The position numbers were made by a program, and so were the translations under genes. Of a DNA stretch of 50,088 bases, positions 1 to 50,088 are shown one piece after another; position 1 is the first letter of the stretch; the number at the start of each line of letters is the position of its first letter. Where the stretch lies: contig SHZF01000030.1 of the NCBI GenBank assembly GCA_009692425.1, positions 1 through 50,088 of the forward strand, written 5' to 3'. The notes beneath the pieces are model-generated. The model did no database searches. It saw only the letters and a list, made by a program, of their open reading frames with translations, and was not told the DNA's origin. The DNA comes from Myxococcales bacterium (GTDB taxonomy: Bacteria > Myxococcota_A > UBA9042).

Positions 1-11
1 CTGATGGTGTA

Positions 12-28
12 CTGAACAGTTGTTCAGG
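12..28. promoter_or_regulatory. Candidate LexA (SOS) box
   Basis: The 17 bases CTGAACAGTTGTTCAGG form an inverted repeat (CTGAACA, 2-base spacer, TGTTCAG). They match the Myxococcus-type LexA consensus CTRHAMRYBYGTTCAGS, as I remember it, at 16 of 17 positions. No convincing gene lies between here and the toxin gene ending at 233, so the target is probably a gene to the left of the window. Other dimeric repressors use similar sites, so the assignment is tentative. I see nothing else supportable in bases 29-232. Confidence 0.35.
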
Positions 29-232
29 TGTCAAGATGGTTCTTGAAATTCATCTCCGCCCGTCACATCTTGGTGTCAGGTGATGAACTTGGAGCAGTGA
101 TGGCGACGACAGCGACACGTGCACAGTGGCCGAAGCCACCGCACGGCAAGCGCGGGTCCCAGCCGAAGCCCGCCGACCCCCGCCTCGACACGGTGTTCCT
201 CGCCGACTATGCGTCGAAGCGCGCGACGAGAT

Positions 233-580
233 TCACCCGTCCAGCCCCGCGAGCACCGCGGCGACCTGGACCGCCACGGCCGACCGATCGGTGGCAGGCA
301 GCGTCCCCAACCGCACCGCGTGCACCAGTTCGAGCGTCGCCATCTTCGCGCAGCGGACGACCGACGGCGCCGGCAGCCCAGCAGCCCGCAAATCCGACAC
401 CAGCACGTCACCAGGCCACGACCTGTGCGCGGCGCTCGTGATCATGACGACCCACAGCAGGCCGTGGTCCTGCGCGAGCCGGCCAGCCGCCACGACCAGC
501 GCCGGCCGCCGCTGCCGCACCGGGCGGTCGGTGTACGGAAATGGCACGCGCACGACGTCGAACGGCTCAAAGGTCGGCAT
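233..580 (-). CDS. PemK/MazF-like toxin of a type II toxin-antitoxin pair
   Basis: Predicted toxin, 115 residues, the usual size for the PemK/MazF endoribonuclease fold. Visible similarity is the N-terminal strand pattern DVVRVPFPYTD (about residues 8-18), the RRPALVV segment (24-30) and a VMITSA strand (45-50); the rest is divergent. Characterised members cleave RNA and are neutralised by a small DNA-binding antitoxin. The ATG at 580 lies inside the last 14 bases of the antitoxin gene, so the two are translationally coupled in the usual antitoxin-first order. The family assignment is fairly safe from context; RNase activity is inferred. Confidence 0.72.
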   Translation of the reverse strand: MPTFEPFDVVRVPFPYTDRPVRQRRPALVVAAGRLAQDHGLLWVVMITSAAHRSWPGDVLVSDLRAAGLPAPSVVRCAKMATLELVHAVRLGTLPATDRSAVAVQVAAVLAGLDG

Positions 581-791
581 AGGCCTTGCGGTCGGCGTCC
601 GAGTCCCACTCGTCGAATGCGGAGAACGGCTCGTCCGCAGGCTCAGGCTCGACCTTGGTCAGCACGATGCGCGTGCCCTCGATGCGGTAGCAGACCGCGT
701 CGCCGGGACGCAGTTGCAGCGCCACCCGCACCGGCTTCGGCAGTGTCGTCTGCGACTTGGAGGTGAGGCGACTCGTAATCATGCACGCCAT
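567..791 (-). CDS. AbrB/MazE-type antitoxin
   Basis: Small DNA-binding antitoxin partner of the adjacent toxin. The swapped-hairpin SpoVT-AbrB signature is clear: RLTSKSQTTLPKPVRVALQL, then RPGDAVCYRIEGTRIVL. The acidic tail (about residues 50-74, EPEPADEPFSAFDEWDSD) is typical of the segment that wraps the toxin. Two starts are possible: ATG 791 (74 residues) or ATG 782 (71 residues, beginning MITSRLTSKSQ). Neither has a good Shine-Dalgarno sequence. Longer versions reaching 896 add sequence unlike the family and were rejected. A GTAAG/CTTAC inverted repeat directly upstream could be the autoregulatory operator. Confidence 0.75.
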   Translation of the reverse strand: MACMITSRLTSKSQTTLPKPVRVALQLRPGDAVCYRIEGTRIVLTKVEPEPADEPFSAFDEWDSDADRKAYADL

Positions 792-792
792 T

Positions 793-810
793 GTAAGGCT
801 TTTTCTTACC
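793..810 (-). promoter_or_regulatory. Candidate operator of the toxin-antitoxin pair
   Basis: Read on the minus strand this is GGTAAG, AAAAAGC, CTTAC: an inverted repeat GTAAG-N7-CTTAC ending two bases before the upstream antitoxin start (791). It is an AT-rich island in otherwise GC-rich DNA. AbrB-type antitoxins commonly repress their own operon at such palindromes. If it overlaps the -10 region, the ATG at 782 would be the likelier start. Confidence 0.35.
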
Positions 811-896
811 ACGGCAAGCGCGGGCTCAATCGTTCGCAGACCGCGCACGCCGAAAACCGCGACGGGCACCGAGGTCTCCCGCGGCGCCCGCCCCAT

Positions 897-924
897 GTCG
901 ATCCTGCCGTGTCGATCCTGCGGT
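897..924. repeat. 14-bp tandem duplication
   Basis: Two adjacent near-identical units, GTCGATCCTGCCGT and GTCGATCCTGCGGT, differ at one base. They lie in the 162-base gap between the antitoxin gene and the 3' end of the lipoprotein gene. No function is apparent; this looks like a local slippage duplication. Confidence 0.6.
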
Positions 925-953
925 GCAGACCCCGGAATCGGGGCCCGCCGATG

Positions 954-2234
954 CTACTGCACCAGCGCACACGAGCGCTTCGACCCGGCCACCAGACAAT
1001 CGACGTAGCCCTCGCCGGCCTTCGCGTTCAGGTTGTCGGTGACGAACTTCTCGAACTCACCCATGAACACCGTGCCGGCGCCCTGGAAGAAGCCCATCGG
1101 CTTGCCGTTGTAGTCGTAGGCGAACGCGTCGTTCTTGGAGGCCTTCTTCTGCACGCCGTCGCGATCCCACACGTGTACATCCCACGACCCGCCCTGGAAC
1201 ACCGGGAACTTCACGCCCGCTTTCGTCGTCATCTCAGCCTGCTGGGCCTTGGCGCTGCCGTCGTTGATCGCCATCACTTCAAAGTCCGAGCGACCGGCCG
1301 CAATCAGTTCCGCGCGCACCTTCTGCATCGTCTTGGCCTGCGCGATGCACGACGCGCACCAGCCCGCTCCCATCATCACGATGACGCGCTTGCCCTTGAA
1401 CGCGTCCATGCCATAGGTCGTCTTGGCACCCGCGCTGTCGGGGTTGATGTCTTCAAATTGCCACTTCGGCATGTCGTACGACTGCTTGACACACGCGACG
1501 TCCTTCGAGCCGATGCTCATCGCGTCGCCCGAAAACGTCAGGTTTGCGAGGTCGAACTTGAACTGCTTGCCCTTGAACTTCATCGTCAGCACGCCCTCGG
1601 GCTTCAGCATCGTCTTCGGCAGCGTCGCCTTCTCCTTGCCGGCGTTGGGCTGCGTCAAGGGCGCGAACGCGAGGCTGCCCTCGCCGCCGATCTTCTCGTA
1701 GATGATCTCGCCCTTGATGCCGCTCGTCTGCGTCCACTCCTTGCACTTGATCGTGTTGATCACGACGCCGTCCTGGCGCTCGCCGACCGACGCGTGGAAG
1801 CGCGCCTTGTCGAGCAGCAGGCCTTCGCCTTCGAAGCCGGCGCGGAACTCAAGTTCGAGCTTGCATGAGCCGTCTTCCTTGGCGACCGTGATCGCCACTT
1901 CCGGCACGCACGCCTTGCCCGTCGGGTCGGCGTTGAGGCGGTGGCGCATCGAGACGCCCGCCTTCATCTTCTCGAAGTCGACCTTGACCTCGCCGCCGTC
2001 GAGCGTCGAGACGAGGCCGCCCGCCGCCGTCAGTTGGGCCGCCGCCTGTAGCGACGAGGCTCCGACCTTCGACGCCGCGAACTGGCTGCCCGTGTTGCCC
2101 TGCGCGCCGGTAGTCCCCGTCGCGGCACCGGTGCCCGTGGCGGCCGCGGGACCCGGAGGCGTGGACTCACAACCCAAGGCACCCGCAGCCAGCAGGGCGA
2201 GGCCCATGCCGAGAATGTGAGGAACCGAACGCAT
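954..2234 (-). CDS. Lipoprotein with C-terminal thioredoxin-like (WCASC) domain
   Basis: Predicted envelope lipoprotein of 426 residues. The start at 2234 is chosen because GGGAGG sits six bases upstream and a type II signal peptide follows at once, with lipobox AGALGC (lipidated Cys at 22). A Gly/Thr/Ala linker (about 23-55) and an unrecognised middle region come before a thioredoxin-like fold near the C-terminus, with VIVMMGAGWCASC giving a CxxC pair at about Cys293/Cys296. The pair suggests thiol-disulfide exchange outside the cytoplasm. It follows the barrel-thioredoxin gene by 63 bases on the same strand, so the two probably form one unit. The substrate is unknown; the proximity to very cysteine-rich secreted proteins in this genome is suggestive only. 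Confidence 0.8.
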   Translation of the reverse strand: MRSVPHILGMGLALLAAGALGCESTPPGPAAATGTGAATGTTGAQGNTGSQFAASKVGASSLQAAAQLTAAGGLVSTLDGGEVKVDFEKMKAGVSMRHRLNADPTGKACVPEVAITVAKEDGSCKLELEFRAGFEGEGLLLDKARFHASVGERQDGVVINTIKCKEWTQTSGIKGEIIYEKIGGEGSLAFAPLTQPNAGKEKATLPKTMLKPEGVLTMKFKGKQFKFDLANLTFSGDAMSIGSKDVACVKQSYDMPKWQFEDINPDSAGAKTTYGMDAFKGKRVIVMMGAGWCASCIAQAKTMQKVRAELIAAGRSDFEVMAINDGSAKAQQAEMTTKAGVKFPVFQGGSWDVHVWDRDGVQKKASKNDAFAYDYNGKPMGFFQGAGTVFMGEFEKFVTDNLNAKAGEGYVDCLVAGSKRSCALVQ

Positions 2235-2297
2235 CACTGCCTCCCTCGTGTGTCTTTCGAACCTGCCGCAGTGCCTCATGCCTGCCGCCGCAAGATG

Positions 2298-3656
2298 CTA
2301 CCGCTCCCCGCCCGGCGATTCAACCGCATTCGCAGGCTTTGGAAGTTGCGCCGCATACTTGAACGCGTCGGGACCGACCAGGCGCGCGACGAGCTTGCCG
2401 TCGCTGCTGTACACATCGATCACGGGCAGGCCGGGCACGCCGGGCAGCAGGCGATCCATCTCTTCCTGGCCCCACTCGGTGGCATCGACCCGCGCGATGG
2501 CGACGTCGGGCCGCGTCGGCGCGAACGCCTCGAGTTCCTTGCCCAACTGCTCGCAGGGCTGGCACCACGTCGCCCAATAATCGACGATCGTCACCTTGCC
2601 GGAGACCAGCAGTCGTTTGATCTCCGGCTCGGTCGGCACGAATCCCGCCTGCGCCGGATCGAGCGTCGGTCGGGACGGCGCGGCGGGAGCGGAACCGAGA
2701 GGTAGCGAATACTGGAGCCCGCCAAAAAACGTCCGATCCATCACCCCTTGCGTGCCCTTGACGTCGATGTGCAGCGGCTCGCGCACTCCGACCATCAGCG
2801 TGAGCCCCTCGGTCGCCTCCCAACGCACGGTCGGCACCAGATCGTACCAGTCGCCGCCCGTCGAGATGTTCGGCGTCCGCACCCGCTTGTTCGTGTTCGG
2901 GTCGCAGATCAGCTCGGTCGACTGCGCCCGCCACTGCCAGTCCACGCCGGCCGCGATCGTGAGCCGCGCCGGCCGCCAGCGCCACGACAGGCCACCGGTC
3001 GCGCGCGTCTCGTTGCCCCAGCCGAATGCGCTCGGAGGGGCAGCGTCGTGCAACGGCGTGCGGGTCCAGAAGCCCGCGTTCCAACTGAAGCCCGCACCGA
3101 TGTCGCCGAACACGTCGATGTCGGCCAACAACCACCACACGCCGCGCCCGAGCGTCGCGTACAGGCCGGGATCAGGGGGCGGCGTCTCGTTCAGACACAC
3201 GGTCGAGGACTTCGGCACGTAGCCACCGGTCGGCGCCACGGCACCCAGCGCGACGATGACGCGCGGCCACTTGGCATCGAGGTCCAGCAGCCTCCCGACG
3301 TCTTGCCGTACGCGCAGTTCGAGGTCGGCCCGGCCCGAGTCGCTCGGGTAGATGATCAGTGGGAACTTGTCGGACCCGTCGGCGTTTTTCACGCCATCGT
3401 AGAGCGGATTGAAGTGGACCGAATCGACGATGCCGAATGTCTGCACGAGGCCGAAACTGGTCCCGCTCGGCAGGTCGACGCCGGCGCTCAGCGACATGAG
3501 CTTGACCTTGAGGAAGTACTCCTTGGGCGACGCCTCGACCGACTGCGTGCCCGCCTGCCAGCGCGACGAACGCGCGTCGGTGTACACGAGGCCGCCGCGC
3601 ACGCGGATGCGCTTGTCGTGGGCGGCAGGGGCCGAGGAGGGGTCGAGGTCTCCCAC
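2298..3656 (-). CDS. Outer-membrane beta-barrel / thioredoxin fusion, 5' end interrupted by in-frame TGA
   Basis: The 452 residues after the interruption combine an outer-membrane-porin-like region of alternating strands (about residues 15-320, ending DRTFFGGLQYSL, close to the phenol-degradation MetA-type barrels) with a C-terminal thioredoxin domain: TIVDYWATWCQPC (Cys365/Cys368) and the cis-proline segment GVPGLPVI. The first possible start downstream of the stop is GTG 3656, which has no ribosome-binding site. The real start is probably ATG 3782, from which a signal peptide is encoded in the same frame, followed by TGA at 3675-3677. The gene is therefore either a recent nonsense mutant, a sequencing error, or a readthrough case. 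The thioredoxin domain would face the periplasm or surface. It lies upstream of the WCASC lipoprotein gene. Confidence 0.7.
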   Translation of the reverse strand: MGDLDPSSAPAAHDKRIRVRGGLVYTDARSSRWQAGTQSVEASPKEYFLKVKLMSLSAGVDLPSGTSFGLVQTFGIVDSVHFNPLYDGVKNADGSDKFPLIIYPSDSGRADLELRVRQDVGRLLDLDAKWPRVIVALGAVAPTGGYVPKSSTVCLNETPPPDPGLYATLGRGVWWLLADIDVFGDIGAGFSWNAGFWTRTPLHDAAPPSAFGWGNETRATGGLSWRWRPARLTIAAGVDWQWRAQSTELICDPNTNKRVRTPNISTGGDWYDLVPTVRWEATEGLTLMVGVREPLHIDVKGTQGVMDRTFFGGLQYSLPLGSAPAAPSRPTLDPAQAGFVPTEPEIKRLLVSGKVTIVDYWATWCQPCEQLGKELEAFAPTRPDVAIARVDATEWGQEEMDRLLPGVPGLPVIDVYSSDGKLVARLVGPDAFKYAAQLPKPANAVESPGGER

Positions 3657-3674
3657 CGGGAGAGAGGGGTTGCC

Positions 3675-3782
3675 TCAGGTGGCGCACTGGGCGGTGGCGT
3701 CGGGCGCTGCCATCCAACACATGACGATCTGTGCGACAACAAGCCAGAAGAACTGTGATTTCGAAGAAGGTTCGATCGGCAT
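3675..3782 (-). other. Signal-peptide stub in frame with the downstream barrel gene
   Basis: ATG 3782 has a strong AGGAGG seven bases upstream and encodes 35 residues: a short polar start, a hydrophobic core (FFWLVVAQIVMCWMAA) and a cleavage-like DATAQ. TGA follows at 3675-3677. After the stop the same frame stays open without a shift into the beta-barrel sequence, so this is most simply the missing signal peptide of that protein. Confidence 0.7.
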
Positions 3783-3889
3783 CGCGCGGCCTCCTGCGCG
3801 GGCCCCGCCGGAACTCGCGTGCGCGCCGAAGCATGGCACAGCGGGCAGCGCGTGGCCACGCCGTGCGCGCCCGCTCGACCGCTGCGTCG

Positions 3890-4897
3890 TCACGCCTTCG
3901 TCGGCTGCAGTGCGATGCCCCCGACCACGCGCCCGGCGACGTTGCGCACCTCGCCCCACGGCCACGCCTCGGGCCGCTGCCACGCACCGGGCGCAAACGT
4001 GGCCAGCGCGGCTTCGACGGCGGGGCCCAGCACGTCGGTGACGCCCGTTTCGATCTTGATCGCGATCCCGAGCCGACGCTGCGGCAGGGCCAGGCAGAAC
4101 AAGCCCATCGCACCCACTTTCACCGCCATCGGTTCGCGCGCGGCTTGGACCACGGCGAGGTCGAGGCGACCGGTTCCCGACGTCAGCTCCGAGTGGCGCG
4201 CCATCGCCCAGCCGATCGTGTGCAGCCGCCGGCCCATTCCCGGCGCGGCGACGTCCGCCAGGGCACCGGCCTGGTCGATGTCGCGCATCGCTTCGGCGAT
4301 CACCCACCACGAGCGCGCAATGGCGCCCAGTGGCAGGTGGAATGTGGGCACGCCGCAGCCGTCGACACCCACCGCCGGCTCGGCCCCGCACCAGAGCGCA
4401 ATGGCAAGCCGGTTGCGCACCTGCAGCGGATGGTCGGCGGCGCGGTAGTCCAACGCCCAGCCCTGCGCCCGGCACGCCGCCAACATGAACGCGTGCTTGC
4501 CGGAGCAGTTGTTGTGGAGGTCGGAAAACACTCCGCCCGCCCGCAGGACGGCGCTTGCAGAGAGGTCGTGTGCGGGAGGATGCGGGGCACAGCGCAGGTC
4601 GGCCACCTTGTTGCCCCAATGCGCCAGGATCGCTTCGACGAGCCCCACGTGCTTAGGTTCAGCGCTGTGCGACGCGGCACCGACCGCCAACCATTCGGGC
4701 TGCAGTTGAGGGTCGCCGAGCGCGTGCAGCGCCGTCGCCAGTTGCAGGGGCTTGGCGGCCGAGCGGAAAAATGTCGAGAGCGGCACGCCCAGTTGGCCGA
4801 CGATGCGGTTGTCGTGGCAGGCGACGGCAGCAAAGGCGTGCTCGGCTTCGATGCCGGGGCCGCGGGTCTGGACGATTCGGGTCATGGGAGCCGGCAT
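3890..4897 (-). CDS. L-asparaginase II family protein (rhizobial ReAV type)
   Basis: Predicted L-asparaginase hydrolysing asparagine to aspartate and ammonia, of the thermolabile rhizobial class (Asparaginase_II), unrelated to E. coli AnsA/AnsB. Its 335 residues match the family length. Family motifs are RSAAKPLQ (45-52), NNCSGKHAFML (129-139) and VDGCGVPT (177-184). Ser46, Lys49, Cys131 and Lys134 fall where the Rhizobium enzyme has its catalytic serine-lysine pair and part of its metal site, from my memory of that structure. No signal peptide, so cytoplasmic. The start could also be ATG 4885; neither has a clear Shine-Dalgarno. It is divergent from the lipoprotein gene at 5191, with a 293-base gap in which I see no defined element. 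Confidence 0.88.
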   Translation of the reverse strand: MPAPMTRIVQTRGPGIEAEHAFAAVACHDNRIVGQLGVPLSTFFRSAAKPLQLATALHALGDPQLQPEWLAVGAASHSAEPKHVGLVEAILAHWGNKVADLRCAPHPPAHDLSASAVLRAGGVFSDLHNNCSGKHAFMLAACRAQGWALDYRAADHPLQVRNRLAIALWCGAEPAVGVDGCGVPTFHLPLGAIARSWWVIAEAMRDIDQAGALADVAAPGMGRRLHTIGWAMARHSELTSGTGRLDLAVVQAAREPMAVKVGAMGLFCLALPQRRLGIAIKIETGVTDVLGPAVEAALATFAPGAWQRPEAWPWGEVRNVAGRVVGGIALQPTKA

Positions 4898-5190
4898 CGA
4901 CCGGGTCGTGGTCGCGGCGCATCCGAACGCAGGGTCGCCGCGGCGTCAAGGTCGTCGCGGCAAGCCGTTGACCACCCACCTTCGGCGCCGGCTGCGCGTA
5001 CGCGTTGGCCACAAACACGGGTGAGCCACTGTTGTGGAAGCCGCCAGGGACCGATCCCACCCTGGGACCGGCCCCCGACGGTGCCCCTTCCATCCCCTCG
5101 GACGCGCGGCTCGACCGACCGATCTGTGCGCTCCGTCCGACCCAACTGCACACCGTTGCCGCCCACGCGCCGCCGCGCTACAACCCCGCC

Positions 5191-6270
5191 ATGCGCACCC
5201 CTTCGCCCGCCCTCGCACACGCCCTCGCCCTGCTCGCCGCCGCCATGATGGCGACCGGCTGCGGCAAGGCCGAGCCGAAAAAGCCCAAGATCGACTTCCT
5301 CGCCAAGCCCAAGTACGAGACGTTCGACATCTTCGTCGAGCCACCGCCAGACCCGACGTCGCAACCCACGGCGTCTGCGGGCGCCGAGACATGGGCGACG
5401 AAGATCAAGGGTGCCGTTGCCGAAGTGCAGACCGACCTCGCGCGCTGCCGCAACGAATTCCTGGTGCCATTCCAGTTCCAGCGCATGAAGCGGCGCGACG
5501 TCGAATTCGTGAACTTCATGGAGATGGACGACGTCTGCGTCGACGGCAACCGCGAGGCCAAGAAGCGTGGGCCCAAGCGCATCGTGGCGTGGCTGGCCGA
5601 AGAGCACATCGGCAAGCACGTTGCGCTCGACCGTTGGATTGCGCTGGCGTCGGAGCAGGTCGAGGCGTTCGCTGAGTTTTCGTTCATGTGCAAGAAGGTG
5701 GGTGCGCCCGACCTGACGACGATGGTCGTGCCGCTGGCCGAGGCAGATCGCAACCGCATCATCCAACTGGGCCCCGCGCTCGACCGCGCCGCCGCCGACA
5801 TCGCGAAATGGGGCGACGGCCAGGTGGCCGACGATGACCCCGCCGCAGTCGGGCTTGAAGTTGAACTAGTTGTTTTCAGGAAGCAACTCTTCGATGCGTA
5901 TGGATTCTTCGTGGGTGACGGAACTGCCGCCTATGACCGGGCGGCCAACAAGGCCTGGCAGGGCTACAACATGGCGCGCGTCGCCACAATGAAGCGGTGG
6001 CTGGCGATCCCGACCAAGCGGCTGCAGCAGGATCGCGCCCGCCTGCGGAAGGTGACGGGCGCCGATGACGCGGCGCGCGTGGAACTCGCGAAGTACCTCG
6101 ATACCGTCGCCGCTGCCGTCCAGGCCACCGACAAGGCGTTCGCGCGCTACGTCAAGACTCCCAAGGCCGAGCTCGAAGAAAAGGACCCGGCTCGCAAGGG
6201 GTTGGTCGCGCTGCAGGCCGCCGTGGTCAAGCAGCACGCCGCCTGGGGCCTCGCCGAGCCAGCCCGGTAG
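5191..6270 (+). CDS. Predicted lipoprotein of unknown function
   Basis: 359 residues. ATG 5191 is chosen because it begins a type II signal peptide (MRTPSPALAHALALLAAAMM) ending in the lipobox MATGC; the open frame runs further upstream but with Pro/Arg-rich, non-coding-like sequence. The mature protein is mostly charged and looks helical, with many Lys, Ala, Glu and Asp residues and no motif I recognise. Cysteines at about 91, 116 and 170 are few. It is followed after 13 bases by aat on the same strand, so it may share its transcript, but nothing links their functions. Confidence 0.7.
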   Translation: MRTPSPALAHALALLAAAMMATGCGKAEPKKPKIDFLAKPKYETFDIFVEPPPDPTSQPTASAGAETWATKIKGAVAEVQTDLARCRNEFLVPFQFQRMKRRDVEFVNFMEMDDVCVDGNREAKKRGPKRIVAWLAEEHIGKHVALDRWIALASEQVEAFAEFSFMCKKVGAPDLTTMVVPLAEADRNRIIQLGPALDRAAADIAKWGDGQVADDDPAAVGLEVELVVFRKQLFDAYGFFVGDGTAAYDRAANKAWQGYNMARVATMKRWLAIPTKRLQQDRARLRKVTGADDAARVELAKYLDTVAAAVQATDKAFARYVKTPKAELEEKDPARKGLVALQAAVVKQHAAWGLAEPAR

Positions 6271-6283
6271 CCGAGCGTCTCCG

Positions 6284-7006
6284 ATGCGCCAGATCCGCCG
6301 CACGATTCCGACCTTGGCCGACGATCTGGCCTTCCCCGACGTCGAGGACGCGGACGAATCGGGCCTGCTGGCGGTCGGCGGCGATCTGCGACCTGAGCGG
6401 CTCGTGGCGGCCTACCGGCGCGGCATCTTCCCGTGGCCGGCCGAGGGCTGGCCGCTGCTGTGGCACGCGCCCGACCCGCGCTTCGTGCTCGTTCCGGGCA
6501 AGCTCCGTATCAATCGCAGCTTGGCGAAGCAGTTGAAGAAGCAGCCGTATGTTGTGCGGCTCGACACCGCATTCGACCAGGTGATCCGTTCGTGCGCAAC
6601 GCTGCCGCGACCGGGCCAGGACGGGACGTGGATTCTGCCTGAAGTGGTCGCCGCCTATGAAGCGCTGCACTACGCGGGTGTCGCGCACTGTGTAGAATCC
6701 TGGCGCGACGGCACGCTTGTCGGGGGTGCCTACGGTGTCGCGATTGGCCGCGCGTTTTTTGGAGAGTCCATGTTTGCCCTCGCTCCCGATGCCAGCAAAG
6801 TCGCCTTTGCCACGTTGGCGCGCCAGCTCGCGGCGTGGGGCTTCTGGGTCGTCGATTGTCAGGTCGAGACGCCGTTGCTGCGGGCGTTCGGCGGCGAATT
6901 CCTGCCGCGTCGCGTGTTCACGGAATTGGTCGCCCGCGCCGTGGCGGAGCCGGACCGCCCGGGGCCGTGGCGATTCGACGCAGGGTTCGTCAAGGGTGAG
7001 ACCTGA
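6284..7006 (+). CDS. aat: Leucyl/phenylalanyl-tRNA-protein transferase
   Basis: Cytoplasmic enzyme of the N-end rule pathway: it transfers Leu or Phe from aminoacyl-tRNA to the N-terminal Arg or Lys of proteins, marking them for ClpS/ClpAP. The 240 residues fit the family. Family signatures are present: GLLAVGGDLRPERLVAAYRRGIFPWP, WHAPDPRFVL, TWILPEVVAAYEALHYAG and GRAFFGESMFALAPDASKVAF. ATG 6284 follows the upstream stop by 13 bases and starts at the usual family position. The radical SAM gene begins three bases after its stop codon, so both are in one operon. Confidence 0.95.
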   Translation: MRQIRRTIPTLADDLAFPDVEDADESGLLAVGGDLRPERLVAAYRRGIFPWPAEGWPLLWHAPDPRFVLVPGKLRINRSLAKQLKKQPYVVRLDTAFDQVIRSCATLPRPGQDGTWILPEVVAAYEALHYAGVAHCVESWRDGTLVGGAYGVAIGRAFFGESMFALAPDASKVAFATLARQLAAWGFWVVDCQVETPLLRAFGGEFLPRRVFTELVARAVAEPDRPGPWRFDAGFVKGET

Positions 7007-7009
7007 ACC

Positions 7010-8416
7010 ATGGCGCGCGTCTTCCTCGTCAGCCCTCCCGGCGCCGAACCGGTGCGCACGCCGCTGCTCGCGTTCGGCTACCTCGCGAGCGCGCTGCGCC
7101 AGGCCGGGCATACGGTGGCCCTGCTCGATGCTGCCGCGCCGCAAGCGCCGAAGGAATTCGATCCCATCGCCGCCCACATCCGCGCGTTCGGCCCCGACCT
7201 CGTCGGCATCCACGCCAAGACGCTGTCCGTCCAGCCCGCGTATGCATTGGCCCGCCACCTGCGGCACGCGCTGCCGGCCCGCACGAAGCTGGTGTGTGGT
7301 GGTCCCCACGCGACGGCGGTGCCCGATGAACCGTTGGCGCACGGGTTCGATTTCAGCGTGAGCGGCGAGGGCGAAGAGACGCTGGCCGAATTGGCCGATG
7401 CACTCGATGGGCGGCGCGCCGTTGCCGACGTGCGCGGGCTCGGGGTCCGCAGCGCCCTTGGTGCCCCGAAGTGGGGAGGTCAGCGCGGATTCCTCGAGCC
7501 GCTCGACGACGTGGCCGACCCCCTCGCCGCGCTCGACCTGTTCGACCCGGCCTGGTACGGCCAGACCGGCCGGTTCGGCTACGGCGGTCTTTTGTCGTCC
7601 CGCGGCTGCCCGGCAGCGTGCACGTTCTGTTGCAACGTGGTGACCGGACGTCGCTTTCGCTACCGATCGGCGGCAATGGTCGGTGACGAGGTACGGCGTC
7701 TGCGCGAGGGCTGGGGCGCCACCGCGCTGGCGTTTTTCGATGACTCCTTTGCGGTGGGCCGCCGGCGCGTGTTCGAACTCAGCGAGGCGTTGGCAACGGC
7801 GGGACCGGTCCACTGGAGTTGCACCGCGCACCCTGCCCACCTCGATCCCGAAGTGTTGGCGGCGATGAAGGAAGGTGGTCTGGGCGGCCTCGACATCGGC
7901 ATGGAGGCAGCATTTCCGGCCCGGCTCAAGTCGATCGGCAAGGGCGTCACCGTCGAACGCGTACTCGACGTGCTGGGCTGGTGCCGCGACCTCGGGCTGC
8001 ACATCGTCGTCAACCTCATGTTCGGCTGGCCCGGCGAGACCGAAGCCGAGCTCGACGCGGCCGAGGAATTCCTCGCCAAAGCGGCCGCCTTGGGGGCCTA
8101 CTTCAACGCGCGCGGCGTGCTCGTGCCATTTCCGGGCACCGAAGACTACGCCCACCGTCACGCGGAATTCGGTTTTACGAACTGGTGGTTAGGCGAGCCA
8201 CTGGTCTACGCCGACTTCCCGACCGCGTGGGACGAGGCCGAAATCCGCCGGGCGTACGCCGCAGACGCGGCCCTGGAGCGCAATTTCTTTCACCACTCCG
8301 AAGGCCACCTCGCGCGCATTCAGGGCTGTCTCGACCTGAAGGCGTCGCTCACCTACGACCGAGTCCGCACCCACACCACCGCGGCGGGAGCGGTGCCCGC
8401 TGCAGGCGCACGCTGA
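7010..8416 (+). CDS. B12-binding domain radical SAM protein
   Basis: 468 residues with a cobalamin-binding Rossmann-like domain (about 1-130, including VCGGPHATAVPDE and VSGEGEETL) and then a radical SAM domain. The iron-sulfur motif is CPAACTFC (Cys200, Cys204, Cys207, CX3CX2C), followed by FFDDSF, a strand ending GGLDIGMEA and NLMFGWPGET. Enzymes of this architecture do methylations, ring contractions or other radical chemistry on lipids, cofactors and natural products; the substrate cannot be told here. It starts three bases after aat, so it is probably translated from the same message. The functional connection with aat is unknown. Confidence 0.85.
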   Translation: MARVFLVSPPGAEPVRTPLLAFGYLASALRQAGHTVALLDAAAPQAPKEFDPIAAHIRAFGPDLVGIHAKTLSVQPAYALARHLRHALPARTKLVCGGPHATAVPDEPLAHGFDFSVSGEGEETLAELADALDGRRAVADVRGLGVRSALGAPKWGGQRGFLEPLDDVADPLAALDLFDPAWYGQTGRFGYGGLLSSRGCPAACTFCCNVVTGRRFRYRSAAMVGDEVRRLREGWGATALAFFDDSFAVGRRRVFELSEALATAGPVHWSCTAHPAHLDPEVLAAMKEGGLGGLDIGMEAAFPARLKSIGKGVTVERVLDVLGWCRDLGLHIVVNLMFGWPGETEAELDAAEEFLAKAAALGAYFNARGVLVPFPGTEDYAHRHAEFGFTNWWLGEPLVYADFPTAWDEAEIRRAYAADAALERNFFHHSEGHLARIQGCLDLKASLTYDRVRTHTTAAGAVPAAGAR

Positions 8417-8473
8417 GTCGGAACTGTACCGTCAGGGGCCACACAGCCCACGGCATTTCGTGGCTGTTTCGCG

Positions 8474-8502
8474 TTGACCGCCATGGGCTTGTTCGCTAGT
8501 TT
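8474..8502 (+). promoter_or_regulatory. Candidate sigma-70-type promoter of the NHL lipoprotein pair
   Basis: TTGACC (8474-8479) and TAGTTT (8497-8502) are separated by exactly 17 bases. The -35 matches the consensus at five of six positions; the -10 is weak. Transcription would start near 8509, about 46 bases before the ATG at 8555. It lies in the 138-base gap after the radical SAM gene. Confidence 0.4.
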
Positions 8503-8554
8503 GGGTGCCGTCGGGCAGGCATTCTGCCTCGACGTTCCCACCCGGAGCACTTCC

Positions 8555-9871
8555 ATGACCTGCCGCACGACACTTCTCCTGGCCGGCTTTGCTGTCGCCG
8601 TGGCTGCGAGCCCCGGGTGTGACGCGACCACGCCCGCCACGCCCGTCATCGACGGCTGCAAGGGCCTGACCAGCGGCCAGATTTGCACCGCAATGGGCAA
8701 CGGCCGCCAAGGCTTCGACGGGGACGGCCACCACCGCCTCGAATCGTGGCTGTACTGGCCCAACGACCTCGGCATCGACGGCGAAGATCGGCTCTACGTG
8801 CTCGACTGGAACAACCACCGGGTGCGCCGTACGCTGGCCGACGACAGCGTGCAGACCGTGATGGGCGCTGAAAAGCCGGGCGACGGCGACCCCGGCAAGC
8901 TCGACCTGAGTACGGGCGCGCAGGGCACCACGGTCGAGCTGAACCACCCGTCAGATGTGCTTTTCTCTGCCATGGACACGCCCGTCAGCAAGAAGGGCGA
9001 CCTCGTCGTGACCGCGTGGCACAACCACCGGCTGCGCACCTGGGACCCGAAGACAGGCCTCGTGTTGACGACGTGCGGGTCGGTGCCCGGCTTCTTCGGC
9101 GACGGCGCGCATGCGTCCAAGGCGACGAAGCTCAATCAGCCGTCCAAGCTGCACCAGGACGCGCAAGGCACTACGTTCGTCGTCGACATGCGCAACTGGC
9201 GCATCCGCCGCATCGCGAAGGACGGCATCATCACGACGATTGCCGGCAACGGGAAGCCGGGACCGGTCGCGGACGAGGGACCGGTCAAGGCGCTGGAGTC
9301 GTCGTTCCTGTTCTTCGATCCAGCGGAGTGGGGCAATCCGTACAGCCCCGGCGGCGGGCTGGCGACCGCGGCAGACGGCAAGACGCTGTACATCGCGGAC
9401 ACAGAGAACCACCGCATCCGCGCCCTCGACCTCGAGTCCGGCGTGCTGAAGACCGTGGCCGGCAGCGGTCCTTCCGGCTGCGACGCCGCGGGAGTCGCCG
9501 CGGAATGCAAGAATGACGTCGCCAACCACCCGACCACGGGCAGCTTCGCCGGCGATGACGGTTCGGCCTTGCAGGCGCGGCTGAACCGGCCCCACGACCT
9601 CGCTTTCGGCCCCGACGGCCGCCTCTATTTCGCCGACACGGGCAACCACCGCGTGCGCGCCCTCGATCTGGCCAAGGGCACGATTGCGACCTTCGCCGGC
9701 GGTGGTCCTGAGCCCAAGAACATCAAGCCACTGGCGGCCTCGGCGCTGGGTGATGGCAAGCTGGCGACCGTGGCTTCGCTGCACACGCCCAAGGGCGTTG
9801 CGTTCGACAGCAAGGGCAACCTGTACATTGCCGATACCTACAACCATCGGATTCGCAAGGTGGTCAAATGA
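8555..9871 (+). CDS. NHL-repeat lipoprotein 1
   Basis: 438-residue predicted lipoprotein. ATG 8555 is preceded by GGAG at a seven-base spacing and opens a signal peptide ending at a cysteine (VAASPGC). The mature part is a beta-propeller of NHL repeats: recurring blades such as LYVLDWNNHRVRR, LYIADTENHRIRALD, LYFADTGNHRVRALD and LYIADTYNHRIRKV, alternating with glycine-rich TVAGSG-type turns. NHL propellers bind proteins, RNA or ligands and are often extracytoplasmic in bacteria; no catalytic residues are evident. The stop codon overlaps the start of the next NHL gene by four bases (ATGA), so the two are translationally coupled and probably stoichiometric. Confidence 0.85.
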   Translation: MTCRTTLLLAGFAVAVAASPGCDATTPATPVIDGCKGLTSGQICTAMGNGRQGFDGDGHHRLESWLYWPNDLGIDGEDRLYVLDWNNHRVRRTLADDSVQTVMGAEKPGDGDPGKLDLSTGAQGTTVELNHPSDVLFSAMDTPVSKKGDLVVTAWHNHRLRTWDPKTGLVLTTCGSVPGFFGDGAHASKATKLNQPSKLHQDAQGTTFVVDMRNWRIRRIAKDGIITTIAGNGKPGPVADEGPVKALESSFLFFDPAEWGNPYSPGGGLATAADGKTLYIADTENHRIRALDLESGVLKTVAGSGPSGCDAAGVAAECKNDVANHPTTGSFAGDDGSALQARLNRPHDLAFGPDGRLYFADTGNHRVRALDLAKGTIATFAGGGPEPKNIKPLAASALGDGKLATVASLHTPKGVAFDSKGNLYIADTYNHRIRKVVK

Positions 9872-11268
9872 TGTGGCGGCTGATTCTGCCAGGATTCCTC
9901 GTGGTCGCCGCTTGCACGACCGAAGAACCGGCCAAGCCAGCAGCGCCACCTGCCGAGTGCAAGGCGGCGGGCTGCATCACCACCGTGATCGGCACGGGCA
10001 AGGCTGAGTTCGGCGACGATGACGTGGCCGGGTGGAAGTCTGCGATCTACACCCCGCAGGACATGACGACCGGGCCCGACGGCAAGCTCTACTACATCGA
10101 CTGGAACAACCACCGCATCCGGGTGTTGGCTCCCGACGCCAAGCCACCGAATGAATGGCTGACGACCACGCTGGTCGGCACGGGTGAACTGGGCGACCTC
10201 GGGGCGGGCGGACCCCCGCTCAAGGCGCGAATGAACCATCCCACGTCGCTCGCCTTTGACGGGTCCGGGCGCCTGCTCATTGCGGCGTGGCACAACTCAA
10301 AAATCAAACGTGTCGACTTGAAAGCGAATCTGCTCGAAGACATCTGCGGCACGGGCGCACGCGCGTTCGGCGGCGACGGAGTGGTTGGAGGCGCGAAGGC
10401 TGCCAGATTGGACCTGCCGAGCGGGATCGCGCTCGACTCCAAGCAGGAACTGTACCTGGCGGATCAGGCCAACCAGCGCATCCGCAAGGTCGATGGCGCC
10501 GACACGATTACGACGGTCATCGGCGCGGCATGGTGGACCGACACGGGCAAGAAGGAGGGGGCTGCCCAACTCGACAAGAGCGGCAAGTACTACACCGACT
10601 GTTCCGGAGCGCTGATCGCGGACCTCGACAAGCACGCTGTCGTCAAGGACCTCGCCATCAAGGACGCCAGCGGCAAGCGCGTCGAACAGAACACGTGGAG
10701 CAAGCAGAAGGATGCGCAGGGCAACCCGATCCCGGTCGTGCTGCCAGCGCTGGACTTGTGCGGCGGCTTCGGCGGCGACGGCGGACCGATGGCCGAGGCC
10801 CGTATCATGAGTCCGAAGGCGCAGTCGGCGTACCCGGCCGGGCGCATCCACATCACGAAACAGGATGTCATGTTCATCGCTGATTCCGGCAACAACCGGA
10901 TTCGCAAGGCGGATCTCAAGGCGGGGACGATCGACACGCTCGCGGGCACCGGAACGGCCGGGTATGCGGGCGACGGCGGTCCGGCCAAGGAAGCGCAGTT
11001 CAATTCGCCCGTCGATGTCGATGAGTTGCCCGACGGCCGCATCCTGGTGGCGGACCTGCTCAACCACTGCATCCGCGCTATCGACAAGGAAGGCAAGATC
11101 GCCACGTTCGCGGGCCAGTGCGGCAAGCGGGGCTTCAGCGGCGACGGCGGTGGGGCGACGGCGGCGCTGTTGAACACGCCCTTCGCAATCCATGTCGATC
11201 CGAAAGGCGACGTGTGGGTGGCGGATTCGTTCAACCAGCGGATTCGGCGGGTGCTCGGCAGCAAGTAG
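9868..11268 (+). CDS. NHL-repeat lipoprotein 2
   Basis: 466 residues. The signal peptide MMWRLILPGFLVVAAC gives a lipidated Cys16. The propeller blades echo those of the previous gene: LYYIDWNNHRIRVL, LYLADQANQRIRKVD, FIADSGNNRIRKADL, ILVADLLNHCIRAID and VWVADSFNQRIRRV. Between blades there are GTGTAGYAGDGG-type segments as in the NHL family. An insertion around residues 225-300 carries extra charged sequence. It is coupled to the upstream paralogue through an ATGA overlap and shares about the same blade number, so they are a tandem duplication that may form a heterodimer. The ligand is unknown. Confidence 0.85.
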   Translation: MMWRLILPGFLVVAACTTEEPAKPAAPPAECKAAGCITTVIGTGKAEFGDDDVAGWKSAIYTPQDMTTGPDGKLYYIDWNNHRIRVLAPDAKPPNEWLTTTLVGTGELGDLGAGGPPLKARMNHPTSLAFDGSGRLLIAAWHNSKIKRVDLKANLLEDICGTGARAFGGDGVVGGAKAARLDLPSGIALDSKQELYLADQANQRIRKVDGADTITTVIGAAWWTDTGKKEGAAQLDKSGKYYTDCSGALIADLDKHAVVKDLAIKDASGKRVEQNTWSKQKDAQGNPIPVVLPALDLCGGFGGDGGPMAEARIMSPKAQSAYPAGRIHITKQDVMFIADSGNNRIRKADLKAGTIDTLAGTGTAGYAGDGGPAKEAQFNSPVDVDELPDGRILVADLLNHCIRAIDKEGKIATFAGQCGKRGFSGDGGGATAALLNTPFAIHVDPKGDVWVADSFNQRIRRVLGSK

Positions 11269-11335
11269 CCCCGCTTCTTACATTCCGCTACCCTGCTCGG
11301 CGCGCGGCCCGCACGCCGCCCTGGCAGCTTCGCAC

Positions 11336-12178
11336 ATGCCCCACGCTCCCCGCTGGACCGGCACGCGCTCCTACCTCGCAGACGAGGCGCTGCAGACCAC
11401 GGTCAACGTCGCCGTCGCACTCGGCCGCCCGCTGCTGGTCAAGGGCGAGCCCGGCACCGGCAAGACGCTGCTCGCCCACGCCATTGCCGACGGCCTGGAC
11501 CTGCCGCTGCTGACATGGCACGTGAAATCGACGACGCGCGCCAGCGATGGCCTGTATCTCTACGACACCGTGGCGCGGCTGAACGACTCGCGCTTTGGCG
11601 ATCGCGACGTGCGCGACATCGAGCAGTACATCAAGCTGGGGCCACTCGGGCTCGCATTTGACCAGTCGATTCCCGAGCGGCGGGTGGTTCTGCTGATCGA
11701 CGAGGTGGACAAGGCGGACCTGGAGTTCCCCAACGACCTGCTGCACGAACTCGACGCGATGCGGTTTCGGGTGGCCGAGACCGGGCGCGAAGTGGTGGCG
11801 CAGGCGCGGCCCATCGTCGTCATCACGTCGAATGCGGAGAAGGAACTGCCCGATGCGTTCCTGCGCCGGTGTGTGTTCCATTACATTGAGTTCCCCGACG
11901 AGGCGCTGCTCGGCCGCATCTGCCGGGTGCACCACCCGCACGTCGAAGACGCCCTGCTGGCCGCGACGTTGCGGCGCTTCTTGCAGGTGCGCTCGATTCC
12001 CGACCTGAAGAAGCGGCCATCCACGTCTGAACTCATCGACTGGATCGCGGCACTCAAGCTGGCGGGCGTCGCGGTCGAGAAGATCGAGCAGGGCGTGCCG
12101 CTGGCGGGCGTGCTGATGAAGCACGAGACGGACTCCCAACGGGCTGCGCGGCTGCGGGCGCCGGCGGCGCGGGGCTGA
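11336..12178 (+). CDS. MoxR-family AAA ATPase
   Basis: 280-residue MoxR-type AAA+ ATPase, a chaperone-like motor that works with VWA-domain partners to insert metals or activate complexes. Walker A is GEPGTGKT (37-44), Walker B is VVLLIDEVDKAD, followed by the family segment LHELD and a sensor-1 ITSNAEKELPDAFLRRC. ATG 11336 is preferred over more upstream positions because homologous sequence begins at about TRSYLADE. The VWA gene starts seven bases downstream of the stop, the classic MoxR-VWA arrangement seen for example with CoxD/CoxE. Confidence 0.9.
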   Translation: MPHAPRWTGTRSYLADEALQTTVNVAVALGRPLLVKGEPGTGKTLLAHAIADGLDLPLLTWHVKSTTRASDGLYLYDTVARLNDSRFGDRDVRDIEQYIKLGPLGLAFDQSIPERRVVLLIDEVDKADLEFPNDLLHELDAMRFRVAETGREVVAQARPIVVITSNAEKELPDAFLRRCVFHYIEFPDEALLGRICRVHHPHVEDALLAATLRRFLQVRSIPDLKKRPSTSELIDWIAALKLAGVAVEKIEQGVPLAGVLMKHETDSQRAARLRAPAARG

Positions 12179-12185
12179 GGCGGCG

Positions 12186-13400
12186 ATGTTCGTCGGCTTT
12201 CACACGATGCTGCGCACGACCGGCGTGCCCGTGGGGCTCGGCGAGTGGCTCACGCTGCTGCAAGCGCTGGACGACGGCGCGATCGGCCCGTCGCTCAAGG
12301 AGTTCTACACGGCCGCGCGCGCGGTGGCGTGTCGTGACGAGGCCGACTTCGATCGGTTCGACCTGGCCTTCTCGGCGTACTTCCAAGATGCGGCGTTGCC
12401 GGCCAACGTGCGGCAGCCGCTGCAGGAATGGCTCGACGCCCCGATCGAGCGGCCGCTGCTGAGCCCCGAGGAACTCGCCGCCCTCGAACACCTCGACTTG
12501 GAGCAGTTGAAGGCGCTCTACGCCGAACGACTGCTTGAACAGCAAGAGCGCCACGAGGGCGGGTCGCGTTGGATCGGCACCGGCGGCACGAGTCCGTTCG
12601 GACAAGGCGGCAGCCATCCGACCGGCATGCGTGTCGGCGAAGGCGCGGGCGGGCGCGGGCAGGCCATCGCATCGGCGCGCGCCCGGCGCTTTCGCAACTA
12701 CCGCTCCGACGTCGTGCTCGACACGCGCGCCATGGCCGTCGCAATCCGCAAGCTGCGGCGGCTGGAGCGGTCGAGCCGGCGGCTGGAATTGGACCTGCCG
12801 GAGACGATCGACCGCACCGCCAAGAACGCCGGCGACATCGAGATCGTGGAGCGGCCCGAGCGGCGCAACCAGGCGCGCGTGGTGTTGCTGCTCGATTCGG
12901 GCGGCTCGATGGACCCGCACGCACGCGTCGTCGAGGCGTTCTTCTCGGCCCTCAAGCGCGGCGGCGGACTGCGCGAGGTCGAGGTCGGCTACTTCCACAA
13001 CTGCGTGTATTCCGAGCTCTACACCGACATGGCGATGCTCGAGCGCAAGCCGCTCGAAAAGTGGACGAAGTCGGTGCCGCCAGCGACCCACCTCGTCGTG
13101 GTCGGCGATGCATGGATGGCGCCGCGCGAGCTGTTCGCGGGCTTCGGCGCCATCGAATACGGCATGCTCGACCCGACGCCGGGCATCGACCGGTTGCAGG
13201 AGCTGGCGGCTGCCTATCGGAGCCGGGCCTGGCTCAACCCGATCCCGGACAACTACTGGGGCGAACCGACGATTGCGGCGGTCGGCAACCTTTTTCCGAT
13301 GTTTCCTCTGACCGTCGAGGGAATGACGGCCGCCGTCTCCACGTTGTTGGGCAAGGGCGACAAGCGCCAGCGACCCCTGCCCGCGCGCGCCGCGCAATGA
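12186..13400 (+). CDS. VWA domain-containing CoxE-like protein
   Basis: 404-residue cytoplasmic protein of the CoxE/VWA family, the usual partner of MoxR ATPases. The N-terminal helical part (GLGEWLTLLQALDDG) is followed by a GTGGTSPFGQGG-type glycine-rich linker and a C-terminal von Willebrand A domain whose metal site reads LLLDSGGSMDPH, a variant of the canonical DxSxS. A second conserved block is HNCVYSELYTDMAM. It follows moxR by seven bases and overlaps the ApbE-like gene by four (ATGA), so all three are one translational unit. The target complex is not encoded nearby. Confidence 0.87.
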   Translation: MFVGFHTMLRTTGVPVGLGEWLTLLQALDDGAIGPSLKEFYTAARAVACRDEADFDRFDLAFSAYFQDAALPANVRQPLQEWLDAPIERPLLSPEELAALEHLDLEQLKALYAERLLEQQERHEGGSRWIGTGGTSPFGQGGSHPTGMRVGEGAGGRGQAIASARARRFRNYRSDVVLDTRAMAVAIRKLRRLERSSRRLELDLPETIDRTAKNAGDIEIVERPERRNQARVVLLLDSGGSMDPHARVVEAFFSALKRGGGLREVEVGYFHNCVYSELYTDMAMLERKPLEKWTKSVPPATHLVVVGDAWMAPRELFAGFGAIEYGMLDPTPGIDRLQELAAAYRSRAWLNPIPDNYWGEPTIAAVGNLFPMFPLTVEGMTAAVSTLLGKGDKRQRPLPARAAQ

Positions 13401-14542
13401 GCCTGCCGATGCTGATTCTCTTGCGTGGAGTAGCCTGGCCGTGGGTCCTGATCCCGTGGGGGACGGTGGCGCTGGGGATGATCGCGCCGTTGCAGGTGGC
13501 CGCCCAGCCGGCGCCGAAGCCCGCCGAGGCGACGGCCCCGAAGCCCGCCGAAGCGACGCCGCCGGCCCCCGACACCGACACGGCCCTCGAAGCCGACCAG
13601 GCCGAGGCAACCGGGACCGCACTCGGCGAGCCCGTGGGCGTGCGCGTCTGGCACAAGGACGCCGCCGCCGCGCACAGCGCCGTCATCGCGGCAGTGGCGG
13701 AAGTGCAGCGGGTGGCCCGCAAGTTCGACGCGACGAACCGCCTATCTGAAGTCTGGAGCATCAACAACGCCGCCGGCACCGACGAGGTCATCCTCTCGGT
13801 CGAGGGCCACGAACTCGTGCAGCGCAGCCTCGACCTGTGCCGGCGCTGTGCGGGCGCCGTCGATCTGACCGTGGCGACGTTTGATTCCCTGTGGAACTTC
13901 GGGGGCCGTCCGTTCGTCCGGCCGCTGCCGCAGGAGGTGGCTACACGGCGCGCGAAGGCGGGTTGCACGCATGTGGCGCTCAAGCCGAATCGCATCGTGC
14001 GGCTGTTGGAGCCGACGCTGCGCGTGACCCTGCGCGACGTGTTGCGCGGACACGCGGTGGAGATGGCGGCCGAGGTCGTGCGCAAAGCAGGCATCGACAA
14101 CATGCGCATCCGCTTCGGCGCCAGCGTGTACGCCCAAGGCCGCACCGGCACCCGCCACTGGTACACGACCGTGCCGATGCCGCGCCGACCCGAGGCCACG
14201 CTGGCGCAGTTGTACCTGTCGAGCCACTACGCCGCGACGCGCACCGATTCGGACCGCGTGGCGGTCAAGAACGGGCGGCGCTACCACGCAGTACTCGACC
14301 CCCGCACCGGAGAGCCGGCGGCGGCAGGCGTCCAGGCGACGGTCATTGCGACGGACCCGATTCTGGCCGACGGACTGGCAACGGCCGTGTTCGTGCTGGG
14401 TCCCAAGGCGGGACTGGCGCTCGTTGCCCAGCAGAAGAATGTCGAGGCCTTCGTCGTCGATCAGTCAGGCAAGGTACATGCCAGCGCGGGAATGACCGAG
14501 TTTGCGCGGCTGCCGGCCAAGGTGCCGATCGAGGGGCTGTAG
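13397..14542 (+). CDS. Divergent ApbE-like (FAD:protein FMN transferase) protein
   Basis: 381 residues. A hydrophobic N-terminal segment (about 5-36) serves as signal or anchor, followed by a Pro/Ala/Glu/Thr linker with a duplicated PKPAEAT. The ApbE fold follows: KFDATNRLSEVWSIN, GAVDLTVATFDSLWNFG, and the C-terminal YHAVLDPRTGEPAA with ATDPILADGLATAVFVLG. ApbE enzymes attach FMN to Thr or Ser of periplasmic redox subunits. Here the usual GGIAKGYAVD segment reads RDVLRGHAVE and the GGD/N loop reads FGAS, so FAD binding may be altered. It is coupled to the VWA gene by an ATGA overlap, so the operon may activate a flavinylated or metal-containing respiratory complex encoded elsewhere. Confidence 0.8.
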   Translation: MSLPMLILLRGVAWPWVLIPWGTVALGMIAPLQVAAQPAPKPAEATAPKPAEATPPAPDTDTALEADQAEATGTALGEPVGVRVWHKDAAAAHSAVIAAVAEVQRVARKFDATNRLSEVWSINNAAGTDEVILSVEGHELVQRSLDLCRRCAGAVDLTVATFDSLWNFGGRPFVRPLPQEVATRRAKAGCTHVALKPNRIVRLLEPTLRVTLRDVLRGHAVEMAAEVVRKAGIDNMRIRFGASVYAQGRTGTRHWYTTVPMPRRPEATLAQLYLSSHYAATRTDSDRVAVKNGRRYHAVLDPRTGEPAAAGVQATVIATDPILADGLATAVFVLGPKAGLALVAQQKNVEAFVVDQSGKVHASAGMTEFARLPAKVPIEGL

Positions 14543-14565
14543 TCCAACGCGCTGTGCTTCGGGTG

Positions 14566-15339
14566 TCAATTCCAGTTCTTGGGATCCCGCGGGTTGGCCT
14601 TGCCTCCCCGAATGACATCGAACCCGTGCGCCGGGCGGGAAAAAGGTCCTGCACGCCCGCTCTTGTGCCGCGCCCAAGCCATCCAGCCCTTGGCACGAGC
14701 GACGGCCAGGCGTGGCGGCCACGCCCGCAGCACGGCCCAGGCTGCGGCGATGCCGCCGAGGTGGGCAAAGAACGCCACACCACCTTGCGACAGGAAGACC
14801 AGCAGGTCGATGCCGACCGCGATCGGCAGCAGCCAGCGGGCCGGTACGGGCGCCACGAAAAACAGCAGCACGCGCGCGGTCGGGTGGCTCCAGCAGTAGG
14901 CCGCCAACAGCGCCATCGTCCCCGCCGAAGCGCCGACGATGCCGCGGCCTTCGCCGACAAGCGCGCTCCAAGCGACCTGGGTCAGCCCGCCTGCCACGAA
15001 TGCCACGCCGAGCAGCGTCAACAGTGCCCGCCGACCGCGCCCGCGTTCGTAGTCCGGCCCGAAGAATCCGAGCGCCAGCACGTTGAAAAGTACGTGCATC
15101 GGGTCGCCCAGGTCGTGCACAAAGGCATACGTTGCCAGCGTCCACAGGCGCCCGCCCGCCAGCGCGTCAGGGGACAAGGCGAGGTGGTCCGCGTAGAATG
15201 CGGCCAAGGCTTCCGACCCCGCGACGCGGATGCCGACGAGCAGCACGACATGGATGCCGAGCAGCGCCAGCCCCAACGCGACGACCGTGGGCCCGAGTTT
15301 GTCGCGCAGGCCGTCCAGTGCAGAGGGTTCGCGGGTCAC
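14566..15339 (-). CDS. Rhomboid family intramembrane serine protease
   Basis: 257-residue multi-pass membrane protease. The start is GTG 15339, with GGAGGT a few bases upstream and the first membrane segment following (TVVALGLALLGIHVVLLVGI). Catalytic features fit the family: His82 and Asn86 in MHVLFN, the nucleophile Ser138 in GASAG, and His193 in FFAHLGG. About six transmembrane segments are visible. Substrates are unknown. The gene is convergent with the ApbE-like gene (23 bases between the stops) and divergent from the small membrane protein gene at 15465. Confidence 0.9.
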   Translation of the reverse strand: MTREPSALDGLRDKLGPTVVALGLALLGIHVVLLVGIRVAGSEALAAFYADHLALSPDALAGGRLWTLATYAFVHDLGDPMHVLFNVLALGFFGPDYERGRGRRALLTLLGVAFVAGGLTQVAWSALVGEGRGIVGASAGTMALLAAYCWSHPTARVLLFFVAPVPARWLLPIAVGIDLLVFLSQGGVAFFAHLGGIAAAWAVLRAWPPRLAVARAKGWMAWARHKSGRAGPFSRPAHGFDVIRGGKANPRDPKNWN

Positions 15340-15464
15340 GGGACCTCCAGTGCCAAGCGGGCACCGTCCACAGTAGGTGGGGCCTGCGTAGCGCGCAAGG
15401 CGGCGGATCGGGGGCTGCGCCCACGCTGGGGGAACTTGGGCGTGCAGCGCCGAGGTGCCGTGCG

Positions 15465-16049
15465 ATGACGCAGCCGTCGGGCCCAATGGAAGCGAACTGG
15501 ACTGCGGACGACGCCGCCGAGGAATTGGTCGGCCAGGTTCGCGAACTGCTCGACGAGGGGCTACCGGCGGGCTGCGTGGCCCGCGCATTGGAGGTCGAGG
15601 GCGTTGCGGATCACACGGCCGCGGCGTTCACCCGTGCGGTCGGCGGCACCCGGCTGGTGTGGCGCGAGGGGTCCGAGGCCGACATCGCGTGCGCACTCGA
15701 CGTCGCCGCCCTGCGGCGCTGGGTCTCCCGTAGTGGCGCACCCGGGTTGGCCCGCGTCGCGCTGCTGGGCACGGCGCTGGCAGAGCGCGGCATCCCGGCG
15801 CCCACGGCCAATTCGACCGCGACGGACCTGCGCGTGCATTGGGCCCAGGTGGTCGATCGGGAGCGCGCCCGCATGCAGCGCCTCGGCCTGCAGGGCGTGG
15901 CGGGAGGCGCCCTGTTCAGCGCCTTCTTCGGCTGGACGGTGTGGGCGGGCGGGCCGGGCGCCCGCTGGAACCTGATCTCGGTCGCCTTCGCGGGCGCCAT
16001 CGGGCTGTACGGCGCCGTGCTGTGGGCCCGCAACCGGGGTCGGGGGTGA
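15465..16049 (+). CDS. Small membrane protein of unknown function
   Basis: 194 residues. The soluble N-terminal part is acidic and helical (MTQPSGPMEANWTADDAAEE, then a segment with VARALEVEGV); two membrane segments lie near the C-terminus (GGALFSAFFGWTVWAGG and LISVAFAGAIGLYGAVLWA), followed by a short basic tail. I do not recognise the family. The start codon ATG 15465 is the first in the frame after a long stretch without coding character; no strong Shine-Dalgarno is seen. It is divergent from the rhomboid gene and convergent with the enoyl-CoA hydratase gene, 20 bases away. Confidence 0.65.
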   Translation: MTQPSGPMEANWTADDAAEELVGQVRELLDEGLPAGCVARALEVEGVADHTAAAFTRAVGGTRLVWREGSEADIACALDVAALRRWVSRSGAPGLARVALLGTALAERGIPAPTANSTATDLRVHWAQVVDRERARMQRLGLQGVAGGALFSAFFGWTVWAGGPGARWNLISVAFAGAIGLYGAVLWARNRGRG

Positions 16050-16069
16050 CGCGCGGCGGCGGATCGGGG

Positions 16070-16855
16070 CTATGGGCGCTTCTTGCGCGCCAGAAACGCG
16101 TCCATCCGCTTGATCTTCTCCGGCGACTCGAAAAGCACCGCCTGCACGACATTGGCAAACGTCTGCGCTGCGGGCCCGGCCGTGGCGTCGGCTACCTGCG
16201 CGAGCGCCAGTTTCGTCAGGCGTGTGGCGAGCGGGTCGTTGCGGGCAATCATCTGCGCCATCTGGAGCGCGGCCGCCCCGACATCGGCATCTTCGACGAC
16301 CTGAGTCACGAGCCCGATGCGCAGCGCCTCTTCGGCTTCGACCAGGCGGCCCGTGTAGAGCAGTTCGCGCGCGCGCCCGAGCCCGACCAGCTGCGCGAGT
16401 CGAAACGTCGCACCGGCGGACGCCATGATGCCCAAGCCGGTCTCCGGCTGGCCGAACTTCGCGCTGCGGCCGGCCACGCGCAGGTCGCACGCGAGAGCCA
16501 GTTCGCAGCCACCGCCCAACGCAAAGCCGCGCACGGCCGCGATCGTCGGCGCGGGAAAGCGGGCCACCCTGTCGAAAAGCGTCGCGTTGATGCCCCGCAG
16601 CGCGTCGGACCGCTTGCGGTCGCGCAGTTGGGCGATGTCGGCACCCGCGGCAAAGGCCCGCTCGCCCGCACCGGTCAAAATGACCACCGCCACATCTTCG
16701 CGCGGTGCGTAATAGGCCAGCGCGGCGTGCAAGGCGTCGATCATCGCGTTGTCGAGCGCGTTGAGCTTGTCGGGCCGGTTCAGCGTGAGCGTCAGCACAC
16801 CGTCTTGGACCCGATCCAGCAGCGCGGGCTGCGGTCCTGATGTCACGCCGGCCAT
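16070..16855 (-). CDS. Enoyl-CoA hydratase/isomerase (crotonase family)
   Basis: 261 residues, the standard size of a crotonase subunit. Both catalytic glutamates are in their usual settings, GGGCELAL and QPETGLGI; the oxyanion-hole region is FAAGADIAQL and RGFALGGG. The reaction is probably hydration of an enoyl-CoA. GGGAGG seven bases before ATG 16855 supports the start. The gene lies 30 bases downstream of boxB in the same operon, so it may hydrate an intermediate of the later, beta-oxidation-like part of aerobic benzoyl-CoA degradation; a fatty acid role cannot be excluded. Confidence 0.9.
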   Translation of the reverse strand: MAGVTSGPQPALLDRVQDGVLTLTLNRPDKLNALDNAMIDALHAALAYYAPREDVAVVILTGAGERAFAAGADIAQLRDRKRSDALRGINATLFDRVARFPAPTIAAVRGFALGGGCELALACDLRVAGRSAKFGQPETGLGIMASAGATFRLAQLVGLGRARELLYTGRLVEAEEALRIGLVTQVVEDADVGAAALQMAQMIARNDPLATRLTKLALAQVADATAGPAAQTFANVVQAVLFESPEKIKRMDAFLARKKRP

Positions 16856-16885
16856 TGCCTTGCCTCCCGCTTTGCGACGTCTTGC

Positions 16886-18301
16886 CTACAATCGCACGTA
16901 TTCGTAGGAGAAATCTTGACCGTTGATGCCACGGCGCGGCGGCGCGATCCAGTTCGCAATCTTCCCCGGTTCGTACACGGGCTGCATAATGCTCGCAAGG
17001 TACGCGAGGTCGCCGGCGCTGGGGAGCCACTCGTCGCGGTGGTAGTCGAACTCCTCCTCGCTGATGGCATTGCCGTCGAGGTCGAAGTGTGAGCCCGTGT
17101 AGATGCCCTGGCGGCGGTGAAAGCGCGTCGCGGGCAACTTCACCTCGAAATCGACGCCCTCGGCTTGCACGGCCTTGCTCCAGCGCCGCACCGCGTTCAC
17201 GCAGTCATCGACATAGTCATCGCGCAGCACCTCGTTCATGGCGTTGCGCAGGGGCACGTCTTCTGGCACGAGCACGCCCCCGCGCGGCATGGCCAGCGTC
17301 TTCGTTTGGCCCAGCGCCGTGTGCTCGGTGTAGCGCTTCTCCTCGTTGAAGCGGCCCTTCAGCCCGGCGCCGAAGAAGTCTGCCGCGTTGGTCGAGACTT
17401 CCGAGCCGAACAGGTCGAGGCAGTAGCTGAACCAGAAGTTGATGAAGCGCTGGATGGTCGCCAGGTCGATGCCGCCCAGGGCGCGCGCGTTGCCGTTCGG
17501 GTCGGCCTTCGTCAACTGGGCTGCGCGCCGCAAGATGCGTTCGAGCCCGGTATCGCCCACGAACATGTGGTGCGCTTCTTCGGTCAGCATGAAGCGGCAC
17601 GTGCGCGCCAGCGGGTCGAACCCCGACTCGGCGAGGCTGGCCAACTGGAACTTGCCGTCGCGGTCCGCGAACATCGTGAAGCAGAAGAAACTGAGCCAGT
17701 CGTTGCACGGTTGGTTGAAGGCGTCGAGGATGCGCGGCTTGTCGGCGTCGCCCGAGCGGCGTTGCAGCAATTCCTCTGCCTCGTCGCGACCTTCGCTGCC
17801 AAAATACGAGTGCAGCAGGTAGACCATCGCCCACAGGTGGCGGCCCTCCTCGACATTGACCTGGAACAGGTTGCGCAGGTCGTACAGCGACGGCGCGGTC
17901 AGCCCCAGCAGCCGCTGTTGTTCCACGGACGCCGGCTCGGTGTCGCCTTGGGTCACGATGATGCGGCGCAGCGTGGTGCGGAACTCGCCCGGCACCTCTT
18001 GCCAGGCCGGCTCCCCGATGTGGTCGCCGAATGCGATGCGCCGGTCCGGCTCGCGCTCCGACAGGAAGATGCCCCAACGATAGTCCGGCATCCGCACATG
18101 GTCGAAATGCGCCCAGCCGTCCTTGTCGGCACTGATCGCGGTGCGCAGGTAGATGTCCTTCTGCTGAAAGCCGTCGGGCCCCATGTCCTGCCACCACTGC
18201 AAGAAGCGCGGCTGCCACTGCTCGAGGGCGCGCTGCAGGCGGCGGTCGGCGCCGAGTTCGACGTTGTTCGGGATCTTGGACTGGTAGTCGATGCCGGTCA
18301 T
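16886..18301 (-). CDS. boxB: Benzoyl-CoA 2,3-epoxidase subunit BoxB
   Basis: 471-residue oxygenase of the box pathway, which converts benzoyl-CoA to 2,3-epoxybenzoyl-CoA using O2. Di-iron carboxylate motifs are seen: Glu122, Glu152 and His155 in VEEGRHLWAMVYLLHSYFG, Asp213, and Glu242/His245 in LTEEAHHMFVG. These match, with an offset of two, the ligand positions I recall for the Azoarcus enzyme, so it looks catalytically intact. Other BoxB hallmarks are SKIPNNVELGADRRLQRALE and NWIAPPRRGINGQDFSYEYVR at the ends. BoxA, the reductase supplying electrons, is not in the window. It sits 75 bases after boxC and 30 bases before the hydratase gene. Confidence 0.95.
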   Translation of the reverse strand: MTGIDYQSKIPNNVELGADRRLQRALEQWQPRFLQWWQDMGPDGFQQKDIYLRTAISADKDGWAHFDHVRMPDYRWGIFLSEREPDRRIAFGDHIGEPAWQEVPGEFRTTLRRIIVTQGDTEPASVEQQRLLGLTAPSLYDLRNLFQVNVEEGRHLWAMVYLLHSYFGSEGRDEAEELLQRRSGDADKPRILDAFNQPCNDWLSFFCFTMFADRDGKFQLASLAESGFDPLARTCRFMLTEEAHHMFVGDTGLERILRRAAQLTKADPNGNARALGGIDLATIQRFINFWFSYCLDLFGSEVSTNAADFFGAGLKGRFNEEKRYTEHTALGQTKTLAMPRGGVLVPEDVPLRNAMNEVLRDDYVDDCVNAVRRWSKAVQAEGVDFEVKLPATRFHRRQGIYTGSHFDLDGNAISEEEFDYHRDEWLPSAGDLAYLASIMQPVYEPGKIANWIAPPRRGINGQDFSYEYVRL

Positions 18302-18376
18302 GGGTGCCGTCCTGCCCTTGGTTCAAAGTCCTGCGCTTGGTTCTCGTGGCGCGAGCGGGCCGCGTCGTCGCCTTGA

Positions 18377-20131
18377 TCAGGTCCTTGAGTAGTCGAACAC
18401 GGCCGCGCGCGGGTCGCCGAACATCACGAGCGCGCCGCGTTCGCCAACTGCGTTCGGGCGCTGGAAAATCCAGTTCTGCCACGCCGACAGCCGGCCGAAC
18501 ACCTTCGTCTCCGCCGTCTCCGGCCCGGCAAAGCGCAGGTTCTGCTCCATGCCGGTCAGCGCATCGGGCGAAAAGCTCACGCGTTCTTCGAGCGCCAGCC
18601 GCGTCTCATCTGGCCAGTCGATGTCGTCGGGCGCCCGCGTCACCAGGCCGACTTCGGCCGCCGTCGCCGCCGGGATCGCGCCGCGCAGGGCGAGCGCCTG
18701 CTCGAGCAACCGCGGCTCGCCAAGGTAACGGACGCCCAGCCGGGTCATGCCGTTGTGGAGCGGAAACGCGCCCTGGTTCACCAGGTGCAACTCGATCGCG
18801 TTGGTGCCGTCGGGGTCGTCGAGCATGTAGGCACGGTCGGCCGCCCACGCCATCTCGAGCAGGCTCCCGGCGAAGCAGTGACCGGGCTCGACGAACGCGA
18901 ACACCGACTTGGCCATGTTGTCGAGTCGCCGCAGCACGCGGGCCTGGTGCAGTTGGATTTCGCGGGCCAGCCAGTGGCCGTCGCGCTCGCGCATCTCGGA
19001 CAGGGCCGAATCGTGCGCCAGGACCGCTGCGCGCTCGCCCTCAGTGCGCACGACCACCACACCGATCTTCGGCGCGTTGAAGCGCAGGTGCAGCAGCGCG
19101 GCGTCGAGTTCGCGAAAAGCTCGCAGGGACCACGTCGCCGCGCCCGCCCGTTCAAGCGCCGAGCCATCTTGGGGAGGAACCTCGGCTGGACCACGCACGG
19201 TCAGCCACGCCACCCGCGCCGCGTGGTCTGCACGCAGCGTGACGTGTTGCCACGCCAGCATGTCGATGGCTCCGTCGTGGGTGAGCGTGGGCTCGACGTC
19301 GTCCAGCACGATCCCCGTCGCCGTGCCCGCCCCGCGCTGCCCTGCCGCGCCTGCACCGCTCAACTCTGCGACGATCTGGCGCGTGCGCTCGGCGAGCCCG
19401 GCCTCCCACTTCGATTTCGGCCAGCCGCCATCGACCAGGCGCATCTTGAGGGCGTCGCGCAGCCGAAAGCCTTCGGCCTTTGTGCAGAACACGTCGGCCA
19501 CGTCGCGGCGGACCTTGCGCTTGTCGACGAGCCGCGTCAGGCCACCGGTGCCGGGCAACACCCCGAGCAAGGGCACTTCGGGCAGGCTGACCGCCGAAAA
19601 ACCATCGTCGACGAGGTAGATTTCGGCACACGCCTCGGCCAATTCGTAGCCGCCGCCCGCGGCCGTCCCGTTCAGTGCGGCGATCCAGCGCACCTTGCTG
19701 TGGGCCGTCGCGTCTTCGATCTCGCAGCGGGTCTCGTTCGTGAACTTGCAGAAGTTGACCTTGAAGCCGTGCTTCGACTGCGCCAGCATGCGGATGTTGG
19801 CGCCCGCACAGAACATTTTTGGCGTCGCGCTCGTCACCACCACGCAACGCACGCCCGGGTGTTCGAAGCGCAGGCGCCGCACCGCGTCGGCCAGTTCGAT
19901 GTCGACACCGAGGTCGTAGCTGTTGAGTTTCAGTTCGTAGCCGGGACGCAGCGGCGCGTCTTTGTCGACGGCGAGCTTCAGCGTGGCCACGCCGGCGGCG
20001 GCGTCGACGGCGAGCTTCCAGTGGCGGTAGCGGTCCGGGTGGGTGGTGAAGCGGACGGGCGGCTCGGCCGGCGCGGCCAAGGGCGCGGTGGGGCCGTTCG
20101 CGTTGCCGTGGTCGTGGGTATCGTGGGGCAT
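18377..20131 (-). CDS. boxC: 2,3-epoxybenzoyl-CoA dihydrolase BoxC
   Basis: 584-residue member of the crotonase superfamily that opens the ring of 2,3-epoxybenzoyl-CoA and releases formate. It has the BoxC layout of two crotonase-like halves: KMFCAGANIRMLAQSKHGFKV with FCKFTNETR and LNGTAAGGGYELAEACAEI in the first half, and FVEPGHCFAGSLLEMAWAADRAY in the second. The C-terminus ends RAAVFDYSRT. The N-terminus is histidine-rich (MPHDTHDHG) without a good Shine-Dalgarno before ATG 20131, so a somewhat later start is possible. First gene of a boxC-boxB-hydratase operon. Confidence 0.95.
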   Translation of the reverse strand: MPHDTHDHGNANGPTAPLAAPAEPPVRFTTHPDRYRHWKLAVDAAAGVATLKLAVDKDAPLRPGYELKLNSYDLGVDIELADAVRRLRFEHPGVRCVVVTSATPKMFCAGANIRMLAQSKHGFKVNFCKFTNETRCEIEDATAHSKVRWIAALNGTAAGGGYELAEACAEIYLVDDGFSAVSLPEVPLLGVLPGTGGLTRLVDKRKVRRDVADVFCTKAEGFRLRDALKMRLVDGGWPKSKWEAGLAERTRQIVAELSGAGAAGQRGAGTATGIVLDDVEPTLTHDGAIDMLAWQHVTLRADHAARVAWLTVRGPAEVPPQDGSALERAGAATWSLRAFRELDAALLHLRFNAPKIGVVVVRTEGERAAVLAHDSALSEMRERDGHWLAREIQLHQARVLRRLDNMAKSVFAFVEPGHCFAGSLLEMAWAADRAYMLDDPDGTNAIELHLVNQGAFPLHNGMTRLGVRYLGEPRLLEQALALRGAIPAATAAEVGLVTRAPDDIDWPDETRLALEERVSFSPDALTGMEQNLRFAGPETAETKVFGRLSAWQNWIFQRPNAVGERGALVMFGDPRAAVFDYSRT

Positions 20132-20468
20132 GGGGGCCTGCGGGGCGGGTCGGAGGTGCGCTCAGGGCCGGAACGCGGCGCGGGAGGCTATCACGGGCGG
20201 CTTGGGTTGTCTCGCACGCTGCGCTGGGCTCGGTTCGTTCCCGCCACCAGGATCCACCAACCAACCTTCCCCGAACGCCGAATTCAGATGCAGTTCTAGG
20301 CGACTAGGAGGTTGGCGGTGAAAGCGTACACCGGGCACGTCGAACCGCCAACCGACGACGGCAACGACGAAATGCGCCGAAGGCGGCGGATCGAGGGGCC
20401 ACTTCCGGGTGGCCAGCGCTACTGCCTCGTTGCATACTGCCGCCGCTCCCACCCCACGAGGCCCCTGC
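20132..20468. other. Intergenic region between divergent boxC and metalloprotease genes
   Basis: 337 bases that must hold both divergent promoters. I cannot identify a convincing -35/-10 or -24/-12 pair on either strand. A good Shine-Dalgarno-like AGGAGGT (20306-20312) precedes GTG 20318, but the frame it opens runs into the metalloprotease gene in another phase and has no coding character. No inverted repeat stands out. Confidence 0.5.
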
Positions 20469-23400
20469 ATGTCCACCCGTCCCCACCTCCCGGCGCGCTG
20501 GATCCTGTTCGCGGTTCTCGCCCTCGCCGCGGCCTGCTCCCAGGACGTCGGCCTTATCGACCGCAGCCAGCCTGGCGCGCTCGACAAGCGCGTGTTCACC
20601 GGCGAGTGGCACTACCTGCGCACCGTCACCGACGTGCCCTACACGGCGGGCTTCACCTTCATCGGCGAGATGGAGGAGATGGAGCGCGTGCGCTGGGAGA
20701 TCGCCGAGGACCGCCTCATCGCCTACCGCAGCTACGACTTCATCGCCGGCACGGACCTCGACCACGGCAAGCGGGCCAAGCCAGGCGAAAAGGTCCACGG
20801 CCAGCCGGTCGCCATCTACAAGATCACCGGCCACTTCGACCTGCAGCGCGAATACAGCGCGGCGACGGGCGAGCAGACCAACGTGCTCGTCGAGAACGAC
20901 ACCGACCGACCGTGGTACCAGCGCCAGTATTTCCGGGTGGACTGGTCGCAGAACGAGGTCCGCAACTTCCTGTTCACGGTCGACACGATGCCGGCCGAGC
21001 CGGTGAAGTGGGCCATCACCGACCCCACCGACCCCGACGCGTTCACGATGGCGTGGCGCGACGCCAACGCCGCCACGGGCTGGAGGGAGTCGCGCGACCC
21101 GATCCTGCACCGCGAAGCCAAGACCGCGGACTACCTCGATGTCACGACCAAGGTCCTGGCCACGCCCGGCACCCGCAGCGGCCTCGACGACTCGGGCATG
21201 TGGAGCGTGCCCGTGTGCTGGTTCTACCTGACGGAAGACTGCAAGCCGTCCGAAGTGAAGATTCGCACGTCGATGCGCAAGATCGACCCCGCCGACGACT
21301 ACGAGCCGCTCGACTACCCCGACAACTACGTGGCACGCGACAAGGACGGCAAGGCCATCCACGTGCGCACGAACTATGACGGCTCGTGCGAGGTCGATGC
21401 GAAGGCCGACGCCGCGCTGCGGGTGCCGATGTTCGACAAGTTCGGCTTCTTCCGGGCGGAGCGCTACGGCTATGACCCGAAGTACGGCGAGGTCGAGAGT
21501 GCCCGCAAGCTGATGATCTCGCGATGGAACATCTGGCAGAAGTCGAAGGACGCCGCCGGCAAGCCGATCCCCTATGCCAAGCGCGTGCCGCAGCCGATCG
21601 TCTACCACCTCGGCCAGGGGGCGCCGGCGGAGTATGTCCAGGACGCCAAGCAACTGGCCGACGAATGGGACTTTGCCTTTCGACGCACCGTCGCCGCGCT
21701 GCAAGGCAAGCAGCCCGAAGCCGTGCCGCGCATGTTCGAGGTGCGCGCCAACACGCTGAAGGTCGATGCCAAGGGAGTGGTCACGGACCGCGGCCAGCGC
21801 GTGGGCGATCTGCGTTACTCGCTGCTCAACGTGGTCGCCGAGCCGACGCGCGCGGGCCTGCTGGGCTACGGGCCGTCGGCGACCGATCCGACGACCGGGC
21901 AGGTCATCGCCGCGTGGGCCAACGTCTACGACGGGCCGACGAAAGAACTGGCGACGACCGGCCGCGACCTCGTGCGCCTGCAGCGGGGCGAGATCGACGC
22001 GGACGCCTGGGGCCTCGGCGAGGTTGCGGCGGCCGAAGTGCGCGAGGCGGTGCAGAAGGCGCTCGGAGGGCCTGTCGCGAAGGCCAAGCTCGAGCACGAC
22101 GACGACGCTCCCGGCAAGCCGGCCGGCTCGGCTGCGCACGCGGAGTTCTCCAGCGACGCGCAAGCCTTCGCCAAGAAGGTGGCGACGCCCGAGCGCAAGG
22201 CGCTGGTCAAGAAGCTGAAAAAGTCCGCACTCAAGGACGCCGGCGGCAAGATTGCGGCGCGCATGCGGGCGGTCGAAAAGCACCCGGAACTGGCGGCGCG
22301 ACTGGTGAACCGCGACCTGATCCTCGCGTTCGGCAACGCGGCGGACCGCGCGATGCTGAAGAAGTTGCCGCCGGGGGCGCCGATGCCGGCGCTGTCGAAG
22401 GACCAACTCGACCGGCTGTTGCCGCACGCGTGGGCCCCGCTGGCGGCGCGGCAACGCTGGGTGGAGCGCAAGAAGTTCCTGCTCAAGCACAGCATCACCC
22501 ACGCCGCGTTTGCCGACGATGCGCTGCTGGGCGTCGTCGACGATCTCAAGGCCGAGACCGACCCCGAAAAACTGTGGCTCGCCATTCGCCGCGCGGTGTT
22601 CCTGTCGACGGCGCTGCACGAGGTCGGCCACACGCTCGGCCTGCGCCACAACTTCGAGGGCTCGAGCGACGCGCTGAATTACCACAGCAAGTACTGGGAA
22701 CTGCGCGGCTCGAAGCCCGCGGCTCCGCTGGCCGACCCCGACCCGACACTGCTGGCCAAGGGCATGGACGACTACAAGTACTCATCGATCATGGACTACG
22801 CGCAGCGCTTTCACCACGATATCAAAGGGCTCGGCCCGTACGACCGCGCGGCGATCGCATTCGGCTACGGGCAACTCGTCGAGGTCTTCGAGCAGAAACC
22901 GGCGGACCCGGCCATCGATTACCTGCCGCTGGGCCGACTGCTCAAAGTGGCGCGGCACTACACGCAAATCCCGGCGGTGATCGGGTCCGTGGCTGCGATC
23001 AGTGCGCGCAAGCTGGTGCCGTACGCCGACGTCGTGGCCCAGCGCCTCGTGGAGTGCCAGGGCGACTTCAAGGTGCCGAAGCGGGCGCTTTTCGAGGTGC
23101 CGTACCGCTTCTGCTCGGACGAATACCTGGAGGGCACGCCGACCTGCAATGTGTATGACCACGGCGCCGACCCCTACGAGGTCGTGTCGGCCAACTTCGC
23201 ACGCTACCGCGACCACTACGTCCTGTACGCGTTCCGCCGCGACCGGGTGGGCTTCAGCGTCGATGAGTTCGCCGGCCGCATGCAGGGCCTGTTCCTGCCG
23301 GTGGCGCAGATGTACCAGTATTGGGTCGCGGATCAGAATGGCTGGTGGTACGACTCCGCGTATTACGACTGGGACAACCTGCGCTGGCTCGCATCGACCG

Positions 23401-24395
23401 CCAAGCCGCCGAAGCCGACGGGCGTTCCCGACGCCGAATGGGAAGCCTCTCCTGGGGGCGGGCTGGCGGCAACGACCGCGGTGCGCATGGGTTTCGAGCG
23501 CTTGGCGCAGATCGCCGCCACGCCAGAGCCGGGCGCCTACTGCAAGGACGACACGACGGGCCTGCTCGAGGTCATGTCGGAGTCCGCGGCATCGAAGACC
23601 TGCGACAAGGTGCAAGGCTGCAAGAAACATCGCGCGTCTGACCTTGGCTGCGCCGACGCAGTCGTACCGCTCGGCAGGGGGCGCTACGACGACACGGCCT
23701 TCGACGTCGACACCGGCTACTACTTCTACGACCGGCTCAAGTACGTGGGCTCGTACTACGAAAAGGTCATGGCGCTGCTCGTCCTGTCGGACCCCGAGAC
23801 GTCGTTCATCGGCAAGGACTCGTCGTTGTCGCTCAACAACTTCATGCTGCCGCTCAACCTCTACTTCGCACCCGAACTGCACCGGCTGTTTGGCGGCATG
23901 GCCGCGGGGCGCCAGGACTGGATCGGCTGGGTCCGCACCGACAACGGCAAGGTCAAGGAGCGCGCATGGTTCAACGCCAAGGACGTCGCCGCCCACGCCA
24001 AGCTGCCGGTGTTTGCGATGCCCGACATGTTCATGTTGCGCGACTACGCGATGTTCTTTGGCATGGCGACCTTCAACGCCCTGCTGGACCAGACGTTCAA
24101 CGACTCGATGAAGGTGTACGTCGAAGGCGGCGGCGAAGCGTTCACCCCAGCGGCCGGTGCGAACGTGGCGACATTCACGAATCCAATGAACAACAAGGTG
24201 TACCGTGCCGTCGAGATGCCGCAAGCGGACCTGGTCAGCCCCGCGTTCACCATGGTGAAGGACGCCCAAGGCCTCGCCGACACCTGGACGAAGGACAAGA
24301 AGGACGGCTACGCGAAGTACCTGCTCCAAGATGCCGTTCAGTTCATCGAGCTCGCCCGCGGCTATGCGGACGCGTTCGGCTACGCGTGGTTCTGA
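20469..24395 (+). CDS. Large zinc-dependent metalloprotease lipoprotein (DUF4953-type)
   Basis: 1308-residue lipoprotein with a metzincin-like zinc site. ATG 20469 opens a signal peptide ending ALAAAC. The active site is HEVGHTLGLRHNF with His717, Glu718, His721 and His727, followed about 65 residues later by SIMDYAQRF, which looks like a Met-turn. This HExxHxxGLRHN motif is that of the zinc-dependent proteases carrying DUF5117/DUF4953-like regions. Large N-terminal and C-terminal regions are rich in Trp and Tyr. Probably anchored on the outer membrane or surface. It is divergent from boxC and ends six bases before the convergent hydratase gene. The natural substrate is unknown. Confidence 0.85.
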   Translation: MSTRPHLPARWILFAVLALAAACSQDVGLIDRSQPGALDKRVFTGEWHYLRTVTDVPYTAGFTFIGEMEEMERVRWEIAEDRLIAYRSYDFIAGTDLDHGKRAKPGEKVHGQPVAIYKITGHFDLQREYSAATGEQTNVLVENDTDRPWYQRQYFRVDWSQNEVRNFLFTVDTMPAEPVKWAITDPTDPDAFTMAWRDANAATGWRESRDPILHREAKTADYLDVTTKVLATPGTRSGLDDSGMWSVPVCWFYLTEDCKPSEVKIRTSMRKIDPADDYEPLDYPDNYVARDKDGKAIHVRTNYDGSCEVDAKADAALRVPMFDKFGFFRAERYGYDPKYGEVESARKLMISRWNIWQKSKDAAGKPIPYAKRVPQPIVYHLGQGAPAEYVQDAKQLADEWDFAFRRTVAALQGKQPEAVPRMFEVRANTLKVDAKGVVTDRGQRVGDLRYSLLNVVAEPTRAGLLGYGPSATDPTTGQVIAAWANVYDGPTKELATTGRDLVRLQRGEIDADAWGLGEVAAAEVREAVQKALGGPVAKAKLEHDDDAPGKPAGSAAHAEFSSDAQAFAKKVATPERKALVKKLKKSALKDAGGKIAARMRAVEKHPELAARLVNRDLILAFGNAADRAMLKKLPPGAPMPALSKDQLDRLLPHAWAPLAARQRWVERKKFLLKHSITHAAFADDALLGVVDDLKAETDPEKLWLAIRRAVFLSTALHEVGHTLGLRHNFEGSSDALNYHSKYWELRGSKPAAPLADPDPTLLAKGMDDYKYSSIMDYAQRFHHDIKGLGPYDRAAIAFGYGQLVEVFEQKPADPAIDYLPLGRLLKVARHYTQIPAVIGSVAAISARKLVPYADVVAQRLVECQGDFKVPKRALFEVPYRFCSDEYLEGTPTCNVYDHGADPYEVVSANFARYRDHYVLYAFRRDRVGFSVDEFAGRMQGLFLPVAQMYQYWVADQNGWWYDSAYYDWDNLRWLASTAKPPKPTGVPDAEWEASPGGGLAATTAVRMGFERLAQIAATPEPGAYCKDDTTGLLEVMSESAASKTCDKVQGCKKHRASDLGCADAVVPLGRGRYDDTAFDVDTGYYFYDRLKYVGSYYEKVMALLVLSDPETSFIGKDSSLSLNNFMLPLNLYFAPELHRLFGGMAAGRQDWIGWVRTDNGKVKERAWFNAKDVAAHAKLPVFAMPDMFMLRDYAMFFGMATFNALLDQTFNDSMKVYVEGGGEAFTPAAGANVATFTNPMNNKVYRAVEMPQADLVSPAFTMVKDAQGLADTWTKDKKDGYAKYLLQDAVQFIELARGYADAFGYAWF

Positions 24396-24401
24396 GCCCG
24401 C

Positions 24402-25184
24402 TCACTTCGCGAGGAACGACACCGCCGCGAGCCCTTGCACTTCGAGCAGAACCGCATCTCCCGCCACGAGCGGCTCGGCCGAGGTCGCGGCGCCCGACAA
24501 GATGACGCTACCCGCGGGCAGCGAATCGATCTGGCCAGCCAGCAGCGCACACAGATCTACCAGCGACTGTACCGGATGGCCTGAAATCGCCGAGCTCCTC
24601 GCGATCACCTCGCGTCCGCCGACCGTCATGCGCAGCGCCACATCGGCCACATCGACCGCATGCAGGTCAGACCACGCCCCGACCGCGAAGTGCGACGATG
24701 AACTGTTGTCGGCCACGACGTCGGGCAGCGAAAAGTACTTGAAGCCCACGTAGCGCGAGTCCAGCACCTCGAGCGCCGCCGCAACCCCGTCGCAAGCTGC
24801 CAGGACGTCGGCGTGCGTCGCGATGCCGGTGCGCAACGGCCGGCCCAGCCGAAACGCAATCTCGGCCTCGACCCGCGGATGGATGCCGCCGCCGACACCA
24901 AAGCCACGCTCGCGGTCGATCGCCATCGCGTCGGTCAGCACCCCGTAGATCGCGCCGTGCAGGTTCATCTGGAGCCGCTTGGCTTGGCTCGTCAGCCCCA
25001 TCTTCCAGCCGACCACCCGCTCACCGGCCGCCTGCCGCAATCCGATGCCGGCTGCCTGGATCCGGTAGGCATCGTCCAGGTCGAGGTCCGGCAGCTCCAA
25101 CGTCAGGCGAGGCACGGCGAGTCGGTCGCGCCGCGCCATGTGCAAGCGTGCGGCGACTGCCTCGATGTCGAGCGGATTCCCCAT
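24402..25184 (-). CDS. 2-oxopent-4-enoate hydratase / 4-oxalocrotonate decarboxylase family
   Basis: 260-residue metal-dependent enzyme of the fumarylacetoacetate hydrolase-related MhpD/DmpH family. Signatures are DDAYRIQAAGI, VGWKMGLTSQAKRLQM, HPRVEAEIAFRLGRPL, SRYVGFKYF and VVADNSSSSHFAVG. The KMGLTS and VVADNSS segments resemble 4-oxalocrotonate decarboxylase (XylI/DmpH) more than the hydratase, but the two are hard to tell apart by eye. It acts in meta-cleavage pathways of aromatic compounds. GGGAGG precedes ATG 25184. No other meta-cleavage gene is nearby, so it may serve a pathway encoded elsewhere; its closeness to boxBC hints at an aromatic degradation region. Confidence 0.85.
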   Translation of the reverse strand: MGNPLDIEAVAARLHMARRDRLAVPRLTLELPDLDLDDAYRIQAAGIGLRQAAGERVVGWKMGLTSQAKRLQMNLHGAIYGVLTDAMAIDRERGFGVGGGIHPRVEAEIAFRLGRPLRTGIATHADVLAACDGVAAALEVLDSRYVGFKYFSLPDVVADNSSSSHFAVGAWSDLHAVDVADVALRMTVGGREVIARSSAISGHPVQSLVDLCALLAGQIDSLPAGSVILSGAATSAEPLVAGDAVLLEVQGLAAVSFLAK

Positions 25185-25240
25185 GGGTGCCTCCCGCGAC
25201 CAAGCCTCGCGCTGCCTCGCGCGTCCGTGCCCGTGTCGGC

Positions 25241-25287
25241 AAAAACGCCCGAGGGCGGCGCTCCGTCACCGGAACCGCCGCCCTCGG
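25241..25287 (-). terminator. Intrinsic terminator after the 2058-residue repeat lipoprotein gene
   Basis: On the minus strand a 12-bp perfect stem (arms 25276-25287 and 25249-25260, core CCGAGGGCGGC/GCCGCCCTCGG) with a 15-base loop is followed within a few bases by five T residues (25245-25241). It begins 20 bases after the TGA of the gene ending at 25307. Its orientation fits termination of that transcript before the downstream hydratase gene, so the two are not one operon. Confidence 0.85.
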
Positions 25288-25306
25288 CAAGATCACGAAC
25301 CCACTG

Positions 25307-28300
25307 CTACGGAACCGAGCTCAGCACCGCACAGCCGACGCATTGCGTCTTGTAGGTGAGCAGATTGCAGCCGATCACCGTGCCCGACATGGTCTTGCAC
25401 GTCGACGACGACGAGAACGTGCTCGAGCACAACCCCGTGATATTGTTGCACGCGTCGATCGTGCAGGCGCACTGGTCGATACACTTCTTCGGCGTGCCGG
25501 CCGTGCACAGGCCCGCCACGCACTTGTCGGTCACCGTGCACGCATCGCCGTCGCTGCACGTCGCCAGGTCATTGTTCTTCTTCTGGCACTTCGCCGTCAG
25601 GTCGCAGAAATCGTCGGTGCACGAGTTTTTGTCGTCGCACGGCGTCGTCACCGTCGGCTTGCAACTGCCGTTCAAGCACTTGTCGCCCGTCGTGCAGGAG
25701 TTGCCGTCGTCGCACAGGCCCGTCGAAATCCCCAGGTACAGGCAAGCGCCTGTCAGTACATTGCAACTGTCCGAGGTGCACACGTTCTTGTCGTCGCAGT
25801 TCACCGCCGTGCCCGCGCACACGCCGAGCGCACACTTGTCGCCCGTCGTGCATGGTTTGCCGTCGCTGCATGTCGCCGTGTTGTTCACCGTTGTGCAATT
25901 GCCCGACACCTTGTCGCAACCGTTGTCGGTGCACGGGGTGCTGATGCAGACCTTCGTGTTCGCGAACGTGCACTTGCCGCCCGCGCAGATGTCGCCGGTG
26001 GTGCAAGCATTGCTGTCGGTGCACGCCGCTGTATTGTTCTTGTGGATGCACGTGCCGAACAAGCAACTGTCATTGGTGCATACTTGGTTGTCGGTGCAGT
26101 CCTTCTGCGTGCCGTTGCACGTGCCGGAACCGCAGACATCGTTGAACGTGCACGAACTCAGGTCGTCGCAGACAAGCGTGTTGTTCACCGTCTTGCACCC
26201 GGTCAGCTTATCGCACGTATTCGTCGTGCAGATGGTGTTGTCCTGGCAGTTCAACGGCGCCAGTGACTTGCACACGCCACTGGTGCAGGTGTCGCCCGCC
26301 GTACACTTGTCGCCGTCGTCGCACGCCACGGTATTGTTCTTGTGGGCGCACAGGCCGGTCAGCGGGTCGCACGAATCGTCGGTGCACGCGTTCTTGTCGT
26401 TGCAGTCCGTCGGCGTACCCGGCAAACAGACCGACGCTTTGCAGATGTCGCCGCTCGTGCACTTGCTCTTGTCGTCGCACGCCGCCACATTCGGCGTCGT
26501 GGTGCAGGTGCCCGTCGCCGGATTGCACTTGTCGTCGGTGCACACGTTGCTGTCGCTGCAGATCACGATGACTACCCCTTTGCATGCGCCCAGGCTGCAC
26601 TTGTCGAAGCCCGTGCAGCCGTTGCTGTCCGAGCACGACGCCGTGTTGTTCACGTACTTGCAGACGCCCGTCGCCGGATCGCACGAGTCGTCGGTGCACA
26701 CGAGGAGGTCCGCGCAGGTCTTGATCTTGCCGAGGCACTTACCGCCCGAAGAGCACGTCGAAGCCAGCGTGCAGGGGTTGCCGTCGTCGCACACGGCACC
26801 AGTCTGAACCACGTTGCTGCACTTGTTCACCGCCCCGAGCACGCAGGCGTCCTTCGTGCAGCCGTCCTTGTCATCGCACTGCGTGTTCAAAGTGCACGCG
26901 CAGGTGAACGGGCCGGCCTTGCAGCCGCCGTCCTTGCACACGTCGGGCGTGGTGCAGATGACGCCGTCGGTACACGCCACGGTGTTGTTCACGTGGATGC
27001 ACGCGCCCGTCGCACCGTCGCACTTGTCGTCGGTGCACGCGTTATCGTCGGAGCAGTTCTTCGGGCTGCCGCCGACGCACGCCCCACCCGAGCAGGCGTC
27101 GACCGCCGTGCATTGGTTGTTGTCGTTGCACGAGACGGTGTTGGGGTTGAACGTGCAAGCGCCACTCAACGCCGTGCATCCGTCCGTCGTGCAAAGCTTG
27201 CCGTCGTCGCACACCTTCTTCGTGCCAGCGCACACGCCGCTGCTGCAGGTGTCGTTCGTGGTGCACAGCGTGTTGTCCGTGCACGGAAGCGCGTTGTTGA
27301 CGTACGAGCACTGGCCGGTCAGCGCCACGCACGAGTCCGTCGTGCAGGACTTCGAGTCATCGCATTTCACGGTCGTGGCCGGCGTGCACGCGCCTGTCTT
27401 GCACTTCTCGCCTGTCGTGCACAGCGTGTTGTCGTTGCATACTGAGCCATCGGTCACGTTGGTCGACGTGCACGCCCCGGTCGATGCGGCACACTTCTCG
27501 GTCGTGCAGGCGTTCTTGTCGTCGCAGACCACCGCGACTTCGCCGACGCACTTGCCGACCGTGCACGTGTCGTTCTTCGTGCACTTGCTGCTGTCGTCGC
27601 ACGGGAGCACGTTGTTCACGAACGCGCACTTGCCGACCGCCGGATCGCAGGCATCCGTCGTGCACGGGACGTTGTCATTGCAATTCAAGAACTTGCCGAC
27701 GCACGCGCCCGACGCGCAGGTGTCCGCCGAGCTGCACAGTTTGCCGTCGTCGCACGGTTCCGTGGTGTTGACGAACACGCACGAGCCGTTGGTGCAAGCG
27801 TCTTTCGTGCAACCGTTCTTGTCATCGCAAACGATCGGCTTGGTCACGCAGGCGCCGGCGTTGCACGCGTCGCCCGTCGTGCAGAGGTTGTTGTCGGTGC
27901 AGGTCGCCGTGTTGTTCTTGACCACGCAGGTGCCCGTCAGCTTGTCGCACGAGTTGTCGGTGCACACGCTCGAGTCGATGCACGGCTTCGCGGTGCCCGT
28001 GCACATGCCGGTTGCGTCGCACTTCGTCAATGGAGTGCACGCGTTGCCGTCGTCGCATGTGGTGCCCGGGAGCGGCGTGTTGACGCAAGTCAGCTTGCTG
28101 AGCGTGGGCTTGCAGGCGTCGGTCGTGCACGAGTTGTTGTCGTTGCAGTCCTTGATGCCGGTCGCGACCGTGCAGGTGCACTGGGCTGCACCCGAGGTGC
28201 AGACGCCCGCCTTGCAGACGTCGCCGACCGTGCAGGGCTTGCCGTCGTCGCACAGTGCCGTGTTGTTGGTCGCCTTGCACTTGCCGGTTGCCGCGTCGCA

Positions 28301-31300
28301 CGAGTCATCGGTGCAGACTTGGTCGTCGTTGCACACGATCGGCTTGCCCGCGCACTTCTTGCTGCTCAGCGAACACGTGTCGCCCTCCGTGCAGTTGAGG
28401 CCGTCGTCGCACGGAAGAGTGTTCTGCGGGTTGAGGCACTTGCCGGTCTTGGGATCGCACGAGTCCGTCGTGCACGGATTGTCGTCCTCGCACTTGACGG
28501 CGATGGCGCCCGACACGCACTTCGTGTCCTTACACGCGTCGCCCGAGGTGCACAGGCTGCCGTCGTCGCACGTTGCCGTGTTCGCCAGCGCCAGGCACGC
28601 GCCCGACTTCAGATCGCAGGAATCGGTCGTGCACGGGTTCTTGTCGTCGCACACCTTGGGCGCGCCGCTGCACGTTCCGGCCTTGCACCCATCTAGTGTC
28701 GTGCACGCAAGGTTGTCGTTGCACGGGTCGTCAACCGGCTTCGTGTCGCACTTGCCGGTCAACGTGTTGCACGTCTCGGCCGTACACGGGTTCGTGTCGT
28801 CGCACGACACCGGCTTGAGCGGCTTGCACACGCCGAGCGAGCACTGTTCGATCGTGCACTCATTTTTGTCGCCCTGGCAGGAGGCCACGTTGTCGACCTT
28901 CGTGCAGCCGGTTTTCGGGTGGCAGGCGTCGTCCGTGCAGACGTTGTTGTCGTTGCACGTCTGCTTGACGCCGACCTGGCACACGCCGCTGACGCACTTG
29001 TCGCCGGTCGTGCACACCGAGTCATCGGCGTCGCACGTCTTGCCGTCGTTGATCGGCGCGACGGAGCACGTGCCGGTCTTCGGTTCGCACTGGTTGGCGA
29101 GGCACGTCGAGTTGCCGCCATCGGGGCAAGCGACGACCGTCTTGGGGTCGATCTTGCACGCGGGCAGCGCCGCGGACTTGTCGCAGAACAGGGTGCCGTT
29201 GCAGAAGTTGCCGTCTTCGGCGCTCGCGCAGTCTTCGTCGGCATTGCAGCCGCACTCGTTCTTGCCGACGGTGCACTTCTTGTCCTTGCAGACGTCGCCC
29301 GCAGTGCACACGTTGCCGTCGTCGCAGCCGTCCGTGTTGGCGACGCTCACGCAGCCAAGCTTGCCGTCGCAGGTGTCGGTCGTGCACACGTTGTTGTCGT
29401 CGCAGGCCTGCGCAACGTCCTTGGCGACGCCCGCGCACTTGCCGTCGGCGCACTGGTCGAAGTCCGTGCACGCATCGGTGTCGTCGCAGGGCGCCACGTT
29501 GGCTTCTTGATTGCAGCCGGTCGCGCCGTCGCATGAGTCATTCGTGCACGGGTTCTTGTCGTCGCAGTCGATCGGCTTACCCGAGCAGGCGCCGTCCTGG
29601 CACGTGTCGCCGGTCGTGCAGGCACTGCCGTCGTCGCAACTGTCGCCTATCGCCTTCGCGATGTTCTTGCACTGGCCGTCCGTCGGGCTGCACTGCGGCG
29701 AGAAGCACGAGTTGTCCGAAGTGCACACCTTCGGCGTGCCGGCGCCGCACTTGCCGCCTTTGCATGTGTCGTTGACCGTGCACAGGTCGCCGTCTTCACA
29801 GGTCGCGGCCTCGTTCGCCTCGTTCTTGCATTCGCCGCTTACGGCATCGCAACTGTCGACAGTGCAGCCGTTGCTGTCGTCGCAGGTCTTTGCCGTGCCG
29901 GCACACGTGCCGGCCTTGCAGGCGTCGGAACCCGTGCACACCGAGCCGTCGTTGCACGCCGTGCCGTCGTCTGCGGCCTTGTTCGCGCAATCGCCCGTGC
30001 CGGAGTCGCAGGTGTCGGTCGTGCACGGATTCTTGTCGTCGCAGCCCCCTGCCGAGCCCGCTGTGCACGCGCCGGCCTTGCACGAATCGCCTACCGTGCA
30101 CTTGTCGCCGTCCGCATCGCAGCCTTTGGCGTCGGCGACTGCCGTACCCGTGCAACCGACCGCGAGGTCGCAGATGTCGTCCGTGCACGCATTCTTGTCA
30201 TCGCACGTCTTCTTGGTGCCGGCCTGGCACTTGCCGTCCTTGCAGGCATCGCCCTCGGTGCACGCGTCGTTGTCGGAGCAGTCGCCGGCGACCGGCGTCG
30301 ATGCACACACTTCCTTGACCGCAGGATCGCAGGTGTCCGTCGTGCACGGGTTGCCGTCGTCGCACGCAGACTCGTCGATGCCACTGTCGCAGTCGTTGTC
30401 CTTACCGTCGCAGGTCTCGGCGACGGCTGCCGCGGCCGAGCACGCCGTCAGGCCGAGGTCGGTGCACTTGCGCTCACCCGTGCAGGTACCGACCGCGTTC
30501 GCCACGGAGCAAGCCGTCGTCAGGCCGGCCGTGACCGCCTCCTTGGAGCAGGAGCAGATGCCAAACACCTTTGCATCAGCGCCGTCGGGCTTGCGAACGC
30601 AGCCCTTGAACGCGCCACCCTCGGTGGGCTGGACGTCGGCGCACACGTAGCCGTCGGGGCATGCCGCCGCTTCCGTGCAGGTGTTCGAGCAGAAGTTTCC
30701 TTGCCCACCACCGTACTCGACGCACGCCGTCTTGCCGGCTTCTCCGCACGCCTTGGAGTCCTTGCACGGGCTGCACTGCGTGCCGCCCGTCGCCTTGGGC
30801 ACGCACACGGCAACGGGCTTGCCATCCTGCGCCAGCACGTCGCACGCGGTGTCGGCGGCACACTTGACTGTCATGCACAGCGCCGCGCACTTCTTGCCCG
30901 ACGGCGTGTCATTGCAGAGCTTCTGCTCGCAGTCCTCGTTCGTCGAGCACGCGCAGCCTTCGGCGTTGCACGTTGCGGTGTCGGTCGCGACGGCTGTGTC
31001 GCCGGAAACGGGGACATCCGACCCGACAGGAGCGTCCGGGTCCATCGGCACGTCCGCTCCGACTGGCACGTCCGCTCCGACTGGCACGTCCGCTCCTACC
31101 GGCGCGTCGTCGGTCGACGGTACGTCGGGCGTCGTCTGTTCGTCGGCGGTCGCCAAGTCCGGGCCGACGGTGTTGTCCACAGCTTGAACATCGACGGGCT
31201 CGGCCGTGTCCGGGCCGGCAGCCAGGTCCGGTCCTGCCGCCGCATCGCCAGGCGCCGCAAGATCGGTCCCCGTATCGGCACCCGGCGCTGCGCCGTCCGC

Positions 31301-31483
31301 TAGGGTTGCGTCCGCCAGTGCGCCATCTGCCTTGGCATCGACACCAGCCGAAGCCGCCCCTTCGGGGCCTTCCGGGTCACCGCAGCGAGCCAGCGCAAGG
31401 GCGAGAGTCGCCAAGCCGGCGAGGGCGAAGCGCGAACGAGCAGACGGACGGGTCGGAATGAAGCGGGGACATGGCCGGTTCAT
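25307..31483 (-). CDS. Giant disulfide-rich repeat lipoprotein (2058 residues)
   Basis: ATG 31483 has AGGAG five bases upstream and a lipoprotein signal peptide ending LALALARC. Residues about 38-170 are a low-complexity Ala/Asp/Pro/Val stalk with a 6-residue tandem VGADVP. A cysteine-rich head follows (CNAEGCACSTNEDC onward), then CDGKDNDCDSGIDE, the metal-binding motif of MopE-like proteins. The remaining about 1700 residues are some thirty copies of a two-part repeat, NPCTTDSCDPxTGxC alternating with ACTTGDTCKxGxC, each with about ten cysteines and many Asp. One irregular module (CNGTLFCDKSA... ending CEPKTGTC) interrupts the array around residues 745-800. Likely a long extracellular, disulfide-locked, possibly calcium-binding stalk; no catalytic domain is seen. 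A shorter paralogue ends at 44925. Confidence 0.88.
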   Translation of the reverse strand: MNRPCPRFIPTRPSARSRFALAGLATLALALARCGDPEGPEGAASAGVDAKADGALADATLADGAAPGADTGTDLAAPGDAAAGPDLAAGPDTAEPVDVQAVDNTVGPDLATADEQTTPDVPSTDDAPVGADVPVGADVPVGADVPMDPDAPVGSDVPVSGDTAVATDTATCNAEGCACSTNEDCEQKLCNDTPSGKKCAALCMTVKCAADTACDVLAQDGKPVAVCVPKATGGTQCSPCKDSKACGEAGKTACVEYGGGQGNFCSNTCTEAAACPDGYVCADVQPTEGGAFKGCVRKPDGADAKVFGICSCSKEAVTAGLTTACSVANAVGTCTGERKCTDLGLTACSAAAAVAETCDGKDNDCDSGIDESACDDGNPCTTDTCDPAVKEVCASTPVAGDCSDNDACTEGDACKDGKCQAGTKKTCDDKNACTDDICDLAVGCTGTAVADAKGCDADGDKCTVGDSCKAGACTAGSAGGCDDKNPCTTDTCDSGTGDCANKAADDGTACNDGSVCTGSDACKAGTCAGTAKTCDDSNGCTVDSCDAVSGECKNEANEAATCEDGDLCTVNDTCKGGKCGAGTPKVCTSDNSCFSPQCSPTDGQCKNIAKAIGDSCDDGSACTTGDTCQDGACSGKPIDCDDKNPCTNDSCDGATGCNQEANVAPCDDTDACTDFDQCADGKCAGVAKDVAQACDDNNVCTTDTCDGKLGCVSVANTDGCDDGNVCTAGDVCKDKKCTVGKNECGCNADEDCASAEDGNFCNGTLFCDKSAALPACKIDPKTVVACPDGGNSTCLANQCEPKTGTCSVAPINDGKTCDADDSVCTTGDKCVSGVCQVGVKQTCNDNNVCTDDACHPKTGCTKVDNVASCQGDKNECTIEQCSLGVCKPLKPVSCDDTNPCTAETCNTLTGKCDTKPVDDPCNDNLACTTLDGCKAGTCSGAPKVCDDKNPCTTDSCDLKSGACLALANTATCDDGSLCTSGDACKDTKCVSGAIAVKCEDDNPCTTDSCDPKTGKCLNPQNTLPCDDGLNCTEGDTCSLSSKKCAGKPIVCNDDQVCTDDSCDAATGKCKATNNTALCDDGKPCTVGDVCKAGVCTSGAAQCTCTVATGIKDCNDNNSCTTDACKPTLSKLTCVNTPLPGTTCDDGNACTPLTKCDATGMCTGTAKPCIDSSVCTDNSCDKLTGTCVVKNNTATCTDNNLCTTGDACNAGACVTKPIVCDDKNGCTKDACTNGSCVFVNTTEPCDDGKLCSSADTCASGACVGKFLNCNDNVPCTTDACDPAVGKCAFVNNVLPCDDSSKCTKNDTCTVGKCVGEVAVVCDDKNACTTEKCAASTGACTSTNVTDGSVCNDNTLCTTGEKCKTGACTPATTVKCDDSKSCTTDSCVALTGQCSYVNNALPCTDNTLCTTNDTCSSGVCAGTKKVCDDGKLCTTDGCTALSGACTFNPNTVSCNDNNQCTAVDACSGGACVGGSPKNCSDDNACTDDKCDGATGACIHVNNTVACTDGVICTTPDVCKDGGCKAGPFTCACTLNTQCDDKDGCTKDACVLGAVNKCSNVVQTGAVCDDGNPCTLASTCSSGGKCLGKIKTCADLLVCTDDSCDPATGVCKYVNNTASCSDSNGCTGFDKCSLGACKGVVIVICSDSNVCTDDKCNPATGTCTTTPNVAACDDKSKCTSGDICKASVCLPGTPTDCNDKNACTDDSCDPLTGLCAHKNNTVACDDGDKCTAGDTCTSGVCKSLAPLNCQDNTICTTNTCDKLTGCKTVNNTLVCDDLSSCTFNDVCGSGTCNGTQKDCTDNQVCTNDSCLFGTCIHKNNTAACTDSNACTTGDICAGGKCTFANTKVCISTPCTDNGCDKVSGNCTTVNNTATCSDGKPCTTGDKCALGVCAGTAVNCDDKNVCTSDSCNVLTGACLYLGISTGLCDDGNSCTTGDKCLNGSCKPTVTTPCDDKNSCTDDFCDLTAKCQKKNNDLATCSDGDACTVTDKCVAGLCTAGTPKKCIDQCACTIDACNNITGLCSSTFSSSSTCKTMSGTVIGCNLLTYKTQCVGCAVLSSVP
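31047..31098. repeat. 18-bp in-frame tandem repeat
   Basis: Two full copies and most of a third of GGCACGTCCGCTCCGACT lie inside the lipoprotein stalk region, encoding VGADVP units on the minus strand. Copies are identical, suggesting recent expansion and possible length variation between strains. Confidence 0.8.
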
Positions 31484-31611
31484 GAATTCTCCTGGTCAGG
31501 TTCGCTGCGCGGCGAAGTAGCGCAGTATTCACAAGATTTCTCGCATTTTTCGCCGGGCGCCTAGAAAAGGCGACGACGGAACGGTGTTAAGCGTTCGGCG
31601 GTACACTACAT

Positions 31612-31640
31612 GGCGCCCGGGCGCCGGCGCAAGTCGCCGG
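31612..31640. repeat. Overlapping GC palindrome and hairpin in a divergent intergenic region
   Basis: GGCGCCCGGGCGCC (31612-31625) is a perfect 14-bp palindrome. It overlaps a second stem, CCGGCG (31624-31629) with CGCCGG (31635-31640) and a 5-base loop. The site lies in the 207-base gap between the repeat lipoprotein gene and the DUF1579 gene, upstream of the latter. It may be a regulatory or leader structure, or simple GC-rich chance. Confidence 0.4.
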
Positions 31641-31690
31641 GCCACAATTCGTCGCTGTCGGCTGGGGCATGAACGCCCGCCATCGACGCC

Positions 31691-32245
31691 ATGGCTGGGA
31701 ACGACAATACTCGGGGCGAGCGCACACCGTTGCGCGACGATGACTTGTCCATGCTGCCCACCCCGACCCCGGAACAGCGCCGCCTGCTCGAAGCGATGGT
31801 CGGGACGTGGTTCGGCGACGAAACCCTGTATCCGTCGCCATGGGATCCGAAGGGTGGCACAGCGATCGGCCGCACCCAGTCGCGCCCCGTGCTCGACGGC
31901 CTCCTGGTGTGTGCGGACTACGTCGAGGAGCGCGACGGGGCCATCGTGTTCCGCGGCCACGGCTTGTATGGCTGGGACGCGGTACAGGCCTGCTACACGA
32001 TGTATTGGTTCGATTCGATGGGGCCGTGCCCGCGGCGGCTGCCGGCGATCGGCCAGTTTGAAGATGGCGCCCCGCCAGGCATGACGCGGCTCGCGTTCAC
32101 GGTGCCGGGCGACACCGCGACGACGCGCTATGTGTATGACTTTGCACCACCCTTGTCCGGGTACTACGAGTTCCGCATCGAAATGCGCGAGGGCGCCGAC
32201 GGCCCCTGGCGCACGGTCATGAGAGGCGAGTACGCGCGGCAGTAG
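31691..32245 (+). CDS. DUF1579 family protein
   Basis: 184 residues matching the DUF1579 family of small lipocalin-like beta-barrel proteins of unknown function. Family signatures are LLEAMVGTWFGDETLYPSPW, GGTAIGRTQSRPVLDGLLV, FRGHGLYGWDAVQACYTMYW and FDSMGP. No signal peptide, so probably cytoplasmic. The start at ATG 31691 is the first reasonable one; no clear Shine-Dalgarno is visible. Neighbours are unrelated. Confidence 0.85.
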   Translation: MAGNDNTRGERTPLRDDDLSMLPTPTPEQRRLLEAMVGTWFGDETLYPSPWDPKGGTAIGRTQSRPVLDGLLVCADYVEERDGAIVFRGHGLYGWDAVQACYTMYWFDSMGPCPRRLPAIGQFEDGAPPGMTRLAFTVPGDTATTRYVYDFAPPLSGYYEFRIEMREGADGPWRTVMRGEYARQ

Positions 32246-32310
32246 GCCTGCGAACGGCAGCGGCCCTGCGCGTGCAAAAAGACTTCGATCGCCTGCTCTT
32301 GCCCAGGTCG

Positions 32311-34101
32311 CTACTTGGCCGGCTTCGCATCCGGCATCGCCACATACGCGGGCAGGATGTCGACCGGCAGATCCGCCATCGCCGTAATCTTCTCCCGCAA
32401 TTCGCCGGGCATTGGGCCGTACGTGAGGATCAGGCGCCCCGCCCCCTCATAGTCGCCGCGCGCGAGCACCTGCAGCACTTCGAGCGCCAGCTTGCCCAGC
32501 GTTGGTCGCAGCGCCTCGCGCCCGATCTCGAACGTCTTCGTGTCCGGGTTGTAGCGAAACGCATAGCTCGCTGCGAGGTAGTTGTAGACGATGCACTTGG
32601 CCAGCGTTTGCGGCGACCCCTCGGACAGCCGCGCAGCATCGATCAGCGACGCAAGGTACGTCGCAGCGATCGCGGTGTCGGTCTGGTTCTGCAGGTGCCC
32701 CTTGTCGGTGAGGTAGAGCGCGTCCAGCAGCGCCGCGACCTCGCCCTGCAGGCTCTGGATCAGGTCGTAGCGCGCCCGCAGCGCTTGGCGCACGGGGATT
32801 GTGGTGCCGTCTGCCTGCACGATCGGCTTCACCTGCAGGCCGTGCGACAGCTGCCACGTCACGAGAAACTGGAAGTACGCGTCGAACGTGACGAGATCCG
32901 CGAGCTCCGGCTCGAAGATGCGCTGGGCCACGGGGCGCGCCAACGCATCGAACTTGGCCCGCACGACGTTGCGCAGGATGACGCGCTTGGACCCCTTCTG
33001 CGACCGCACCAGTTCGTCGTTCGGCAGCGAGAACGCCCGAATCTGGTAGCCGGAGCGCGCGTCGCCGGCCGTATACAGCACGTCAGCGATCGTAATTGGC
33101 GACGGCTTCGAGATGTCGAAGCGGTCGCGCAGGTGCTCGGGCAGCGCCTTCGATTTGGCCAACTCGTCGTGCAGTTCGAGCAGCTTGGCGAAGCGCGCAC
33201 TCTCCTGAGCGTCGCGATAGTAGACGATGGCTTCAAACGCCGTCTTGAGGCCGAGTAGGCGGTCTTCGTAGTACTCGTAGGGGCCGATCGCGATGTCGAG
33301 CGGGCAGTCGCCGGTATCCATCCACTGCAGTTCGGACTTCTGGTAGCTGTCGGACTGGAGCGCCACGGCGCGCGCCCGCAGGTAGTCGGCGAAGTGAGCG
33401 CACTTGCAGCCGCCGTTGCGCTTGTCGACGCACTTGTAGGCATCGGCCGCCTGCAGCAGCGCGGCGCTGGCCGTGCGCAGGTCTTCGGTCCACACCTTGG
33501 AGTACGGCACGGCCTCGAAGCCGGGGCCCTTGCGCTGCACGACGGTATAGCTCGACCACAGGCTCGGGCCACTCTCCGGATGCTTCGCGATCCAGTCGTC
33601 GATCTCGCGGGCGCTGGCGTCCGACGGGTAGAACGCGGCTCCGGGCGGGCGGCGCTGGCGGCCGAGGAAGGGGGTGTCGTCGCTGTGGCTGTCCCACGGG
33701 CCGTAGTGCAGTTCGAGCAGGCGGGCCAGCCGAGTAGCGTCGGGGTTGGCCGACTTCTGCAGCGTCTGGAGGATCTGGCGCCCGTCATGCGACACCTGGT
33801 CCCAGTAGACGCGATCGATCGCGTCGGCCGCCCGGCGCAGCGGCTCCAGCATCGGCTGCAGTTCCTCAGGCAGCGGGCCGCCGCGCACGCGCAATTCGGC
33901 CCGCGTATAGCGGTTGAGGCGGGCCTGGATCACGGCGGGAGGCGCCGCCGACAACAACAGGTCGGCGTCGGTCGGCGGCGCGGCAAGTGCGGCGCTGGCG
34001 GCCAGGGTGGTCAGGACGGCGGACATCACGGTGGCGACGAGCGAACCGGTCAGCGCCAACGTGCCGGACTGGCGGCGGGAGAGTGGTCGAGCAGCGGACA
34101 T
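32311..34101 (-). CDS. Secreted M49 (dipeptidyl peptidase III-like) homologue lacking the zinc site
   Basis: 596 residues from ATG 34101, which is preceded by GAGG and followed by a signal peptide (cleavage near ALA-APP, residue 40). Homology to M49/Nudix-associated peptidases is visible throughout: LELHYGPWDSHSDDTPFLG, RPPGAAFYPSD, ELQWMDTGDCPLDIAIGPYE, YEDRLLGLKTAFEA, GDARSGYQIRAFSLPND, GSKRVILRNVVRAKFD and VTFDAYFQF. At the place of the family's HExxxH-like site (xHEVxHG) it reads TWQLSHG (residues 415-421): first His is Trp416 and the catalytic Glu is Gln417. The downstream EExKAD zinc-ligand block reads QSLQGEV. It is therefore predicted to be a non-enzymatic binding or structural protein in the periplasm or on the surface. 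The gap of 303 bases to the next gene holds a sigma-54 element. Confidence 0.8.
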   Translation of the reverse strand: MSAARPLSRRQSGTLALTGSLVATVMSAVLTTLAASAALAAPPTDADLLLSAAPPAVIQARLNRYTRAELRVRGGPLPEELQPMLEPLRRAADAIDRVYWDQVSHDGRQILQTLQKSANPDATRLARLLELHYGPWDSHSDDTPFLGRQRRPPGAAFYPSDASAREIDDWIAKHPESGPSLWSSYTVVQRKGPGFEAVPYSKVWTEDLRTASAALLQAADAYKCVDKRNGGCKCAHFADYLRARAVALQSDSYQKSELQWMDTGDCPLDIAIGPYEYYEDRLLGLKTAFEAIVYYRDAQESARFAKLLELHDELAKSKALPEHLRDRFDISKPSPITIADVLYTAGDARSGYQIRAFSLPNDELVRSQKGSKRVILRNVVRAKFDALARPVAQRIFEPELADLVTFDAYFQFLVTWQLSHGLQVKPIVQADGTTIPVRQALRARYDLIQSLQGEVAALLDALYLTDKGHLQNQTDTAIAATYLASLIDAARLSEGSPQTLAKCIVYNYLAASYAFRYNPDTKTFEIGREALRPTLGKLALEVLQVLARGDYEGAGRLILTYGPMPGELREKITAMADLPVDILPAYVAMPDAKPAK

Positions 34102-34199
34102 GGGAACCTCAGCAACGGCAGAGCGCCATTGACAGTGAACCGGACGCCGGGGCGGGTCAAGCCGCACGGGCGGCCGGGGCGTCGGAGTGCGCCGAATCA

Positions 34200-34216
34200 T
34201 GTGGCGAGATTCCACA
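34200..34216. promoter_or_regulatory. Candidate enhancer-binding-protein site
   Basis: Inverted repeat TGTGG-N7-CCACA centred about 105 bases upstream of the sigma-54 -24/-12 element. This is the usual distance for an activator site of a sigma-54 promoter. It lies in the otherwise featureless region between the divergent M49-like and VIT/vWA genes. Confidence 0.35.
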
Positions 34217-34308
34217 CATGTTGATTTTTTCGTCATTCAGTTGCGCGAACAGACTCGGCCCAGGGCGCGCGACCCGGCTGCGTATCGCGGTCGCGGGAAA
34301 TTGTGGGG

Positions 34309-34326
34309 TTGGCACGGAGCCTGCAT
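34309..34326 (+). promoter_or_regulatory. Sigma-54 (RpoN) -24/-12 promoter
   Basis: TTGGCACGGAGCCTGCAT fits the sigma-54 consensus TTGGCACG-N4-TTGCA, with the invariant GG (34311-34312) and GC (34323-34324) separated by exactly 10 bases. Only one position of the -12 box differs (CTGCA for TTGCA). Transcription would begin near 34336, giving a leader of about 70 bases before the ATG at 34405. It would drive the three-gene lipoprotein operon 34405-40801. Confidence 0.7.
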
Positions 34327-34404
34327 AGCTCCTGGATGGTACCACCAGCCCGAGCGGACGGGCCAGGCACAGGCAGCGCGCCCGCGGGCGTCGAGGAGGA
34401 AGTC

Positions 34405-37400
34405 ATGACGGGTCGGAATTGCGGCATCGCTGGACAGAATTGCGTCCTCCCATCGTGGCGCCGGCGTGGAGCAGCGGCGCTCTGCCTCGGCGTCGGACTG
34501 GTGGCGCTCGGGGCGTGCGGTGAGGCCACCGACACCAGCGCAGGAGTTGCAGCCGAACCGGGCTCTGCGGGAGCTGCGATGGCAGACGCGAGTTCGACCA
34601 GCAACCAGGCCGCCTCCGACTCCACCACAGGCAGCGACTCCACCACAGGCACCGGCACCAGCAGCGTGCCGAAGTCTGCCGACGCTGCGGCGGCAGGCGG
34701 TGCCGCGATGGACGCCGCAGGCACTTCCGGCGCGGACGCGGCGGCGCCGGCCGTCTCGGACGAGGACGCCCAGAAACAGGTCTGGCGCAAGATCGTCGAG
34801 TCCACCCCGTTTGCCCAGGTCTCGCTCGGCAACAAGACGAAGCTGTTGCTGCGCGACCTGCGCGTGACGGTGACCGTGGATGGCCTGCGGGTGCGCACGC
34901 TCGTCGATCACATCTACAAGAACCCGACCGCGCAGGTGGTCCAAGGCACGTTTCGCTACGCCCTGCCGCCTGACTCGTCGGTGTCGTACTACGCGATGTT
35001 CGAGGGCCAGGCCGGCATCGCCGACCCACTTTTCTTCGACCCGGGCGACAAGCTCGGCGGCGCGGACGAAGAGACGCTGGGCAGCGCGGCGCCCGAAGAA
35101 GTGAGCCTGAGCGCCAAGAACTGGGGCGTGCCGAAGGAGGCCAAGGTCGCTGGCCAGGTCGCCGCCACCATCGCCTACGAGGAGGAGACGAAAAAGAAGA
35201 TCGACCCTGCGCTGGTCGAAGAGGTGGCGCCGAACACGTTCGAGGCCAAGGTGTTCCCCATCCCGGCCAACGGCTACAGCCGGGTGTTGATCGCGTACGA
35301 GCAGACCCTGCCGCGCACGAAGGACGGCTTGCTGTACACGTTCCCGCTGCCGAAGACCGACGAGACAAAGAAGCTCAACCTGATCGAGACGTTCGACTTC
35401 ACGCTCGTCGCCAAGGTGGCGGCCGTCGGCAGCGTGAAGGCGCTCAGCACAGTCGAAGGCGTCGAGGAGAAGCCCGGCAAGTCGGCGTATCTCGGCCGCA
35501 AGAAGTTCAAGGGCCCGTCGCCGGGCGGCATGCTGGCGTGGGCGTTCGTACCGGTGCAGGGCAATGCCGACGTCGATGCGATCGCCGGCAAGGACCCGGC
35601 GAGCGGCAAGGACTACGCATACCTGCGGCTGCAGCCCAAGCTCGACGATCTGGCCAAGACCAAGGCGGCGGCCAAGCGCGGCGTGATCCTGCTCGACACC
35701 TCGCGCTCGGAGAACAAGCGCTTTGCCTTGTCGATGGCGCTGGCACAGAAAATCCTCGAGCAGGCGCCGGCGCTGGAGCAGTTTGCCGTGGTGACGTTCG
35801 ACGCCGGCGCACGTTGGCTGACGCCCGGCTGGCTGAAGAACGACGCGGGTGGCCGCAAGCAACTGGTCGACACGCTCGACGGCGTCATCTTGGAAGGTGC
35901 GACGGACCTGTCGGCCGCGCTGCGGGCGCTGGCCAAGCCGCCGATGGAAGTGGGCGCGGACAAGCAGATCGACGTGTTCGTGCTGTCGGACGGCGCGCTG
36001 AACTGGGGCGATGTCACCATCGAGTCGATGCTGGCGCGCTTTGGAGCCGAGTCGCCATGGCTGGCGCGCTTCTTCTCGTATCGGCTGGGCATCGGCGGCG
36101 AAAACACGGCGGTCTACCAGGCCTTGGCGCAATCGGGCGGTGCCATCTTCAACTGCGAGGCGGGCGCGCTCGACAAGTGCGCGCCGGCCCACCAGTCCGC
36201 GGGGATCCTGATCAACAGCGTCGATGTCGTCGGCGACGGCCCCGCTGGCGCCCAAGTGGCTGACGTGATCGTGCAGGGCCGTCAGGCGACGCTTTTCCCC
36301 GGTGCGAGCCTGAACCTGGGCCTGCGGGTGGTGAAGCCCGGCGCGGCCAAGGTCATCGTCAAGGGCACGGTGCCGGGCCAGGGCGCCAAGACGCTCGAAT
36401 TGCCGGTCACGCTGGCCGCCACCGGACAACTCGCGCCGCGGGCGTGGGCCGAAATCGCCGTCAACCACCTGCTCGACGCCCACGATGCAAAGCTGGACAA
36501 GTACGCGCTCGCGCTGGCGCAGCACTTCCGGATCCCGAGCCGCATCGCGAGCTTCCTTGTGCTGGAGGACGAAAAGGCCTACCAGAAATACGGCATCGCC
36601 GACGAGTCCGGCAAGCTGGACGGCAAGGACATCGGCGTACTCGTGGCGCAGGCGCTCGCGGTCGCGGGGCAGGCGTGGACGAGTTGGCACCAGTTGCAGC
36701 GCGCACTCGACGACTTCGTGGCGCTGAAAAAGCCCGGCCCTGCAGTCGTCGGCGTGTTCCTGAAGCTGCAAGGGCTCGTGCCGGAAAAGGAACTGCAACT
36801 GCCCGAACCGTCGCTCGCCGTGCCGCTCGTGTACGCCAAGGACCTGCCCGGCCCGTACCTGGTGCTGGTCCAGGCCCAGCAGGACGACGTGTTCGACCTC
36901 GGCCCTTGGAACGACGAAGCCGAGCGGCGCCGCAAGCTGGGCCTGACCGGTGCGGCCGTGCGGGCGCTGTCGACGACCGTGGAGAATAGGCCGCAGGACG
37001 CCGAAGTGGCGCGCCTGGCCGGCTATCGGCTCAAGTCGTGGGGCGAGACGGAGATGGCGGCGGGCTTGTTCCTGGGCGTGCTGAAGAAGCGTCCGTTCGA
37101 GCCGCAGTCGTACCGCGACCTGGCGGCGGCGCTGGGTGTCACGCGGCCAGCGCTGGCGGCGATGCTGTACGAGGCGGCGCTGGCCGGCGACTGGGATGCC
37201 AATTTCAAGTCGCTGAAGGCCGTCGTCGCCGAGGAGTACGCCCTGTTCATCCAGGCGCTCGGCCAGGCCCAGCCGAAGTCGCCCACCCTGCCCTACCTGA
37301 AAGATCGCGCGCAGGTTCTGAAGCTGGAGACGCCGAGCGGCTCGCTGCGCGTGACGCTGACCTGGAACACCGCGGCCACGGACATCGACCTGTGGGTGAT

Positions 37401-37704
37401 CGCACCGACGGGCGAGAAGTGCTTCTACAGCCACAAGCAGTTGTCGGTGGGCGGCAAGCTGCTCGACGACCTGACGCAGGGCTACGGACCCGAGCGCTTC
37501 CAGGCCGATAAGGCGATTGCGGGCAAGTGGGTGGTGCAGGCGCACTACTACGCCAACAACGGCAACGCCTACGCTGCCGAGACGTATGTGAACGCCACCG
37601 TGATGACGCACATCGGCACGCCCGAGGCGGCGATCCAGCACAGCAACGTGGTGCTCAAGAAGAAGGGCGACGTTGCCATGCTGGCCGAGGTGTTCTTCAA
37701 GTAG
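34405..37704 (+). CDS. VIT / vWA / DUF2135 lipoprotein
   Basis: 1099-residue lipoprotein. GAGGAGG lies just before ATG 34405; the signal peptide ends LVALGAC. After a Ser/Thr/Ala-rich linker (to about residue 125) there is a VIT domain (about 135-245, LRDLRVTVTVDGLRVRTLVD and FRYALPPDSSVSYYAMFEG), a vWA domain (about 425-590) whose metal site LLDTSRSEN keeps DxSxS, a helical, TPR-like region, and a C-terminal DUF2135-like beta domain (about 1005-1099, VTLTWNTAATDIDLWVIAPT). VIT-vWA pairs occur in inter-alpha-trypsin-inhibitor-like adhesion proteins. First gene of an operon of three lipoproteins; the next starts 44 bases downstream. Function is probably protein binding at the cell surface. Confidence 0.85.
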   Translation: MTGRNCGIAGQNCVLPSWRRRGAAALCLGVGLVALGACGEATDTSAGVAAEPGSAGAAMADASSTSNQAASDSTTGSDSTTGTGTSSVPKSADAAAAGGAAMDAAGTSGADAAAPAVSDEDAQKQVWRKIVESTPFAQVSLGNKTKLLLRDLRVTVTVDGLRVRTLVDHIYKNPTAQVVQGTFRYALPPDSSVSYYAMFEGQAGIADPLFFDPGDKLGGADEETLGSAAPEEVSLSAKNWGVPKEAKVAGQVAATIAYEEETKKKIDPALVEEVAPNTFEAKVFPIPANGYSRVLIAYEQTLPRTKDGLLYTFPLPKTDETKKLNLIETFDFTLVAKVAAVGSVKALSTVEGVEEKPGKSAYLGRKKFKGPSPGGMLAWAFVPVQGNADVDAIAGKDPASGKDYAYLRLQPKLDDLAKTKAAAKRGVILLDTSRSENKRFALSMALAQKILEQAPALEQFAVVTFDAGARWLTPGWLKNDAGGRKQLVDTLDGVILEGATDLSAALRALAKPPMEVGADKQIDVFVLSDGALNWGDVTIESMLARFGAESPWLARFFSYRLGIGGENTAVYQALAQSGGAIFNCEAGALDKCAPAHQSAGILINSVDVVGDGPAGAQVADVIVQGRQATLFPGASLNLGLRVVKPGAAKVIVKGTVPGQGAKTLELPVTLAATGQLAPRAWAEIAVNHLLDAHDAKLDKYALALAQHFRIPSRIASFLVLEDEKAYQKYGIADESGKLDGKDIGVLVAQALAVAGQAWTSWHQLQRALDDFVALKKPGPAVVGVFLKLQGLVPEKELQLPEPSLAVPLVYAKDLPGPYLVLVQAQQDDVFDLGPWNDEAERRRKLGLTGAAVRALSTTVENRPQDAEVARLAGYRLKSWGETEMAAGLFLGVLKKRPFEPQSYRDLAAALGVTRPALAAMLYEAALAGDWDANFKSLKAVVAEEYALFIQALGQAQPKSPTLPYLKDRAQVLKLETPSGSLRVTLTWNTAATDIDLWVIAPTGEKCFYSHKQLSVGGKLLDDLTQGYGPERFQADKAIAGKWVVQAHYYANNGNAYAAETYVNATVMTHIGTPEAAIQHSNVVLKKKGDVAMLAEVFFK

Positions 37705-37748
37705 GCCGGAGGTTTCGGCGACTCGATCGCGGCGAGCAGGAGGATGAG

Positions 37749-39047
37749 ATGCAGACGCTCCAACACATCGGCCGACTCCGGGTGCCTCGCATGGCCCGCG
37801 CTGGGGTCGCGTGCTCAGCGTGGGCGGTGTGGGCGGTGGGCGTTTCGCAAGGGGGCTGCATCCAGGTGGTCAACCCGCACGCGGCCGACTCGGCGCCGGG
37901 CCCCGACGCCCACACGCCCGAAACCGAGAGCGTGCCCGCAGCGGATGCCCAGCGCACTGTGAACAAGAAGCCAGACGTCGCTACGGCGCCCGACCTGTGG
38001 AGCCCTCCGCCGCGGCGCAATCCGCAGGCCTTCCCGCCCCTGTTTACGGGGCTCGCCATCGGCAACGCGACCGGCCAGCAGCTTGTCGTCCGGGTGCGCG
38101 CGCTGCGCAAGACCATCGCGCTGGACTGTGCCACGGTCAGCCAGGCGCCAAACGTGTGGCTGTCGCGCGCCCTGTTCGCTCCGGCGCGGACGTGGCTGGT
38201 GGCGGCGGGGCGCGCGTTTGCTCCGGTGCAGCCGGGCGACGGCCCTGCGCTGCCGTGTACGGCGCTGCTGGTGGACGGGTCTGGGCTGCCGATGCGCCTG
38301 GTGTTCTGGCAGCACGCAGACTACCCGCCCACGCAGGTGCCGTCGGTTGTGCAGGGGCCGCCGGCGGGCCGCATGCTGGCACTCGGGCCGCAAGGCGATG
38401 GACTGGACTTTGGCAAGCATCCCGCCATGTTCGCCGCCCCGCCGCTGGTCGATGCCGGCCTTGCCCCGGGCTGTGAACAGCCTGACGATGGCAACGCGCT
38501 CGCGTGGTCCGAACCGCTGCCCCAGGGCGACGTCACCGTACTCGACGTGGAGTCCGCGCCAAACGGCTGCCACGCGCTCGAACTGTTGGCAAAGACGGGC
38601 ACCCTTCTGTGGACGGTGTGCCTGCCGCCGGCCGCCAAGTTCCCGTTCGAGCCGGGCGATGACATTTTTGCCAGTCCACTCACAGGCGGCCACAACCTGG
38701 GCCCAGTCAAGGGCCTCGATCTGGTAGGCGATGGCAAGCGGGTGCGCTTCGGGCGTGGCGAAGATGTCGTCTACTTCGGCAAGGCGGTGGCCAAGCTGGT
38801 GGTGACGCCGGCGTGCGGCGCGGCCCACGATGCCTGCGGGGGCACGCTGCAGCCAGTCGAGGTCCAGGTCACCCTGCCCGGCCAGAAGCCCAAGGTCGCG
38901 CTGCCCGGTGGCCAGGTGCAGACCGCCGACAAGGCGACGTTGCACCTCGTGCGCTCGTTCGACGCCAAGGTCCACGACAAGGCTTGTACGGGTCCGTTGC
39001 CCGGCACGCGCGTGGTCGAGTCCGTGTTCGTGGAGGAACTGCCATGA
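37749..39047 (+). CDS. Lipoprotein of unknown function, middle gene of the vWA operon
   Basis: 432 residues. AGGAGG is five bases before ATG 37749; a nearby ATG at 37744 is in another frame and leads to a short ORF. A hydrophobic signal segment (VACSAWAVWAVGVSQGGC) ends at a plausible lipidation Cys. After a Pro/Ala/Asp linker the protein has about eight scattered cysteines and strand-rich sequence (LFTGLAIGNATGQQLVVRVRAL). I recognise no family. Its stop overlaps the start of the next gene by four bases (ATGA), so both are translated together. Presence in all homologous operons would argue that it is a partner of the vWA proteins. Confidence 0.75.
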   Translation: MQTLQHIGRLRVPRMARAGVACSAWAVWAVGVSQGGCIQVVNPHAADSAPGPDAHTPETESVPAADAQRTVNKKPDVATAPDLWSPPPRRNPQAFPPLFTGLAIGNATGQQLVVRVRALRKTIALDCATVSQAPNVWLSRALFAPARTWLVAAGRAFAPVQPGDGPALPCTALLVDGSGLPMRLVFWQHADYPPTQVPSVVQGPPAGRMLALGPQGDGLDFGKHPAMFAAPPLVDAGLAPGCEQPDDGNALAWSEPLPQGDVTVLDVESAPNGCHALELLAKTGTLLWTVCLPPAAKFPFEPGDDIFASPLTGGHNLGPVKGLDLVGDGKRVRFGRGEDVVYFGKAVAKLVVTPACGAAHDACGGTLQPVEVQVTLPGQKPKVALPGGQVQTADKATLHLVRSFDAKVHDKACTGPLPGTRVVESVFVEELP

Positions 39048-40801
39048 CGAGTCTACGCCATGCAATGGTGGCCATTTTCCTGCTCGCGTGGCCGAGTGGC
39101 TGTGTCGTCAATCCGGTGCCGACGCCGGGCACGATGCGGGCGGGCGGGGCCGCAAAGACGGCGACGGAAGACAACGACTTCCAGGCCAAGGCCGAGGCGG
39201 CGAAGGCAGACGCCACAACCGCCAGCGACTCCGCGGGAGCCGCTGTGCCCGCGGGCATGGACACGTCATCGGCAGACGCTGTGGCCGCAGCCGATGCGTC
39301 GGGCGGCGGCGACAGTGCGCTGACCAACCCCGATGCCCCGCCGGAGCCGGGCGCCACGGGCCTGTCGCAAGCCGGGGCCCAGGATTTCGGCCTGTTCCGC
39401 AAGATTCTCGAAGCGGGCGGGATTCCTGCGCCCAAGGTGCTCGATGACCTCGGCTTCTTCGCCGAACACAAGCTCGACTACCCGGCGCCGAAGTGTGGCC
39501 AAGACATGTGCATGCACCCCTTGCTCGGCATCATGGGCAACATGATCACCGGGTCGACCTGCACCGTCCTGCAAGTTGGACTCAACACGCCGATCACAGT
39601 GGACAAGCTCGCGCGCCCGCCGCTCGATCTGGTGGTCGCCATCGACACGTCGAGTTCGATGGCCGGCGCGCCGCTCGCCTACGTGCAGCAGGGTCTGCAG
39701 CAGATGCTCGACCACCTGCAGAAAGACGACCTCGTCTCGATCGTCGCGTTCGCCGACAGCGCGCAGACCGTGGTCGATGCCAAGGGGCTCGCCAAGAAGA
39801 TGGACATCGAGAAGGCCATCTTGCAGATGCAGGCGGGCGGCCAGACCAACCTGTTCGCGGGTCTGTTCCACGCATTTCAACTCGCCGCCAAGGCCAAGAA
39901 GCCGGGGCGCCAGACGCGCGTGCTGTTCCTGTCCGATGGCGCGGCGACGGCGGGCCTGCTGCAACCGGCCAAGCTCGTGTCGCTGGCGGTGGGCTACGCG
40001 AAAATGGGTATCGGGATCACGACCGTCGGCGTCGGCATGGCGTTCGAGGTGCAGGTGCTGAAGGACCTGGCCGAAGTGGGCGCAGGCAACTTCTACTTTC
40101 TCGACAAGCCCGCGGGCGTCAAGGAGGTGTTTGCCGAGGAGGTCGAGACGTTCATGGTGCCGGTCGCGCTCGACGTGGGCATCGACGTCAAGGTAGCGCC
40201 GGGCTACGTGCTGCGCGGCGTGTACGGCACCCACGGCTGGAAGGGCGGTTCAGGTGGGGGCAAGATCTCGATCCCGACGCTTTTCCTGGCCGGGCGCACG
40301 AAGGCCGAGGACCCGCTGCCGGGCATGGGCGAGGGGCGACGCGGCGGCGGCGGGGCCATCCTCATCGAGTTGATCGCGCTGCCGGGTGTGGTCGCGGGCG
40401 GCAAGGCGGTCGGCTCGCTGGCGCTGACCTGGACGCATCCGCTGACGGGCAAGGTCGTGACGCAGACCGCCGAGGTCGATGGCCCGATCAAGCCGGGGGA
40501 GCCGGTGCTCGATGGCGGCTACTTCTCGCACCCGACGGTCGAGAAGGGGTTCGTGATGCTGAACCTGTTCGCGGCGTTCACGATGGCCGCTGCGCTTGCC
40601 CACGATGCCGACCCAGGCGCGGCGCAAGGCGTGCTGCTGGCGCTGCAGGACGAGGTGCAGAAGTGGCTGAAGAAGACGACCAAGCCGGACCCGGACATCG
40701 TCGATGACCTGAAGTATGTGGACCTGTTCGTGTTGAACCTGAAGAAGGCGGCGAACCAGACACCGATCAGCAAGCCTCCGGAGCCTTGGCCGAAGGATTG
40801 A
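39044..40801 (+). CDS. vWA-domain lipoprotein
   Basis: 585-residue lipoprotein: signal peptide MTSLRHAMVAIFLLAWPSGC, then an Ala/Asp/Glu-rich linker. The vWA domain (about residues 180-350) starts LDLVVAIDTSSSMAG, a complete DxSxS metal site, with LVSIVAFADSAQTVVD, GGQTNLFAGLFHAF and TRVLFLSDGAAT. Beta-rich sequence follows, resembling the regions after vWA in YfbK-like proteins (FLAGRTKAEDPLP, EGRRGGGGAILIELIALPG). Last gene of the operon, coupled to the previous by ATGA; GGAGG precedes the start. A surface or periplasmic metal-dependent protein-binding role is inferred. Confidence 0.87.
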   Translation: MTSLRHAMVAIFLLAWPSGCVVNPVPTPGTMRAGGAAKTATEDNDFQAKAEAAKADATTASDSAGAAVPAGMDTSSADAVAAADASGGGDSALTNPDAPPEPGATGLSQAGAQDFGLFRKILEAGGIPAPKVLDDLGFFAEHKLDYPAPKCGQDMCMHPLLGIMGNMITGSTCTVLQVGLNTPITVDKLARPPLDLVVAIDTSSSMAGAPLAYVQQGLQQMLDHLQKDDLVSIVAFADSAQTVVDAKGLAKKMDIEKAILQMQAGGQTNLFAGLFHAFQLAAKAKKPGRQTRVLFLSDGAATAGLLQPAKLVSLAVGYAKMGIGITTVGVGMAFEVQVLKDLAEVGAGNFYFLDKPAGVKEVFAEEVETFMVPVALDVGIDVKVAPGYVLRGVYGTHGWKGGSGGGKISIPTLFLAGRTKAEDPLPGMGEGRRGGGGAILIELIALPGVVAGGKAVGSLALTWTHPLTGKVVTQTAEVDGPIKPGEPVLDGGYFSHPTVEKGFVMLNLFAAFTMAAALAHDADPGAAQGVLLALQDEVQKWLKKTTKPDPDIVDDLKYVDLFVLNLKKAANQTPISKPPEPWPKD

Positions 40802-41327
40802 GGTCGATGGCCGGTTGTCGTGCAGGCCGGGTGGTTGGGAATCGTTGGCGCGAAGGCGTTGGCGGCGCTGGAATGAGTGGCGGTGCTGGCAGCGCGCTGG
40901 CGCTCGCGCGCAACCAAACTCCGATGGCGCTGGCGCCGCAAAGCCAGCCCGGCGACCACGCGATGATAACGGCATGGGTCGCGGGCGGCACCCGCGATAC
41001 GGCCTCGGCGGTCGCCGCGTACAAGGGACTGCCGATCGGAGGGCCGGGTTGGCAGGGGATCGACGTCACGGGCAAGATCGTGGGACAGGGCCCTCGGAGG
41101 AGCGACCCGATTGACCATCGCTCCGCAAGCCGCTACACCCGTTCCCACCTGCGAGCCGCTGCGGGGTCGAATAGACGACCTCTTCGCCGCTTCTGCAAGT
41201 CAGTCGGCCCAGCACTGGCTGAAGTGAATTCAGCGAGTTTCAGCCGTCTGGGCGTTCGTATCCGCATCCGCCGAGGCCTTGTGAAGGGAGACTCACAAGC
41301 TTTCGGCGCGCCGCGCTGGAATCCATC
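40802..41327. other. Non-coding gap before the kinase gene
   Basis: 526 bases without a convincing gene on either strand; open frames here are Arg/Pro/Ala-rich shadows. It contains one 17-bp inverted repeat (41218-41234). No intrinsic terminator after the vWA operon and no clear promoter could be identified. Confidence 0.5.
41218..41234. promoter_or_regulatory. Palindrome upstream of the kinase gene
   Basis: GCTGAA-N5-TTCAGC, a perfect 6-bp-arm inverted repeat, about 94 bases upstream of the kinase start. It could be an operator; no -35/-10 can be assigned confidently next to it. It shares only the CTGAA/TTCAG arms with the LexA-like box at 12-28. Confidence 0.3.
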
Positions 41328-42764
41328 GTGCCCGCACCTTCTTCTGGCCAGTTCGACGCCGGCACCCGCATTGACGAGCGCTACGAGATCGTCGAGCAAC
41401 TCGGTTCCGGTGGCTTCGGCACCGTCTACCGCGCACGCCAGCTCAACATGGATCGCGAGGTCGCCGTCAAGGTGATCCGGCGCTCGCTCGTCGACGACGA
41501 CCGCATCGTGGCGCGCTTCCTGCGCGAGGCCCGCGCCGTGTCGCGCCTGAAGAATCCCCACATCGTGCCGGTCTTTGATTTCGGCCAGACCGCCGACGGC
41601 CTGCTCTACCTCGTGATGGAGCTCCTGCCAGGCCGCACGCTCAAGCAGGTCTTTGCCGACGAGGCGCCGCTGGCCCCGCCGCGGCTGTGTCGCCTGCTGG
41701 CCCAAGTGTGCGAGGCGTTGGCCGAGGCGCACGGCCACCGGGCGCCGGGCGCGGACCGCGACAGCCCGATCGTGCACCGCGACCTCAAACCCGAGAACAT
41801 CATCGTCGTGCAGACCCGGACCGGCGCGGAACACTGCTACCTCCTCGACTTCGGCATCGTGCGCATGGACGACGCCGAAGGAGACGTCGCGCTGACCGCC
41901 GGCGGCTTCGCGCTCGGCACGCCCCACTACATGGCCCCGGAGCAGGCGCGCGGCGAGCGGCCCGGGCCCGCGGCGGACCTGTGGGCGCTCGGCGTGCTCA
42001 TGTACCAAGGCCTGACGCGGCGGTTGCCGTTCACGGGCGCGGGTCCTTCGCTCATCCTGACCGCCGTGATGCGCGACCCGCCGCTGCCGTTCGACGCCGC
42101 CGCCGAAGGCCTCGACGTGCCGCCAGCCGTCCGCGCACTCGTTCACGATCTGCTGGAGAAGGACCCGGCACGGCGCCCCGCGAACGCGTCGGTCCTGCAA
42201 TCCCGCCTGCTCGATGCCGGCGGTGGCCGGCCGCGCGCCGATGATGCGACGTGGGGCCCGTCGAAAGCCGGCCCCGACGACACGGCCGACCCGGGCGGCG
42301 TCACGCTGGCGCTGCCGACCTCGCGAGCGCGACCCGGGCGCGCGGGGCTCATCGGGGCTGCGGTGGCGCTGGCCATCGTCGTCGTCGTCGCGGTGCTGGC
42401 CGGCATGCAAGCGCGATCCGCGCGTACGCCACCGCCGTCGCCTCGCCTCGATGCGCCACGTCTCGCAGCTGCGCCAGCGGCACGCCCGCCGGGCGCCACA
42501 GCCGACGGCCCGGCGGCCGCGGCGGCGCCCGCAGCCGTCGCCATGCCGCCTCCCGGCCGCGCCGAGTCTGCCGTGGTTCCGCCCCCGTCGTCCGGAGTCC
42601 TCCCGCCGACCGTGCCTCCCAGCGCGACTGGCGCGGCGCCGCCCTTGACGAGTCCTGCGGCGGGCTCGCCTGCACCGCCGACGCCCACCGATGCCGTTCC
42701 TGCCGCGCGCGCCCGCAGCCCTGCCAGCACGAGTCCTGCACGCCGGAGGTTGCGCCTTGATTGA
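41328..42764 (+). CDS. Membrane-anchored Ser/Thr protein kinase (PknB-like)
   Basis: 478 residues, GTG start 41328. The kinase domain has the glycine loop GSGGFG (26-31), Lys48 in VAVKVI, the catalytic loop HRDLKPEN (His150, Asp152), DFG (174-176) and APEQARGE, so it looks active. Between helix E and the catalytic loop there is a short insertion (GHRAPGADRDSP). A single membrane span (AGLIGAAVALAIVVVVAVLAG) follows, then a Pro/Ala-rich C-terminal tail of about 110 residues without a recognisable sensor domain. The next gene overlaps its 3' end, so the kinase and the PEGA protein are probably made together. Signals and targets unknown. Confidence 0.92.
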   Translation: MPAPSSGQFDAGTRIDERYEIVEQLGSGGFGTVYRARQLNMDREVAVKVIRRSLVDDDRIVARFLREARAVSRLKNPHIVPVFDFGQTADGLLYLVMELLPGRTLKQVFADEAPLAPPRLCRLLAQVCEALAEAHGHRAPGADRDSPIVHRDLKPENIIVVQTRTGAEHCYLLDFGIVRMDDAEGDVALTAGGFALGTPHYMAPEQARGERPGPAADLWALGVLMYQGLTRRLPFTGAGPSLILTAVMRDPPLPFDAAAEGLDVPPAVRALVHDLLEKDPARRPANASVLQSRLLDAGGGRPRADDATWGPSKAGPDDTADPGGVTLALPTSRARPGRAGLIGAAVALAIVVVVAVLAGMQARSARTPPPSPRLDAPRLAAAPAARPPGATADGPAAAAAPAAVAMPPPGRAESAVVPPPSSGVLPPTVPPSATGAAPPLTSPAAGSPAPPTPTDAVPAARARSPASTSPARRRLRLD

Positions 42765-43713
42765 CCGCATGGGCTTCGCCGTCGCCGGGCTCCTGTTGAC
42801 CGTATCTGCGGCGCTGGCAGCCCCGCGCGCAGGCCGTGCACCGCAGGCAGTGCGCGAGTTGCAGGCCCAACTCGCGGCCGATCAGGTCGACCTCGCCATC
42901 GAGACCGGCGAGAGAGTCCTCGCCGTCGTCGCCGACCCCGACGTCGCCTTGCTCGTCGCCGAGGCCTGTTCGCGCAAGGCAAAGGCGCTCGACGAACGCG
43001 GCCGGGCGAGTGCCGAAATCCTCGCCGTGCTCGACCGCGGCCTCAAGGCCGCGCGCACGGTCAAGCTGCTGAAATGGCGCGGACACACGCTCATCAACCT
43101 GGGCGGGCGCGACCACGAGGCCTACGAAGCCTACGAAGAGGCGCTCGAACGCGGCGTGGAAGGCAAGGACCAGATCGATCTCGCCACCGCCGTGGCCGAC
43201 ACCTATGCGCGCATCGCCCCGGCCACGTGCCGCCTGACCGTGACGTCAGCGCCCAGCGACGCGGAAGTCCGCATCGGCGCGGGCGTCGAGTCGAAGCGCA
43301 CGCCGGCAAAGTGGTGGCTGCCGCGCGGGAGCCACAGTGTACAGGTCTTTGCGCTCGGCCGGCCCGCGCAGACCCGTGTCGTGGCGTGTGGCCCGACGCC
43401 GGTGGCCGTCCACGTCGATCTCGGCGCTGCAGCAATGGTCGCCCCGCTGGCCACATCGTTGCCGGCCGCGGACGCAAACGACCCGTATGCGGGGGTCTTG
43501 GCGCCGCCGCCGCGCAGCCCGCGCCGGGGCCCTTGGATCACGATGGGAGCCGGTGTTGCTGCGCTTGCCATGGGAGTCGCTCTCAACGTGAGTTGGTACG
43601 ACGACCGGGCGGGCTGGAAGAAATCGGCAGCATTGGCCAGCTACGGCGCAGGGGGAGCCGCGCTCGTTGGCGGCGCGGCATGGTGGTGGTGGGCACGGAG
43701 CGCGGACCCCTGA
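42757..43713 (+). CDS. Secreted or anchored PEGA-domain protein
   Basis: 318 residues from TTG 42757, chosen because GGAGG lies eight bases upstream; the ATG at 42769 is the alternative but is about 20 bases from that site. A signal peptide follows (GFAVAGLLLTVSAALA-AP). The first 150 residues are TPR-like helical repeats (AEACSRKAKALDERGRASAE, YEAYEEALERG). A PEGA domain follows (CRLTVTSAPSDAEVRIGAG to about residue 225), then a Pro/Arg linker and two C-terminal membrane segments (ITMGAGVAALAMGVAL, YGAGGAALVGGAAWWWW). TPR-PEGA proteins next to Ser/Thr kinases are common in Myxococcota and probably act as envelope partners. It overlaps the kinase gene by eight bases. Confidence 0.8.
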   Translation: MIDRMGFAVAGLLLTVSAALAAPRAGRAPQAVRELQAQLAADQVDLAIETGERVLAVVADPDVALLVAEACSRKAKALDERGRASAEILAVLDRGLKAARTVKLLKWRGHTLINLGGRDHEAYEAYEEALERGVEGKDQIDLATAVADTYARIAPATCRLTVTSAPSDAEVRIGAGVESKRTPAKWWLPRGSHSVQVFALGRPAQTRVVACGPTPVAVHVDLGAAAMVAPLATSLPAADANDPYAGVLAPPPRSPRRGPWITMGAGVAALAMGVALNVSWYDDRAGWKKSAALASYGAGGAALVGGAAWWWWARSADP

Positions 43714-43788
43714 CCGCGGCGAGATTCTCCCCGGTTCGGCACGCTCCTTGCGTTCGCGCGCCAGGGGTGGGCGCCACGTCGACGACGA

Positions 43789-44924
43789 CTACCACGGACA
43801 CCCGCTATCCGGTGGCAGTCCAACGTCGATGCTGCCGTAGCAGTTGCCATCGGTGACTTCGACTTGCGCCGCCGTCACGCCCAGCAGGGCTTCGGCCGGG
43901 ATCGGGTCGGCCGCCACGTCCCATCCCGGCGCGTCCGGCGCGTCCGGCGCGGCCTTCGGAGAGCCCGTACAAGGATAGGTCACCAACTTCTTGCCGTTGG
44001 CTGCCAGCAGAAAAGCCGAGTACTGTGTGCCAATTGCACCCACGTAGAGCTTGCTGCCGTCCTGGCGCAGCAGGCGCACGAACATGCCCGACTCGTGGCG
44101 CTGGAGAACTTCGCGCCGAGGCTGGCCTTGAGCTTGTGGGTGCCGTCGGCGTTGGGTGTGATGGTGAAGCTGGTCTTGACCGGCGTGCCCGAACACGCCT
44201 TGCCCGGCGCGGATTCGGTCTTGACCGTGCCGTCCTTGTCCTTGGTGCACATCGCACACTTGCACGTCTTCGGGCACGCCGCGCCGTCCGGACACTTGCC
44301 CGGATTCAGGCCGCCGAAGTCACAGTCTTCGCCCACCTCGTTGACGCCGTTGCCGCAGCACGGGCACGGTGTCGTCAGCTCGTTGCGCAAGTAGCTCTGC
44401 GGCCAGGCGCGAAACACCTTCTTCTTGGCCTTCTGGTCCAGTGGCTGGGCGTAGGCGTCGGGACTGTGGTCCTTGCGCGGATCCGAGGTGTCGGTATTGA
44501 AAGTGTTCGCTGTCTTGCCGGCATTCCACGCATTGGCGACCTGTCCCGCCATGTCAGCTCCGGCGCTCAGTTGCAACTGGGCCGCGAACGCCGCGCTCGC
44601 CGGCCCCACCGGGTGGTCGCCCTCCTGCATCGGCGAGGGCGTGGTGCGGTTCTGCGAGGTCAGCAACCGCTCGACACCGGGCAACTGGGCGATCTCGTCC
44701 GCGAGCGCGCCCGAAAAGCACGACTCGACGACCAACGTCAGGTGGCACGATTTCAGCGGCTTGAGCAGGTCCAGCAGGTCCGCGGCGTCGATCGCCGTCG
44801 CGTCGGCGGCAAACTGCCAGCGCGACGGCTGGTCGGGCGGCACCGGCGTCTGGTAGAGAGCACCGTAGGGATGGCCCTTGCCATCGACGACGAGGCCGTT
44901 CTCGTTTACGCGGGCTCGGCTCGC
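43789..44924 (-). pseudogene. Truncated, frameshifted caspase-like (clan CD) peptidase remnant
   Basis: Coding-like sequence begins directly after the TGA of the upstream repeat lipoprotein gene (RVNENGLVVDGKGHPYGALYQTP), with no start codon until GTG 44843. It continues with LLKPLKSCHLTLVVESCFSGALADEI, whose SHLTxxxESCFSG resembles the cysteine-nucleophile block of C13/caspase-like peptidases. A CPCCGNGVNEVGEDCDFGG motif follows, as in Myxococcus cysteine-rich repeats. At about 44095-44102 the frame must change by one base: before it reads ASLGAKFSS, after it HESGMFVRLLRQDGSKLYVG and on to a stop at 43789. The missing N-terminus and the frameshift indicate a decayed gene; a sequencing error explains the shift but not the truncation. 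Confidence 0.7.
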
Positions 44925-47900
44925 TCAGAATGGTGTGACCCGGACCGCATCGACCCAAAGGAACTGGCAGCCGTTGTTGGGCGAGCCCACGTTGCCCAGC
45001 ATCACCCGGTTCGCGCCGAACAGATTGCCCGAGAACAAGGGGACCCACGACCCACTGCCGGCATCTTTCTGGTTCACCGGCACCGTGGTGTCCGCGCCCG
45101 CGTCGTACTTGAGCCGGTACGTGGAGTCCGAGACGTAGCTCGAACTGCCGCCGCTGCAGCCCGTCAATCCACCGCCCGCGCCGACGGTCGGCTTGAAGGC
45201 TTCGACCTTCCAGTTACACTTCAACGACGCGCCGAACGGCCACTCCACGAAGGCGGACTGCGCGCTCTTCGAGAACATCATCAGCATCGCGCCACCTTGG
45301 TAGCCGCTCAGGTAGAGCCGGTCGAAGCACGACTTGCCCGCACACGAAGTCGAAGTGGTGGCCGAGAACTGGGGGTCGGGAGCGCACGAGTAGCACCCGG
45401 TGCACGTGCCGTTCCATTTGTCGCCGCTCGTTTTCTTGTCGCACCCGTCCACGATGAATTGCGAGCGCGACGTGCAGGTGCCGGCCACGCACACCGAGGT
45501 ACCGCCGCACGGCGTGCATTCGGCCTCTGCGACACACTTGCTCAAGCTGCATTTCTTGCACGGCCCGCACGTGACGCTCGCGCAGGGGTCGCACGCGCTG
45601 GCGTAGTTCGCACAGCAGTCGCCGCCACCCTTGCATCCGCTGTCGCAATTGCAGATGCCCGAGCCCTGCCCTTGGAACACGCCGCAATTCCCTGTGCACG
45701 ACGTGAAATACGTCTTGCAGGTGCCATTCAGGCATTTCTGGTTCGACGACCCGCACACGACGCCGTTCGTCACGTTGGCTTTCGTGCAGCCACCGGCTGC
45801 CACGCTGCACGCCTCGGTCGTGCACTTGTTGTTGTCGTCGCAATCCTTCGGCGTGCCGCCGGTGCACGATCCGCCGCTGCACGACTCGCCTGTGGTGCAG
45901 GGGTTGTTGTCGCTGCACGACCCGCTGGCGGGCTGCGACGAGCACGACCCATTCGAGCACACGCCCTGCTTGCACGTCCCATTCCACGCGTCGCAGTTCT
46001 TCGCGCCGCCGCCCTGGCACGAGCCGCCCTGACACGAATCGCCCAGGGTGCACAGGTCGTTGTCGCTGCACGAGCCGGCCTTGAACTGCTTGCCGCACTG
46101 GCCGCCCTGGCAGACCCCGGTGTTGCAGGTGTCGCCTTGCCACGCACAGTTCATCGGCGGCCCGGCCTTGCACGCGCCGACACTGCACACATCGCCTTCG
46201 GTGCACGGGTTGTTGTCGTCGCAAGCGCCGCCGCTGGCCGGGGCGTACACGCAACCCTTCGCGGCGTCGCAATTGTCGTTGGTGCACGGCTTGTTGTCGT
46301 CGCACGGCTTCGGCGTGCCGGCCGCACACGCGCCGCCCTGGCATTTGTCACTCTCCGTGCACGCGTCCTTGTCGTTGCACGCCGTACTGTTCGGCGTTGG
46401 CGCGCAGCCCTTGCCCGCCTGGCACTTGTCGTCGGTGCACGCGTTGCCGTCGTCGCAATTCTTCGGTGGCCCGCCATTGCAGGCGCCGCTGCCGCACACG
46501 TCGGGCCCGCTGCACGGATCGCCGTCGTCGCACGCTTTCGAGTTGTTCGAGTAGGTGCAGCCGCCCTTGACGTCGCACACGTCGTCCGTGCACGGCTTGT
46601 TGTCGTTGCAGTCGCCAAACTTCGTGCCCGCGCACTTGCCATCCTTGCACGTGTCGATGTCCGTACACGCGTCACCGTCGCTGCACGGCGCCGCGGCATT
46701 CGTGTGGGCGCAGCCGACGGCCGGGTCGCACGTGTCCAGGGTGCAGGCGTTCTTGTCGTCGCAGTCTATCGCCTTGCCGCCCACGCACTTGCCCGCCGCA
46801 CACGCATCGCCGCCCGTGCACGCGTTGCCGTCGCTGCAAGCGCCCCCGTTCGCCGGCAGGTGCGTACAGCCGCCCTTGGCCGCGCAGTCGTCGAGCGTGC
46901 ACGGGTCCTTGTCGTCGCAGTCCGCCTTGCCACCGGCGGCGCACGTCGATTCCTTGCAGACGTCGCCGACCGTGCACGCGCTGCCGTCGTCGCAACCGGC
47001 GCCGCTGGCCGACTTCGTGCACGCGCCCGTCTTGGGGTCGCAGCCATCGTCGGTGCAGGCGTTGGCGTCGTCACAGCCCTTCGCGGGCCCGGCGCCGCAC
47101 TTGCCGTCCTTGCACTTGTCGGCGACCGTGCACGGCGCCCCGTCGTCGCACGGCTGCACGTTGTTTTCGTGGGTGCAGCCCGTCTTGGCATCGCAGGCGT
47201 CGTTCGTGCAGCCTTCGCCGTCGTCGCAGTCCTTTTTCGGTCCCGGCGTGCACACCGTCGCCGTGCACGCGTCGCCGACCGAGCACACGCTGCCGTCGGC
47301 GTTACACGGCGCGCCATCGACCATGGGCTTGAACTTGCACGCACCCGTCTTCAGTTCGCACTGGTTTTTTTCACACAACGTGTCGGCGCTGGCGTCGCAT
47401 TTGACGACGGTCTTGGGGTCCACCGCGCACTTCTTTTTCGGGCCTCCACTCGCCAGGCACTTCACCGTGCCGTTGCACGGGTTGCCGTCGTCGAGCCCGA
47501 CGCAATCGGCGGTCTCGGCACAAAACGTGCACTCGGCCAACGTCTCATCGTCGGCGTTGATGCAGCCCTGTTTCTTGTCGCAGGAGTCTTTCGTGCACAC
47601 GTTGCCGTCGTCGCACTCGTCGGGCTTCAGCGCACCCGCGCACACCGCGCCCTTGCAGAGGTCGGCCTTGGTGCACGCATTGCCGTCGTCGCACGGGTTG
47701 CCGTCGTCCGCGGCTTGCGCGCAGCCCTTGGCGGCATCGCAGCTGTCTTTCGTACACGGGTTGCCGTCGTCACATTTCTTGGCGGCGCCGGGCTCGCACA
47801 CGCCATCCTGACATTGGTCGCCCTCGGTACACGCATTGTCGTCGGCGTTGCAAGCCGAGCCGCTGACGTTCTTGTGCGTGCAGCCGTCGCCGGACGGGCC

Positions 47901-48857
47901 GGGCTGCTTGGGGTTGCACGCGTCGGTCGTGCACGCCGTGGTGTCGTCGCAGGCGGCCTCGTCGGTCTGGCCGTCGCAGTCATCGTCCTTGCCGTTGCAG
48001 GTTTCCGGTACGGCGCCCGTTGCAGAACACGCCGACAGCCCCGCCGCCGTGCACATGCGCTCCCCGCTGCACGCACCGCCGCCTGCGCTCGCTTCGACGA
48101 AGCATGTGGTCGCGAGTTTGTGCGTGATGGCGAGTGCCGAACACGTGCATGCGCCCGTCGCCGCCGTCGCTTCGGTCGGCATCGGCACGCACCAGGACCC
48201 CGCTGTGCCCTCGACCGTCGGCAGTTCCACGCAAGTGTGGCCGGGCTTGCAGTCAGCCGCCGTCGTGCACTCGACGCTGCAATACGCTCCGGACTTGCCG
48301 AACTGGACACACGCCGTGGACTTCTCGGCGATGCCAAGGCTCGTGCACACCTTCGACGCCTTGCAGGGGTCGCACAGCCTGCCCCACTTCGACACGCAGA
48401 TGCTGACGATGTCGGCGCCGGCAGGGACGGACGCGCACAGGAATCCATCGGGACACTGCACGGTACACTTCTGTGCGCAGCGCAGGCCATCCGCGAGCGT
48501 GTCGATGCAGTGCCCCGTTTCACAATCGCCGTTGTGCAAGCAGACACAACCCGGGCCGGCGGGGCAGGTGCCCGTCGCCGCCAGATCGCCGCCCCCGTCG
48601 CTTGGTGTCGCGTCCGTCCGCGGGCCCGCGCCATCGGTCAGACTGCCCGAACTGTCCAGCGCGCCGGGCGTTGCCGCCCCCGCGTCACTGTCGTCGAGTC
48701 CTGAGGTGCCGAACGCCAGGTCGTCGGCCGGCGTCGCGTCGGCCGCTGCCAATCCCGAGCCGCCGCCGGCGCCGTCGTCGAAACAACCAAGGGCAACGAC
48801 GCAACCCAAGGCGGCAACCGGGCGCCCCAGCCGTCTCTGCCCAAGCCTGTCCCTCAT
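44925..48857 (-). CDS. Disulfide-rich repeat lipoprotein with somatomedin-B-like and golvesin-like domains
   Basis: 1310 residues. GGAGG precedes ATG 48857; the lipobox is CVVALGC. Order: Gly/Asp/Ala stalk; cysteine-rich head (CPAGPGCVCLHNGDCETGHC); a MopE-type CNGKDDDCDGQTDE; about eleven CTxDxC / CTxGDxC repeat pairs; the irregular module shared with the larger paralogue (DPKTVVKCDASADTLCEKNQ). Then comes a somatomedin-B-like domain, SCTGNCGVFQG with NCDSGCKGGGDCCANYASAC (the eight-Cys pattern CxxxCG...CxCxxxCxxxxDCCxxYxxxC). The last about 130 residues resemble the golvesin/xanthan-lyase beta domain (TYRLKYDAGADTTVPVNQKD, WVPLFSGNLF, FLWVDAVRVTPF). Probably a surface adhesion or polymer-binding lipoprotein. 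It is divergent from gyrB and is followed directly by the peptidase remnant. Confidence 0.88.
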   Translation of the reverse strand: MRDRLGQRRLGRPVAALGCVVALGCFDDGAGGGSGLAAADATPADDLAFGTSGLDDSDAGAATPGALDSSGSLTDGAGPRTDATPSDGGGDLAATGTCPAGPGCVCLHNGDCETGHCIDTLADGLRCAQKCTVQCPDGFLCASVPAGADIVSICVSKWGRLCDPCKASKVCTSLGIAEKSTACVQFGKSGAYCSVECTTAADCKPGHTCVELPTVEGTAGSWCVPMPTEATAATGACTCSALAITHKLATTCFVEASAGGGACSGERMCTAAGLSACSATGAVPETCNGKDDDCDGQTDEAACDDTTACTTDACNPKQPGPSGDGCTHKNVSGSACNADDNACTEGDQCQDGVCEPGAAKKCDDGNPCTKDSCDAAKGCAQAADDGNPCDDGNACTKADLCKGAVCAGALKPDECDDGNVCTKDSCDKKQGCINADDETLAECTFCAETADCVGLDDGNPCNGTVKCLASGGPKKKCAVDPKTVVKCDASADTLCEKNQCELKTGACKFKPMVDGAPCNADGSVCSVGDACTATVCTPGPKKDCDDGEGCTNDACDAKTGCTHENNVQPCDDGAPCTVADKCKDGKCGAGPAKGCDDANACTDDGCDPKTGACTKSASGAGCDDGSACTVGDVCKESTCAAGGKADCDDKDPCTLDDCAAKGGCTHLPANGGACSDGNACTGGDACAAGKCVGGKAIDCDDKNACTLDTCDPAVGCAHTNAAAPCSDGDACTDIDTCKDGKCAGTKFGDCNDNKPCTDDVCDVKGGCTYSNNSKACDDGDPCSGPDVCGSGACNGGPPKNCDDGNACTDDKCQAGKGCAPTPNSTACNDKDACTESDKCQGGACAAGTPKPCDDNKPCTNDNCDAAKGCVYAPASGGACDDNNPCTEGDVCSVGACKAGPPMNCAWQGDTCNTGVCQGGQCGKQFKAGSCSDNDLCTLGDSCQGGSCQGGGAKNCDAWNGTCKQGVCSNGSCSSQPASGSCSDNNPCTTGESCSGGSCTGGTPKDCDDNNKCTTEACSVAAGGCTKANVTNGVVCGSSNQKCLNGTCKTYFTSCTGNCGVFQGQGSGICNCDSGCKGGGDCCANYASACDPCASVTCGPCKKCSLSKCVAEAECTPCGGTSVCVAGTCTSRSQFIVDGCDKKTSGDKWNGTCTGCYSCAPDPQFSATTSTSCAGKSCFDRLYLSGYQGGAMLMMFSKSAQSAFVEWPFGASLKCNWKVEAFKPTVGAGGGLTGCSGGSSSYVSDSTYRLKYDAGADTTVPVNQKDAGSGSWVPLFSGNLFGANRVMLGNVGSPNNGCQFLWVDAVRVTPF

Positions 48858-48975
48858 CGAGGCCTCCGCTCCCGCCTTCGGTAGGCTGAGATGGCAGGGC
48901 TGCCGTTGTCAACTTGTCTGCGCCGAGTGGACCGCGCGGCGCCACCCGCACGTCATTCCCGTCACCCACGCCCCA

Positions 48976-48984
48976 TGCTACACT
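48976..48984 (+). promoter_or_regulatory. Candidate extended -10 promoter of gyrB
   Basis: TGCTACACT has the extended -10 form TGn plus a -10-like TACACT (48979-48984). No good -35 is seen 17 bases upstream, as often in extended -10 promoters. Transcription would start near 48991, about 40 bases before the gyrB ATG. It lies in the 174-base gap between divergent genes. Confidence 0.35.
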
Positions 48985-49031
48985 CCCGCCCCCTTGCGCC
49001 GCACCCCTCGCCGCGGCCGGAGCCTGCCCCG

Positions 49032-50088
49032 ATGGCCACGATTTCCGACGTCCTCGCCCGCGCCGAGACCCCCGTCCCTCCGCAGCCTGCTGGTGGCGGC
49101 CGGCCCGCCGCCGCAACCAACGGCCAGCCTGGCCCCGACGACTACGGCGCCGAGAGCATCAAGGTGCTCAAGGGCCTCGAAGCGGTCCGCAAGCGCCCTG
49201 GCATGTACATCGGCGACACCGACGACGGCTCCGGCCTGCACCACATGGTCTACGAGGTGGTCGACAACTCGGTCGACGAAGCGCTCGCCGGCTACTGCAC
49301 CACCATCGAGATCGGCCTGCACCTCGACGGCTCGTGCAGCGTGCAGGACAACGGTCGCGGCATCCCGGTCGGTCTCCACGAAGACGGGCGCTCGGCCGCT
49401 GAGGTCGCACTCACCGAACTGCACGCGGGCGGCAAGTTCGACCAGAACAGCTACAAGGTGTCGGGCGGTCTGCACGGCGTCGGTGTCTCCGTCGTCAACG
49501 CGCTGTCGGAGTGGGTGAACCTGCGTGTCGAGCGCGAGGGCTTCCAGTGGGAACTGCGCTTCGAGCGCGGCTTCACGTCCCAGCCGATCACGCGCGGCGA
49601 GCCGAGCGTGGGCAGCGGCACGTTCGTGCACTTCAAGCCGGACACCGAAGTCTTCACGATGACGGACTTCAGCTTCGACCAGCTGTCGGCGCGTTTTCGC
49701 GAGATGGCGTACCTGAACCGTGGCCTGCGCATCCGCATCAAGGACGAGCGCGAGGACAAGGAGGCCGATTTCCACTTCGAGGGCGGCATCGCGTCGTTTG
49801 CCAAGTTCCTCAACAAGAACAAGTCTGTCATGCACGAGGAGCCGGTGTTCGTGGCCGGCAAGCGCACGCTCGACGACGGCCGTCCATTCGAGTTGGAAGT
49901 CGCGATGCAGTGGAACGACGGCTTCACCGAGCAGGTCGTCTGTTTCACCAACAACATCCGCAACCGCGACGGCGGCACGCACTTGACGGGCTTTCGCACC
50001 GCGCTGACCCGCGTCGTCAACGAGTACGTCGCCAAGGACGACGCGCTGGCCAAGAAGATGAAGGAGCCGTTGGGCGGTGACGACATCC
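49032..50088 (+). CDS. gyrB: DNA gyrase subunit B (5' part)
   Basis: 352 residues of the ATPase and transducer part of GyrB, cut by the window edge. After an unusual about 40-residue Pro/Ala/Gly-rich extension the family sequence begins at ESIKVLKGLEAVRKRPGMYIG. ATP-site motifs are intact: EVVDNSVDEALAG, VQDNGRGIPVG, ELHAGGKF and VSGGLHGVGVSVVNALS; FTNNIRNRDGGTHLTGFRTALTR follows. With GyrA it introduces negative supercoils. The start at ATG 49032 has only a weak ribosome-binding sequence; a later start would remove the extension, but no ATG or GTG suits. ParE is the alternative assignment but the window ends before the distinguishing region. Confidence 0.93.
   Translation, partial: MATISDVLARAETPVPPQPAGGGRPAAATNGQPGPDDYGAESIKVLKGLEAVRKRPGMYIGDTDDGSGLHHMVYEVVDNSVDEALAGYCTTIEIGLHLDGSCSVQDNGRGIPVGLHEDGRSAAEVALTELHAGGKFDQNSYKVSGGLHGVGVSVVNALSEWVNLRVEREGFQWELRFERGFTSQPITRGEPSVGSGTFVHFKPDTEVFTMTDFSFDQLSARFREMAYLNRGLRIRIKDEREDKEADFHFEGGIASFAKFLNKNKSVMHEEPVFVAGKRTLDDGRPFELEVAMQWNDGFTEQVVCFTNNIRNRDGGTHLTGFRTALTRVVNEYVAKDDALAKKMKEPLGGDDI

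Follow-up and report, generated by a model that had tools for sequence, protein, structure and literature searches.

How is a row of three genes for predicted lipoproteins, two of them with vWA domains, switched on, and what do the products do? Myxococcota make dozens of surface proteins, many of which have no known role or control, and the P1-P2-P3 locus raises both questions for one such set. The window, which is the whole stretch of DNA that was analysed (50,088 nucleotides), is contig C53 of the 4.94-Mb assembly G000 (96% complete). The features of the locus are listed in Table 1.

Table 1. Predicted control elements and genes of the P1-P2-P3 locus, in window coordinates.
Feature	Coordinates	Strand	Description	Support
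Enhancer-like dyad 1, TGTGGCGAGATTCCACA	34200..34216	+	17-bp dyad common to seven trio promoters and regulator-locus promoters	
Enhancer-like dyad 2, TGTTGATTTTTTCGTCA	34219..34235	+	In tandem with dyad 1	10/12 to dyad consensus
Sigma-54 -24/-12 element, TTGGCACGGAGCCTGCAT	34309..34326	+	Conserved in orthologues	10/11 consensus positions
P1	34405..37704	+	1099-aa VIT-vWA lipoprotein, DUF2135-like C-terminus	Pfam VIT, VWA_2
P2	37749..39047	+	432-aa lipoprotein, family unrecognised	No Pfam or NCBIfam match
P3	39044..40801	+	585-aa vWA lipoprotein, near-invariant C-terminal tail QTPxSKPPEPWPKD	Pfam VWA, 9e-18

The gap between P1 and P2 is 44 bp, and P2 and P3 share a 4-bp ATGA overlap, the start of P3 lying inside P2 as the initial annotation had read it. 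The search for a conserved trio that this annotation had proposed found the same gene order in six other loci (L035, L036, L037, L038, L039 and L042); the overlap was present in five of them, with a short gap instead in L037. P1 and P2 alone were found at L040, while eight further loci, among them a second copy in G000 (contig C126), have the P2-P3 pair and no P1, and three have P3 with no recognised P2. A P1 homologue from another family (L041) was accompanied by neither P2 nor P3. The P2-P3 pair would be the core unit, P1 having been added in the source family, and the three genes are probably co-transcribed as one operon. One of the pairs without P1 (L166, genome G015) has its own sigma-54 site (10/11) and dyad (11/12). 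In several such pairs P2 begins with an apparent multi-spanning membrane region, not a lipobox; the N-terminal hydrophobic region of the P2 relatives at L168, L169 and L174 carries the motif LNDHxxK...TGKLSDxxG, which suggests a membrane-embedded version of P2.

Several neighbouring genes were also recorded. The divergent gene at 32311-34101 (-), which shares its intergenic region with the enhancer-like dyads, gave weak matches to peptidase M49 and CiaB. Very large proteins of 2058 and 1310 aa, both rich in Dictyostelium-type CTDC repeats, are encoded on either side of the trio region, at 25307-31483 (-) and 44925-48857 (-). A row of genes at 8474-13400 (+), encoding two NHL beta-propeller proteins, a MoxR-type AAA ATPase and a vWA (CoxE-type) protein, resembles the ternary MoxR-vWA-beta-propeller systems that Pfam names and gave a weak bpMoxR match.

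P1 had been described as a VIT-vWA-DUF2135 lipoprotein. The VIT domain (39.8 bits against a Pfam cut-off of 26.5; 5.7e-10), the vWA domain (VWA_2, 27.5 bits against a cut-off of 27; 5.1e-6) and a standard lipobox were all found; DUF2135 stayed below its cut-off of 22, both in P1 (16.6) and in one orthologue (20.1). The descriptions of P2 as an unrecognised lipoprotein and of P3 as a vWA lipoprotein were upheld: their lipoboxes are irregular in G000 (QGGC and PSGC, respectively), but the lipobox cysteine is retained, and most orthologues have a standard lipobox. In eight P2 sequences this cysteine and several internal cysteines were invariant. Orthologues were 43-58% identical for P1 and 59-69% for P3. 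The DxSxS motif noted earlier in both vWA domains was found together with the T and D of the MIDAS in P1 and P3 of all orthologues read, with T replaced by S in two; none of the orthologues read has lost either metal site, so that, given the fold, metal-dependent binding is to be expected.

All seven trio members of P3 end in QTPxSKPP[E/D]PWPKD, the extreme C-terminus PPEPWPKD (40760-40801) being nearly invariant, and a PWP-like tail ends most P3 paralogues and distant relatives. This conservation suggests a binding or assembly tag, and PPEPWPKD might serve in sorting or docking. Sequence searches against solved structures gave no match for P1 and only vWA-bearing proteins for P3. Structure predictions from two-sequence alignments (pLDDT of 28 for P2 and 41 for P3) were too poor for a fold search, and neither DUF2135 nor DUF2330 was mentioned in the literature searched.

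The near-consensus -24/-12 element of the initial annotation was the only such site in the window. It reads TGGCAC-N5-CTGCA, with the -24 GG and the -12 GC correctly spaced, and TTGGCACGGAGCCTGCAT had one match in the window and one in the 4.94-Mb assembly, with none expected in shuffles. A looser pattern allowing two mismatches was no commoner than chance; the strength of the site therefore lies in its near-perfect match and its conservation. The best coding-strand sites of the seven P1 loci with sites, which span three genera, scored 10 (G000), 9 (G010), 11 (G014), 10 (G019), 11 (G021), 10 (G008) and 9 (G011) out of 11 and lie 60-105 nt ahead of the start codon; a score of at least 10 is expected 0.009 times per 300 bp. 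The initial reading had been made to depend on conservation of the element upstream of orthologues, and a site of 9-11 of 11 was found upstream of six of the seven other P1 orthologues with upstream DNA. The weakest (L037, in G010) scored 9/11, with TGGCCT in place of TGGCAC, and no good site was found upstream of the P1 homologue L041. A P3 homologue of another family (f9; L172, 5404-5470) has no dyad, and its sigma-54-like site (10/11) lies about 65 nt ahead of the start. The rpoN gene is present in the genome.

Farther upstream, the initial annotation had noted a TGTGG/CCACA palindrome, which proved to be one of two 17-bp dyads in tandem. When all 4096 hexamer dyads with spacers of 0 to 10 were scored in the seven 250-bp upstream regions, the best was TGTTGA-N5-TCAACA, with a total of 72; in 60 Markov shuffles the top score over all dyads with spacers of 3, 5 and 7 had a mean of 64.8 (sd 1.2) and a highest value of 68. 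The consensus, TGTtGA-N5-TCaACA, was found upstream of all seven trio promoters. Most promoters have a second copy, commonly 17-19 bp away, and the tandem layout recurs in relatives. By itself, dyad 1 of the window reaches a score of only 9; scores of at least 9 are expected by chance in 2.7% of 180-bp stretches overall and in 13.5% of AT-richer ones, and scores of at least 10 in 0.2-0.3%. In the 21 best sites each of the five spacer positions was A or T in 81 to 100% of cases, which is independent support for a real, albeit predicted, binding site because the spacer was not used in scoring.

It is very improbable that these elements are leftover similarity and that a housekeeping promoter drives constitutive expression of the genes. 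No sigma-70-type match was found in the promoter region, and the motifs persist while the upstream DNA around them is barely alignable, being otherwise near chance similarity at the P1 loci with the exception of the L035/L036 pair. Furthermore, the same pair of motifs marks unrelated genes.

One of these genes led to a candidate for the enhancer-binding protein that the initial annotation had recommended looking for. Three genomes were scanned for the dyad, with the consensus derived from the trio promoters as in all later scans, and the matches were read. In G008 and G019 a dyad and sigma-54 pair preceded a gene adjoining an enhancer-binding protein, as it did at the orthologous locus in G000, where the putative regulator P0006 (G000:C125:5083-6639) has a receiver domain, an AAA+ domain with GAFTGA and a Fis-type HTH. 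P0006 matched the AtoC, NtrC and PrsR models, below every cut-off. The order at this locus, as read in G000 and G008, is the sigma-54 gene, rlmN on the opposite strand and the regulator. Close relatives of the regulator (53-65% identity) were found in 19 of the 22 family genomes, G000 counted, including all seven with the trio. Fourteen of the 18 family regulator loci read have a neighbouring target gene with a -24/-12 site of at least 10/11 and upstream dyads, and in 13 of those 14 the target was read as MYXO-CTERM-like. In G003 the dyad and promoter stay with the target gene, and the regulator sits on a different contig.

No regulator gene was found adjacent to the trio in any of the genomes read, and the link between the two is therefore based on the operators that they share and on synteny; a single PF00158 match was listed on a trio contig, at a distance of 14 kb (G008:C451). 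The lack of linkage would fit a different arrangement, in which sigma-54 control is real and another of the roughly 16 regulators of the genome binds the dyads, the C125 protein merely adjoining one target. There are indeed 16 PF00158 matches in G000, and similar dyads can be common to related Fis-type regulators. Against this, a convincing dyad and sigma-54 pair was seen only at C125 among the 12 regulator loci read in G000, and the pairing at the C125-type locus is kept in 14 family genomes; another regulator was accordingly considered unlikely. The C125 protein is the most likely regulator in G000. Among seven neighbours scanned at the G019 and G008 loci no sensor kinase was recognised (six were other enzymes or DUF2520 and one was unmatched), nor was one recognised at L065, where the neighbours scanned encode a peptidase, RlmN, a lipoprotein with no match and a protein kinase.

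The extent of the regulon was assessed by exact patterns, which makes the target list incomplete. There were 29 exact sigma-54 sites in G000, compared to five in the reversed control. Five of the 29 have a dyad of at least 9/12 within 220 bp; all five precede genes for exported proteins, lie 51-103 nt ahead of a plausible start codon and have at least one dyad of 10. The predicted targets are the trio, the MYXO-CTERM-like gene for a Cys-rich protein next to the regulator, the genes of two DUF2330 proteins whose tails are MYXO-CTERM-like, and that of a lipoprotein containing several Kazal domains. Across 22 family genomes the combined dyad and sigma-54 pattern gave 11 matches at 10 places, compared to two matches in the reversed control. 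Predicted targets in relatives included a DUF2330-like protein, two further orthologues of MYXO-CTERM-like type, a vWA lipoprotein resembling P3 (33% identity to P3), a more distant one with 27% and other lipoproteins. Several other exact sigma-54-like sites in G000 (L103, L113, L117 and L120; also L105, L119 and L123) look to be borne by dispersed repeats, since they precede a recurring out-of-context reading frame (ASGRALRRWSGCC) or have a common TTGGCACGGAAGTTGCT sequence.

The MYXO-CTERM sorting tag occurs across Myxococcota (PMC11980579). The tails of the co-targets have its layout, a Cys signature, a transmembrane helix and an Arg-rich end, and scored 15.2 and 15.5 with TIGR03901, below the cut-off of 20; above the cut-off, TIGR03901 was found at eight places in G000 and at none in 14 control genomes. 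The surface function proposed initially is strengthened by this set, in that the predicted co-regulated genes encode proteins of exported or surface type. The tandem enhancers, the probable cognate regulator and the wider regulon go beyond the initial reading.

The nature of that surface function is less certain. Adhesion or assembly is the most likely reading because of the domains, and a metal-dependent role of this kind is put forward tentatively, at somewhat under an even probability. A serious rival, judged less probable still, is that the regulon is a protective envelope response, a shield against proteases or attack by prey or host. The VIT-vWA arrangement of P1 is the core of ITIH proteins, P3 weakly matches ITIH4 in sequence and, with several Kazal domains in a predicted co-target, the combination recalls the inter-alpha-inhibitor arrangement of animals. 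However, the parallel holds at the domain level only, a single inhibitor gene was seen, and the remaining targets have no known protective role.

Taken together, these results make it likely that the trio is a sigma-54 operon controlled by the C125-type NtrC regulator through tandem dyads, and an accessory target of a family-wide surface-protein regulon. In the proposed mechanism the regulator, an NtrC-type response regulator, would be phosphorylated by a kinase and, bound to the two dyads (TGTtGA, five AT-rich positions, TCaACA) about 90-110 bp upstream of the -24 element, would hydrolyse ATP and open the promoter, from which sigma-54 RNA polymerase would transcribe P1-P2-P3. We infer that the products are exported, namely a lipid-anchored VIT-vWA protein, its Cys-containing partner P2 and a second vWA protein, and that they probably form a complex on the outer-membrane surface, in which the vWA metal sites may serve ligand binding or assembly. 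The same switch would bring out the Cys-rich MYXO-CTERM-like protein, the DUF2330 proteins, other vWA lipoproteins and the Kazal-inhibitor lipoprotein. Since the operator is defined, the regulator gene named and the list of targets short, this switch can be tested directly in a heterologous host, and the regulon gives a handle on what uncultured bacteria display at their surface, and when.

Relatives of parts of this system were sought among described ones. At the level of the protein, P1 resembles the marine sortase target TIGR03788 and animal ITIH in having a VIT domain followed by a vWA domain with an intact metal site, but it scored 47.6 bits against the TIGR03788 cut-off of 551.65, is lipoprotein-anchored and continues after these domains into a long C-terminal region, the last part of which is DUF2135-like. 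In Myxococcus xanthus, Nla28 is likewise an enhancer-binding protein whose tandem sites lie upstream of sigma-54 promoters (PMC9765219); its half-site, CT[C/G]CG[C/G]AG, is arranged as direct repeats (PMC9765219), whereas the trio has a 17-bp inverted dyad. The HsfBA phosphorelay of the same species, in which the NtrC-like HsfA directly controls PilY1 proteins (PMC9109919), is similar in that a Myxococcota NtrC-like regulator acts on surface proteins, and PilY1.3 has a putative vWA domain (PMC9109919). It differs in its pilus-protein targets and in the operon partner kinase of HsfA; no kinase gene was recognised beside the regulator of the trio regulon.

The closest known arrangement is PrsK/PrsR-RpoN. 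In the PEP-CTERM regulon a spacer separates a 17-nt motif, sometimes repeated, from a sigma-54 site that lies about 70 nt ahead of the start codon, and the regulator is NtrC-like (PMC1569441); RpoN dependence has been demonstrated for one of its genes (PMC9850573). Both systems combine an NtrC-type regulator, sigma-54 sites, a 17-nt upstream motif and surface-sorted targets scattered over the genome. Membership of the trio regulon in the PrsR system was rejected: the regulator scored 361.9 and 372.1 bits against the TIGR02915 cut-off of 502.6, and the operator differs, the PrsR motif ending in TTTACA (PMC1569441) and the 17-nt motif of the trio regulon in TCaACA. The kinase PrsK (TIGR02916), whose gene usually adjoins that of the regulator, had no match in 21 family genomes, in a search in which no positive control gave a signal. 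The PrsR targets are PEP-CTERM proteins; those predicted here are MYXO-CTERM-like proteins and lipoproteins. The predicted trio regulon is a new form of an already known arrangement of regulator, sigma-54 and surface proteins, and it suggests that a second lineage, using a different operator, also came to place a set of surface proteins under a single sigma-54 regulator. It may well be an undescribed, family-wide sigma-54 programme of Myxococcota, in which one NtrC-type regulator acts through tandem TGTtGA-N5-TCaACA sites on a surface-protein set that includes a self-contained vWA complex of three lipoproteins, the Myxococcota counterpart of PrsR and the PEP-CTERM proteins.
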